The notes beneath the pieces were generated by a model that saw nothing but the letters and a program-made list of their open reading frames with translations, had not been told where the DNA came from and made no database searches. From Salvelinus alpinus (lineage: Eukaryota > Chordata > Actinopteri > Salmoniformes > Salmonidae): a stretch of 64,000 nucleotides of DNA. The DNA is taken from NCBI RefSeq assembly GCF_045679555.1, contig NC_092087.1, positions 89,480,920 through 89,544,919 on the forward strand. Direction: 5' to 3'. The position numbers were made by a program, and so were the translations under genes. Below, piece by piece: positions 1 through 64,000 of the stretch (position 1 is the first letter of the stretch; each line of letters opens with the position of its first letter).

Positions 1-90
1 CCTGGAGCCTTCTGGCATGTGGTGGATTTGGGTTGTGAGGAGAGGAACCTGGAGCCTTCTGGCATGTGGTGGATCTGGGTTGAGTAGTGA
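1..90. repeat. 48-bp unit, two tandem copies
   Basis: The opening sequence of about 35 bases (cctggagccttctggcatgt...) recurs at position 49. No coding potential is seen here. The stretch from about 90 to 760 holds no gene, RNA or repeat that I can name. Confidence 0.7.
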
Positions 91-764
91 CCATGGAGAT
101 GCCCAAAAGCCTGTTTTAGCATGGGCAGCGCCATTGAGGACCATTCTGAAGTAGTCAACTGGGTGTGACTTCCTATGGGTTAAGGAAGGATCACGAGTCC
201 ATCCAGGTCACCACGAGGGATCAGCTGATGAATTATACTCCTGAGCAAGCAATCCATAACTGCAGGTGGCAGTAAATCACCAACCTTGGCTTATTACCTG
301 TTCAAACAACACAATGCAAGTGGCAGTGTGCACCCTTTCAGTTTGTTTACCAACTCATAGAAGTAGTAGATGAAGAATGGACTACTTCAAAATGGAGATG
401 ACCTCTATGGCGCTGCTTAGCTCTCACAGACGCCATAATGGGACAGATACAAGCCAACAGATGCACCAAACCTGCAGGGCACGCTCTCTTTTTAAATGTT
501 TTATTTTTTTTAAACAGAGCTCTCTACAACTAGGCTCAAAAAAGGCAGGAAAAATATGCCATAAGTTAATTTCAAACATTCAAAATCACATTTGTTTATT
601 GAAGCAATGAAGAGTAAACAAAATCCTCCATTCTGTCAAGATAATCAATCAAATGAATGAATCAATAAATTGGATAAATATAAACTTTCAGTGGATTGAA
701 TATAGGTGATCACAATGGTAAAAGTGTAACATGTACATTCTTGTGTGTCAATCTAAAACCTGTG

Positions 765-2134
765 CTGTGTTCAAATACCCATACCAACATCCTGTATACT
801 ACATACTTAATGAGTACATACTACATACTATTAGTTTGTTTTAGAATACTGTAACTACATACTATTAGTTCATTTTAGAATACTGTAAATGAAGGGTATC
901 CTTTCAGTTGAGTACTAGCACTTCGCCTGTCTACCAGAAATTGATGCTGTTGCTATGCAACCTCTTGCTAGTTTGTTAGCATAACAAATGATTTGCTAGA
1001 CATTTTAAGATTTCGGCTGTGTCCGTAAATTCAATATGGGGTGCGTTTGTAAATTCACCCATGGAGTGCAAGAGAGCGTTCAGAATGCGCTCTGGGCGTT
1101 CGTAAATCCAGAGCGTTGTCAGATTGTTCGTTCGTAAATTCAGAGAGTTTCGGTCTCGGGGCCCAGACTAGACGCTCTGGCCAAGGAGTAGGGTTGATCC
1201 GAGCGTTCTGTCCTCACAATGGCAGTCAAGCTCCCAAGCTAACTGGCTAGCTACCTCCATTCACAAATAAGAAACCCTCACTCTGACCATTTTACTTGCC
1301 CTAGCAGAGCTGGTTAGGCAGTCAAGCACCCAAGCTAACTGGCTAGCTACCTCCATTCACAAATGAGAAACCCTCACTCTGACCATTTTACTTGCCCTAG
1401 CAGAGCTGGTTAGGCTGTTTTCATTTGTTGCAGAGTGTTGGTGACTAACTGTGCTGCAGGCAACAATTTAATTACGTTTTTCTTTTTTTGCCAACGCTTA
1501 CTGACACCGGCCATATTCAACGCGTTTTATTCAGTTATTCTGTGCACTGGCACACAGATGAGAGATGCTCTGAAATCAGAGTAGATAGCCAGAATTAACA
1601 ATGTCCATTGAGAACGCACAACGACTCTACCACTTAGCTAAGAATGATGTGAATAATCAAGTCAATAAACATTGGGTAGTTAGATAGTTAATATACTGCC
1701 TGGCAAGTTCAATGTATTAGTAGCCAACTAACGTTAGGTAGCTAGCTAACAGAACGGTACATACTGCTGCGGTTCGTAAGGACAGCGTAGCTAATAAATT
1801 GTCAGCCAACATAACGTTTAACTTATTTGAAAAGTCATTACTTTATTACATTGCTCAACATTTTCTTAAAGCAATTCATTTGTATCTGCTCTCGTCAACC
1901 ATTTTCCTCAAATCTGAAAACGTTGGTGAAGCCACAGCCATTTTCTGAAGAATTGCATTATGGTTCCTAAAAGCACAGAAATAGTGTCCACAGCTTGTAT
2001 ACTACGTATTTTGGTGAATTTAGTACGACATCCAGGAACTTTTGGCATACTATATCCATACTATGACCAATAAGTATACTACATACTCAATTTACATCAC
2101 AAATAGTACAGCTAGTATGAGTATTTGAACACAG
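765..2134. mobile_element. Non-autonomous DNA transposon with 14-bp terminal inverted repeats
   Basis: The left end CTGTGTTCAAATAC is matched by a perfect inverted copy, GTATTTGAACACAG, at 2121-2134. Similarity continues inwards (CCATACC against TCATACT). There is no transposase ORF. Inside is a direct duplication of about 97 bp (about 1221-1317 and 1318-1415). The size and lack of coding fit a hAT-like or similar deletion derivative, but no matching flanking duplication was found, so the superfamily is left open. Confidence 0.6.
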
Positions 2135-2399
2135 CTCTGGGATCACCTCTGGAAATCACTCCATGGGGATTAGGGTATGCCATTTAGCATCCTGTCTTTA
2201 CATCCATTAAATTAACATTAGGACCAACATATAAAACCATTACATAATGGATAAGTTATAACAGGGTCAATCTATAGCATATCTTATACAATCCAAATAC
2301 GCGCGTACACACACACACACCTCAGCATTCTCAGGACCTCCATGACAGTACAGGATAAATCTCAATGCAACACAAGCTGATGGGAGTCTGGGGTAGCAT

Positions 2400-2512
2400 C
2401 CAAAATGACACCCTATATAGCCCACTACTGTAGACCAGAGCCTATAGGGAATCCCATAGGGCTCTGGGCAAAAGCAGTGTAATTTATAGGGAATAGGTTG
2501 CCATTTGTGACT
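2400..2512. repeat. Salmonid palindromic MITE fragment
   Basis: This resembles the common salmonid repeat with the pattern 'cctatatagtgcactactttgaccagagccctatggg', followed by its inverse. Related pieces lie at about 3155-3247, 4378-4447, 5485-5512 and 56640-56822. It lies downstream of the ZFYVE27 stop codon and may be part of the 3' UTR. Confidence 0.55.
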
Positions 2513-2707
2513 GGTTCATCTTAATAACCCTGGTCACCTGGGCTGGAGCCAGAGAACCAGACAACCTGGGGTTTTGAACCACCCCCGGGGGGGGGTAGAG
2601 GCTGATCTGCCGCGGGCTCTACCCAGCCAAGGAGCTTCGAATCCTGGGTAGGAGGGGCAGTACCCTCCCTGGGTCTCCATGAGTGGGTAGGAGGGGGTAG
2701 TCATTTC

Positions 2708-5700
2708 TCACTTGCTGAGGGTGGAGTTGCAGACAGCACAAACAAACACTGTCTCTCTCTGGGCATCTGGAGCTGGGAGGGAGGTAAAGAGACATTACAT
2801 GAGAAAGGGGAGGCAGAGATAGATGGGGAATGAGAGAAGGTGTAAAATAGAAGATATAGACCTTATTTATCATTTCAGTATAGAAATACCATAATAGCAT
2901 GTTGTGTGTGTGTGTGTTTCTCTCACCTGTGACACCCATGCAGGCCTTGAGGACCTTGTAGGAGCAGCATCTGGAGCAGAAGCTGTTGCCACAGTTACTA
3001 CAGCTCCGCTGAAACAGCAGAGGTCACAGAGGTCACGATGACATCATCATCTTTGTTATGTCCCAAACTGAACCCTATTCCAGGGTTGGGGCCAATTTTA
3101 AATAAAGTGGGTGAATTCAGGAAGTAAAGTGAAACTCTAACCCCAACCCTGTCCTATTCCCTACATAGTTCACTACTTGTGACCAGGGCCCATAGGACTC
3201 TGTTCTAAAGTGGTAGATTATATAGGGGATAGGATGCCATTTGTGACACACCCCAGGTTCCACACAGAGTTATTAAACAGCCTACAGTATTACTTATGCT
3301 TGTATTTATTGGTGGTTTAAAACAGGTGTAAAGCTCTTACCCTTCTCTTCACCACTGAGAAGACGGCACTGCAGCTGGAACAGTTACCTTTGGGATGAGA
3401 GAGCAGGAAGGGGGGAGAGAGGGGGGGGGATATTTAATTTCTATCTGAAGACTAGATACTAAACCCACCTCTTAAGTAGGGCTGAGGTGAGGAAGAAGAT
3501 GAGGGATGAAGGGTTGACTGACCTGTGTTGTTGGTGGGGTAGCGTTTGCGTAGCTTCTCCGTCAGTTTGGACACCTTACTGCGGATTGGCTCGTTGCGGC
3601 TCAGTAGACCGTTGTCTGAGGTGATGGAGATGGTGTCCAAATCTGACGTTGTGTCATCATCCTCCTGTAGGGAGGGGGGAGGGGGGGCAGAATGGGGGGA
3701 GGAGGAGAAGAGAAGGTTTAAGTTACTAAAGAGCAGTTAAAGGCAGCAGCTTTGTGGGAACTACAAACCATAGCCCCTAAACCATAGCCCATGCTCCCTG
3801 CTCCTCCAACACCAACCCCTCTCTTTCATGGTTTAGGTGGATGTGTTTCTCAACGTCAACAGCAGGGGGAGTCGAGAGCACACAGGCAGCAAAACCCCAC
3901 TAACATAAAACCACACACGTCATCCTCCAAGGCAGGGGTGTCCAACTCCTTCCATGGAGGGCCCAGAGTCTGTTTGTTTTGGGGGTTTTCCTGTCCAATT
4001 AAGACCTACACAACCAGGTGAGGCCAGTTCCTAACTAACCAATGAGCTCAATTCATCAATCAAGTCAAAGGAAGGAGTGAAAACCTGCAGCCTGGGACCT
4101 CTGTGGAATGAGTTTGAAACGTGCTACCAGACATGCTCCAGATCAGTTGTACAGTTCACACCCTTATGGTTAAGGTTAGTGTTAGATGAGGCTAAGCTGA
4201 TCCTAGATCTGTGCCTATATATTGCCCTGAAAGACGAGGGCTGGTACACCTCAGGCAAGAAACGTATTGGGAAGGGGCGGGGCACCTTAAGCTCCACCCT
4301 CAGACATCATTGCACCTGTCTCCGTAGATGGGCTGGAAGCCAATCAGCAAAAGACCTCACCTGTATTCATAAGTCGCAATCACACCCTATTTCCATATAA
4401 TATAGTGCACTACTTTATACCCATGTCCCTATAATATAGTGCACTACTTTTATGAAGAAAAAAAATTGCAAGATTGTTATAATACTGTAATTGCATGGTT
4501 GTTTTATGCAACAGAATAGAGGGTTCTTATAATATTGTGTCTGTGTGAACTGAAAGTGGGCCTCTGGGAGATTTAACACTGACAGGAGATTTATGATTGG
4601 GTGATAAAACCTAAAGAGACCACATTCCAGAGCATGAGTTAATGTTTCTGATCTATAGGGTACCAGGGAGAGATGACCCCAGGGCCAGACCCTGGTCTCT
4701 ACACAATGAGAGATGACCCCAGGGCCAGACCCTGGTCTCTACACAATGAGAGATGACCCCAGGGCCAGACCCTGGTCTCTACACAATGAGAGATGACCCC
4801 AGGGCCAGACCCTGGTCTCTACACAATGAGAGATGACCCCAGGGCCAGACCCTGGTCTCTACACAATGAGAGATGACCCCAGGGCCAGACCCTGGTCTCT
4901 ACACAATGAGAGATGACCCCAGGGCCAGACCCTGGTCTCTACACAATGAGAGATGACCCCAGGGCCAGACCCTGGTCTCTACACAATGAGAGATGACCCC
5001 AGGGCCAGACCCTGGTCTCTACACAATGAGAGATGACCCCAGGGCCAGACCCTGGTCTCTACACAATGAGAGATGACCCCAGGGCCAGACCCTGGTCTCT
5101 ACACAATGAGAGATGACCCCAGGGCCAGACCCTGGTCTCTACACAATGAGAGATGACCCCAGGGCCAGACCCTGGTCTCTACACAATGAGAGATGACCCC
5201 AGGGCCAGACCCTGGTCTCTACACAATGAGAGATGACCCCAGGGCCAGACCCTGGTCTCTACACAATGAGAGATGACCCCAGGGCCAGACCCTGGTCTCT
5301 ACACAATGAGAGATGACCCCAGGGCCAGACCCTGGTCTCTACACAATGAGAGATGACCCCAGGGCCAGACCCTGGTCTCTACACAATGAGAGATGATTAT
5401 CACATCCTGCCGGTGATCGGGAGTCCCGTAGGGCGGTGCACAATTGGCCCAGCGTCGAGCGGGTTTGGCCGAGGTAGGCCGTCTTAGTGCACTACTTTTG
5501 ACCAGAGCCCAACGTAGCATGAGATGGATGTGTCCTATTTGCATCCTTACAGTGAAGTGCACAACCATGCTAGAAACACACGTCACACAATACACACACA
5601 TTACAACACCACCCTTGGGTGTGTACTTAGGTGCAGTGACCAGCTCAGAGCATGCTCATCCAATGGTTTGCTGGAATGATGCAGAGACGCCCAGACTACA

Positions 5701-8161
5701 TTGAGAATGAGGCCTATTGTATGAATGATGATTAGTGCTTTAAAAAGGTTTGCAAAATTCCAGTAACTTTCCCAAAAATCCTGGTTAGAAGATTTGCAGA
5801 ATCAGGAGGTAATAAGCAGGACATCCAGGAATCCTTGAACCAGGAATTCTGGAAAACCTGGTTATCTGTGCTATGATATTAGTGCTATATATCATGACAT
5901 TAGCGCTATATATCATGATATTAGTGCTACATATCATGACATTAGTGGTATATATTATATATAATGACATTAGTGGTATATATATAATGACATTAGTGGT
6001 GTATATATATATATATATATATAATGACATTAGTCCTATATGTAATGATATTAGTGGTATATGTATTGACATTAGTGGTATAGATGTGAAGTTATAGTCC
6101 TGATGTCATAATGGAAACATAACCAGTGATGGTAACAGCAGCCCTCAGGTGTATAGACATTCCACTACCCATGCAGACAGGACCCAACCGAGGTGTGTAC
6201 CCTATACGCCCCCCCTCCCTCTCACCACAAACAGGGTAAGGGAAGGGGGTGTATAGACATTCCACTACCCATGCAGACAGGACCCAACCGAGGTGTGTAC
6301 CCTATACGCCCCCCCTCCCTCTCACCACAAACAGGGTAAGGGAAGGGGGTGTATAGACATTCCACTACCCATGCAGACAGGACCCAACCGAGGTGTGTAC
6401 CCTATACGCCCCCCCTCCCTCTCACCACAAACAGGGTAAGGGAAGGGGGTGTATAGACATTCCACTACCCATGCAGACAGGACCCAACCGAGGTGTGTAC
6501 CCTATACGCCCCCCCTCCCTCTCACCACAAACAGGGTAAGGGAAGGGGGTGTATAGACATTCCACTACCCATGCAGACAGGACCCAACCGAGGTGTGTAC
6601 CCTATACGCCCCCCCTCCCTCTCACCACAAACAGGGTAAGGGAAGGGGGTGTATAGACATTCCACTACCCATGCAGACAGGACCCAACCGAGGTGTGTAC
6701 CCTATACGCCCCCCCCTCCCTCTCACCACAAACAGGGTAAGGGAAGGGGGTGTATAGACATTCCACTACCCATGCAGACAGGACCCAACCGAGGTGTGTA
6801 CCCTATACGCCCCCCCTCCCTCTCACCACAAACAGGGTAAGGGAAGGGGGTGTATAGACATTCCACTACCCATGCAGACAGGACCCAACCGAGGTGTGTA
6901 CCCTATACGCCCCCCCTCCCTCTCACCACAAACAGGGTAAGGGAAGGGGGTGTATAGACATTCCACTACCCATGCAGACAGGACCCAACCGAGGTGTGTA
7001 CCCTATACGCCCCCCCTCCCTCTCACCACAAACAGGGTAAGGGAAGGGGGTGTATAGACATTCCACTACCCATGCAGACAGGACCCAACCGAGGTGTGTA
7101 CCCTATACGCCCCCCCTCCCTCTCACCACAAACAGGGTAAGGGAAGGGGGTGTATAGACATTCCACTACCCATGCAGACAGGACCCAACCGAGGTGTGTA
7201 CCCTATACGCCCCCCCCTCCCTCTCACCACAAACAGGGTAAGGGAAGGGGGTGTATAGACATTCCACTACCCATGCAGACAGGACCCAACCGAGGTGTGT
7301 ACCCTATACGCCCCCCCTCCCTCTCACCACAAACAGGGTAAGGGAAGGGGGTGTATAGACATTCCACTACCCATGCAGACAGGACCCAACCGAGGTGTGT
7401 ACCCTATACGCCCCCCCTCCCTCTCACCACAAACAGGGTAAGGGAAGGGGGTGTATAGACATTCCACTACCCATGCAGACAGGACCCAACCGAGGTGTGT
7501 ACCCTATACGCCCCCCCTCCCTCTCACCACAAACAGGGTAAGGGAAGGGGGTGAACTAGACTTACCACTAAAGCCAAGGGAGTCTCCTTGTTAGGATGGA
7601 GAGGAACACACACACACACACACAGGAGCAGATTACACACACCCATATCTATCTAACACACCGTATCTATCTGACATAAACACTGCAGAAACACACACAG
7701 GAGCAGATTACACACACCCCCCATATCTAACACAACCATTTAACACACACACAGGAGCAGATTACACACACCCATATCTATCTAACACAACCATTTAACA
7801 CACACACAGGAGCAGATTACACACACCCATATCTATCTAACACATCCATTTTTAACACACACACACCGCATCTATCTAACATGAACACGGCAGAAACACA
7901 CTGTGCTGTCTGAGAGGGTAATACTGAACTGGCCAGCTACACTAGATGCATTACGTCTGCAGAGCACGAGACGCTTCACTTCCATGAAACCTGGTGGTTC
8001 TATTTCTATTGTGTCGATGTGAACGTGCAGCTCACTGAACAATATGATGAGGTGGTTTGAGCTCTGCTCACGTCAACGTTACGCTTCCAGTGTAGCAGCT
8101 AATAACAACTAGGGTTCTCTTCACGTCCTCGTGTAGCTCCTGTGCAACACACACCACTGCA

Positions 8162-8211
<50 letters not shown>

Positions 8212-8346
8212 ACAGGTCTTTGACCACGGTCATGACGTCGTGTAACACTGAACTGTCTGAGATAGTCCTAAATATTCAATTCAAATCACAATTTATTGGT
8301 CACAAACATATTTGGCAGATGTTAATGCAGGTGTAGCGAAATGCTT

Positions 8347-8383
<37 letters not shown>

Positions 8384-11300
8384 CCCCCTTAGTAACTGGG
8401 CTGAGTAGTTGAACTGTCACAGAACTTTATCATACATAAAAACAAAAATTATTTGTCGCAATTGTTAATGTATCCTGTTGCTAATGCTGTAATACCACAG
8501 CCCGACAGAAAGGGGGAGCCACTCACCTGCAGGGAGATAGGGGGCTCCTGAGTCAACTGAGAGGGGAGGTAGGTAGAAACAGAAAAGGAAATGAATCATC
8601 AGAAGGACAGGAAGTTGTCAGCCAGCGACAGAAGGAAGAAGGATAAGAAGCTGTGTTCCAACAATCTTTTTCCTTCTGATTTGACAATGACATGGATAGG
8701 TCACAGGAAGGTGGGCCTAGTGGATTCCTTGGTTTCTCCCATCCTACCATGTTAGATCTGTGAAGACTTAGTGGAAGGAATGGATGCAGTGTTCAAACAT
8801 GGCCGGAGTGAGAGTGGTGCAATTGCCAATAAAGTTATATCAAATCAAAAATACATGGCCTAAGACCTGGCCAAAGAGAGAGGTCAGGATGAAAAACCAG
8901 TCAGACAACAAGACAAAGGAATAAAGCCGAGATAACGGTTGATTTAGTTTTTACCTCGATGGCATCTTTGAACTCATCATCAGGCTCTGCCTCCTCAGCC
9001 TCCTCTACGCTGCCCGGGGACAGGTCCTACACACCACACAATAATGATATACATCTACGTTACATAAGAGGATTATTGCATAACACTGATCTGTAATGTT
9101 TTAATGTACACCATTAATCCAAATATACCCACTCTACATATACATCCACCCCTTCCTCTTTCTCCCTCCCCCTGTCTCTCTTCCCCCACCACTTCTCTCT
9201 CCCTACCTGTTTCTCTCCCCCCACCACTTCTCTCTCTGTCCTTACCTCCAAGCTGCTAGCAGTGGGAGTCCGGTCCAGGCTGCCGCGGTCCGGTTCTGTG
9301 TGGTCCATCTCTCCTTCTGAGGATGGGTTCTGGCCAGACTGGACCACCTCCCTTAGGTCCAACACAACTACACACACAGAGGGAGAGTGGAACCAGGCTG
9401 TTAGAACACAGAACCAACACTTGAGTGTGTGTCTGCATGTACAGTACCAGTCAAAAGTTTGGACACACCTACTCATTCCAGGGTTTTTCTTTATTTTTAC
9501 TATTTTCTACATTGTAGAATAATAGTGAAGACGTCAAAACTATGAAATAACACATATGGAATCATGTAGTAACCAAAAAAGTGATAAACAAATCTAAATA
9601 TTTTTGAGATTCTTCAAAAAAGCTGTCATCAAGGCAAAGGGTGGCTACTTTGAATAATGATTCCATATGTGTTATTTCATAGTTTTGATGTCTTCACTAT
9701 TATTATACAATGTAGAAAATAGTAAACAATTAAGAAAAACCATTGAATGAGTAGGTGTGTCCAAACTTTTGACTGGTACTGTATGTGTGTGTACTAACCC
9801 CTGCAGAAGTCTCGGTTCCACAGGAAGAGGGCAGTAGTGAGACAGGCCAGCACCCAGCACACAGGAACAGAATACAGCAGCATCAATACAGCTAACAGGC
9901 CACCATAGAACCTGAGAGACAGAGAAGAGAGACGGAAGAGAGGGATAGAGAGACAGAGAAGAGAGACGGAAGAGAAGGATAGAGAGACAGAGAAGAGAGA
10001 CGGAAGAGAGGGATAGAGAGACCGAGGAGACAGAGAAGAGAGACGGAAGAGAGGGATAGAGAGACAGAGAAGAGAGACGGAAGAGAGGGATAGAGAGACG
10101 GAAGAGAGGGATAGAGAAACAGAGAAGAGAGACAGAGAGAGGAGAGAGACACTCAGACACACACAAACAACCCTAACCAGTCTGTAGGGTGCTTTGTAAG
10201 TACAGATGTGTGATGATATCTATGGTGAATGTAGAGTGGCTGAGTTACTGTCCTGGAGAACAAGGACACACACACACAGTGTTGCTGATCTGGAGGACTC
10301 CGAGTGGCTCCAAGTACACACACAGACAGTGTTACTGACCTAGAGGACTCAGAGTGGCTCTCCCAGTACAGGAGCTTGTAGACAGACTCAGCAGACAGGC
10401 AGGCATGAGACAACAGGTCATCTAGCTGCTTTAACCTGTGGACACACACACACACACACACACAGAGAGGGAGACACCCGGACATGCACATGCGTGCACG
10501 CAAACAGGCACACACACAGGGATAGTAAATAAATTAACTTGGTTTTATAAAGTGGAGGGTCAAACTCACACACACTCACTCACTCACAGGTCCTTGACTT
10601 CCAGCATGGCGTCCTGTCTGGTGAGCTGAACGTTCTGCAGGTCCTTACGATGCACCGCGTGGCACCGCCTCTTCTGTTGCTCCGCCTCCGAAGCCCCGCC
10701 CCCACACCTGTCCTGCAGGTAACCCAGGGCAGCCGGGGCAGACACCCCCAGAACACACACAGAGAACCACCCCACTGGAGGGCAGGAGAGAAACTGACTG
10801 TCACATGTGATATATATCACATTATTATACACACTCAGTTGTATGTGGTAGTCGTTCATATAGCAGTGTGTGTGTGTGTGTTAACCAGCATTAGCTCACC
10901 TTCACTCAGAGTGAGGAAGAGGATGTTGAGCAGTACACAGACCAGTAGTGAGCACAGAGGCATCCTCCACCTGCAATACACCACACAGTCATACTGACCT
11001 AGGATCAGTTTAGCGTCCTCAAGTCCTATCCTCAACCATTAGGGTGGAGGAACTAAAAACTGACCTCCGATCAGTGTCTAGGGTAAACACTGACTCACCA
11101 CAGTAGGTAGCAGGCTGTACAAATCACTCATGACTATACAATAAACCAAATAAGATGTATCTACAACTACACCCATTAGAGCAGGGCTGGAGCAAAAGCC
11201 TCACCTGCAGACCAGCTCCACAGCCCAGATCTAGGATCAGTTACCCTCCCTTCATTAACCCAGTAGGTAGCATGCCAGCTCCACAGCCCAGATCTAGGAT

Positions 11301-11947
11301 CAGTCTACCCTCCCTTCATTAACCCAGTAGGTAGCATGCCAGCTCCACAGCCCAGATCTAGGATCAGCATACCCTCCCTACATTAACCCAGTAGGTAGCG
11401 TGCCAGCTCCACAGCCCAGATCTAGGATCAGAGCTTCATTAGCCCAGTAGGTAGAGTGCCAGCTTCACAGCCCAGATCTAGGATCAGCATACCCTCCCTG
11501 GAACCATTAGGGTGAAGAAACTCAAATCTGACAGGTCAGTGTCTAGGCCCATAGGAAACCTCATCCTACTCCCTTCACTAGCCCAGTAGGTAGCGTGAAT
11601 CAGTCTACTCTCCCAAGTCCTATCTGTTATCACCATTGGAGAAACTAAAAACCGATCTTGGATCAGTGTGTAAATGTATCCTCTCACCCCAGCAGGTAGC
11701 GGGCCAGCTCCAACGTGTCAGTGAGCGGCTCCAGAAACAGGGCCATCCTCTTGTAAGACACCACCATCTTGAGCAGGTCAAAGGTCGCGACCTGGCGGGG
11801 GCCAGGGCTTCCCAACTCTGAGGGTGACCCTGTGGGGGAGCCGGGGGTGTCTTTAGGGGGCAGAGACACCAGGGTGTCGTCCCCCCTGTCACCCACCCCC
11901 GGACCACCCTGACAGGGGTCCTGACATGCCCCTACTCCAGGCTTCAT
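2708..11947 (-). CDS. ZFYVE27: Protrudin (zinc finger FYVE domain-containing protein 27), 12 coding exons
   Basis: Protrudin is an ER membrane protein that shapes ER tubules and drives endosome/kinesin-dependent outgrowth of neurites. Exons on the minus strand, 5' to 3': 11952-11688 (ATG at 11947), 10970-10900, 10774-10588, 10435-10340, 9911-9799, 9367-9246, 9026-8955, 8547-8527, 3664-3523, 3387-3341, 3008-2927 and 2772-2708 (TGA). All have AG/GT borders, and the phases add up to 1278 nt (425 aa; the human protein is about 411 aa). Visible parts: an N-terminal region with VVSYKR and ARYLLG; hydrophobic segments near residues 91-128 and 209-235; an FFAT-like motif (EPDDEFKDAIE, about 298-308) for VAP binding; a basic KLTEKLRKRYPTNN; and a FYVE-type zinc finger (about 360-425) with CSSC, CSNCGNSFCSRCC and CAVC, ending TLSK. 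The identification rests on recalled similarity to human protrudin in every exon. Exon 8547-8527 is a 21-nt microexon (EPPISLQ). No inactivating change was seen. Confidence 0.95.
3933..4125. mobile_element. Short hAT-like MITE in ZFYVE27 intron
   Basis: The left end CAGGGGTGTCCAACTCC, with TTCCATGGAGGGCC after it, is mirrored at the right end by cctctgtggaatgagtttg. This is the structure of a very common fish MITE with imperfect inverted ends of about 26 bp. It is non-coding and lies in the large intron between exons 3664-3523 and 8547-8527. Confidence 0.65.
4671..5396. repeat. 40-bp minisatellite, 18 units
   Basis: The unit begins agatgaccccagggccagac and ends cacaatgag. It repeats every 40 bp from 4671 to 5390 with essentially no variation. 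Each unit has an inverted pair (ccaggg, 5-nt loop, ccctgg) able to form a small hairpin. It lies inside the 4.9-kb ZFYVE27 intron. Confidence 0.95.
5400..5490. mobile_element. tRNA-derived SINE fragment
   Basis: The phrase 'tagggcggtgcacaattgg', followed by 'cccagcgtcgagcgggtttgg' and 'ccgaggtaggccgtc', matches a widespread fish/salmonid SINE body as I recall it. Only a partial copy is present, directly after the 40-bp minisatellite, and it runs into a fragment of the 'gtgcactacttttgaccag' repeat. Confidence 0.55.
5872..6090. repeat. AT-rich imperfect tandem repeat with (TA)n
   Basis: Imperfect units of about 20-27 bp built on 'atgacattagtggtatata', with a (TA)n run near 6004-6022. This is intronic sequence of ZFYVE27. 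The apparent ORFs on both strands come from the periodicity. Confidence 0.8.
6151..7552. repeat. 100-bp minisatellite, 14 units
   Basis: Units start gtatagacattccactaccc at 6151, 6251, 6351, 6451, 6551, 6651, 6752, 6852, 6952, 7052, 7152, 7253, 7353 and 7453. They are almost identical. Units 6 and 11 each carry one extra C in the C-run and are 101 bp long, which points to duplication of a five-unit block. It lies in the ZFYVE27 large intron. Confidence 0.97.
7605..7880. repeat. CA-rich tandem repeat (cacaggagcagattacacac unit)
   Basis: Several copies of 'caggagcagattacacacac' followed by 'ccatatctatctaacac' occur between about 7620 and 7880, separated by variable CA tracts. Non-coding, intronic. 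Confidence 0.8.
8164..8211. repeat. (CA)n microsatellite
   Basis: An uninterrupted CA run of about 24 units. A second CA run lies at about 8350-8380, next to a C-run. Both are intronic. Confidence 0.95.
8275..8348 (-). mobile_element. 3' end fragment of the local LINE family
   Basis: The sequence (caaatcacaatttattggtc, then ggcagatgttaatgcaggtg, then tagcgaaatgcttgt) matches the 3' terminus of the full LINE copies at 23323-26823 and 58781-62234, but is more diverged. It is therefore an old, short, 5'-truncated insertion in the ZFYVE27 intron. Confidence 0.8.
9442..9781. mobile_element. Tc1/mariner-type fold-back MITE
   Basis: The left end CAGTACCAGTCAAAAGTTTG and its inverse ending ...TTTTGACTGGTACTG at 9781 are flanked by TA (9440-9441 and 9782-9783), the Tc1/mariner target. 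Inverted homology continues inwards for well over 100 bp on each arm, so the transcript could fold into a long hairpin. There is no transposase. The element sits in the ZFYVE27 intron, only about 16 bp from the splice donor of exon 9911-9799. Confidence 0.9.
9915..10152. repeat. Purine-rich tandem repeat next to ZFYVE27 exon
   Basis: Units of about 34-36 bp built on 'agagagacggaagagaggga' and 'tagagagacagaga'. In the sense of the ZFYVE27 transcript this is a pyrimidine tract of about 240 nt ending at the acceptor of exon 9911-9799. The serine/leucine-rich ORFs in it are artefacts. Confidence 0.85.
10285..10312 (-). repeat. Decayed duplicate of a ZFYVE27 exon end and splice donor
   Basis: This stretch repeats the 3' end of exon 10435-10340 (GGAGCCACTCGGAGTCCTCC against GAGCCACTCTGAGTCCTCTA). 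The flanking CA-rich sequence is duplicated too. The donor position reads AT instead of GT, so it should no longer be used for splicing. Confidence 0.7.
11208..11600 (-). repeat. About 62-bp tandem array containing decayed copies of exon end 11688
   Basis: Units carry 'cccagtaggtagcatgccag' plus 'ctccacagcccagatctagg'. The first part matches the end of the first coding exon (cccagcaggtagcgggccag ctcc at 11687-11710). At least five copies lie between 11208 and 11600. In the coding sense each keeps a remnant of the ELARYLLG end, but the donor is changed (GTTAATG instead of GTGAGAG). It lies in the first coding intron. Confidence 0.75.
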
Positions 11948-12065
11948 CCCGACTAGAGGGGAGAAGGGCAGGGTGGGAGAAAGGGGGACAGAAACAGAGG
12001 GGGTAGATAAAGGGAGTGAGAGACACAGACAGACAGACAGACAGAGAGAGACAGACAGAGACATT

Positions 12066-12400
12066 ATTTATCTTGCTCCTTTGCACCCCAGTATCTCTAC
12101 TTGCACATTCATCTTCTGCACATCTACCATTCCAGTGTTTAATTGCTATATTGTAATTACTTCGCCACCATGGCCTATTTATTGCCTTAACTCCCTTATC
12201 TTACCTCATTTGCACTCACTGTATATAGACTTTTGTTTTCTTTTTTCTACTGTATTATTGACTATGTTTTGTTTATTCCATGTGTAACTCTGTGTTGTTG
12301 TATGTGTCGAATTGCTATGCTTTATCTTGGCCAGGTCGCAGTTGCAAATGAGAACTTGTTCTCAACTAGCCTACCTGGCTAAATAAAGGTGAAATAAAAA
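12066..12400 (+). mobile_element. LINE 3' UTR/tail fragment
   Basis: The sequence from 'cttgctcctttgcacccc' through 'actgtatatagacttttg' and 'cttggccaggtcgcagttgc' to the tail 'aaataaaggtgaaataaa' is a diverged copy of 32530-32920. There it follows LINE coding sequence. It lies in the 5' intron of ZFYVE27, beside a (GACA)n/(GA)n run. Confidence 0.75.
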
Positions 12401-12953
12401 AGACAGAGAGAGAAACACAGAAAGACAAGATAAGATGTTAAGATTTTATTTTCATGTCCGTCTGTTGCTCTAGCTAGCATTTCCTGAATATGTTACGCTG
12501 TGCAAACACTCACTCACTAGATAGCTATCAGTGGAAAGGGGAAGGGGGCAATCACGAACCTGGACGATCAAAGTAAATCTACCATACCTGATTTAAGGAC
12601 GATTTAATCATTGATCTTCTAATGCTACTGAGAAACGTGCCTGCAGACTTGTGTTTGGCTGACATGAAATGGGTGGGTCATGAAACAATATGACTGCAAC
12701 AGGCCACACACTACGTTGTTAAATATGGGTTCTATAATCACATGTTGATGAAAATACATTGTTGTCACACATAGCTAGTGTTTTCTAACATTAGTGTCTA
12801 ACGTTACACAACAACAGCTGTCATCCAAATCGCATGTAGCCACCTGGCGAAATTGTAACTTAAACTAACCAGCTAGTGATTGACATAACATTAACATGTA
12901 ATATTTGCAACAATCAATATATATGAATAATAAGGCAAGAAATGCAACATTAC

Positions 12954-13040
12954 CTGACTAGCGGGCAAAGTGTCAAAACCCGTAGTTAGCGAATATGAAA
13001 GCAATCCTTGATCGTCAACACGATAGGATCTGAATGTAGG
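12954..13040 (-). other. ZFYVE27: Probable non-coding first exon of ZFYVE27
   Basis: The minus strand has a good splice donor (CAG|GTAATG, exon end 12954). It would pair with the acceptor CTAG|TCGGGATG at 11952, just 5 nt upstream of the start codon. The 5' limit and the promoter cannot be fixed from sequence, so 13040 is only a guess. It is the best candidate for the transcription start region, with repeats on both sides. Confidence 0.45.
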
Positions 13041-13589
13041 AAGAGACGCGTCACACACACCCGTTTAGACAGTGTTCACAGTTTTCTTGTTATGAAGTCA
13101 ATCAACTGTATTCGCTTCTCAAGTCGATGTTATTGAGTTGACGATGTTTTGTACTGTATAAATGTTTGGGAAAGTATTTGTTTTAAGCAAATAATGCCTG
13201 CCTGCTAGCTGCGAGAGAAAAGTAATCGCTTCCGCAATAAAATCCGACTGGCTAATAGAACGCAGAGCGAACCGATGAGGGAGAGAGTAGATTAAAGAAA
13301 ATATCGTAGCTGTCAAATCACGTCAATCTGAGGTCCATTTGTGGGGGAAATTATGAGCTACATCACTCATTTCTCTCTAAATGAAATATTTTACTAAGAT
13401 ACTCACCCAAAACGGTGTTATGAAAAATATAATAGTATTGACAAAAAGAGTGACTAGTGTTGTGGAAATTCTAATCAATAATGAGGAGAGAGAAGGTCAA
13501 TCACCAATCACGATATGCATTTATTCACAATTTATTAGTAAGGGAGCATGTCACACCAAACACACATGAATGCGGAATCAATCAGGTCA

Positions 13590-13800
13590 GCGGAATCAAT
13601 CACCACCTTCCGGAGACACCTGAAACCCCACCTCTTTAAGGAATACCTAGGATAGGATAAAGTAATCCTTCTAACCCCCCCCCCCCTTAGAGTTAGATGC
13701 ACTATTGTAAAGTGGTTGTTCCACTGGACATCATAAGGTGAATGCACCAACTTGTACGTCGCTCTGGATAAGAGCGTCTGCTAAATGACTAAAATGTAAA
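13590..13800 (+). mobile_element. L2-like LINE 3' end fragment
   Basis: The short frame TTFRRHLKPHLFKEYLG, with a stop soon after, is a typical C-terminus of fish L2-type reverse transcriptase. It is followed by a C-run and the tail 'cgctctggataagagcgtct' 'gctaaatgac'. The same tail occurs alone at 28206-28260. The copy is strongly 5' truncated. Confidence 0.6.
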
Positions 13801-14204
13801 TGTAGTGAGTGCTCACTGAGTGGAGTGAGCCTCTGGGTTATATACTCTCTCAGGATAGGTCAGGATAGGTCAGGATAGGTGTGACCTCAGAGATGAAGTA
13901 CAATGGTTCCAGACACTAACCCCACACATCCTGTGTCAGACTTTAGGCCCCAAATATAAGGAACTTGTTGTTTTGTTCAGTACTAAGAACTTAAAAGGAC
14001 ATTTGTTGTTACTTAGTGTCACCTTGCTAGGAGAGGGTGACTGACGCGCAGACATTGTGGTGACAAGTGATTGGTTGTCATTACTCACGCCATCCCTTCA
14101 CATGGGTTGCAATAGGTAAAGACACATTCACATATGGAAACAATGTTTCCTTCTGACTTCCTTTGCCATATTCCCTTTCTGATATTCTGCATAGCATCAG
14201 GGAC

Positions 14205-14683
14205 ATGGGATAGACAAGCCTGACTTCTCCTCTCTCTGGACCCCAGATGGCTTGAGGCCCATATGAGGGAGGAAGTGCAGCTGCCAACACCAGACTCCGA
14301 AAGGAGACATTCTAATAACAAGAGTTTCAACAGTTCAATAATATAAGCATATTCTGCAGATAAGACATCTTAATTATCTATGTTACCTAGCTAATGTCTC
14401 CATTCGGAGTCTGGTGTTGGCAGCTGCACTTCCTCCCACTAGGCTACATGGGGCGGTAGGTAGCCTAGTGGTTTGAGCGTTGGACTAGTAACCGAAAGGT
14501 TGCAAGATCGAACCCCTGAGCTGACAATCTGTCGTTCTGCCCCTGAGCAAGGCAGTTAACCCACTGTTCCTAGGCCGTCATTGAAAATAAGAATTTATTC
14601 TAAACTGACTTGCCTAGTTAAATAAAAATAAAATATGGGCCTGTCACCTGGGGCCCAGAGAGGGGATTAGTCAGGCTTGTTCC
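14205..14683. repeat. Inverted repeat (fold-back) with a SINE inside one arm
   Basis: Arm 1 (about 14210-14311, gaggaagtgcagctgccaac ...) is the inverse of arm 2 (about 14393-14439, continuing at 14637-14683). Arm 2 is interrupted by the SINE at 14450-14636. The spacer is about 80 bp. Sequence to the left (13800-14205) includes four copies of 'caggataggt' (13850-13890) and is otherwise unassigned. Confidence 0.7.
14450..14636 (+). mobile_element. Salmonid tRNA-derived SINE (HpaI/SmaI type)
   Basis: Starts ggggcggtaggtagcctagt with an A-box-like region. A B-box-like region follows (ggttgcaagatcgaacccc), then 'ctgttcctaggccgtcattg' and an A-rich tail ending 'aataaaaataaaata'. This is the layout of salmonid tRNA-derived SINEs. 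It interrupts one arm of the inverted repeat around it, so it is younger than that structure. Confidence 0.85.
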
Positions 14684-16010
14684 TTGGCGTACACATCACT
14701 GACAAGCTGCAATGGACCACCCACACAGACAGTGTGGTGAAGAAGGCACAACAGAGCCTCTTCAACCTCAGGAGGCTAAATAAATGTGGCTTGACATCTA
14801 AAACCCTCAGAAACTTTTACAGATGCACAATTGAAAGCATCCTGTCGGGCTGTATCACCGCCTGGTACGGCAACTGCACTGCCCGCAACCGCAAGGCTCT
14901 CCAAGATGGTGGTGCGGTCTGCCCAACGCATTACCGGGGACAAATTACCTGCCCTCCAGGACACCTACCGCACCCGATGTCACAGGAAGACCAAAAAGAT
15001 CATCAAGGACATCAACCACTCGAGCCACTGCCTGTTCACAACGCTATCATCCAGAAGGCGAGGTCAGTACAGGTGCATCAAAGCTGGGACTGAGAGACTG
15101 AAAAACAGCTTCTATCTCAAGGCCATCAGACTGTTAAACACCCATCATTAGCACATTAGAGGTTGCTGCCTATAGGCGTAGACTAGAAATCACTGGCCAC
15201 TTTAAAGGAATGGAACACTAGTCACTTTAATAATGTTTACATATCTGGCATTACTCATCTCATATGTATATACTGTATTCTATACTATTCTATGGTATCT
15301 TAGTCACTTAATGTTTACATATCTGGCATTACTCATCTCATATGTATACACTGTATTCTATACTATTCTATGGTATCTTAGTCACTTAATAAGGTTTACA
15401 TATCTGGCATTACTCATCTCATATATATACACTGTATTCTATACTATTCTATGGTATCTTAGTCACTTAATAAGGTTTACATATCTGGCATTACTCATCT
15501 CATATGTATACACTGTATTCTATACTATTCTATGGTATCTTAGTCACTTAATAAGGTTTACATATCTGGCATTACTCATCTCATATATATACACTGTATT
15601 CTATACTATTCTATGGTATCTTAGTCCGTCCCACTCTGACATCACTTGTCCATATGTATATAGTCTTAATTCATTCCTACTTAGATGTGTGTATATGTTG
15701 TGTAATTTGTTAGATATTACTGCACTATCAGAGCTAGAAGCACAAGCATTTCGCTACACCCGCAGTAACATTTTTATTTTTAACTAGGCAGGTCAGTTAA
15801 GAACAAATTATTATTTTCAATGACGGCCTAGGAACAGTGGGTTAACTGCCTTGTTCAGGGGCAGAACGACAAATTTTGTACCTTGTCAGCTCAGGGATTC
15901 AATCTTGCAACCTTTCGGTTACTAGTCCAACCACTAGGCTACGCTGCCGGACCGAAACATCTGCTAATCACGTGTATGTGACCAATAAAAATGTATTTGA
16001 TTTTAATTCT
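14677..16010 (+). mobile_element. Old LINE 3' fragment with expanded 3' UTR repeats
   Basis: Begins in frame with LGVHITDKLQW and HTDSVVKKAQQSLFNLRRL and reads to LLNTHH. It is homologous to the last 150 residues of the full LINE ORFs at 23857-26796 and 58797-61700, but has a frameshift after RKALQ and many substitutions. The 3' UTR holds about five tandem units of 77-79 bp (15230-15625, 'tttacatatctggcattact' ...). The terminal part (agctagaagcacaagcattt ...) is split by a minus-strand SINE at 15773-15953 and resumes with 'aacatctgctaatcacgtgt' to about 16010. Confidence 0.85.
15773..15953 (-). mobile_element. Salmonid tRNA-derived SINE nested in LINE tail
   Basis: Reverse orientation of the SINE seen at 14450: 'aactaggcaggtcagttaag', 'caatgacggcctaggaacag', 'caacctttcggttactagtc', 'aaccactaggctacgctgcc'. 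The LINE sequence continues on both sides, and AACAT is repeated at the two junctions, which suggests a short target-site duplication. Confidence 0.85.
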
Positions 16011-16217
16011 GATTTCTCCACCACACTAGCCTGCATTATTCTAATTATAATATGTAGGCTATGACAATTGCATGTGTTCTCAGAGATTTTAGAAATTGAT
16101 GGTGTTCGGAAATTCCTAATGGATTAACTAGAGCACAATCAGTCAACAACATTGGGCCTATACGTTAAATCCATTGTCCATCCAAGTCGCGCTTGTCATA
16201 GGTCCTATGTGCGCCGT

Positions 16218-16373
16218 TGTTACGTTCCCCAGTTTCTGTGTTGTAGTTTGTGTATTTGAGTGTGTGTGTTTCAGGAGATGGCTTCCTGAATTCTCCCCAA
16301 GCAGCTGATTGATCAGCCCCATTGATGATTGGAGCTGACCCCGCCCCCTCGTCAAGTTACAGCTGTATCCGAT

Positions 16374-16447
<74 letters not shown>

Positions 16448-16970
16448 CTGATATACTGTGTTGGTTGTTCTCAGAGGGAGATGATTAGTGTGTCCTGTAT
16501 TGGTTGAGTGGTTATGTATTTTGTGTCAATAGAACGCAGTGTTTTGATTATTGAAATTGTTTAGATAATTCTGTTTCATTTGTTCCCAGGGGGGAAGGGG
16601 AAGGCACCCTAGGGAGTGCTTAGGCAAGAGGCCCGCGGGCATACATATTCACTGTCTAGGCACACTAGGTAAGACCTGGGCGGACCACCCCCTGTTTTTG
16701 GTTAGCGCACCAGGTGGTGGTAGTTAGGTAAGTAGTGGGTAGGCAGGTAAGGTAGGAGAGGGGGCTTTGATATTTACTTTCTTTGCTTTGGCTCCGTCCA
16801 GACCCTTCTCCCCAAAATTACCGTGTGAAGGAATAAATTCCTTGTAAACGGTACACCTCTCTCTGCCTTTGTCATCCTTACTTGCACCTACAGTCCATAC
16901 CTCTTTCGGTTCACGGGAGTTGAGTTGTAGCAGGGTGTTGCGTTCCCTTTTCATAGAGGCGTGCGTAACA
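16218..16970. mobile_element. Solo LTR of an LTR retrotransposon (fossil)
   Basis: Ends TGTTACG ... CGTAACA and is flanked on both sides by GCCGT (16213-16217 and 16971-16975), a 5-bp target-site duplication. Length is 753 bp. It contains a (GA)n run and a polyadenylation-like AATAAA near 16833. No internal region is present. It is probably Ty3/gypsy-like by target size and ends, but the family cannot be fixed. The identical flanking repeats suggest a fairly recent insertion. Confidence 0.85.
16374..16446. repeat. (GA)n microsatellite
   Basis: About 36 uninterrupted AG units inside the solo LTR at 16218-16970. Confidence 0.97.
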
Positions 16971-17315
16971 GCCGTGCACGTTGGTTTGTCTTTCAGAACC
17001 CTGGTCAGCTACAGCCCACCCAAGACCCTAGCAGAGTACATCTGTACACATACACACACCGAGAAAGAGACCGACAGACATGGAGAGTGAGAGGATAGAT
17101 AACTATTTTATTCCCTTCAACCTGTCTCCTCTAGTCTGAGATGTATCCCCTCTTCCCTCTAGTCTGAGATGTATCCCCTCTTCCCTCTAGTCTGATGGTA
17201 AATTGAGTCTTTACCACCCCAGTGATACCATAGTAACGGTCAACCAACTATTTCTAGGATATTGATTTAAAGATCAAAATATGTCTTTATCTCCATCTAC
17301 TCCACTCTTGATGTC

Positions 17316-17651
17316 AGAGGAGAGAGAGACCTAGAGAGAGAGACCTATAGAGAGAGAGACCTAGAGAGAGAGACCTAGAGAGAGAGAGACCTAGAGAGAG
17401 AGAGAGAGACCTAGAGAGAGAGACCTAGAGAGAGAGAGACCTATAGAGAGAAAGACCTAGAGAGAGAGACCTAGAGAGAGAGAGACCTAGAGAGAGAGAG
17501 AGAGACCTAGAGAGAGAGAGACCTAGAGAGAGAGAGACCTAGAGAGAGAGAGACCTAGAGAGAGAGAGACCTAGAGAGAGAGAGAGAGAGACCTAGAGAG
17601 AGAGAGAGACCTAGAGAGAGAGAGAGAGAGACCTAGAGAGAGAGAGAGACC

Positions 17652-17692
<41 letters not shown>

Positions 17693-18014
17693 AGAGAGAG
17701 AGACCTAGAGAGAGAGACCTAGAGAGAGAGAGAGAGACCTAGAGAGAGAGACCTAGAGAGAGAGAGAGAGACCTAGAGAGAGAGACCTAGAGAGAGAGAG
17801 ACCTAGAGAGAGAGAGACCTAGAGAGAGAGACCTAGAGAGAGAGAGACCTAGAGAGAGAGAGAGAGACCTAGAGAGAGAGAGACCTAGAGAGAGAGAGAC
17901 CTAGAGAGAGAGACCTAGAGAGAGAGAGACCTAGAGAGAGAGAGAGACCTAGAGAGAGAGAGAGAGAGACCTAGAGAGAGAGAGAGACCTAGAGAGAGAG
18001 AGACCTAGAGAGAG
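17316..18014. repeat. Variable GAGAGACCTA satellite, about 700 bp
   Basis: Built from (GA)n runs of differing length, each separated by 'cctagagaga'. One strand is almost pure purine except for the CCT steps. It ends abruptly at 'actgcaaggagtttag', just before the CACTA-like coding fragment. Three copies of 'tctagtctgagatgtatccc' lie shortly upstream (17130-17195). Confidence 0.95.
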
Positions 18015-18053
18015 ACTGCAAGGAGTTTAGAATGTAAGAACGTTTAACACCCA

Positions 18054-19358
18054 TCAGAGGGAAGACTGGGATTTGTCTCCTGTTTTGGGGCGGTGTTCTG
18101 CATGAAGTGCTCGAGTTCGCATAACTATCTCGGGTGAATCTTCATCAAATTCAGTCTGAAAGTCCTCTTTCTCAGCAAGACATAAGCAGCAACAATATCT
18201 GGCACTGAATGATTCAACAAAGCCAAATAAACAGTGAAGACCAAGGTTGTCACCTGTAACTTGGACAATAGTTCCATACACTGGTTGATCATACAAGGGG
18301 ACCATAATTCCATCCCTCTCAAGTAATTTAATATCCTGCACAACTGGATCAAGTATTTTAGAAAAGGCGTATGTTTTAACGTCTTGGGCATGAAATAAAG
18401 CAACCAAATGAATATTAAGCAGAAATGAGCTGAACTTTGGAGAACAATTCCGTAAGGTGAAATAGATTGCTCCTAATTGATGTATTCAACGTTTTGATCC
18501 AAGAGGAATTGCAGTTTTAAAATCATAGAGAAGCTGTATCTGAATTGCTTCTGTTTTGAAAATGGAGCATGGCTCTTGAACAGATCTCCATCACATCAGT
18601 CAAAAAGTTCTCTTGAACTGGAATCAGTCTGCATCATCTCCTTCATATCAGGGTGTTTGTAAATAAACTGTCATGTTTTCAAAATTGGGATATAAACAAA
18701 TGTATCAGTAACAACAATTTGATCATAGCCTCCAGTAGTCCGACTGCGTCGTGTATCAAATCTAGTACCAAGAACGTATTCAACTGGGTCTACCCTTCCC
18801 CACTTTTCTGTAAAATACTGCCATCTCTTACTTTCAGAATTTAATACACCAGAAGGATTTTAATTTTTTTTCAAAACACTGATCAATTGTACACTCAATG
18901 TCACTTTTAATAGGCTCCTGTATAGACAGACACGTCTTCACAGATTCTTTAGCGTGAATATGAATATCATCAACTATCTCTTCCATGGAAATGACCAAAG
19001 AGTTAATGGTGGTTTCACCTACACCTGCCACTTTCAGTTCAGCTATGGTTGCAGCGCAGCTGTCTACAAGACTCTTATTGACAAGGACTGAGTCAGAAGA
19101 GGAACTTGTTGATGGCAAGTCATCAAAATGACTTAGTGCTACATATTCAGCTGTAGAGGGGCCTTCACCAAGATCAGAACAAGGTTCATGTGCTTTATAA
19201 AGATGCTTTCTGAACCCAGAAAAAGTGACATAAACATGTGAACAACCAGCCTGACCGCATTTAAGACGAAGTGTCTTTCCTGGACAAAGTCCGTGGACCA
19301 ACTTCAGGTGTTTTGTCAAGGAATTAGCATTTGCCTGGGGGCTTTTGCAAGCGAACAT
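18054..19358 (-). pseudogene. CACTA/EnSpm-like transposase relic with N-terminal C2H2 fingers
   Basis: The N-terminal exon starts at 19358 (MFACKSPQANANSLTKHLK) and has two C2H2-like fingers (C-x..-HLKLVH and CGQAGCSHVYVTF..HLYKAH). It reads open to about 18834. Further down (18407-18054) a frame with NLGLHCLFGFVESFSARYCC and CLAEKEDFQTEFDEDSPE matches, from memory, a multi-copy fish protein whose next segment carries the CACTA-type D..MHD...EGV motif. That segment is missing here, because the relic stops against the purine satellite. Between the two parts the frame is broken several times. The superfamily call is from recall and is only moderate. It lies about 100 bp downstream of the SAMD3-like gene, on the same strand. 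Confidence 0.5.
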
Positions 19359-19458
19359 AACATTTTAGATGAATGATATGAAAAAGTTTGTGTGAAATGA
19401 AAAAGGTTACTTCCTACGCTGCGTTTTAACCCTTTGCAACTTCAAAACTTTTAGTAAC

Positions 19459-20719
19459 TCAATACAGCATCCGAGACCTCACCTCTGCAACCCTAGGATT
19501 AACCTTAGTGGTATCAACATCAATTTCATAAATTGTGGTTCGCAAGAAGTTGTACACATTTACCAGATCCTGTTTGTACGAGGTACCAAAGACAAAAGGA
19601 GCTTTTGAAAAGCTCATCAAAACAGGCAAGAGAGTCTGGTGACTTACAAGGTATTGCATGTTTGTCAATCACAATGAAGTACTTGTGAATCCCACACCTC
19701 TGGGTCCCCACAGCAAGCAGATAGTGTTGAAGGTTTTCCATGACGCTCTCCAGACACAAGAACTTCATTAGTTTGCTATTTAAATCAATCACGGTTCACA
19801 AACAGTTTATGAAAATGTAAATTACAGCTACACATGATCTTAACATGATTTGTCCATCATCTTAAAAGTTGTTATTTGGATTAGTAATGGGGACAGAACA
19901 GTCAACTGTAACCGCACCTTGATGAACTTCACAATGTGGTCAATGGCGTGTCTGGCTGAGATTTTTTGTGGTCTCTTGCGGTCATGAGGTGACGGTGGCA
20001 GAAGGTGGACCAAAAGGACCAAAAATGGAGGACATGTCACTGTCTCATCCTGAAAGTACACATTTTCACTGAAAGTTACATCATTCCATTTTGCTTTCAA
20101 AAACAATGCTCCCTTCCATTAGTATAATAATTTTATTCCAGCATACCATTTTGAACCAGGTCTTGCAGGTCGCCTGTCTGTGTGAGGCCACGGCTTTGGT
20201 CAATGACTTCCTGCTTGTAGAGAGTAGGCCACTTCTCCAGGAACTTTGCAGAGGTTGCATCACCAAACATCAGACAAAAATCTTGCTCAATCTGCAGACA
20301 AGATGGAATCGGTCAAGACAGAACAGTAAACATTATGGTGTGGCACTATCGTCATGTAATATATCACAGTCCTAATCAGACTGTTGTAGAACAGAAAACA
20401 ATTGTCCTGACAGTTAAGGCAAGGCAGTCGAAGATCCACATACCATTCCTGCTATGCCTTGGAATCTTGGAAACGCTGTGAATATTTCAGAGGACGTCAC
20501 TGGGTCATGAACCATCTTTTGGCGATAGGTCTGCTTCATCTTCTCCTTTACAATTGCTTCATCAGCTGTATGCTTCATCAGTGCAATGGCCTCACAACAC
20601 AGGCTTTCTGTTGTTGAACAGCTTTCCTCTCTGAAGGGGTCTCTCAGCTGTTGGACCACCTGTAACATGGTGAAACTTTTACAGATCACTGGGTTTGTCT
20701 GCTCTATACAAGTATACAA
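19459..20719 (-). pseudogene. SAMD3-like fish multi-copy gene, C-terminal exons
   Basis: Frames in order from 20719: VVQQLRDPFREESC.., EAIALMKHTADEAIVKEKMK, HDPVTSSEIFTAFPRF; then FLVLLVHLLPPSPHDRKRPQ and ISARHAIDHIVKFIKV; then YLLAVGTQRCGIHKYFIVID and KHAIPCKSPDSLACFDELFK; ending near YNFLRTTIYEIDVDTTKVNP. This is the C-terminal half of a protein that is repeated in many fish genomes and often labelled 'sterile alpha motif domain-containing protein 3-like'. Function is unknown. The frame changes inside what should be single exons, so the copy looks dead. A probable N-terminal exon lies far upstream at 31686-31820, with the LINE and hAT insertions in between. Confidence 0.55.
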
Positions 20720-20755
20720 TATTGTGTCATAAGAGATAAAAAAAAAAACAAGGCT

Positions 20756-22128
20756 CGGAAACTCTAAGGAGGGAAATGCATGCAGTTATGTCACCAGATG
20801 AAAAGTAGGATTTATTTGACTCAGAAACAGAATTAATACTAAGAAATACTAAAAGAGTAAGAGTTTAAGAAAAAACTTGCTTATACAGATGTTCGCATAC
20901 AATTATTCTCTGGTCATGTGTCATGAATGAGACTAACCACAATGAAAATCACTTACACGTCAGTGACTGCCAAATGGTCTTCTGTCGTCCCTCTGATGCT
21001 TCCCTTTGAACAAATGTCAGTCTCCATGCTAGATATCCACTCCCATCTTCTTGTCACGTTCCTGACCTTATTTCCTTTGTTCAGTCTATGTTTAGTTGGT
21101 CAGGACGTGAGCTGGGTGGGCATTCTATGTTATGTGTTTCTATGTTGGGTTTATTGTTTGGCCTAATATGGTTCTCAATCTGAGGCAGGTGTTTGTCATT
21201 GTCTCTGATTGGGAACCATATTGAGGTTGCCTGTTTTCACTGTTTGTTTGTGGGTGATTGTTGCCGTGTCTGTGTTTGTTCGCCACACGGTACTGTTTCG
21301 TTCGTTTGTTCACTGCGTTTGTTGTTTTGTATTTCGTTAGTGTTCTGTTCGTTGGATTAGCATTAAAATTCATCATCATGAACATTTACCACGCTGCGCC
21401 TTGGTCCTCCTCTCTTTCACCATACAACGAGCGTTACACTTCTGCATTGTAATAATGCTCGTAAAGTATAATTCAGTTAGTTTAACCTGCTCACTCAATC
21501 TTCATATTCATTTTTATCCTTAAAACTACAGATGCGCCCATAAATGAAGAATTGCTCATTCAACAGGTCTGACCCTCACAGTGCAGAACTTAACTGGGCT
21601 TTTATACCACCAGAGTTGAGCTTTGGAGAGTAAAACACGTGTTGCATGGACCTGCCTGCCGCTAAATACTGTCTAATAACAGCTCTCAATTCAGAGTAAA
21701 ACGCACGTGTCTTACCGACCAAACTGCAGCTAAAAACCATCAACCAGTAACAGCTCAAGTTCAGAGAAATGTTGCCAACTCCTTCCTCAGTAACAAAAGT
21801 AGCTATTGGCTGTCCTAAAAGTCGCTAAGTGAAATTTGCGTAATTGGCCATCAAATCAAATCAAATCAAATTTTATTAGTCACATACACATGGTTAGCAG
21901 ATGTTAATGCGAGTGTAGCGAAATGCTTGTGCTTCTAGTTCCGACAATGCAGTAATAACCAACAGTAATCTAACCTAACAATTCCACACTACTACCTTAC
22001 ACACACACACAAGTGTAAAGGGATAAAGAATATGTACATAAAGATATATGAATGAGTGGTGGTACAGAACGGCATGGCAGATGCAGTAGATGGTATAGAG
22101 TACGGTATATACGTATGAGATGAGTACT
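20756..22128. repeat. 1373-bp block repeated on both sides of an assembly gap (left copy)
   Basis: The sequence from 'cggaaactctaaggaggg' to 'tgagatgagtact' reappears, as far as I can read it, without change at 22229-23601 (offset 1473 bp = 1373 + 100 N). The left copy ends exactly at the gap and the right copy begins exactly after it. This is the mark of two contigs that overlap but were not merged, so all features in 22229-23601 should be counted once. Confidence 0.93.
21052..21438. mobile_element. Solo LTR (fossil), 387 bp
   Basis: Ends TGTCACG ... CGTTACA and is flanked by CTTCT on both sides (21047-21051 and 21439-21443), a 5-bp target duplication. It is non-coding and belongs to a family abundant in salmonids. 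The copy at 22525-22911 is the assembly duplicate of the same insertion. Confidence 0.85.
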
Positions 22129-22228
22129 NNNNNNNNNNNNNNNNNNNNNNNNNNNNNNNNNNNNNNNNNNNNNNNNNNNNNNNNNNNNNNNNNNNNNNNN
22201 NNNNNNNNNNNNNNNNNNNNNNNNNNNN
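22129..22228. other. Assembly gap (100 N)
   Basis: Exactly 100 N, a conventional placeholder for a gap of unknown size. The flanks are the two copies of the 1373-bp block, so the true gap is probably negative (an overlap). Confidence 1.
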
Positions 22229-23601
22229 CGGAAACTCTAAGGAGGGAAATGCATGCAGTTATGTCACCAGATGAAAAGTAGGATTTATTTGACTCAGAAA
22301 CAGAATTAATACTAAGAAATACTAAAAGAGTAAGAGTTTAAGAAAAAACTTGCTTATACAGATGTTCGCATACAATTATTCTCTGGTCATGTGTCATGAA
22401 TGAGACTAACCACAATGAAAATCACTTACACGTCAGTGACTGCCAAATGGTCTTCTGTCGTCCCTCTGATGCTTCCCTTTGAACAAATGTCAGTCTCCAT
22501 GCTAGATATCCACTCCCATCTTCTTGTCACGTTCCTGACCTTATTTCCTTTGTTCAGTCTATGTTTAGTTGGTCAGGACGTGAGCTGGGTGGGCATTCTA
22601 TGTTATGTGTTTCTATGTTGGGTTTATTGTTTGGCCTAATATGGTTCTCAATCTGAGGCAGGTGTTTGTCATTGTCTCTGATTGGGAACCATATTGAGGT
22701 TGCCTGTTTTCACTGTTTGTTTGTGGGTGATTGTTGCCGTGTCTGTGTTTGTTCGCCACACGGTACTGTTTCGTTCGTTTGTTCACTGCGTTTGTTGTTT
22801 TGTATTTCGTTAGTGTTCTGTTCGTTGGATTAGCATTAAAATTCATCATCATGAACATTTACCACGCTGCGCCTTGGTCCTCCTCTCTTTCACCATACAA
22901 CGAGCGTTACACTTCTGCATTGTAATAATGCTCGTAAAGTATAATTCAGTTAGTTTAACCTGCTCACTCAATCTTCATATTCATTTTTATCCTTAAAACT
23001 ACAGATGCGCCCATAAATGAAGAATTGCTCATTCAACAGGTCTGACCCTCACAGTGCAGAACTTAACTGGGCTTTTATACCACCAGAGTTGAGCTTTGGA
23101 GAGTAAAACACGTGTTGCATGGACCTGCCTGCCGCTAAATACTGTCTAATAACAGCTCTCAATTCAGAGTAAAACGCACGTGTCTTACCGACCAAACTGC
23201 AGCTAAAAACCATCAACCAGTAACAGCTCAAGTTCAGAGAAATGTTGCCAACTCCTTCCTCAGTAACAAAAGTAGCTATTGGCTGTCCTAAAAGTCGCTA
23301 AGTGAAATTTGCGTAATTGGCCATCAAATCAAATCAAATCAAATTTTATTAGTCACATACACATGGTTAGCAGATGTTAATGCGAGTGTAGCGAAATGCT
23401 TGTGCTTCTAGTTCCGACAATGCAGTAATAACCAACAGTAATCTAACCTAACAATTCCACACTACTACCTTACACACACACACAAGTGTAAAGGGATAAA
23501 GAATATGTACATAAAGATATATGAATGAGTGGTGGTACAGAACGGCATGGCAGATGCAGTAGATGGTATAGAGTACGGTATATACGTATGAGATGAGTAC
23601 T
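22229..23601. repeat. 1373-bp block, right copy (probable assembly artefact)
   Basis: Same sequence as 20756-22128. It contains the duplicate solo LTR (22525-22911), a hAT-like end, and the start of the LINE 3' terminus at 23323. The left copy holds the same LINE terminus, truncated at the N run. The intact LINE therefore belongs to one real locus. Confidence 0.93.
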
Positions 23602-26600
23602 GTAGGGTATGTAAACATAAAGTGGCATAGTTTAAAGTGGCTAGTGGTACATGTATTGCATAAAGATGGCAAGATGCAGTAGATGATATAGAGTACAGTA
23701 TATATACATATGAGATGGGTAATGTAGGGTATGTAAACATTGTATTAAGTGGCATTGCTTAAAGTGGCTAGTGGTACATTTTTACATAATTTCCATCAAT
23801 TCCCATTTTTAAAGTGGCTGGAGTTGAGTCAGTATGTTGGCAGCGGCCGCTAAATGTTAGTGGTGGCTGTTTAACAGTCTGATGGCCTTGAGATAGAAGC
23901 TGTTTTTCAGTCTCTCGGTCCCTGCTTTGATGCACCTGTACTGACCTCGCCTTCTGGATGATAGCGGGGTGAACAGGCAGTGGCTTGGGTGGTTGTTGTC
24001 CTTGATGATCTTTATGGCCTTCCTGTGACATCGGGTGGTGTAGGTGTCCTGGAGGGCAGGTAGTTTGCCCCTGGTGATGCGTTCTGCAGACCTCACTACC
24101 CTCTGGAGAGCCTTACGGTTGTGGGCGGAGCAGTTGCCGTACCAGGCGGTGATACAGCCCGACAGGATGCTCTCGATTGTGCATCTGTAGAAGTTTGTGA
24201 GTGCTTTTGGTGACAAGCCGAATTTCTTCAGCCTCCTGAGGTTGAAGAGGCGCTGCTGCGCCTTCTTCACAACGCTGTCTGTGTGGGTGGACCAATTCAG
24301 TTTGTCCGTGATGTGTACACCGAGGAACTTAAAACTTTCCACCTTCTCCACTACTGACCCGTCGATGTGGATAGGGGGGTGCTCCCTCTGCTGTTTCCTG
24401 AAGTCCACAATCATCTCCTTTGTTTTGTTGACGTTGAGTATGAGGTTATTTTCCTGACACCACACTCCGAGGGCCCTCACCTCCTCCCTGTAGGCCGTCT
24501 CGTCGTTGTTGGTGATCAAGCCTACCACTGTAGTGTCATCCGCAAACTTGATGATTGAGTTGGAGGCGTGCATGGCCACGCAGTCGTGGGTGAACAGGGA
24601 GTACAGGAGAGGGCTCAGAACGCACCCTTGTGGGGCCCCAGTGTTGAGGATCAGCGGGGTGGAGATGTTGTTACCTACCCTCACCACCTGGGGGCGGCCC
24701 GTCAGGAAGTCCAGGACCCAGTTGCACAGGGCGGGGTCGAGACCCAGGGTCTCGAGCTTGATGACGAGTTTGGAGGGTACTATGGTGTTAAATGCTGAGC
24801 TGTAATCGATGAACAGCATTCTCACATGGGTATTCCTCTTGTCCAGATGGGTTAGGGCAGTGTGCAGTGTGGTTGCGATTGCGTCGTCTGTGGACCTATT
24901 GGGTCGGTAAGCAAATTGGAGTGGGTCTAGGGTGTCCGGTAGGGTGGAGGTGATATGGTCCTTGACTAGTCTCTCAAAGCACTTCATGATGACGGAAGTG
25001 AGTGCTACGGGGCGGTAGTCGTTTAGCTCAGTTACCTTAGCTTTCTTGGGAACAGGAACAATGGTGGCCCTCTTGAAGCATGTGGGAACAGCAGACTGGG
25101 ATAAGGATTGATTGAATATGTCCGTAAACACACCAGCCAGCTGGTCTGCGCATGCTCTGAGGACGCGGCTGGGAATGCCGTCTGGGCCTGCAGCCTTGCG
25201 AGGGTTAACACGTTTAAATGTTTTACTCACCTCGGCTGCAGTGAAGGAGAGCCCGCAGGTTTTGGTAGGGGGCCGTGTCAGTGGCACTGTATTGTCCTCA
25301 AAGCGGGCAAAAAAGTTGTTTAGCCTGTCTGGGAGCAAGACATCCTGGTCCGCGACGGGGCTGGTTTTCTTTTTGTAATCCGTGATTGACTGTAGACCCT
25401 GCCACATACCTCTTGTGTCTGAGCTGTTGAATTGCGACTCGATTTTGTCTCTGTACTGAGACTTAGCCTGTTTGATTGCCTTGCGGAGAGAATAGCTACA
25501 CTGTTTGTATTCGGTCATGCTTCCGGTCACCTTGCCCTGGTTAAAAGCAGTGGTTCGCGCTTTCAGTTTCACGCGAATGCTGCCGTCAATCCACGGTTTC
25601 TGGTTTGGGAATGTTTTTATCGTTGCTGTGGGTACGACATCGTCAATGCACTTCCTAATGAACTCGCTCACCGAATCAGCATATTCGTCAATATTGTTGT
25701 TGGACGCGATGCGGAACATATTCCAATCCGCGTGATCGAAGCAGTCTTGAAGCGTGGATTCAGATTGGTCGGACCAGCGTTGAACAGACCTGAGCGCGGG
25801 AGCTTGTTGTTTTTGTTTGTAGGCTGGAATCAACAAAATGGAGTCGTGGTCAGCTTTTCCGAAAGGGGGGCGGGGGAGGGCCTTATAAGCGTCGCGGAAA
25901 TTAGTATAACAATGGTCTAGTGTTTTTCCAGCCCTGGTAGCACAATCGATATGCTGATAGAATTTAGGGAGTTTTGTTTTTAGATTAGCCTTGTTAAAAT
26001 CCCCAGCTACGATGAATGCAGCCTCAGGGTGTGTGGTTTCCAGTTTACAAAGAGTCAGATAAAGTTCGTTCAGGGCCATCGATGTGTCTGCTTGGGGGGG
26101 AATGTATACGGCTGTGATTATGATTGACGAGAATTCCCTTGGTAGATAATGCGGTCGACATTTGATTGTGAGGAGTTCTAGATCAGGTGAACAGAACGAC
26201 TTGAGTTCTTGTGTGTTGTTATGATGATCACACCACTTCTCGTTAATCATAAGGCATACCCCCCCGCCCCTCTTCTTACCGGAAAGATGTTTGTTTCTGT
26301 CGGCGCGATGCATGAAGAAACCAGCTGGCTGCACCGACTCCGTTAGCGTCCCTTGAGTTAGCCATGTTTCCGTGAAGCAGAGCACGTTGCAATCCCTGAT
26401 GTCTCTCTGGAATGCTACCCGTGCTCGGATTTCATCAACCTTATTGTCAAGAGACTGGACATTGGCGAGTAGTATGCTAGGGAGTGGAGCGCGATGTGCC
26501 CGTCTCCGAAGCCTGACCACGAGACCGCCACGTTTTCCCCTTTTTCGGCGTCGCACAGGGTCGCCGGCTGGGATCAGATCCATTGTATTGTGTGGAAGGC

Positions 26601-26823
26601 AAAACACTGGATCCGTTTCGGGAAAGTCATATTCCTGGTAGGAACGATGATGAGTTGACGTTAATCGTATATTCAGTAGTTCCTCCCGACTGTATGTAAT
26701 GAAACCTAAGATTACCCGGGGTACCGATGTAAGAAATAACACGTAAAAAAACAAAATACTGCATATTTTCCAAGGAACACGAAGCGAGGCAGCCATCTCT
26801 TTTCGGCGCCGGAAGAGCGCCGA
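23323..26823 (-). mobile_element. Almost full-length L2/CR1-type LINE
   Basis: Minus-strand element of about 3.5 kb. The 5' end reads TCGGCGCTCTTCCGGCGCCG. There is a short 5' UTR of about 27 bp, a single ORF, and a 3' UTR of about 530 bp ending 'gtgactaataaaa' with a (TTTGAT)n tail. It is inserted in hAT-like sequence: the left flank 'cgtaattggcca' and right flank 'atgtaattgtgatgg' are adjacent in the uninterrupted copies near 27630 and 34180. No ORF1 is seen. Confidence 0.9.
23857..26796 (-). CDS. LINE endonuclease/reverse transcriptase, open 979-aa ORF
   Basis: Start chosen at the Met of MAASLRVPWKICS (26796), because the upstream Met codons lie in flanking sequence outside the element. 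Residue order: a hydrophobic N-terminus; an APE-type endonuclease (LLANVQSLDNKVDE, CFTETWL, VAGDFN, KADHDS); and a reverse transcriptase with NDYRPVALTSVIMKCFERLV, LFIDYSSAFNTI, GAPQGCVLSPLLYSLF and the catalytic FADDT. The C-terminal part has HTDSVVKKAQQRLFNL and ESILSGCITAWYGNC, ending LLNSHH. It makes target-primed cDNA copies of its own RNA. The ORF has no stop or shift and differs from the copy at 58797-61700 at only about five sites, so it belongs to a recently active lineage. The clade (L2 within the CR1 group) is inferred from motif style. Confidence 0.93.
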   Translation of the reverse strand: MAASLRVPWKICSILFFYVLFLTSVPRVILGFITYSREELLNIRLTSTHHRSYQEYDFPETDPVFCLPHNTMDLIPAGDPVRRRKRGKRGGLVVRLRRRAHRAPLPSILLANVQSLDNKVDEIRARVAFQRDIRDCNVLCFTETWLTQGTLTESVQPAGFFMHRADRNKHLSGKKRGGGVCLMINEKWCDHHNNTQELKSFCSPDLELLTIKCRPHYLPREFSSIIITAVYIPPQADTSMALNELYLTLCKLETTHPEAAFIVAGDFNKANLKTKLPKFYQHIDCATRAGKTLDHCYTNFRDAYKALPRPPFGKADHDSILLIPAYKQKQQAPALRSVQRWSDQSESTLQDCFDHADWNMFRIASNNNIDEYADSVSEFIRKCIDDVVPTATIKTFPNQKPWIDGSIRVKLKARTTAFNQGKVTGSMTEYKQCSYSLRKAIKQAKSQYRDKIESQFNSSDTRGMWQGLQSITDYKKKTSPVADQDVLLPDRLNNFFARFEDNTVPLTRPPTKTCGLSFTAAEVSKTFKRVNPRKAAGPDGIPSRVLRACADQLAGVFTDIFNQSLSQSAVPTCFKRATIVPVPKKAKVTELNDYRPVALTSVIMKCFERLVKDHITSTLPDTLDPLQFAYRPNRSTDDAIATTLHTALTHLDKRNTHVRMLFIDYSSAFNTIVPSKLVIKLETLGLDPALCNWVLDFLTGRPQVVRVGNNISTPLILNTGAPQGCVLSPLLYSLFTHDCVAMHASNSIIKFADDTTVVGLITNNDETAYREEVRALGVWCQENNLILNVNKTKEMIVDFRKQQREHPPIHIDGSVVEKVESFKFLGVHITDKLNWSTHTDSVVKKAQQRLFNLRRLKKFGLSPKALTNFYRCTIESILSGCITAWYGNCSAHNRKALQRVVRSAERITRGKLPALQDTYTTRCHRKAIKIIKDNNHPSHCLFTPLSSRRRGQYRCIKAGTERLKNSFYLKAIRLLNSHH

Positions 26824-27700
26824 ATGTAATTGTGATGGACGCTGTAGGAGAGAGGAATAACGTCGTGGGAGGGACAAAAAGTGAGTAAAAAACACCCTAA
26901 ATATGTTTAGAACTACAAATTAACTTTCTTCTGTCGATTCTTGTTTTTTTTAATGTCACAATTCCAACCCTCCTCCTTTATCCGGGTTTGGGACCGGCAA
27001 AAGTGACCCAAAAGAGACACTCTGGCGGAGTTACTTAGTATTTTATTTTTCTTAATTTGGTTTGGTTTTTAACCTTATGGTCCACTTAGGAGCCTACAAC
27101 ATAACCTTTATTTATTTTTTTATATATTTTTTTTTACATACAATCTACATTAACAATCTAAATGGACCAAAAAAAGACAATAGAAAAAACTGTCAATGGC
27201 AATGTGACAAAATTATGGTAACTAGTCTGGCCCTATTTCAGGAAAAAATAAATAAAGTATAATGTAAGCCAGGGCAGGATCAGCCAGCGGGGCTTCCCAC
27301 ATGCGCGGTTCATTGGCAGTCTAGATACAGATGGGTGATTATCTCCTGCTCTGCTGGGAGGGACTGCTGCGCGAGGACTGGGCTGCAGTGTTGCCAACTT
27401 ATCGAATATTCAGACCCCTTTAGCAACACATTTTCAAAAAAATTACTAGTGACAAATCTAGCGACTTTTTCTGGTGTTATTGGAGACTTTTGGAGACGGC
27501 CCTACCCATCGGCCCTACCCCTGTCCCAAACCACCCCAGCAGTGTTGCCAACTCCTCAGTAAGGAAAGTCGCTATTGGCTGTCCTAAATGTCGCTAGAAG
27601 TTAAGTCACATCATCACCTAATTTGCATAATTGGCCATGTGCATGTAATTGTGATGGACACTGTAAAAGAAAGGAATAACGTTGTGGGAGGGACAAAAAG
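26824..27700. mobile_element. hAT-related non-coding sequence
   Basis: The segment contains 'gacactctggcggagttact', 'gtcaatggcaatgtgac' and 'gcgcgaggactgggctgcag', also found at 34200-34740 and 35040-35460. Two sites read 'cagtgttgccaact' (27386, 27540), a sequence seen at hAT ends. Together with 21640-21845 it matches 33945-34925, so one hAT-type unit was opened by the LINE insertion. No coding sequence is seen, and 27700-28640 is AT-rich sequence without a recognisable gene. Confidence 0.5.
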
Positions 27701-28205
27701 TGAGTAAAAACACCCTAAATATGTTTAGAACTACAAATGAACTTCTGTCGATTCTTGTTTTTCTTTATGTCACAATTCCAACCCTCCTTTATCCGGGCTT
27801 GGGACCGGCAAAAGTGACCCAAAAGAGACACTCTGGCGGAGTTACTTAGTTTATATACTGTCCATAAACCACTAAAAGTGGTATAACTTAATGTTAATGT
27901 AGCCAGCTAGCTAATTAGCTCTAGCTAGATGCTCACATTAGCATCTGACAATGCAAATCATACAGTAACAGTAAGCCTACACTACAATGCTAGCTAGCTG
28001 CAATGTTGCTCAACAGTTTTAATTTGCACACAAAGTTAACCAATAACAGTGAATTTACCTGGAATTCTAATTAAGTATAGAAATTAAGAAATTCTGTGGT
28101 TCTGTGAATGACGTCTGATGTTCGGCAGATCCACGCTCTCGATCTGTCCACTCTTTCCATTCACGAGACACTTGCAAATGGACAATGGCGGCAAAATCCA
28201 ATTTG

Positions 28206-28260
28206 TAAGTCGCTCTGGATAAGAGCGTCTGCTAAATGACTTAAATGTAAATGTAAATGT
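28206..28260 (+). mobile_element. L2/SINE-type 3' tail fragment
   Basis: 'gtcgctctggataagagcgt' 'ctgctaaatgacttaaatg' followed by (taaatg)n, the same tail as at 13755-13800. Confidence 0.6.
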
Positions 28261-28639
28261 AAAATCTAAAATTAACCAACATTAGTGGGCATGGTCATGC
28301 TGTTTTACTCCAATATAATTTGATCTGTATTTTTGCTCCCACTCTAGCGGCAAATGGTAATAATTACTCTAAAATTATTTAATTTCACTACGAGAGGAAA
28401 ATAATTTTAACTCCAGAAAAAACAACACCTGTGCCGAAGCAAATGCTACGTATGTATTATAGGTATAACATATACTTTATGTATTTCACCGAAAATCCCT
28501 CATATTTATTATAATTCATTGTTTTAAGGTTATTTTGAGATGTGTTACACTACTTTCAAGAGTGAACTATTGTTTTGTATTTATTTTCTAAATTGTGTTA
28601 ATGCTGTGAGGTCATCAACGGTAGCCATGCTTTTACTCC

Positions 28640-29600
28640 TCGGTTTGCTCAGAGCGTGAAGAGGAGAGGTATGTGTTATGTACGCTCCGGTCTTATGAAT
28701 GCACATGTTCGCAAATGTCCACAAATGTACAAAAAAGACTATCGAAAATTATATCGTAATTGATTTAGTGTTGCGCTACTGTTTTTATGAATATATATAT
28801 TAGTGTTAATGGGGATAATGTTCGAGTGCAACTTTGATAGCAACTTTGCAAGGCTTGCCCGGCCACCGTTACCTTTGCGGGAGAGGGTCTCAGGTGCAGA
28901 CAGCGGGAGTTTTCTGACAGGAATTCTGTTCTCTTTTGTCTTTTATCAGGCAAATATACTTGTGTATGGCAGACCAGACGGCAGCATCAACCTTTGCTTT
29001 GGTTTTGTATCCATTCCATGCAGGTATGTTGTGAAATGTGACGATTTGATATTTCATGTTTAATGTGCTAATTAGTTAACTTAGCTGTTCATTTTGTTAC
29101 TTGTCTGGGCATGTCAAAAATGGCGTTGTTGCCTCATTAGTATACCTCCGGTATAATGGTACAATAGTGCACTCTTAAGAAGTATTTAGCATTTACTAGC
29201 AAATTATTTCTGTACAACATTTATAAAATGAAATGTGAGTCTTTTGAAAATATGAACATGTACATTTTGTACAATGCATTTTTTTGTTGTTGAAGTGAGT
29301 TAGCTCAGAGCGTGATGAAGAGAGGCTAATACACGTGCTTCTACACCTGCATTGCTTGCTGTTTGGGGTTTTAGGCTGGGTTTCTGTACAGCACTTTGAT
29401 ATATCAGCTGATGTACTAAGGGCTATATAAATACATTTGATTTGATATACTTGTGTATGGGAGTCCAGACAGCAGCATCAACCTTTGTTTTGTATTTGTA
29501 TCCATTCCATGCAGTCACTAAAAGAGAGACAACCGTCAGAATTGTGTCCAGAGACGTGTCTATCACCTACACCTCACCAGAACACAACGCAGAAAGGTAC
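28640..29600 (+). other. Imperfectly duplicated exon-like segments, unassigned
   Basis: 'gctcagagcgtgaagaggag' (28648) recurs as 'gctcagagcgtgatgaagag' at about 29306. 'atacttgtgtatggcagacc' (28957) recurs at about 29447. The second copy is followed by an exon-like stretch at about 29515-29596 (acceptor ...catgcag, donor GAAAG|GTACAG) with frame TKRETTVRIVSRDVSITYTS. I do not recognise the product. A fragment of the repeat found at 37478 lies at 29390-29446. Confidence 0.3.
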
Positions 29601-29694
29601 AGTACCTGAACAGTGCCTTTAACACGTGCATGATAGGGAGATGACAGGGAGATGACGCCAGAGATTGCATTGTAAAATGTGTTTACAATTCGCT

Positions 29695-29945
29695 TTTGCA
29701 TTCTTACAACTTCTCTCTTCCCTCTCCATTTCTCTCTCCCTATCCTCTTTTCTTTCTCCTTTCTTTTCTCTCCATCCCTCTTTTCTTTCTGTCTTTTCTC
29801 CTCTGGTTTCTGTCTTTCTCTTTCCTCTATTTTCTATATTTTCTCTCCTTTTTCTCCTCTTCTCTTTCCTCTTTTCTCTCTCTTCATCCCTCCAATTTCT
29901 CTTTTCTCTTTACTCTCACTTTTCTCTCCTTTCTTCATCTTCGCT
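29695..29945. repeat. Pyrimidine-rich tract
   Basis: About 250 bp of nearly pure C/T (tctctcttccctctcc ...). ORFs here are low-complexity artefacts. It borders the truncated end of the family copy D. Confidence 0.85.
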
Positions 29946-31068
29946 TGCATTTCACCTGGGGCAAGAGAGCGCTTTAAAAGGAACACAGAGATCGCAGGAC
30001 CAAGAGGCATTTGAAAACAAAACATAGCAAATATGTCATCATTTCCAACTGTGTGGAACAAGTAGAATTATATTTTCCTTTAAGATGATATGTAACACTT
30101 ACGTAGCCGCACTCTTGGGCCGGGTGTTACTGGCGGGGGTGGTGCTGGCTGCGGCGGGCCTGGCCACAGCAGCTACCCCCTCCTGGTCTCTGCGCTGAAT
30201 GTAGTCAATCAAGGCGGCCATCGCACTCCCAGGATAATGGGGTGTCTGCGTCCTCAAGCTCCTGACATATCTGTGTGAGACACAGCAGAAGGAATGTTTC
30301 AGATGTAAAATGTTGCATAAAACACACTGAGATGAACATAGAAAACACAAAAGACGTACGCCCATTACTTTATCCTGTCTGCACCCGTAGCCTTATACAG
30401 GTCCTGCAGCGTGTTCCACTTGTACTTCCCGATGCCAACAAGGGCCTTGCCCTCCTGGCCTGAAATCAGAACGGGAACCAATTAACTGTCAGAGCAAAAG
30501 AGTTACATCTTACATACAATGAGGAGAATTAAACAAACTCACCTGGCTGCGAGGACAGGACTTTAGCTTCCTCCTGAGCCCGGTTGAATCTGACCATCTC
30601 AGCGAAGGCCGGATAGGCGCACGAGTAGCGAGTCAAGGCGTCCTTTTTGGCCCATCAGGGGATGCTGGGAAACGCTGCCCTCTCGCTCCCTCTACTTCTG
30701 ATGCACCGTTACCAGGTACACCATGTAGCCCACGTCGTTCTCCATCATCCACTTGAAGGTCTGACCTCGGTACTTGCCGAACTGAACCATGCACCGGTTC
30801 AGGATGACCATCTCTGCACCGGGGTCACCTCCCTCGGAGACGACACGGGCTCGAGCCTCTGCCTCCACTTCCTCCCACTTCTTAGTCCTCACAGGAGGGC
30901 CCGGAGCACCAGAAGCAGGGGGGGCCGTCAGCGGCCACTTTAACTGCCTGGGGTGTGGCCCTGAGGTCCAACTCCTGTGAGGGCGTGAACCGGAACCTAA
31001 GATTTTCCATCTTATTGGCAAGAAAAAAACTATTATCATGACTGATGAGTGCAGTGACAAGTGACAGC
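29945..31068 (-). pseudogene. Copy D: 5' fragment of the DUF6729-like gene family
   Basis: Reads on the minus strand from about 31011: MENLRFRFTPSQEL, then KKWEEVEAEARARVVSEGGD and QFGKYRGQTFKWMMENDVGY, the N-terminal signature shared with copy A. Further exon-like pieces follow: FAEMVRFNRAQEEAKVLSSQ; QEGKALVGIGKYKW..LQDLY; and YVRSLRTQTPHYPGSAMAAL, IDYIQRRDQEGVA. A frameshift lies between QKERE and the next piece, as in copy C. The fragment ends at the pyrimidine tract, and no later exons follow. It is very similar to 54060-55114, and the similarity extends upstream to about 31440. Confidence 0.75.
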
Positions 31069-31685
31069 ATAACCGTATTAGATACATATAAAGGAACTTA
31101 CGTTTGCTTGATAGGTCTGCTAGGAGGAGGACAGCAGTGGGGGGTTTGGGGGCTATGGGTAGGGTGATTATTATTTCATATGCAGTTAAATCCAGTTTAT
31201 ATAGAAAGACACGTTTGCCCCAATGACCATCAGGTTGTCACATATCATACAATGCATTCAACTATCCTCTTCAAACACATGCCATCAAAAATCGAAAGAA
31301 AAGACAATTAAATAGTATAGAATTCCAACTTTGAGTTGATATAGATGTTAGCTAAGGTTTTACAGGATTGTCAGTGGTCAAATAAACTTTGAATTTTGTA
31401 CGCCTTCAGTAGCTAGTGATATACGAACGTTGTTAATGACAAGCGGATTGCAAAAATGTAAAATTTTGAATTGATTAGGCCCACTACTGTTCTAAAAGGG
31501 GTGGGAGAGGTGAGCACAGAAACAAAGATCGTTTTAAAATATCAAAATGAGAAAAGAAATCAGCAGATATATCTGCTCGTCTCACATGTTAGGCTAGTGT
31601 AATAAATATCATTTATTATAACATGTGTTAGGCTAGCCAGGACTGTATGGATGAATGTGAAGCTCTACGCTAATAAGCAACTCAC

Positions 31686-31820
31686 CATCAGGTCTTGGGG
31701 TGAACAAATCTCCACCAAGGTCCTGTTTCTTTTGAAGATACTCAAACACCTCATCAACTTCAGTCTTCAATTCATCATAGACTTTTAAGTCTAAGGTTGG
31801 AATGTCAAGTTTATTGGCAA
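31686..31820 (-). pseudogene. Probable N-terminal exon of the SAMD3-like gene
   Basis: An exon-like frame with acceptor CACAG| and donor GATG|GTGAG, encoding NKLDIPTLDLKVYDELKTEV and DEVFEYLQKKQDLGGD. I recall this sequence type as the beginning of the fish SAMD3-like multi-copy protein whose C-terminal exons lie at 19459-20719 on the same strand. The link is inferred, because more than 10 kb of inserted elements separates the two. Confidence 0.45.
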
Positions 31821-32019
31821 CTGTGAAGACAAAATAAGATTGCACAACCTTATTGATTAAATATGTTGTTTGTTTTTTTGGGAGAAAAAACTGAACAGAA
31901 GACAGATATCAAGAGGTAATCTTTACGTGAACATCGTAATCCCAAAACTGACTCAGTGCTCCTTACCACGTCAATTCCAATTATATGCAGTGTACAGCCT
32001 GTCGACTACTGCCACGTAC

Positions 32020-32920
32020 TGAATTATTATAACAGCAGTCTGAGTATTATAGCAATACACCACAGATAGCTATCAACACTGAGATTGATGCAGTCTATCA
32101 CAGTGCCATCCGTTTTGTCACCAAAGCCCCATATACTACCCACCACTGCGACCTGTACACTCTCGTTGGCTGGCCCTCGCTTCATACTCGTCGCCAAACC
32201 CACTGGCTCCAGGTCATCTACAAGACCCTGCTAGGTAAAGTCCCCCCTTATCTCAGCTCGCTGGTCACCATAGCAGCACCTACCTGTAGCACGCGCTCCA
32301 GCAGGTATATCTCTCTGGTCACCCCAAAACCAATTCTTCCTTTGGCCGCCTCTCCTTCCAGGTCTCTGCTGCCAATGACTGGAACGAACTACAAAAATCT
32401 CTGAAACTGGAAACACTTATCTCCCTCACTAGCTTTAAGCACCAGCTGTCAGAGCAGCTCATAGATTACTGCACCTGTACATAGCCCATCTATAATTTAG
32501 CCCAAACAACTACCTCTTTACCTACTGTATTTTATTTATTTTGCTCCTTTGCACCCCATCATTTCTATCTCTACTTTACACTTTCTTCCACTGCAAACCA
32601 ACCATTCCAGTGTTTATTTTTTATTTTTTACTTGCTATATTGTATTTACTTTGCCACCATGGCCTTTTTATATTTTTATTTATTTACATATATATTTTGT
32701 TTGCCTTCACCTCCCTTATCTCACCTCACTTGCTCACATTGTATATAGACTTATTTTTCACTGTATTATTGACTGTATGTTTGTTTTACTCCATGTGTAA
32801 CTATGTGTTGTTGTATGTGTCGAACTGCTTTGCTTTATCTTGGCCAGGTCGCAATTGTAAATGAGAACGTGTTCTCAATTTGCCTACCTGGTTAAATAAA
32901 GGTGAAATAAAAAATAAATA
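32020..32920 (+). mobile_element. LINE 3' portion (RT C-terminus plus 3' UTR)
   Basis: The plus-strand frame includes AINTEIDAVYHSAIRFVTKA, HHCDLYTLVGWPSLHTRR, YKTLLGKVPPYLSSL and SAANDWNELQKSLKLETLIS, the usual C-terminal end of a fish non-LTR reverse transcriptase. A 3' UTR follows, ending 'aaataaaggtgaaataaaaa'. It is 5' truncated. Its 3' UTR is the relative of the fragment at 12066-12400, and the fragment at 50985-51483 appears to come from the same family. Confidence 0.8.
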
Positions 32921-33269
32921 AAGTAGTGGCATACAAATGTTAGTATCACTTATTCTTTAAAACCATTAATGACCGGCAAAGACAATGAGCGCAGCTACAG
33001 ATGAGCATAATTTGACTACTCCCTAAAACATAAACCAATCTTTGACTGATCTGTGATTTGGGGAGCCACAAGTTTGCTTTGTATTCATTATCAGCAAGGA
33101 AATCAACAATCAGTTTGACAGTAAATATAAAGTACGTCTATTTAAAGTGTGTCAGTATAAGTATGTTGTTCCATAGGATATTGTGTGAAATGTGAAACTT
33201 TTCACTCACCACAATCCAAAAAGGATTTGAAGATCAGTTGCCCCTCATAACAAATGTACTTCTGACAAT

Positions 33270-33850
33270 TGTAAGGGATTTGCGTCAATTCAAATCTGGT
33301 ATCAGGACAAAATGTGATTCAGAGTCACCGAATATACTTTAATTATTTTTATTAAACTCAAGCGATAAATGGTAAATGCAATTTTCGTATATATGGGTTC
33401 TCTGTATCACCTCGCAGGATAGAACAGAGAACTGGCAGGATGTAAGTAAACAGCTGTTCTTATACGGTGATAGATGTATTTCCAACCCGTCTGTTGGCCT
33501 ATCATAGTAGAGGCTGAGCGTGGTTTAAACTCTGCTCAGCCTATCGCCGGCACTCAGGCTAGTCCCAGCCTCTTGGCGCTCTTTGGTGTCCCGGCGCTGT
33601 TGCTGTGTAGATTACGCTCCCTCACCCCAGAGGCTGAGGTCAGACAGCTCTGCAACATTGTCTGAGCTATTTGCACCTGTATACAAAGCACACTGTTCTC
33701 GCTCAAGGCTAACCACAGCTTCCCAGCACACTTATCTGGGGCTAACTGTTACTTCCAGCACACACACACACACCCAGGCTAACAGTTGCTAATATTATAT
33801 CACATGTGATATAGCATTGGGTTATAGTGCAATAAACACAAATCCTAACA
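33270..33850 (-). mobile_element. Solo LTR (fossil), 581 bp
   Basis: In the minus-strand sense it begins TGTTAGG and ends CCTTACA. CAAT flanks it on both sides (33266-33269 and 33851-33854), a 4-bp target duplication. No internal region is present. It splits an exon-like stretch on the same strand, with a donor at 33210 (GATTGTG|GTGAGT), that may belong to the SAMD3-like gene. A diverged relative in the opposite orientation lies at 36195-36690. Confidence 0.85.
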
Positions 33851-33944
33851 CAATCCCTGTACTTCATGCGTACAGCCTGCATCAAGAAAGTCAAGAAAGT
33901 TCATTTAAATTGCATCAATACAAATATGCACAAGTTTACTCTGT

Positions 33945-35470
33945 TTAGAGTAAAACACGTGTTGCATCGACCTGCCTGACGCTAAGTACTGTCTACTAAC
34001 AGCTCTCAATTCAGAGTAAAACGCAGGTGTCTTACCGATCAAACTCCGGCTAAAAACCATCAACCAGTAACAGATCTAAAGTTCAGAGCAGTGTTGCCAA
34101 CTCCTCAGTAAGGAAAGTAGCTATTGGCTGTCCTAAAAGTCGCTAGAAGTTGCTAAGTGACGTCATCACCTAATTTGCATAATTGGCCATGTGCATGTAA
34201 TTGTGATGGACGCTGTAAAAGAGAGGAATAATGTCGTGGGAGAGACAAAACACCCTAAATATGTTTAGAACTACAAATAAACTTTCTTCTGTCGATTCTT
34301 GTTTTTTTTTGTGACCAGCAAAAGTGACCCAAAAGAGACACTCTGGCGGAGTTACTTAGATTTTTATTTTATTTTTTGTTGTTTAGTTTAGTTTTCTTAA
34401 TTTGGTTTGGTTTTTAACCTTATGGTCTACTTAGGAGCCTACATTAAGTCACAGTAAAACATGAACATTTTTAACCATAACATTTTTTTTTGTACACAAT
34501 CTACATTAACAATCCAAATCGACCAAAAAGAGACAATAGAAAAAACTGTCAATGTGAGAAAATTATGGTAACTAGTCTGGCCCTATTTCAGGTTAAATGT
34601 TTTTTTATTCAAATGTAAGCCAGGGCAGGATCAGCCAGCGGTGGCTTGCGATTCATTTGCAGTCTAGACGCAGAGGGGTGATTATCTCCTGCCCTGACTG
34701 CAGCTGGGAGGGACTGCTGCGCGAGGACTGGTCCGCAGTGTTGCCAACTTAGCGACTTTGTTGCTATATTTAGTGAGTATTCAGACCCCTCTAGGAACAC
34801 ATTTTCAAAAAAGTGACTAGCGACAAATCTTGCAACTTTTTCTGGTGTTGTTGGAGACTGACGTGAAAGCACGTATCGTTCTCACTCTTCTCAACGAGCA
34901 GCGGGTGCTGCTGTGGGCCCCAGCAGTGTTGCCAACTCCTCAGTAAGAAAAGTAGCTAATGGCTGTCCTAAAAGTCGCTAGAAGTTGTTAAGTGACATCA
35001 TCACCTAATTTGCAAAATTGACCAAGTGCATGTAATTGTGATGGATGCTGTAGGAGAGGAATAACGTCGTGGGAGAGACAAAAAGTGAATAAAAAACACC
35101 CTAAATATGTTTAGAACTACAAATTAACTTTCTTCTGTCGATTCTTGTTTTTGTTTTTTATGTCACAATTCCAACCCTCCTCCTTTATCCAGGCTTGGGA
35201 CCGGCAAAAGTGACCCAAAAGAGACACTCTGGCGGAGTTACTTTGTTTTTTATTTTGTTGTTTAGTTTTCTTAATTTGTTTTTGTTTTTAACCTTATGGT
35301 CTACTTAGGAGCCTACAGTAAAACATGAAATTTTTTAACCATATTATTTATTATAATTTTTTTTTACATACAATCTACATTAACAATCCAAATGGACTAA
35401 AAAGAGACAATAGAAAAAACTGTCAATGTGAGAAAATTATGCTAACTAGTCTGGCCCTAATTCAGGATAG
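33945..35470. mobile_element. hAT-type repeat units in tandem
   Basis: Two diverged units of about 0.8 kb follow one another. 'cagtgttgccaact' occurs at 34089, 34736 and 34924, and each unit contains 'aagagacactctggcggagt' and 'gtcaatgtgagaaaattatg'. The left part (33945-34090) matches 21630-21770. There is no transposase in the units themselves, but hAT transposase remains follow at 35599-36900 on the minus strand. A C-run with CA lies at 35490-35513. Confidence 0.55.
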
Positions 35471-35598
35471 GTTTTTTTTCTCCGACCCCCCCCCCCCCCC
35501 CCCCACACACACAGGCTGTGCTGGCGCACAGAAAGAGTGGGTCATCGTCATTTTGGTCAAGGCTCTCTATGTCAGGTTCAGCAACTGAGGGAGCTGAC

Positions 35599-37038
35599 TT
35601 AAATGAGTGAGCAGCTGATGTGCCAAAAAAGCTGCAATCCATTATAAGGCAGCTGGTGCTCATAGCTAGCCTCACCAGACAGCTCCAGTCCATATCGAAT
35701 GTACAGGATGGAGTTAAGGGTCTGCAAGGACATCCAATTTCTACGTTTGCTTTTTACCACACTCATCTGGATGAATACTCTCTCGACTTCAGCATTCGAG
35801 TGTGGCAAGGACAACACAGACAGCAGCCATGGCAAATTCTTGAAACGGGTTGATATCAGCTGCATCCCTGAACTTTCAAATCTCAATCCAGAAGCCCAGT
35901 GTGTTTTTTGTCTCATTCCATTTACTAAGATGGATGGCACGCCATTGCTGGACAATCTTGTCTATCTCTGCAGGGGAGTAGTGTGGGGTTTTGCTAGGCT
36001 AAGCGTGCTAAAATAACTATAAACTAGAAGGATTTTACATTAATTAAAGTTTAAGCTACTGACTTATGTAGGCCTGACAATTTGTCTTTGTTCTCAGGAG
36101 TAACAAGTTCTCATAGCCTAACCATGAGGCCACAGCCTGAAATATGTGTATGTATGCAACAATGTACAAGGGCATAAGATACACGAAGATCATCTGTGAG
36201 GTTCTGAATTATGCACTATAACCCAATACTATAACACATGTGATTGAATATTAGCAACTGTTGGCCTGGGAGCCTGGGTGTCTGTGTGTGTGTGCTGGAA
36301 GTAACAGTTAGCCCCAGATAAGTGTGCTGGGAAGCTGTGGTTAGCCTTGAGCGAGAACAGTGGGCTTTGTATACAGGTGCAAATAGCTCAGACAATATTG
36401 CAGAGCTGTCTGACCTCAGTCTTTGGGGTGAGGGAGCGTAATCTACACAGCAACAGCATCGGGACATCACATGCGCTAAGGGGCTAGGACTAGCTTAAGC
36501 GCCAACACCAACGATAGGCTGGGTGAGTGGCCGGCTCGGAAGCGGGAACTATCTCTGTCACGAGTATATTATAATATCTTTGTCAGGAACCCTGCGGGGT
36601 GGTGCAGTGAACCCGTATATACGAAAAATGCATTTGCCATTTATTAACTTTTGAATTAAACAATTATTTTAACCAAGTTCAGGTGTGATATTGTTCCTAT
36701 CTCAGTTGAACCTTCGCAGAGTAGCCAAGGAGCTTGGCAATTTTTTCTATTTCTCCAGGGATCTTATTGTGCTTTAGAGTTTCCTCCACATTAAAAACTG
36801 ACATGTACTGCAATGCTTCGATGTTGTCTGGCAGTCTCGCTCTCAACTCCTTAGTGAGGGAGAGGTACCTTATCCTCTTGGGAATACCCCCCCCTTTCAA
36901 TTTCCGCCTGAAGACATACCCAAATCTAACTGTCTCTAGCTCAGGCCCAGGAGCAAGGATATGCATATTCTTGGTACCATTTGAAAGAAAACACTGAAGT
37001 TTGTGTAAATGTGAATTGAATGTAGGAGAATATAACAC
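35599..37038 (-). pseudogene. hAT transposase C-terminal remains
   Basis: Minus-strand frame 35955-35599 holds the hAT dimerisation motif (LPHSNAEVERVFIQMSVVKS and KRRNWMSLQTLNSILYIRYG). Further upstream, 36880-36697 encodes LTKELRARLPDN and EETLKHNKIPGEIEKIAKLL, which precedes it in the same transposase family. An LTR insertion (36195-36690) and other breaks separate the two parts. The N-terminal part of the same kind of transposase (ATMALAIAEHCSMLACDHIG) lies at about 41180-41383 on the same strand, on the far side of the piggyBac element. Confidence 0.7.
36195..36690 (+). mobile_element. LTR-like fossil in opposite orientation to 33270-33850
   Basis: Shares long stretches with the inverse of the solo LTR at 33270-33850 (for example 'gcaaatagctcagacaatat', 'gtgtgctgggaagctgtggt', 'aacccgtatatacgaaaa'). 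It begins TGTGAGG. The right limit is uncertain, and no target duplication was found. It is more diverged, so it is probably an older insertion. Confidence 0.65.
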
Positions 37039-37477
37039 TATAGATCTGGTTTTGATAATACAATGAAAAAAACCATACGTTTTTTCATTTTAATTGTTGT
37101 ATCATCATATTTAAAATGAACAAGATAAAACAAACATTTAGATATGAATATGGGGACCATTTCAGTGGAAAACATAAGGCAACAGTACTTGTACAAAGTT
37201 TCAGAATGATAACTTCCAAAATGAGTGTGCTACATGACATTTATCATGAAGTCACCCAGGTGTCCCACACAAGTAGCCCAAATGTACCCAAGTGGCCAAA
37301 TTGGTAAAGGTATACATTTTGAAACAAATAACTATATACAAAATACCAAAATGGTATTCTAACAATATGGTTGGAATGTTGGATTTTTTTTAATGAAAAA
37401 AATAAATAAAATATACATTTACAAAATAACATGGGTGACTATTTACACACTTTCAATATTTGGAAGACCCTCAGTCC

Positions 37478-38105
37478 TCTATCAAATCAAATGTATTTAC
37501 ATAGCCCTTCCTACATCAGCTAATATCTCAATGTGCTATACAGAAACTCGGCCTAAAACCCCAAACAGCAAGCAATGCAGGTGTAGAAGCACGGTGGCTA
37601 GGAAAAACTAGAAAGGCAAAACCTAGGAAGAAACCTAGAGAGGAACCAGGCTATGAGGGGTGGCCAGTCCTCTTCTGGCTGTGCCGGGTAGATATCGCAG
37701 TGGTTGTAGAGGGTGCAACAGGACAGCACCTCGAGTAAAAATGAACAGTTTAGGTAGGGTTCCATAGCCGCAGGCAGAACAGTTGAAACTGGAACAGCAG
37801 CAAGGTCGGGTGGACTGGGGACAGCAAGGAGTCATCATGCCAGGGGGTCCTGACGCATGGTCCTGGGGCTCAGGTCCTCAGAGAAAGAAGGAGAGAAAGA
37901 GAGAGCATACTTAAATTCACACAGGATAAGACAGGAACAGTACTCCAGATATAACAAACTGACCCTAGCCCCCCGACACAAACTACTGCAGCATAAATAC
38001 TGGAGGCAGAGACAGGAGGGGGTCATGAGACACAGTGGCCCCATCCGATGAGACCCCCGGACAGGGCCAAACAGGAAGGATATAACCCCACCCACTTTGC
38101 CAAAG
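37478..38105 (-). mobile_element. Common salmonid interspersed repeat (LINE-tail-like)
   Basis: Begins 'atcaaatcaaatgtatttac' 'atagcccttcctacatcagc' and runs through 'gaaacctagagaggaaccag' and 'gacacaaactactgcagcat'. It is a very abundant salmonid repeat as I recall it. The ATCAAA end, read on the minus strand, resembles a LINE 3' tail. A short piece of the same repeat is at 29390-29446. No coding sequence. Confidence 0.6.
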
Positions 38106-38107
38106 CT

Positions 38108-40193
38108 CTACACAATATTCTGCTGTCGATGCCAGATACTATAGCAGTCTCTTTCTGATGTAAAGCAGAGGGTCACCGAGCATGTGGTGCATGTGATGGG
38201 CGACTTCATCTTGCAAACAACACAGCAACGCCTCCATGCTGTGCCCTTTTGGCCCCTTAGGCACATCAATGTCTGCACAAATATATCTGGGCAGATGAAC
38301 ACTTGTGGCAGGAGCAGAAGGGACAGGGCTTGGTGCAGTGGTGCTGTAGCCAGCAAGCTCCTTGATGAGCTGCTCTCTGAAGGCTTTCTGTGTGAGGAAG
38401 GGCTTTCCACAGCGCTTAGCCATTTCCTTGTGTAGGATGAATGCAATGTCGACGAAATGATAGAAGAAGGTCTTGTACCATTTCATTGTCTTAGGCTATT
38501 ACAATGTTCTGCATATCAGCGCATCTGATAGGTCCACACCTCCCATGCTCTTGTTGTAGTCCTTCACTGCAGTTGGAATGGGGACATTTTTGGTGGTCCA
38601 ATTCCCAGTACCATCCTTGGCACGCCGGGCAACATGATCCCCATTGAAGGACTTGTGCATAGTTGAACACATCACGACTTCCCTGGTATCCATCCACTTT
38701 ACAAAAAGCAGGCCATCTTCACGGATCCATCGCATGGCCTCCCGCTCAGCCCGCTTAGGCATGTCGTTCGTCTTCGGAAAGCCCACCCTGTTGGTGCGAA
38801 TGGTGCCACAAGCCCACACTTCCCGCTTCCTAAGGTCTGTGAACAGGGTAGGGCTTGTGTAGAAGTTATCCACAAAGAGTTTGTAGCCCTTCCCCAGCAG
38901 TTGGAAATCCAATAACGCCATCACAGAGTCATAGCTAAGTCCCTTACCAGTCGCACAAGTGTTCTTCCCCTCATAGACAAAGAAATTGCACGTGTATGCA
39001 CACACAGAATCAGCCAAAACAAACAGCTTGTAACCCTACTTAGTTGGTTTGTTACACATGTATTGTTTGAGGCCAATTCTGGCCTTTGAGGCTACCATCC
39101 TCATCGATTGACAGGTTCTGGGCAGGCTGCAAGTAGGTCTTGCAGGCCTCAACAATGCTGTGGTAGAGAGGTTTGATTTTGCACAGTCTATCAAACGTTG
39201 CTGTGCCTTTCTTCTTGTCATTCTCTTCATCAACCTTTGGGTCACTGATGTGAAGCGCCTGTGAAACAACCAGAAACCTTTTGCAGGACATAAGTCATGG
39301 GGAAAGGCAGTTGGTAGAGTGATGACGTTTTCCAGTAGTCAGTCAGGCTTTTCAGCTTCACCAGCCCCATGTAGATGACCAGTGAAAGGTAGCAGTAAAA
39401 GTCTGGCATGGATACGGGCTTCCATGCTACCTTTTTGCCTGCCTGCCTCTTCTTCCCAAACTTATTCATGTTAGACACGAGTGAACCTACAACAGAATGG
39501 GTGAAAAACAACTGGAAAAGCTCAAGTGGGCTGTATGTTGTGCTCGAGTTCACCTGAGGTCCAGGCTCCCTTTTCGGTCGGAAAGTTGGCTGGGGTGGCT
39601 CCACATCATCTTCCAGGACAGTGTGCCAACGCCCTTCTGTCCCTTCTCTAGCAGGTGGCACACTTCCCCGCTTCCGCTTCTTTGTCGGTGCCTTCACACC
39701 GGTAGATGGCCCAGAGACAGCAGGGGTCCGGCTGGATGAACAAGTTGGCGCTGGGGGCGGTGCTGGGGGCTCCCAGTCGGAATCAGTGCCACTGTGAATC
39801 AAAATTTTCAGTTAGAATAGTTTCACATATGAGCCCTGTATCATAATATATGGCCAAAGTAGAGTACACATGCTACATGCTATACAAACGTATCCTCACT
39901 CACAATGAATAGCCCACGTGTACGTTACACATTTCATTTAAAACGTAAAAACAATCACAAATAACATTTTATATTACAAACAACGGCATTAGCATGACAA
40001 GAACTTACCAATCCAAAACGATATCCTCTCCTTCCAAGAAATATGCCTCAGTTTCAGAATCAAATGAATCCGCACCAACAGAATCTTCCTCAGATAACAT
40101 TTCTGTATCGGTATCACGATCAATTTCCTCTAAAATTGTCTCTACATTGCTATATCTAGTCTTGGATTTAGCTTTCCCAGACTCATTCGCCAT
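38108..40193 (-). pseudogene. piggyBac (PGBD-like) transposase, degenerate
   Basis: Exon 1 is 40193-40009 (MANESGKAKSKTRYSNVETI ..., donor GATTG|GTAAG). Exon 2 begins at 39791 after CAG. Recognisable segments in order: an acidic N-terminus; [64 protein letters not shown] (catalytic Asp region); [20 protein letters not shown] (second catalytic region, VDNFYTS); [13 protein letters not shown] (third); and the C-terminal Cys-rich finger [28 protein letters not shown]. Reading changes frame near 39290, 39105, 38510 and 38440, and has an in-frame TAG at about 39040 (CNKPTK* where GYKLF follows). It cannot make a working enzyme. It acted as a cut-and-paste transposase with TTAA targets. Confidence 0.9.
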
Positions 40194-41179
40194 GATGTTC
40201 GATGAAAATACAGCTGAAGATGCACGTTGCCGAAATACCGCTGTGCGTAATCACTTTCAGGCCTTCCTCGTTGAAATGCGAATTGAAAAGACTGCTATTG
40301 CGCAAAGGTTAACCGTGTGAGTTAGTCTCCAAACAAATTACCATTTGATAGTGCCATTTACCTCTGTTCATTGGCTATCTACCCAGCTAGATTTCAAGAC
40401 GATGAGTGGTCATTGGGTTAAAATACAGTCAATCAAAGAGACAGTGGTCATCTGATTGGTGCGCAAATGAGGTCGTTACTCGTTGTCTTCCAATCGTTTT
40501 TTTCGGATCAATACGTCCCGCAAAATGACCCATCAAGTTTGGTTGTGTTACAAACAAACAGTTGATTGCAAGGAAACCAAACATGACTGGATAAAGTTAC
40601 GTTTAGGGTGTGGATTTAGATCCGATGTTTTGCCGAAAATTTAATGACATGAAATTCAACGACATAAGCGTTCACAAAATGTTTCGTGTTAGGCTATAAA
40701 AAATGGATTTAACCGAACAAAGACCATTCAGTGTGTACCAATGAGCCTTGGGATTGCAAACAGAGAAAGATTTTCACAGGTAAACAATTTCTTTCAACGC
40801 AATCTGTGATAATGTTACGCTTGTGCTGGTTGAAAAGTATTTTTTTATGGAGCACTGAGCTCAGATAATCGCATCCTATTCTTTCGCAGTAAATCATTTT
40901 TTAAATCTGACAACGCAGTTAGATTAGCAAGATTCTAGGCTTTTGAAGCATGTGAGACACTTTTATTTTCAGGAATGTTTAATATGACTATTTGTGGCGA
41001 TCACCGTATGTTGTCTATTTTCAAACCCGGATCCGGGATCGGTACTAAGTAGAGGTTATCACAACCCCCAGGTACTTAGAAACACTTACATCCGTGGACT
41101 CATGGAAGAGGAAGGAGGCTGAAACGCTGGTCACCCACATCTGCGACCAAGTTTTTTAGAAAGTATGGTGCTAGAACAC

Positions 41180-41383
41180 ACCATTAATCATTTCTGTGCA
41201 CTTTGACTCAGTGGAGTCTGAGAAAGCAGCTCTACATGCTTCTCCAATGTGATCACATGCCAGCATGGAACAGTGTTCAGCAATAGCTAATGCCATGGTG
41301 GCCTCATGCAGAGTCAATTTTGGCGTAGAAATCAGCCTAACAATACAGGCATACTTGCCCGTGTATCATCTCCAGTAAACGGC
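41180..41383 (-). pseudogene. hAT transposase N-terminal fragment
   Basis: A minus-strand frame with KLTLHEATMALAIAEHCSML, ACDHIGEACRAAFSDS and TESKCTEMI, typical of the region before the catalytic core in fish ZBED-type hAT transposases. It is cut off by the N gap on one side and by the piggyBac element on the other. The C-terminal remains lie at 35599-36900. Confidence 0.6.
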
Positions 41384-41483
41384 NNNNNNNNNNNNNNNNN
41401 NNNNNNNNNNNNNNNNNNNNNNNNNNNNNNNNNNNNNNNNNNNNNNNNNNNNNNNNNNNNNNNNNNNNNNNNNNNNNNNNNNN
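41384..41483. other. Assembly gap (100 N)
   Basis: Exactly 100 N. Unlike the first gap, I see no repeated flanks. Confidence 1.
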
Positions 41484-42646
41484 CAACTCTAGCAATAGGG
41501 GGTTTGCTTGTTGGTGGGCGCCGCTTATCTTTCCTCCTGACCCCCTTGTTGATTCTAGATGGAGCTGGCTTCAGGTTCTTGTCTACAGAGGAAACACAGG
41601 TAGTGGCTTATTATAACACATTACACAAAGGGAAATTGCTATAGTCAAACACACAAATGTGAATTTAAGAGAACTCACCTTTGGGGGGGGGTGTCTGTTC
41701 AGAACTGGGGGCCAACATGGACGGCTGAATTTCAGGTGTGGGGGAGGAGAGGGGGGACCGGGGAGGGGGGACAACCTTCCGGTTGGAGCTGGTATCGGTT
41801 TCTTGTCTACAGAAGAACAAAAGGGCATTAGTGTCTTAATGAACACACCACACAATATATTGCTATATTTAAACATGATTGTTACATGTTATTTGAACGA
41901 ACGCATTCATTTTTTGGGTAATTGATTGTTTTTCTTTTCATTAACTTAAGTTGTATTGATTTGTTATTGTTTGGATTGTTTATTTTTGTAAGATGAACTA
42001 AATTTATGGAATAAAAAATATATTTAGATTACTTTTTTCTTTTTTTTTACTCCCCTTTGGGGAACAGCCTGTTCAGAACTGGAGGCCACCACGGACGGCA
42101 ACATGTCAGGTGTGGAGGTGGGTCCTTGTATTTCCCAGCATGCCGCTGGGCTCTCTCCTCTTTTTCCCTCGGCTGCCTTTTTATTATTTTCAACTCCAGT
42201 TGGGCCTTTTGTGCTTTCCTCCTCCTCTGATCAATTTCAAAATATATTGTTAAGTACGCATTCTTAATTGCCTATAATTTCCACCTGTTGTCTATGCCAT
42301 TTGCACAATAGCATGTGAAATTTATTGTCAATCAGTGTTGCTTCCTAAGTGGACAGTTTGATTTCACAGAAGTGTGATTGACTTGGAGTTACATTGTGTT
42401 GTTTAAGTGTTCCCTTTATTTTTTTGAGCAGTGTAATATTGTTGTTAAGCACGCATTCTTGTCCCAGGCAAGGAGTTGAGCTGCCTTATCCAGCCCATGT
42501 AGCTGTGAGAATTAGAAATAGCAGATACACTGAAAAGGGTGGATAAATAATGTTAAAACAAGTTACCTTCTTTGTTTACGGTCTGTAGAGTTATAGACTG
42601 CATTGATAATATTCCCAAAGACTGGCCTATTGAAAACTGCATCCAT
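41484..42646 (-). other. Possible exons of an unrecognised basic, proline-rich protein
   Basis: A good start context (AAGATGG) at 42646 opens MDAVFNRPVFGNIINAVYNS and TDRKQR, with a donor at 42567 (AGAAG|GTAACT). Exon-like frames downstream are RRRKAQKAQLELKIIKRQPR (about 42235-42060, ending PPVLNRLFPK), PPHLKFSRPCWPPVLNRHPP (about 41810-41680) and KNLKPAPSRINKGVRRKDKR (about 41580-41485). The last two proline-rich exons look like duplicates of each other. Phase between the first and second piece does not fit, and a repeat insertion lies at 42275-42435, so an intact gene cannot be claimed. I do not recognise the family. Confidence 0.35.
42275..42435. mobile_element. Teleost repeat fragment ending GAGCAGTGTA
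   Basis: 'cacctgttgtctatgccatt' ... 'aagtgttccctttatttttt' 'tgagcagtgta' is a very common fish repeat end. The flanks are similar to each other (about 22 bp around 'attgttaagtacgcattctt' left and 'gttgttaagcacgcattctt' right), which looks like a long target duplication. The repeat class is uncertain. Confidence 0.5.
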
Positions 42647-43201
42647 CTTGACTAATAGATCTGGGCAAACTGAGACTCTCCCTGAGACTCTCCCAAAATT
42701 CAACAAGTAAAGGTGTGCAGCAACCAATCAGAGATTAGTGGGCGTCACAAGGGGCACTGGGGGATGGGCGGGTTTGACTCCCTGCTGTCACCTGTAGTAT
42801 CTGCTGGCCATCTCAAATCTCTGAGTAGAACTTGACTGTATTATTGTTTTTGTGTTACAAATCTGTAAACAGTGTGTTTATTGACTAAGAAAATGAAAAA
42901 TTATGACCGTTTTACTTGTCTTTTTATTTGTTTTAACTTTAAAGAGTGTATGACAATAAATCAAAATGAATTTAAGGGAGAAAAAGTGCTTGCATTCAAT
43001 TATTATTTATTTCACAGGGAATGTCACATGTGAAAGAACCCAGCATAATGTCCCCTACACCTACTGTACAAGTTAAGATGATTTGAAATGAGCTAAATGT
43101 ACAAGAGATTAACAATGAATGTCTTAAAAAATAAATAAACAACAAAGAACATATGTACAAAAACGACTTTACAATTGACACACCAGTCAGTCAGTCAGAG
43201 T

Positions 43202-46200
43202 TTACTGGCCACCAGAGGTAGCGGCACAGAATCTCACAGAACCATACATACTGTGTCCAAACTCAGAAGTTTTCGGCTTGCCACATTTCGAGCACTTATA
43301 GCCTTCGTATGGCTTGTGCGCTCTGACTTTAATGCCAGACTCCAGCCTCGTCCTCCTTCTCCATTCAGTGGTCCTGGAGACCTTGGGTCCACCAGCAGGA
43401 GGAGGGGGAAGAGGAGTGGAGGTCGAGGGCAAGTCTTGGGAGACTGGCGTTATAGAGAGGGAGGTGGTAGGCAGACTGGGTTGCGGTAGAGGTGGCAGTG
43501 GCTGACAAGTGTCTGCTCTGCCACGCTGTGTAGCCTGCCCCGTTCTGTCCTCTGGCAGCTGGTAGGTGCTGCTGGTTGATGGGGCTGGCAGCGGTGAAGT
43601 GCTCCAGACTGCAGCGTGGAAGGGGCCTGACTCCTCCCTCTCTGCAGTCATGCTGTCCCGGTTCTGGTGCAGGGCCACTCTCTCCATAGAGGATATCCAT
43701 TTGTTGTACCTGTGTGAAAAACGTGAAATATGTTTACTGTTATCAGGAACACTGTCAACCAGTGAACTACACATAAAATATACCAAAATATTTTTTTAAA
43801 CGTACCACTGTGTCAAGGTCAGCTTGTTGACCTGGAACAGTTGCAGCCTTGTGTGAGTATTGAGGTTTGGGCTGCCCAGCACCATGGTCCTGATTCTCCT
43901 GTAGTCCCCCAGGATAGCAGCCCACCTGTTGACCCGGTTACCAAGAACCGTCTTGCCAGCAGGGTGTTTGTGGCACAGCTCCACAAAAATGGCCTCCACT
44001 GTCCTGCTGGTGTTGGGCCACTGAGCAGGTCCAGAGCCTTGGCCAGGCAGGGAGCTGAAGGTAGATTAAGTTAACAAAAGGAAACATCACGTTAATGAGA
44101 AATACACTCATGTCTTTATGTGTGTAGTGAGTTTAGAACAATGTGCAGTACATACCGCTTCATACTCTCTTCCCCCGTCACGGTTGAGCTCTTTGAATTG
44201 TTGAAGCTCCCCTGCAGGACTCGGTCCCGGAACCTCTCGGGGTAGGAGACTGCCGCCTTGTCTCTCTCCGGAAGATTTCCCCAGAGAGCCATGATCTCCT
44301 CTATTTGCCTATTAGAGATCCATGGCCCCTCCAGCAGCCTCAGCAGACTCTTGGCCAGGAGGACCACGTGCTGGTATCCACTAACCCCATCAGGTCCTAT
44401 GTACTCCTGGAAATTAGAAGAGTTGTGGGGAAGGGTTGGATTAATAGTCAGATTAATAGTTATGAATGGAAAGAAACTTGAGTGAGCTGTTTAGGATGTG
44501 GATAGGCACTTACGTCATCCTCCGGGTCCTGACTGGCAGCTGGTGCAGTGTCCATCTCCTCCATAGTGTCATCAGGGGGTGTGACGACAGGTACCTGGGA
44601 TGGGTTGGGTTGAGTGGGCGGTGGAGTGGCCTTCCTGAGTGGAGGGACTAGTAAGAGATGGTCATCGAGGTCGGGCAAGGACATGGTGGGGTCATCCTCC
44701 TCCTCAAGCTCTCCCAGGTCATCCTCCTCTCCCTCTCCTCCCTCAAATAGATCAGGTGTCCCGTCTGGGACATCCGGGTCCTTACCGAGGTTGGACTCCA
44801 ACCTCTGGTCACCATGGGTCTGGGAGAAGAGATACTCGACCCCAATAAGTTCCCCTTAAACAGAGAGACAAAAAAAAAAAGAGTTGTACATAAACAGAAC
44901 TGCACATGTTTTAGTGTGTGTGTATAATTGTATAATTTAGAAATACATACCAGTGTACTTTGCAGGCCTTGTGTGATCCTTCACAAGACTGCAGCCCAGG
45001 AGCTTCTGGCTCAGCTCATTGATGGCGTGCTGGGCTACACCATCATAGCAGTGCAGGGTCTGCTTCTGTCCCCCCCCCTCCGCTGCAGCTTCGGCACGGT
45101 CCTCATTCCACCGAACTAACCCTTCAAGGAGGTAGGCCTGAAAGTGCTCGGCAGACGCACTTGTTCCTATAAATGACGACAACAACAACAAGAAATAAGA
45201 ACTCCTCACATGCACACAGTTGTTAACACACAACATGACGTAACAACATGATCCAGTTTTACATTTAACATACCAGGAATGAAGCGGTTGAGGTGGAGGT
45301 GGAAAGACTCCAGGGAGGTGGACTCACGGGCGCAACGCAACACAGGCAGGATGACCCCTCCCTTGGTCACGTCCTTGCCCTTGTTGGTGTAGATGCTGAC
45401 ACCAGGGGGGTCCTGAATACAGACCAGGTGTCGTCTCTGGGTCTGCCAGATGGCCTGCATTCGGTCACGGTCCAGGAGCCGGACGCCCAGGGTGTCTGTG
45501 GCATCGATGAAGGTCTCCAGGAGCTCCCCGATGAGACGCTCGGTCTCCTCCGCCCCGCGCGTGCGGCGACGACAGTGCCGAGCCATCTCCTTCAGGCTGA
45601 TCCTCTTCAACACCTGTGCGTCGCTGAGCCCCGTGATGTGGCTCCCCTTGAGCTCACCTCGCTTGGCCTCCAGCAGGCGCTCCACATCATCTGCACACCA
45701 CACCAACATGCAGGAGGAGAGCCGCCGCAAAAAGAGAGCATACAGAGGATGGCTCTCTGTTGTCACTCCCCGAGCAAAGCGACGGATGAGGTGCCCCACA
45801 TCCAGCCGGACGATGAGTTCATCCCACTGGCTGAACATGGCTGCCGTCTTCCCCTTTCCCATCAGGGCGCAGCAGTCCCGGTTGACGTAGAGCAGCTTGG
45901 GAGGTGCCACTCCAGCTCTACTGTAGCGCTGCTGGAGGCCAGCTGCCATGTGGAGCAGGCCCTCTCCTTCGCTGTCAGTGAGGACCGTAATGAGCACCTG
46001 GCCGTACTCATTGCCCACATTTGTGGCCCACGCTGCTGTCCCGTGTGCTGTCCCAGCTAGTTTCTTGGTCACCTGAGGGGAGTCAAACAAACACAGACAG
46101 ACAAGACAGACAAACACACAGTCATGTCAGTGAGTGGACACAAAGTTTCACAATACATTTATTAAGTCATAAAATAAGTCATAATAAATGATTATTCATT

Positions 46201-48867
46201 TGATTGTCTCTAACTAACTAGTATTATTTCTGGTCAAAACATCTTAAATCACCTTCTTGGTTGAATCCATCTTCAGGATGGACCCAAAGATGGAGGTGAC
46301 TCTGGCCTTGAAGTCCTCCAGCTGGAACAGAACGTCGTAGCCGTGGACAGTCAGCAGCCACTGGGCTGAGGGCACATCCAAAAAGGGAGGAGGAGGTGTT
46401 ACCCTCAGTGGTGCGGCACCTGGGACTACAAAGTGGTCACAGACGGACAGGTAGTACAGGGTCCGACTCATCCAGGTCAGGCTGTGCTGCTCCCTCAGCT
46501 GGTTGTACAGCCTGGTCACACTGTTCCCCAGTGTCCTCTCTCTCATCAGCCTGACCACCTTCAGGTCACAGGACAGCCTAATGCACAGAGACAATTGGGG
46601 GAAAGGAGGAGAAGAGGGTGAGGAGTGTGTGGAGGGAAACAGTTTGATAAGGGAAGGAGGGGCTTGGGAAAGGGTGACTTTGAAACACTTTGCTTTGTTT
46701 GGGCAGTTCCTGATAAGAGATCACATTCAGATCAAAGAGCTCATTAACATTTTAATGGGGCTTTGAAAAATCAAAACCTTAGTGTTGACAAGAACTTACT
46801 GACCGCCTCTTTTTCTCACCATGATGCTTTTTTCTGTTTTTCCTCAAAGTGAACAAGAGCTGTGATTTTCAGAGGTGTGAATTACTAACCTGTAAGTCAA
46901 GATGGCTGGGAAAATGGAGCGATGACTTGCGTCCAGCTGGTCCAAGATATCCAGCGACCATCCTGCTAGCTTCTTCTTACAGAGGCGGCACTCCAGGTAC
47001 TCTGTCCCCATATAATACCAGCCGTCCATGTCAAGCACCCTCCGGACTGTCTTGTACACCCCACAGCCTGTGAGCTTTTGACGCTTGCACCGTGGCTGGG
47101 TGCACACAAACTTAAAGGCCCACAGGCGGTAGGGCATCCAGAGGCAGAATGGCCGGAGGAAGTAGGCGGAGGGAGAAGCTGGAGGCTGATGGCTGATGTT
47201 AGGAGGCAGAGGAGGGAAGTACCACAGCTCAAGCTGGCTTTTCAGGACACATTTGAGCTGCTTGTCCCTGATGAAAATGGCCCGACTGACCCACTCTTGC
47301 TGCTCCTTTGGGAGGGTCTGCTTCCATCCCTCAGGGAGAAGCACCTGCAACAGAGCAGAGAATCAATACATTTCTTTTGCCCACACAACCAAAAGTGAAA
47401 TGAAATAGCCAAGTCATAGTTGAGGTGAGACGTTTACCTGAGCGTCAGCAGCAGGCTGTAGTGGTCCAGCTGTTGGCTGGGAGGCTGACTGGAGCTGAGG
47501 AGGGGCAGTAGGAGCTAGCACAGCAGGGGGTGCGGTGGGGGTGGGAGCAGTAGGAACTGCTACAGGAGCACAGGAGTTAGTCTCACAAAATATTTCAGAG
47601 AAATAAGTGAAATAATTAAATTAGAATAGAGCTTCAGCTTCAAAACATGTTAACAGCCTGTTGACAGCCTTGGTTAAGTTTTGATCAGTGTTATCAGTGG
47701 TAGAGGTTAGGAATCTAGGTTAAACACAATCTACATTTAAAAGCTACAAATGACAGATGTATAGTGGGTAGACATCTACAAGCAAGGAATAGGCAAAGCA
47801 AAGTGATGCAGACTGAAATACAGGTTGGAATGGTGACAAGACAAGCTTCAGTAAACAATTCATTCCACAAAAAGATGAGGAAGGATTTTTCTATGGCAAG
47901 CAAAATGGATGCAAAAATGAGAAATTCTACAATGATTTCTAAGCCCAGCTAGGAGGTGTTTTAACAATTTTACCACTTACCTTACCACTTTAAAGTGTAT
48001 CCTGTTAATGCTAACAACAACAGATAGTTATTAGGGGAAAGGTCATTTCATATGTATATTCTTCTCAACAGAAATAAACAATAAAGTGCCATAACATAGA
48101 GTACCTTGGTCAAAACCCATGCAGATAGACAGCAACTCCTGATCCGATGGCTCGGCAGCTAAGAAACACAGACAAACATAATGACACAGTTATATTGTCA
48201 ATTGCTACACTGTTTGATTTACTGTTTGATTGACTTAGATGACTACAGAATATATATTTACATGGATTAAGAGGCGCTACAGCTGTTGCTGTGTCCTCCT
48301 GGTCAGGTCGGGGGGGCAAGGTCTCGTCCCGTACCCTGCGTTCCTCCACTGCCTTCTGGACCTCAGGAAACAGGTTGGTATACCTGTCCGGATGGTTGGG
48401 AAAATGTTATAAATTGTATTGTGATTCTGACTGATTTCATGTTTTTGTAATTTTATAAGAAAATACAACATTTAAGGAAAAGAGTACCAGTCAAACCGGT
48501 CCTTGTTGGCCATTTCAGAAGACGTGTCTGTGTCCCCCATCTCCCTCTCTTGCTGGTGAGAAGCCAAGACCATGACGGCATAGCCGACATCGTGGCTTAG
48601 CAGCCACTTGAAGGTTTGACCACGGTATTTGCCGAACTGGATGGCACTCTCACTGTCCACCAGTCGGCTATCATCCGGGTCACCCCCTCTGGCTACCACA
48701 CAAGCCTTTGCCTTTGCCTTCACTTGTCGTGGCTTCAGCACCCGGACTACACCTGTACACTCTTCCTCCTGGATGGTCCTGGCAACCCTGGCAGCCTCTT
48801 CAGATGCCCTCAGGGTGAGGGCACCAGAGGGCTCCAAGCGGAAAGCAGGGGTGTGAACATAATCCAT
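43202..48867 (-). CDS. Copy A: intact DUF6729-like protein with RNase H/DDE-transposase-like core, 12 exons, 1273 aa
   Basis: Exons (minus strand): 48867-48488, 48383-48262, 48158-48105, 47559-47438, 47344-46890, 46577-46253, 46072-45274, 45166-44951, 44854-44514, 44406-44156, 44054-43806, 43709-43202. All borders are AG/GT and every phase fits, giving 3822 nt with no stop. Domains: an N-terminal FGKYRGQTFKWLLSHDVGYA motif (about 90-115); a Pro/Ala-rich exon (186-226); a zinc-ribbon-like block (CTQPRC ... ECRLCKKK) with WYYMGTEYLECR, which I recall as DUF6729; a core with KMDSTKK (D482), YVNRDCC (D552), RLDVGHLIRR (D577) and STSLESFHLH (E741); an acidic stretch (about 850-938); a conserved GNRVNRWAAILGDYRRIR block; and a final CSKCGKPK ... 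GHSMYGSVRFC finger. The function is unknown. The acidic spacing resembles DDE/RNase H-fold transposases, so it may be an uncharacterised transposase or a tamed one. The start could instead be 48879. Terminal inverted repeats were not found. Confidence 0.85.
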
Positions 48868-48949
48868 TCTTCCTTTCATTAAGAGAGGTTATTCACACAC
48901 ATACACACACGTTGTTATTTGTTGACAGCAATACACAGTGGACCACATA

Positions 48950-49190
48950 GCTACCCTGCTTACAGTAGAGCCCATACAGCGTTAAATGTCAATTTCATTC
49001 TACATATAACGTTAGCTAGCTGGCCCATACAGCGTTAAATGTCCATTTCATTCTACATATAACGTTAGCCAGTTGGCCCATACAGCGTTAAATGTCAATT
49101 TCATTCTACATATAACGTTTGCTAACTGGCCCATACAGCGTTAAATGTACATTTCATTCTACATATAACGTTAGCTAGCTGGCAAGTGTG
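48950..49190. repeat. About 60-bp tandem repeat upstream of copy A
   Basis: Four copies of a unit with 'cccatacagcgttaaatgtc' 'aatttcattctacatataac' 'gttagctagctgg'. A second duplication lies at 49350-49575 ('aaatacacaactgtgttccg', 'gatgaaatatagctaacgtt', twice). This is the likely 5' flank or promoter region of copy A; no promoter motif could be defined. Confidence 0.8.
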
Positions 49191-49579
49191 CGTTGTAGTA
49201 CACTAAGTTAACACTGCACGTTAACTACATTGGCTAAATATATAAATATATAACGTTAACTAGTTAGCCAGCTAACTATCAATTATTACCGCCCTTTACT
49301 ACACATTATTAGCTAGCGACAGGACTCGTTTTCAAGAAAACCGACTGAAACTCACATTAGTTCACCTAAATACACAACTGTGTTCTGAAATCCGCCATGA
49401 AATATAGCTAACGTTGCCTTTACGACCACGACTGAAACTCACATTAATTCATCCAAATGTTTCCTGAAATACGTGATGACAACTAAATCAACGACTGAAA
49501 CTCACCTTAATTCACCGAAATACACAACTGTGTTCCGAAATCCGCGATGAAATATAGCTAACGTTACCTTTACAACTAT

Positions 49580-50980
49580 CTTTCTCACAAGTACTCGGAA
49601 TGATGGAGAACTAACTGCAAAGAACTTCTCCGTGGATTTTGCGGGAGGCGGGACATGAACGACAGACTCTCTTTTCGTTCTTTTGTCTCTCTCTCCTTTC
49701 TCGCTGTCTTTTCTCAAATTACATTTTTTTCAAATTGAAATTGCTTTATTGGCATGAAAAACATTGTGTCAATATTGCCAAAGCAACAATGTATACAATC
49801 TAAATGTTTGTATTCTGCAAAGTATTTTTATCAGTCCGCAGAATGGACCACGTATCATTGAACCATGATACCGTGAATTACCAATGATATACACTATTAG
49901 TTTCTGGGAAATACATCCTTGTTTCTATCGCTTCTAGCATATTTATTGTGACCCCATTCCTGAAAGCGCACCCTTCCAGGAACACATATGTTTGTTCCCC
50001 CTCAACGTAGACCCTTTATAACAATCACATATGTTTGGACTTTGTCTGGATTTAGGACTAGCAGAGGATACCTATAAACCATAAAAGCAAGGGGGTCACA
50101 GTTGAGAAAATTGGCTAAATAATTAAAAATAATCTAATCAACAATTACATAATATGCAATTAACTATTGACTTTTTCATTTGTAAATTATTATTATAATG
50201 CAAATGAAACCTGGAGTTGGGTTTATATAGCCATGGGGGGAATAAAAAAAGTTGTATATGTATTAGGTTGTGAAGACTCAACGCTGAACTAAATCAAAAT
50301 ATGTCTACAACTCACAAGTGTTATTAAAAATGTGTAAGAAATTGAAATACATAATATATGTACCTCATCTCAATATTCCCAAGAGACATATTCTGAACTT
50401 TTAAACAAAATTGTAAACTCGTTACACATACTTATGCTACTTTCACATAATACAATGTCAGTGTCAGCAACCTTCGATGCTGTGGGGAATGTGTTATATC
50501 TTGTACATGTTCCCCCCTATAGATATTCCTTAACATCCTAGATACTAGAACATTAGTAGTACATAACAGTGTAATAGCGTAGTACTACAGTACAGACCTG
50601 TCTTGACATCCTCGTTTGAAACATTAAAACTTCTTGTTTATTGTCAGAACGAGCCTTCTGGATATGTGTGGTACTGTATATAAAACATCAGTGACTCTTT
50701 GATTCACCAAAGGTTCTTGTTCTCTACAGTTTAACATAAAAAATATTTCCCTCCACTCTAAAAATATACTTTCGAATTATAAACATGTAAATAAAAAAGG
50801 AATACTAAAATAGCCAATGTATCGTCATGTCATATACTTTATAACCCGAGGGGGTCAAAATTGTTGTTCAAATGTTGCATATACATTTTTTAGTATCTAG
50901 ATATTGTGTTATGTTAGAATGTCTAATAAACAACTATTTTATACATGAATAATATTGTTTTGTCAAAAATATATAATAAT
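49580..50980. other. AT-rich spacer without recognised genes
   Basis: No coding sequence is seen. A repeat-like stretch 'aaattgaaattgctttattg' 'gcatgaaaaacattgtgtc' at 49733-49775 resembles a common fish repeat. The rest is AT-rich and unassigned. Confidence 0.5.
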
Positions 50981-50984
50981 AATA

Positions 50985-51483
50985 TTTTACCTGCACCTGT
51001 ATGCAGACGATACCGTTGAGTACTCTATCGCCCGCCCTGCTGATCATGCTCTATCTGAACTACATTATGCTTTCATTATTTTGCAGAAAACCTTTGACCT
51101 TAAATTATTATTGAATAAATGGAAAACTAAGTATGTTGTTTTCTAGAGTACACTAAAATTATTCTAATGATTGAAGTGTACGTCCCTAGTACGGTGGTGT
51201 ATCAGTAAATACGTTAAGTTGTCGTTTTAAAAAACATAATGATGAGTTAATTAAGATGCTGAATATAAAAAGGGGCTTCTTCTATAGAAATAGGTCAGGC
51301 CTCTTGCTTAATAATACAAAGCAGATAATTCAATCTATGTTCTTACTGGTCCTAGACTATTGCAAAATCATCTATATGAATGCAGATGCCACTTCATTAA
51401 AGCCTTTAGATGCATTTGACCACAGAGCACCTTGTTTTATTATGGGTACAGGTTCAGTACACATCCCTGCATTCTGTATCATA
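50985..51483 (+). mobile_element. LINE reverse transcriptase fragment
   Basis: The plus-strand frame LHLYADDTVEYSIARPADHA (YADD catalytic motif), then LQKTFDLKLLLNKWKTKYVV; a second frame has NIKRGFFYRNRSGLLLNNTK, FLLVLDYCKIIYMNAD and DAFDHRAPCFIMG. It is frameshifted and lacks both ends. Its right end abuts exactly the truncated last exon of copy C at 51484, so this insertion probably removed the 3' part of that copy. It is similar in style to the LINE at 32020-32920. Confidence 0.75.
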
Positions 51484-54400
51484 AAGTAGGCTGATGGCGC
51501 TGGGATGGATTCGGCAGAGCTGACTGCAAATGGCCTCCACCAAACGGCTGGTGCCCGGCCAATTTGCAGGGCCCGAGTTGAGTCCAAGAAGGCAACTGAA
51601 ACAGAGGAGATAAATAATTAGAGAATATTGAAAAATAATGATAGCCATCACCTAACCTTCATAAGCATTTAATGTAGAGGCAGGCAATATAATAGTAAGG
51701 TGGAGGACATGAACACTAACAACATACCGTTGGAGAGAGTCTTTTCCTGGGACAATGGACGACTTCCCCTTCGTTGCCTTGAACCACCCCTGAACGATCC
51801 TCTCCTGGTGTCGGGCAGGGTAGATCAAGCGCCAGCCACAGCGCCAACAGACCGTCTACCCTGCGGTCCGACAGCCCCTGACGGTTCCTCACCCCCACCA
51901 AGGCCCTGGCAAGCCTGCGGACATGCTGGTAGCCCGGCATTGCATCAGGGCCTTGCGTCTCCCCCTGAAGATAAAGACACATGGAAGAATCGATGAGGAC
52001 GATGTCAAACATTTAGGGGTAACACATAAGATTCTTCTACAAAGGAAATAGATGTTTTATATTGTGTAACTAAAAATCAACAGATGGAATTGGTTAAAAT
52101 GCAACATGTTTCAAGTTAAACTGTAATTAAAAAAAATAATTTTTAGTTAATGATTACTGTGAGTATTAATGGAGTTTAGGTCATGAAACTTTGTGTATGC
52201 TAATTTAGAAACCATGACCTAATCAGATAAGAGGAAATTGCCTAGGATCAGAGATCAGGGTCAGGCCCAGAAGATGGATAGCTAAACAAAGAGAGGACCG
52301 TGGACATTCCACAGGGGAAAGAAGGGGAGAGTCATTGGGGTCATAAAATGTATAACTAGGGAGGTGACGTCTACAAGGGAAGAGTATAAGACGTGTTGTG
52401 AGCTTTCTAAACGAATGCACTCAGCTGATGGCATCCTTGGTATTAGACACCCGAAAATTGTGTCTTGAGTTTGTCTCAATTCCTTATTTCAAAGAGGTTG
52501 CAATAGCATGTATTTTTTTAACAACACATAAGGTCAATTATAATTACCTCAATCAGAGGAGTGGTCAGGGTGAGGAGAACCGTGTCGATCAGGGGCCTCA
52601 GGAGAGCTTCCGTCTTCAGGGGCGGTGGGACTGGATGGCCCAGACCTGGAGGAGAGAGAGAGATATAAAGCATATGAATGACACGCTTTCATTTTACTTT
52701 ATTACTAACTAACAAAATCTTGTGAGCTTACTTGTATGTCAATATTGCTGGAAAGTGGCAGCGATGCCGAGCGTCCAGCTGACTGACAAGGTCCCGTGAC
52801 CTTCTTCTTACACCGACCGCATTCCAGGCACTCAGTGGCCACAAGAGGTCGATGTCCAAGACCCTCCGGATGGTCTTGTAGAGCCCAGCCTTGCAGTGTG
52901 TGCCCACTGTGTCCAATTTGGCATCGTGTTTAATATCTTAACAATATCTTAACAATGTGGAGTAATTACAGTTGATGAATTTACCTCAGCACTTTCTGAG
53001 GAGGGCCTTGGAGGCAGGAAGGACTGCCGGGGCAAATCCTCCTCTTCGCTCTGCCCCTGTGGGGCAGGAGCAGGGGCCGGGGCCAGGACCGGGGCAGGAA
53101 CAGGGGCTTGGTCAGTTGGAAGCAGAGGCTGAGGGAGCAATGGGGGGGTCCTGTAGGGCTACGGCTTTTGCAGTGACACAGAAATAAATAGGTTAAATTA
53201 ATGAATGAATAAATAAAATAAATGCATGCCGGTTTAACCTGACCATCTCAGCGAAGGCTGGATCGGCGCACGAGTAGCGAGGCAAGGCATCCTTGTTTGC
53301 CCATCAGGGGATGCTGGGAAACGCTGCGCTCTCGCTCCCTCTCCTACATATTACAAATGTAGATAACAGTGATTAAGTTAATAGCACATTCCAACATGCC
53401 CAGATGAATATCAATCAGTGATAGGATGTAACAAAAACATTTATGAGTGTTGGTCAAGTTTGAGTGTAAAACTGAAATGAAATTAGTGATTAAAATGGAA
53501 AAGAGAAAGTCATGATTAAGTGACATACAGGATGACAGCTACATGCAGGATGACAGCTACATGCAGGATGACAGCTACACGCAGGATGACAGCTACACGC
53601 AGGATGACAGCTACATGCAGGATGACAGCTACATGCAGGATGACAGCTACATGCAGGATGACAGCTACATGCAGGATGACAGCTACATGCAGGATGACAG
53701 CTACACGCAGGATGACAGCTACATGCAGGATGACAGCTACATGCAGGATGACAGCTACACGCAGGATGACAGCTACATGCAGGATGACTGCTACATGCAA
53801 ATGTCCTTTGTCAATTAATAGTGACGTAAAAACATACGTGTGTCTATGTCAGCAGCTGCTTTGACCAGCTCTGCGTCCGATAGATCTGTTGGTGGCAGTG
53901 CTGGTCGAGGGAAAGACACCCCTATATCACGTGGAGAGAGAAAGGATTGTGAGCTACACAGCTTATCCAAAAAGTTCATATTATCTTACATGTGTAACTA
54001 CACACTGACCTTGAACTGCAGGCTGAGAAGCAATGAGCTTCTTCATCTTCGACTGCAGTTCACCTGGGTGAGAGAGCGCCTTGACAGGAACGCAGAGATC
54101 GCAGGACCAAGAGGCCTTTGAAAACAAAACATAGCAAATATGTCATCATTTCCAACTGTGTGGAACAAGTAGAATTATATTTTCCTTTAAGATGATATGT
54201 AATACTTACATAGCCGCACTCTTGGGCCGGGTGTTACTGGCGGGGGTGGTGCTGGCTGAGGCGGGCCGGGCCACAGCAGCTACCCCCTCCTGGTCTCTGC
54301 GCTGAATGTAGTCAATCAAGGCGGCCATCGCACGCCCAGGATAACGAGGTGTCTGCGTCCTCAAGCTCCTGACATATCTGTGAGACACAGCAGAGGGAAC

Positions 54401-55114
54401 ATTTCAGATGTAAAATGTTGCATAAAACACACTGAGATTAACATAGAAAACACAAAAGACGTACGCCCATTACTTTATCCTGTCCGCACCCGGAGCCTCA
54501 TACAGGTCCTGCAGCGTGTCCCACTTGTACTTCCCGATGCCAACAAGGGCCTTGCCCTCCTGGCCTGAAATCAGCACGGGAACCAATTAACTGTCAGAGT
54601 AAAAGAGTTACATCTTACATACAATGAGGAGAATTAAACAAACTCACCTGGCTGGGAGGACAGGACTTTAGCTTCCTCGTGCGCCCGGTTGAACCTGACC
54701 ATCTCAGCGAAGGCCGGATAGGCGCACGAGTAGCGAGTCAAGGCGTCCTTGTTGGCCCATCAGGGGATGCTGGGAAACGCTGCGCTCTCACTCCCTCTCC
54801 TTCTGATGCACTGTTACCACATACACCATGTAGCCCACGTCGTTCTCCATCATCCACTTGAATGTCTGACCCCGGTACTTGCCGAACTGAACCGTGCACC
54901 GGCTCAGGACGACCATCTCTGCACCGGGGTCACCTCCCTCGGAGACGACGCGGGCTCGAGCCTCTGCCTCCACTTCCTCCCACTTCTTAGTCCTCACAGG
55001 AGGGCCCGGAGCACCCGAGGCAGGGGGGCCGTCAGCAGCCACTCTTACTGCCTGGGGTGTGGCCTTGACGACCAACTCCTGTGAGGGCGTGGAACGGAAC
55101 CTTGGATTTTCCAT
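51484..55114 (-). pseudogene. Copy C: internally deleted DUF6729-like gene
   Basis: Starts at 55114 (MENPRFRSTPSQELVVKATP), has QFGKYRGQTFKWMMENDVGY, then exon-like pieces at 54790-54650 (frameshifted), 54565-54480 (QEGKALVGIGKYKWDTLQDL) and 54380-54209 (YVRSLRTQTPRYPGRAMAAL). A Pro-rich piece follows (53140-52975), then a zinc-ribbon remnant (52900-52728: YKTIRRVLDID ... LDARHRCHFPAILTYK), 51995-51725 (GYQHVRRLARALVGVRNRQG) and 51600-51484 (GPANWPGTSRLVEAICSQLC). The exons for the catalytic core (copy A exons 6-9) are absent, and the end is cut by the LINE piece at 50985-51483. The array at 53528-53800 lies inside it. A stray duplicate of the 54700 exon sits at 53225-53340. The N-terminal exon set is richer than in copy A. 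Confidence 0.75.
53528..53800. repeat. 18-bp minisatellite, about 15 units
   Basis: The unit 'caggatgacagctacatg' (or ...cacg) repeats every 18 bp without length change, so all six frames stay open. The apparent repeat protein (MQDDSY)n on the plus strand and (HVAVIL)n on the minus strand are most likely by-products. It lies in an intron of the dead copy C. Confidence 0.95.
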
Positions 55115-55504
55115 CTTAGGAGGCAAGAAAAAAAACTATTATCATGACTGATGAGTGCAGTGACAAGTCACAGCATAACCGTATTAGATACATATAAAGG
55201 AACTTACGTTTGCTTGATATGTCTGCTAGGAGGAGGACAGCAGTGGGGGGTTATGGGTAGGGTGATTATTATTTCCTATGCAGTTAAATTCAGTTTACAT
55301 AGAAAGACACGTTTGCCCCCAATGACCATCAGGCTGTCCCATATCATACAATTCATTCAACTACATACACTTCAAACGCATGCCATCAAAAAACAAAAGA
55401 AAATTGACAATTAAATAGTATAGAATTCCAACTTTGAGTTGATATAGAAGTTAGCTAAGGTTTTACAGGATTGTCAGTGGTCAAATAAACTTTGTGAGTT
55501 TTGT

Positions 55505-55930
55505 ACACCTACAGTAGCTAGCGATAGACGAACGTTGTTAAATTACACATTTTGGGTAGCCCCTGTAGTCAAACAAGTCGGTTGGCTAGAGGTGTTATTG
55601 TCATATTTCATCACATTTAGTATTCATTCTTGCAAATTAAGCACAATTACCTCATATACTCACCGAGTGGCATCATGGCTGACAGAAAAATTATTTATAG
55701 CCAATGCTAACTTGCCTGTGCAGCAGTAAGCTACAGTAGCTAGCGATCTACGAACGTTGTTAAATTACACAATTTGGGTAGCCCCTGTAGTCAAACAAGT
55801 CAGTTGACTAGACGTGTTATTGTCATATTTCATCACATTTATAGTCGTCGATGTTAAATTCGTTGCAAATTAAGCAAAATTACCTCAGATACTCACCGAG
55901 TAGCATCGATGGATGACAGCAAAATATTTT
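55505..55930. repeat. Tandem duplication of about 224 bp upstream of copy C
   Basis: 'tagctagcgatagacgaacg' through 'tgtcatatttcatcacattt' at about 55512-55620 recurs at about 55736-55845, followed in both by 'ctcaccgagt' '.gcatcatggctgaca' or similar. The first unit is homologous to the region upstream of copy D (31400-31440), so this may be the 5' flank of the family, duplicated here. Confidence 0.75.
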
Positions 55931-57228
55931 GTGATGAAGTGACGTTAGGAAAATTTCAGAGGAAGATGATTGGCTTAACTTTTGGAACAAGCTAGGCTCT
56001 TCATTGGTGGATTTTTGCTTTCTTTCTCCGATTTGGAACAAACTGAAGCATCTGATTGGAGGAGAGGACTAATGGAACAATATGGGTATTTGGAACATTT
56101 GGAACAGATAAAAATTTGCAAATTGCCCAAGGATATTGCCCATTCTTCTCTGTCGAAGGAGGAGGGGGAAATGGGGGGTTTTGCTGGGTGAGAGGAGGAG
56201 TTGGCAGGGACCTGTCAACAATGCATATTAAGTAGCCATGTGCTTTGAGCACCAGATCTAAACAGTGATGACAGACACAGAAGCCCAGTCTAGGAGTTTT
56301 AATGATGAACCAGAGTATACATAGGGAAACAGGATACAATGGAAGATAATTATTGCAATGTAAATCCAATAAACATTAAATAAATGTCAGCAATCTATAC
56401 ACACAAAATAACACACCATAGTTCACGAGTTGGAACATCGGCTAACCCTCGAGGAGACGGAGCATCGGCTGCCCCTCGACGAGACGGATCATCGCTGTGT
56501 ATTGATAGGGACTAGGGTGGAATGAGATTTGACGGAACCTCAGGACTCCTAAGAAGACAACATAGGGCCCTAGAAGAGAGGAGGGTACATGGGGTCCAGG
56601 GTCAACCATACTTTATAAGTTTGCATCCCATATGGCACCCCATTCCCGACACTACTTTTGACCAGACCCCATAGTAGCCTACTTTCTAGGTATCCCCAAG
56701 ATGAGTCAGTCAAGGATGTATACCAAATCACACCCTATTCCTTATATAGTGCTCTACTTTGGACCCTATGGGCAAAACGAGTACACTAAATAGAGAATAG
56801 GGTGCCATTTTGGATGCACATAAGTTGTAATTTGGGTGGACTACACAGGAAAACAAGCTGTAATTTGGGTGGACTACACAGGAAAACAAGCTGTAATTTG
56901 GGTGGACTACACAGGAAAACAAGATGTTATTTGGGTGGACTACACCGGGAAACAAGCGTTAATTTGATTCGTATTGCTGAAGCGATATACCCCAGCATAC
57001 TTTGCTACTCTCTGATGCAGAGGCAGAGGCCTCAGAAAGTTGCAACCTCTTTCTCTTACAAGAACAAGAGTAAAAGAGGGGAGGGAGACAAAAAGGGGAG
57101 GGAGACAAAAAGGGGAGGGAGAGAGAAAAAAATGACAGAAAAGGGGGCGGTAGAGAAAAAACGAGAGAAAGAAAAAGGGGGAGGGCGAAAGAGAAAAAGA
57201 GGGAGAGAGCGAAAGGGGGAGAGAAGGT
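55930..57228. other. Intergenic sequence with short tandem repeats and a GA-rich tract
   Basis: No gene is seen. It contains a piece of the 'ccctattccttatatagtgc' MITE family (56640-56822). A tandem repeat of about 33 bp follows (56826-56963, 'taatttgggtggactacaca' 'ggaaaacaagctg', about four units). A purine-rich block lies at 57060-57225. At 57228 the strong similarity to the 3' flank of copy A (42715 onwards) begins. Confidence 0.6.
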
Positions 57229-58780
57229 GTGCAGCAATCAATCAGAGATAAGTGGGCGTCACTGGGGGGGTTTGACTCCCTGCTGTCACCTGTAGTATCT
57301 GCTGGTCATCTCAAATCTCTGAGTAGAACTTGACTGTATTATTGTTTTTTTGTGTTACAACTCTGTAAACAGTGTGTTTATTGACTAAGAAAATGATGAC
57401 AGATTTACTTGTCTTTTTATTTGTTGAACTTTAAAGAGTGTATGACAATAAATCTAAATGAATTTCAAAGGAGAAAAAGTGCTTGCATTCAATTATTATT
57501 TATTTCACAGGGAATGTCACATGTGAAACAACCCAGCATAATGTCCCCTACACCTACTGTACAAGTTAAGATGATTTGAAATGAGCTAAATGTACAAGAG
57601 ATTAACAATGAATGTCTTAAAAAATAAATAAACAACAAAGAACATATGTACAAAAACTACTTTACAATTGACACAACAATCAGTCAGTCAGTCAGAGTTT
57701 ACTGGCCTTTGCTAGCACCATGCTGGGCCCTCATGAGTGCCAGCCACTCAGGGGGTGTGACGACAGGTACCTGGGATGGGTTGGGTTGAGTGGGCGGTGG
57801 AGCGGCCTTCCTGAGTGGAGGGACTGGTGGGAGATGGTCATCGAGGTCGGGCAAGGACATGGTGGGGTCATCCTCCTCCTCAAGCTCTCTCAGGTCATCC
57901 TCCTCTCCCTCTCCTCCCTCAAATAGATCAGGTGTCCCGTCTGGGACATCCGGGTCCTTACCGAGGTTGGACTCCAACCTCTGGTCACCATGGGTCTGGG
58001 AGAAGAGATACTCGACCCCAATGAGTTCCCCTTCAACAAAGAGACAACAAAAAAAGAGAGTTGTACATAAACAGAACTGCACATGTTTTAGTGTGTGTGT
58101 ATAATTGTATAATTTAGAAATACATACCAGTGTACTTTGCAGGCCTTGTGTGATCCTTCACAAGGCTGCGGCCCAGGAGCTTCTGGCTCAGCTCATTGAT
58201 GGCGTGCTGGGCTACACCATCATAGCAGTGCAGGGTCTGCTTCTGCCCCCCCCCCCTCCGCTGCAGCTTCGGCACGGTCCTCATTCCACCGAACCAACCC
58301 TTCAAGGAGGTAGGCCTGAAAGTGCTCGGCAGACGCACTTGTTCCTATAAATGACGACAACAACAACAACAAGAAATAAGAACTCCTCACATGCACACAG
58401 TTGTTAACACACAACATGACGTAACAACATGATCCAGTTTTACATTTAACATACCAGGAATGAAGCGGTTGAGGTGGAGGTGGAAAGACTCCAGGGAGGT
58501 GGACTCACGGGCGCAACGCAACACAGGCAGGATGACCCCTCCCTTGGTCACGTCCTTGCCCTTGTTGGTGTAGATGCTGACACCAGGGGGGTCCTGAATA
58601 CAGACCAGGTGTCGTCTCTGGGTCTGCCAGATGGCCTGCATTCGGTCACGGTCCAGGAGCCGGACGCCCAGGGTGTCTGTGGCATCAATGAAGGACTCCA
58701 GGAGCTCCCCGATGAGACGCTCGGTCTCCTCCGCCCCGCGCGTGCGGCGACGACAGTGCCGAGCCATCTCCTTCAGGTTG

Positions 58781-61700
58781 GAAAATATGCAGTATTTTGT
58801 TTTTTTACGTGTTATTTCTTACATCGGTACCCCGGGTAATCTTAGGTTTCATTACATACAGTCTGGAGGAACTACTGAATATACGATTAACGTCAACTCA
58901 TCATCGTTCCTACCAGGAATATGACTTTCCCGAAACGGATCCAGTGTTTTGCCTTCCACACAATACAATGGATCTGATCCCAGCCGGCGACCATGTGCGA
59001 CGCCGAAAAAGGGGAAAACGTGGCGGTCTCGTGGTCAGGCTTCGGAGACGGGCACATCGCGCTCCACTCCCTAGCATACTACTCGCCAATGTCCAGTCTC
59101 TTGACAATAAGGTTGATGAAATCCGAGCACGGGTAGCATTCCAGAGAGACATCAGGGATTGCAACGTGCTCTGCTTCACGGAAACATGGCTAACTCAAGG
59201 GACGCTAACGGAGTCGGTGCAGCCAGCTGGTTTCTTCATGCATCGCGCCGACAGAAACAAACATCTTTCCGGTAAGAAGAGGGGTGGGGGGGTATGCCTT
59301 ATGATTAACGAGAAGTGGTGTGATCATCATAACAACACACAAGAACTCAAGTCGTTCTGTTCACCTGATCTAGAACTCCTCACAATCAAATGTCGACCGC
59401 ATTATCTACCAAGGGAATTCTCGTCAATCATAATCACAGCCGTATACATTCCCCCCCAAGCAGACACATCGATGGCCCTGAACGAACTTTATCTGACTCT
59501 TTGTAAACTGGAAACCACACACCCTGAGGCTGCATTCATCGTAGCTGGGGATTTTAACAAGGCTAATCTAAAAACAAAACTCCCTAAATTCTATCAGCAT
59601 ATCGATTGTGCTACCAGGGCTGGAAAAACACTAGACCATTGTTATACTAATTTCCGCGACGCTTATAAGGCCCTCCCCCGCCCCCCTTTCGGAAAAGCTG
59701 ACCACGACTCCATTTTGTTGATTCCAGCCTACAAACAAAAACTCAAACAACAAGCTCCCGCGCTCAGGTCTGTTCAACGCTGGTCCGACCAATCTGAATC
59801 CACGCTTCAAGACTGCTTCGATCACGCGGATTGGAATATGTTCCGCATCGCGTCCAACAACAATATTGACGAATATGCTGATTCGGTGAGCGAGTTCATT
59901 AGGAAGTGCATTGACGATGTCGTACCCACAGCAACGATAAAAACATTCCCAAACCAGAAACCGTGGATTGACGGCAGCATTCGCGTGAAACTGAAAGCGC
60001 GAACCACTGCTTTTAACCAGGGCAAGGTGACCGGAAGCATGACCGAATACAAACAGTGTAGCTATTCTCTCCGCAAGGCAATCAAACAGGCTAAGTCTCA
60101 GTACAGAGACAAAATCGAGTCGAAATTCAACAGCTCAGACACAAGAGGTATGTGGCAGGGTCTACAGTCAATCACGGATTACAAAAAGAAAACCAGCCCC
60201 GTCGAGGACCAGGATGTCTTGCTCCCAGACAGGCTAAACAACTTTTTTGCCCGCTTTGAGGACAATACAGTGCCACTGACACGGCCCCCTACCAAAACCT
60301 GCGGGCTCTCCTTCACTGCAGCCGAGGTGAGTAAAACATTTAAACGTGTTAACCCTCGCAAGGCTGCAGGCCCAGACGGCATTCCCAGCCGCGTCCTCAG
60401 AGCATGCGCAGACCAGCTGGCTGGTGTGTTTACGGACATATTCAATCAATCCTTATCCCAGTCTGCTGTTCCCACATGCTTCAAGAGGGCCACCATTGTT
60501 CCTGTTCCCAAGAAAGCTAAGGTAACTGAGCTAAACGACTACCGCCCCGTAGCACTCACTTCCGTCATCATGAAGTGCTTTGAGAGACTAGTCAAGGACC
60601 ATATCACCTCCACCCTACCGGACACCCTAGACCCACTCCAATTTGCTTACCGACCCAATAGGTCCACAGACGACGCAATCGCAACCACACTGCACACTGC
60701 CCTAACCCATCTGGACAAGAGGAATACCCATGTGAGAATGCTGTTCATCGATTACAGCTCAGCATTTAACACCATAGTACCCTCCAAACTCGTCATCAAG
60801 CTCGAGACCCTGGGTCTCGACCCCGCCCTGTGCAACTGGGTCCTGGACTTCCTGACGGGCCGCCCCCAGGTGGTGAGGGTAGGTAACAACATCTCCACCC
60901 CGCTGATCCTCAACACTGGGGCCCCACAAGGGTGCGTTCTGAGCCCTCTCCTGTACTCCCTGTTCACCCACGACTGCGTGGCCATGCACGCCTCCAACTC
61001 AATCATCAAGTTTGCGGATGACACTACAGTGGTAGGCTTGATCACCAACAACGACGAGACGGCCTACAGGGAGGAGGTGAGGGCCCTCGGAGTGTGGTGT
61101 CAGGAAAATAACCTCATACTCAACGTCAACAAAACAAAGGAGATGATTGTGGACTTCAGGAAACAGCAGAGGGAGCACCCCCCTATCCACATCGACGGGT
61201 CAGTAGTGGAGAAGGTGGAAAGTTTTAAGTTCCTCGGTGTACACATCACGGACAAACTGAATTGGTCCACCCACACAGACAGCGTTGTGAAGAAGGCGCA
61301 GCAGCGCCTCTTCAACCTCAGGAGGCTGAAGAAATTCGGCTTGTCACCAAAAGCACTCACAAACTTCTACAGATGCACAATCGAGAGCATCCTGTCGGGC
61401 TGTATCACCGCCTGGTACGGCAACTGCTCCGCCCACAACCGTAAGGCTCTCCAGAGGGTAGTGAGGTCTGCAGAACGCATCACCAGGGGCAAACTACCTG
61501 CCCTCCAGGACACCTACACCACCCGATGTCACAGGAAGGCCATAAAGATCATCAAGGACAACAACCACCCAAGCCACTGCCTGTTCACCCCGCTATCATC
61601 CAGAAGGCGAGGTCAGTACAGGTGCATCAAAGCAGGGACCGAGAGACTGAAAAACAGCTTCTATCTCAAGGCCATCAGACTGTTAAACAGCCACCACTAA

Positions 61701-62234
61701 CATTTAGCGGCCGCTGCCAACATACTGACTCAACTCCAGCCACTTTAAAAATGGGAATTGATGGAAATTATGTAAAAATGTACCACTAGCCACTTTAAGC
61801 AATGCCACTTAATACAATGTTTACATACCCTACATTACCCATCTCATATGTATATATACTGTACTCTATATCATCTACTGCATCTTGCCATCTTTATGCA
61901 ATACATGTACCACTAGCCACTTTAAACTATGCCACTTTATGTTTACATACCCTACAGTACTCATCTCATACGTATATACCGTACTCTATACCATCTACTG
62001 CATCTGCCATGCCGTTCTGTACCACCACTCATTCATATATCTTTATGTACATATTCTTTATCCCTTTACACTTGTGTGTGTGTGTGTAAGGTAGTAGTGT
62101 GGAATTGTTAGGTTAGATTACTGTTGGTTATTACTGCATTGTCGGAACTAGAAGCACAAGCATTTCGCTACACTCGCATTAACATCTGCTAACCATGTGT
62201 ATGTGACTAATAAAATTTGATTTGATTTGATTTG
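58781..62234 (+). mobile_element. Nearly full-length LINE inserted in copy B exon
   Basis: Same family as 23323-26823, opposite strand. It starts at gaaaatatgcagtattttg, so it lacks only the first few tens of bases (5' UTR and about a dozen codons). It ends with (TTTGAT)n. The target duplication AGGTTG lies at 58775-58780 and 62235-62240. The empty site is seen in copy A (about 45596), where the exon is continuous. Confidence 0.95.
58797..61700 (+). CDS. LINE endonuclease/reverse transcriptase, open ORF of 967 aa (5' truncated)
   Basis: Reads from MFFYVLFLTSVPRVILGF to LLNSHH without interruption. It has the endonuclease motifs (CFTETWL, VAGDFN, KADHDS) and the reverse transcriptase motifs (LFIDYSSAFNTI, GAPQGCVLSPLLYSLF, IIKFADDTTVVG). 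Compared with 23857-26796 I count about five differences: Ser-Leu for Ser-Arg near the N-terminus, His for Pro at AGDHVRRR, an added Leu-Lys in YKQKLKQQ, Lys for Gln in IESKFN, and Glu for Ala in SPVEDQ. The native start (MAASLRVPW...) is missing because of 5' truncation, so this copy is probably not mobile on its own. Confidence 0.93.
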   Translation: MFFYVLFLTSVPRVILGFITYSLEELLNIRLTSTHHRSYQEYDFPETDPVFCLPHNTMDLIPAGDHVRRRKRGKRGGLVVRLRRRAHRAPLPSILLANVQSLDNKVDEIRARVAFQRDIRDCNVLCFTETWLTQGTLTESVQPAGFFMHRADRNKHLSGKKRGGGVCLMINEKWCDHHNNTQELKSFCSPDLELLTIKCRPHYLPREFSSIIITAVYIPPQADTSMALNELYLTLCKLETTHPEAAFIVAGDFNKANLKTKLPKFYQHIDCATRAGKTLDHCYTNFRDAYKALPRPPFGKADHDSILLIPAYKQKLKQQAPALRSVQRWSDQSESTLQDCFDHADWNMFRIASNNNIDEYADSVSEFIRKCIDDVVPTATIKTFPNQKPWIDGSIRVKLKARTTAFNQGKVTGSMTEYKQCSYSLRKAIKQAKSQYRDKIESKFNSSDTRGMWQGLQSITDYKKKTSPVEDQDVLLPDRLNNFFARFEDNTVPLTRPPTKTCGLSFTAAEVSKTFKRVNPRKAAGPDGIPSRVLRACADQLAGVFTDIFNQSLSQSAVPTCFKRATIVPVPKKAKVTELNDYRPVALTSVIMKCFERLVKDHITSTLPDTLDPLQFAYRPNRSTDDAIATTLHTALTHLDKRNTHVRMLFIDYSSAFNTIVPSKLVIKLETLGLDPALCNWVLDFLTGRPQVVRVGNNISTPLILNTGAPQGCVLSPLLYSLFTHDCVAMHASNSIIKFADDTTVVGLITNNDETAYREEVRALGVWCQENNLILNVNKTKEMIVDFRKQQREHPPIHIDGSVVEKVESFKFLGVHITDKLNWSTHTDSVVKKAQQRLFNLRRLKKFGLSPKALTNFYRCTIESILSGCITAWYGNCSAHNRKALQRVVRSAERITRGKLPALQDTYTTRCHRKAIKIIKDNNHPSHCLFTPLSSRRRGQYRCIKAGTERLKNSFYLKAIRLLNSHH

Positions 62235-64000
62235 AGGTTGATCCTCTTCAACACCTGTGCGTCGCTGAGCCCGGTGATGTGGCTCCCCTTGAGCTCACCT
62301 CGCTTGGCCTCCAGCAGGCGCTCCACATCATCTGCACACCACACCAACATGCAGGAGGAGAGCCGCTGCAAAAAGAGAGCATACAGAGGATGGCTCTCTG
62401 TTGTCACTCCCCGAGCAAAGCGACGGATGAGGTGCCCCACATCCAGCCGGACGATGAGTTCATCCCACTGGCTGAACATGGCTGCCGTCTTCCCCTTTCT
62501 CATCAGGGCGCAGCAGTCCCGGTTGACGTAGAGCAGCTTGGGAGGTGCCACTCCAGCTCTACTGTAGCGCTGCTGGAGGCCAGCTGCCATGTCGAGCAGG
62601 CCCTCTCCTTCGCTGTCAGTGAGGACCGTCATGAGCACCTGGCCGTACTCATTGCCCACATTTGTGGCCCACGCTGCTGTCCCGTGTGCTGCCCCAGCTA
62701 GTTTCTTGGTCACCTGAGGGGAGTCAAACAAACACAGACAGACAAGACAGACAAACACACAGTCATGTCAGTGAGTGGACACAAAGTTACACAATACATT
62801 TATGAAGTCATAAAATAAGTCATAATAAATTATTATTCATTTGATTGTCTCACTAACTAGTATTATTTCTGGTCAAAACATCTTAAATCACCTTCTTGGT
62901 TGAATCCATCTTCAGGATGGACCCAAAGATGGAGGTGACTCTGGCCTTGAAGTCCTCCAGCTGGAACAGAACGTCGTAGCCGTGGACAGTCAGCAGCCAC
63001 TGGGCTGAGGGCACCTCCAAAAAGGGAGGAGGAGGTGTTACCCTCAGTGGTGCGGCACCTGGGACTACAAAGTGGTCACAGACGGACAGGTAGTACAGGG
63101 TCCGACTCATCCAGGTCAGGCTGTGCTGCTCCCTCAGCTGGTTGTACAGCCTGGTCGCACTGTTCCCCAGTGTCCTCTCTCTCATCAGCCTGACCACCTT
63201 CAGGTCACAGGACAGCCTAATACACAGAAACAATTGGGGGGGGGGGGGGGGGGAGAAGAGGGTGAGTAGTGTGTGGAGGGGGGGATCTAGAAACACTTTG
63301 ATAAGGGAAGGAGGGGCTTGGGAAAGGGTGACTTTGAAACACTTTGCTTTGTTTGGGCAGTTCCTGATAAGAGATCAAAGGTCAGAAATTCAGATCAAAG
63401 AGCTAATTAACATTTTAATGGGGCAAAGAGCTAATTAACATTTCAATGGGGCTTTGAAAAATCAAAACCTCAGTGTTGACAAGAACCTACTGACCGCCTC
63501 TTTTTCTCACTATGGTGCTTTTTTCTGTTTTTCCTCAAAGTGAACAAGAGCTTTGATTTTCAGAGGTGTGAATTACTAACCTGTAAGTCAAGATGGCTGG
63601 GAAAATGGAGCGATGACTTGCGTCCAGCTGGTCCAAGATATCCAGCGACCATCCTGCTAGCTTCTTCTTACAGAGGCGGCACTCCAGGTACTCTGTCCCC
63701 ATATAATACCAGCCGTCCATGTCAAGCACCCTCCGGACTGTCTTGTACACCCCACAGCCTGTGAGCTTTTGACGCTTGCACCGTGGCTGGGTGCACACAA
63801 ACTTAAAGGCCCACAGGCGGTAGGGCATCCAGAGGCAGAATGGCCGGAGGAAGTAGGCGGAGGGAGAAGCTGGAGGCTGATGGCTGATGTTAGGAGGCAG
63901 AGGAGGGAAGTACCACAGCTCAAGCTGGCTTTTCAGGACACATTTGAGCTGCTTGTTCCTGATGAAAATGGCCCGACTGACCCACTCTTGCTGCTCCTTT

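Follow-up and report, generated by a model that had tools for sequence, protein, structure and literature searches.

The locus considered here lies in a 64,000-nucleotide stretch of the Salvelinus alpinus genome (the window, whose numbering is used throughout) and raises the question of what kind of gene its one transposase-like reading frame, which we call copy A, represents. An initial annotation had taken copy A for a gene of unknown kind, either an uncharacterised intron-bearing transposon or a tamed host gene. We found instead that copy A carries the signature of Dada DNA transposons, a superfamily described in 2013 (Kojima and Jurka, PMC3706591) and surveyed in fish in 2022 (Kojima, PMC8869645). 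On the sequence comparisons set out below, copy A is probably a Dada-superfamily transposase gene in a tandem array, most likely an element silenced only recently, or a relic of the array.

Results

Copy A encodes a continuous 12-exon frame with the motif spacings of Dada transposases

Re-splicing of copy A on the minus strand (43202..48867) gave 12 exons that join into one frame of 1273 aa with zero stops, as had been proposed, and with 11 introns (the initial annotation had counted twelve), each of which is bounded by GT..AG and has its phase in order (Table 1). A chain of 16 pieces and 1210 aa, the first preference of a crude splice finder, was not adopted because a paralogue at C2:107.6 Mb (L027; ~55% protein identity to copy A) has GT/AG borders that coincide with those of six copy A introns (5, 6, 7, 8, 10, and 11), which backs the 12-exon model. 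Nor is this gene model a product of chance, since the Pfam family DUF6729 (PF20499), a name already given in the initial annotation, matches aa 233-461 over its full length with an E value of 1.4e-94. A sequence search of the PDB with copy A returned no match (best E 0.8), and a single-sequence structure model of copy A, with no relatives in the alignment, had a mean pLDDT of 37.4.

Table 1 Features of the copy A locus, in window numbering.
Feature	Position	Strand	Content
Tandem unit (four copies)	42710..56955	-	Type-1 Dada gene and decayed type-2 Dada gene
Copy A exon 1 (aa 1-126)	48488..48867	-	Start ATG 48867; another in-frame ATG at 48879
Copy A exon 2	48262..48383	-	Spliced frame
Copy A exon 3	48105..48158	-	Spliced frame
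Copy A exon 4	47438..47559	-	Spliced frame
Copy A exon 5	46890..47344	-	Bulk of DUF6729; N-terminal CCCC finger C307, C312, C345, C348
Copy A exon 6	46253..46577	-	Remainder of DUF6729; putative first catalytic Asp D482 (KMDSTKK)
Copy A exon 7	45274..46072	-	Transposase core; N550, D552, D577xxH580 with W579G, E741
Copy A exon 8	44951..45166	-	Spliced frame
Copy A exon 9	44514..44854	-	Linker, acidic and proline-rich
Copy A exon 10	44156..44406	-	Spliced frame
Copy A exon 11	43806..44054	-	Spliced frame
Copy A exon 12	43202..43709	-	C-terminal CCHC finger C1244, C1247, H1257, C1266; stop
Type-2 Dada pseudogene	51484..55114	-	Pieces of exons 1, 5, 10, 11; core missing
Copy B	57224..64000, on to ~65.8 kb	-	Exon 9 end and exons 10-12 missing
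LINE ORF (reverse transcriptase)	58716..61700	+	Within copy B exon 7
N-terminal fragment of distant type	30632..30892	-

Judged by published motif spacings, copy A closely resembles Dada-U6_DR. The spacing of the CCCC finger is 5/33/3 in copy A versus 5/35/3 in Dada-U6_DR, the last Cys of this finger is 134 versus 135 residues from the first Asp, and the first and second D positions are 68 residues apart in both (D482 to position 550 in copy A). The second position and the Glu are 191 residues apart (550 to E741) versus 176, the DxxH motif of Dada follows the second position as D577-V-G-H580, and the C-terminal CCHC finger has the spacing 3/10/9 in both proteins. The two are also comparable in exon number (12 versus 11) and protein length (1273 versus 1402 aa). 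The earlier proposal of a zinc finger ahead of a DDE-type core and a Cys/His finger behind it thus agrees with published Dada transposases, and the four acidic residues then cited (D482, D552, D577, and E741) are all present in the spliced protein. With respect to the triad drawn from them, D482 and E741 fit the Dada pattern, whereas the second residue is by spacing that at 550 (Asn here) rather than D552 or D577, the latter being a member of DxxH. Copy A is therefore like Dada in its DDE spacing, DxxH motif, both fingers, many introns, and protein size, and unlike it in having Asn for the second Asp, in its tandem-array setting, and in that no adjacent small RNA gene or target duplication was found. 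Introns and the absence of inverted ends had been held to argue against a transposon, but both are normal for Dada: introns occur in all Dada except those of Perkinsus, and terminal inverted repeats have been found in none (PMC3706591). Salmon is among the hosts listed with Dada-U6 (PMC3706591). KDZ transposons (Kyakuja, Dileera, and Zisupton; PMC12730594) were a first guess, dropped when the motif spacings of Dada matched instead.

Copy A is the sole complete unbroken copy among the places examined

Copy A sits amid decayed relatives, as had been noted. The four tandem copies lie in the window and the ~28 kb past it, and the units differ by insertions and deletions. Copy B exon 7 is interrupted by a LINE; the loss of the exon 9 end and exons 10-12 is common to copies B, C, and D, and copies C and D additionally lack part of exon 7, including E741. 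Fragments of a more distant type lie at 30.6-30.9, 51.5-52.9, and 54.8-55.1 kb (the type of the exon-1 piece of the type-2 pseudogene was assigned by position), and 29931-31436 resembles 54039-55541 at 93.5%.

Genome-wide, DUF6729 matches occur at ~17 places, most of them short or stop-containing. Among the seven places examined, some of them partly (the array, C3, C31, C30:9.68 Mb, C2:107.6 Mb, C782, and C5:68.5 Mb), copy A is the only complete unbroken copy; the C31 sequence is cut ahead of exons 1-5, C782 is a contig of 2.8 kb, C2:107.6 Mb has an assembly gap ahead of exon 4, the C5 stretch matches through exon 8 only, and the other 10 places are known from partial matches alone. A 51-aa query for the homeologous flank matched only the window's own locus, whereas the corresponding DNA search was overwhelmed by matches to a short repeat. 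No relatives were found by peptide patterns in viral contigs and prokaryote genomes or by tblastn in phages. A tandem array, many introns, and few genomic places are what an ordinary host gene family without transposon kinship might present, but the match to the Dada transposase in finger, DxxH, and spacing, exact for the CCHC finger, together with the poor state of most DUF6729 places, speaks against this explanation, which we consider extremely improbable.

The putative second catalytic position is altered throughout the array

All four array copies, copy A included, have Asn at 550 (D550N) and Gly at 579 (W579G). In a DNA alignment of type-1 copies (which omitted one type-1 copy of C30, the fourth, located near 83.5 kb in the joined stretch, as well as the type-2 and type-3 copies, the latter two types being too divergent), D550 is kept in four of the five other copies (C3, C31, C30b, and C30c) and W579 in all five (these four and C30a). 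Three type-2 copies (C2:107.6 Mb, C782, and C30:9.68 Mb) have Asp at 550 as well, and the 482-550 interval is gap-free in the alignment with the type-2 paralogue; Asn recurs at 550 in C30a and in the C5 copy, which is of type 3. In the array and C30a, a CpG transition has turned GTC-GAC into GTC-AAC, whereas the C5 copy reads GTG-AAC, which is not a CpG context. D552 is invariant among all copies compared, and two decayed copies, C30b and C30c, have Ala in place of D577 of DxxH.

With Asn in place of the putative second catalytic Asp and Gly in place of W579, the residue ahead of the DxxH His, copy A would most likely be unable to move DNA. Were D552 the true catalytic residue, the triad of copy A could be whole, and copy A might still be a competent Dada transposase in which N550 is tolerated, as the constancy of D552 and the occurrence of N550 in the A-D array and, separately, in C30a and in C5 would allow. 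We think this very unlikely: the published D-to-D spacing of 68 indicates 550, the CpG transition makes recurrence in decaying copies easy (C5 excepted), copies are few with all others examined being broken, truncated, or assembly-cut, and no target site was found.

Element ends and target site

Dada normally inserts into small RNA genes (PMC3706591). No U6, U1, tRNA, or 5S sequence was detected at window positions 40-58 kb at E values up to 5, no tRNA gene in the whole window, no U6 piece above chance beside copy A, and no small-RNA target gene at gathering score in one set of 10 sources, another of 6, or L011. No target duplication was found at the ends of copy A, no inverted ends were seen at the homology limits near 49596 (copy A versus C3) and beyond 41.5 kb, and the Dada-U6 subterminal 9-mers were not found at the homology limits, which may not be true ends. 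The 3' limit was rejected as a clean element end, as by eye it seems to contain another C-terminal-finger-like stretch. Since no target gene, target duplication, or 9-mers were found, the ends offer no evidence for insertion of copy A via Dada's usual route; a small RNA target gene could be gone through tandem duplication or decay.

Codon changes and a possible host role

A Dada-derived host gene, with catalysis lost and the protein kept for DNA binding or another role, has a precedent in the literature: dDada, a domesticated Dada-U6 of Cyprinoidei, the carps and minnows, in which catalytic Asp residues are mutated (PMC8869645). Copy A and dDada share a full-length frame in which both a catalytic Asp and the DxxH region are altered, with the difference that the His of DxxH is kept in copy A (DVGH) whereas dDada has DxxQ (PMC8869645). 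Such a role would suit the standing of copy A as the only complete copy among the places examined, and also the codon changes it has gathered since diverging from C3 (N 44, S 32, w 0.44, P 7e-4). Simulation of ~114 neutral substitutions yielded 3.75 stops on average, and 2% of runs were stop-free. Relative to copy A, copies B, C, and D have 1, 1, and 0 exonic indels in ~2400-2750 nt and 13, 9, and 8 intronic indels in ~1530 nt, a depletion in exons that may indicate protection of the frame up to recent times.

However, the broken C3 copy (w 0.51, P 0.015) and the truncated copy B (w 0.40, P 0.03) show nearly the same w as copy A, so that a value under 1 does not necessarily imply a host role. 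On the stem common to the four array copies, which bears D550N, N and S changes number 21 and 10 (w 0.68, P 0.3 against 1, ~514 codons), the own branch of copy A has just N 4 and S 4, and the divergence between copy A and C3 is nearly equal in exons and introns (0.058 versus 0.066). First codon counts (w 0.33 for copy A and 0.72 for C3), which had suggested a protected gene, were derived from protein alignments whose edges were noisy; the DNA-based values of 0.44 and 0.51 replace them. The tamed-gene option of the initial annotation has therefore gained a precedent in dDada but no clear positive evidence for copy A itself, and we regard it as unlikely. We regard as distinctly unlikely a second taming of Dada, independent of that in carps and in another fish lineage, with copy A kept for the host as a catalytically dead DNA-binding protein that retains its zinc fingers.

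Discussion

Our preferred reading is that copy A is a disabled Dada transposase gene. By analogy with the published family, the zinc fingers of a working Dada transposase would bind the element ends and the small-RNA-gene target, and the DDE active site in its RNase H-like core would cut and join DNA. In a four-fold tandem duplication with the other three copies broken, copy A would most likely be a recently silenced member whose frame is still intact.

Pfam assigns no function to DUF6729. Judging from the match in spacings, this domain most likely corresponds to the part of Dada transposases that holds the CCCC finger. No paper in the literature searched for DUF6729 was found to make this connection, and annotated DUF6729 genes can accordingly be re-read as Dada copies. 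Were copy A independently tamed, its protein might bind or guard small-RNA genes. Copy A, whose frame is intact although a catalytic residue has probably been lost, is a clear test case in which taming can be weighed against mere recent decay.

A Dada-like gene in a tandem array

Copy A lies on the minus strand of the window (G000:C2:89480920-89544919; genome 2.37 Gb), and the 12-exon model proposed for it in the initial annotation splices without a stop, with GT..AG at all introns, although these number 11 and not 12 as had been stated. A crude splice finder favoured an alternative exon chain, which we dropped; the 12-exon model is preferred because a paralogue at C2:107.6 Mb (~55% protein identity) has identical borders at introns 5, 6, 7, 8, 10 and 11. 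DUF6729, a name the annotation had offered, is indeed the sole Pfam domain in copy A (aa 233-461, E 1.4e-94). A PDB sequence search with copy A found no relative, and the word DUF6729 was absent from the literature searched.

Coordinates of features in the window.
Feature	Position	Observation
Copy A	48867-43202, minus strand	Spliced product 1273 aa
Array unit	42710-56955	Type-1 gene plus decayed type-2 gene
Conserved stretch 3' of copy A	41484-42265	Also in flanks in C3, C31 and C30
Run of N	41384-41483	Interrupts the window at this point
Two very similar LINE copies	23857-26919; 58716-61700	Long ORFs of 1020 and 994 aa; one copy inside copy B
UnaL2 LINE 3' elements	13741; 28192	
Transposase fragments	38499-39811	Pfam DDE_Tnp_1_7; presumably piggyBac-like
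Gene exons	2619-3736	FYVE match, partial and weak (E 0.006; short of the Pfam cut-off); the gene is presumably ZFYVE27-like; a 51-aa exon query found no genomic locus besides the window's own

We place copy A in the Dada transposase family because its finger and catalytic spacings match those of zebrafish Dada-U6_DR. For Dada-U6_DR, the paper that described the Dada superfamily in 2013 (PMC3706591) gives 11 exons, 1402 aa, a CCCC finger at 389/394/429/432, catalytic residues D567, D635 and E811 with a DxxH motif after the second Asp, and a CCHC finger at 1359/1362/1372/1381. Copy A has a CCCC finger at 307/312/345/348, a core of D482, position 550, D577xxH580 and E741, and, as the C-terminal Cys/His finger noted earlier, a CCHC at 1244/1247/1257/1266. 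The CCCC spacing is thus 5/33/3 in copy A and 5/35/3 in Dada-U6_DR; the last finger Cys precedes the first Asp by 134 and 135 residues, respectively; the first Asp precedes position 550 by 68, as D precedes D in Dada-U6_DR (68); position 550 precedes the Glu by 191 as against 176; and the CCHC spacing is identical (3/10/9). Copy A is accordingly taken as a Dada member on motif spacing rather than direct alignment to a Dada sequence. The earlier view of an uncharacterised kind of transposon falls away, since Dada elements are already known from many fish; another report (PMC8869645) places Salmoniformes under Dada-U6, and its table has one mark for Salmonidae, represented by one species. An RNase H-like core would be expected in copy A from the family, for which the 2013 paper (PMC3706591) describes HHpred matches, albeit weak, with retroviral integrases and Mu transposase. 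An AlphaFold model of exons 6-7, in which intron 6 was translated as well and no relatives were included, had a mean pLDDT of 37.4 and was uninformative on fold.

The putative active site

D482 and E741 fit the DDE triad proposed initially, whereas by the published spacing the second residue is position 550, not D552 or D577, and in copy A this residue is Asn. N550 and G579 occur in all four array copies (A, B, C and D). Elsewhere in the genome, D550 and W579 are found in the type-1 copies C3, C31, C30b and C30c, the last two having lost D577, and C30a has N550 with W579. Among more distant paralogues, D550 occurs together with W579 in the type-2 copies at C2:107.6 Mb and C782, and also in a type-2-like copy at C30:9.68 Mb, where 579 is Leu. 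A type-3 copy at C5:68.5 Mb, with ~42% identity over exons 5-8, combines N550 with Trp at 579; because of a frameshift between D482 and 550, its spacing is only roughly equal.

The published spacing makes 550 the second catalytic residue, and copy A is probably dead. Some room is left for D552 as the catalytic residue instead, as it is invariant across all copies compared (types 1, 2 and 3) and N550 occurs repeatedly, but the published spacing points to 550. The D-to-N change sits in a CpG in the array and C30a, and so could easily recur there; in the C5 copy it is not in a CpG. Catalytic Asp residues are also mutated, with DxxQ, in dDada, the tamed Dada of carps and minnows (PMC8869645).

Copies elsewhere in the genome

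Four tandem copies of the array unit lie within the window and ~28 kb beyond it. Copy A does sit amid decayed relatives, as had been noted: the end of exon 9 and exons 10-12 are missing from copies B, C and D, as is part of exon 7, including E741, from C and D, B is interrupted by a LINE, and the type-2 gene of the unit is decayed. The Dada-like family is small in this genome: exon 7 gave at least 22 matches with copy A as query and at least 12 with type 2, and at least 37 DUF6729 matches fall into at least ~17 places, with DUF6729 matches in 0/14 control genomes. Among the matches listed, those that are stop-free over DUF6729 positions 1-148 or more are the four array copies; that at C2:107.6 Mb is listed with two stops, exon 5 alone being open. 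Seven of the ~17 DUF6729 places were inspected, some in part, and among these copy A is the only complete unbroken gene. C3 and C31 have stops or breaks, those on C30 are cut short and also carry stops, the C5:68.5 Mb copy has stops and a frameshift, and the near-complete type-2 gene at C2:107.6 Mb (L027) has an assembly gap upstream and an apparent frameshift in exon 8 near 6250-6430.

Introns 5 and 6 are at the same places in types 1 and 2, and the type-3 Dada (L043, C5:68509500-68516500, at 5439-3540) aligns across exons 5-7 without them, which indicates that introns were gained or lost as the family diverged. Searches for U6, tRNA and 5S genes gave none beside copy A and none in six further locus sources. 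Beyond the conserved stretch downstream of the gene, inspection by eye suggests a second C-terminal-finger-like sequence in C31 and C3, which may be the end of another member of the family.

Possible protection of the reading frame

N and S counts were taken from DNA alignments. Since the split from C3, copy A has N 44 and S 32 (w 0.44, P 7e-4), and the broken C3 copy N 37 and S 23 (w 0.51, P 0.015). The branch common to the four array copies (~514 codons) has N 21 and S 10 (w 0.68, P 0.3), copy A alone N 4 and S 4 (w 0.31, P 0.1), copy B alone N 14 and S 11 (w 0.40, P 0.03), and the C/D stem N 16 and S 7 (w 0.71, P 0.46). The substitutions thus counted give no sign of protection once the active site had changed.

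Divergence and indels relative to copy A (exon/intron); more exon than intron sequence was compared in every copy.
Copy	Divergence	Indels
C3	0.058/0.066	13/23
C31	0.067/0.087	21/20
B	0.018/0.034	1/13
C	0.018/0.013	1/9
D	0.017/0.012	0/8

When 114 neutral substitutions were simulated (4000 runs), a mean of 3.75 stops arose, with zero stops in 2%. The frame, free of stops and with few indels in its exons, appears to have been protected over much of the period that followed the C3 split; simple sequence, commoner in introns, may explain part of the exon/intron indel gap. A transposon lineage would show such protection too, and a host role for copy A is therefore conceivable but not supported. Copy A is of a kind already known, and what it adds to the family is modest: a probable link between DUF6729 and Dada, and a frame-intact copy with D550N.
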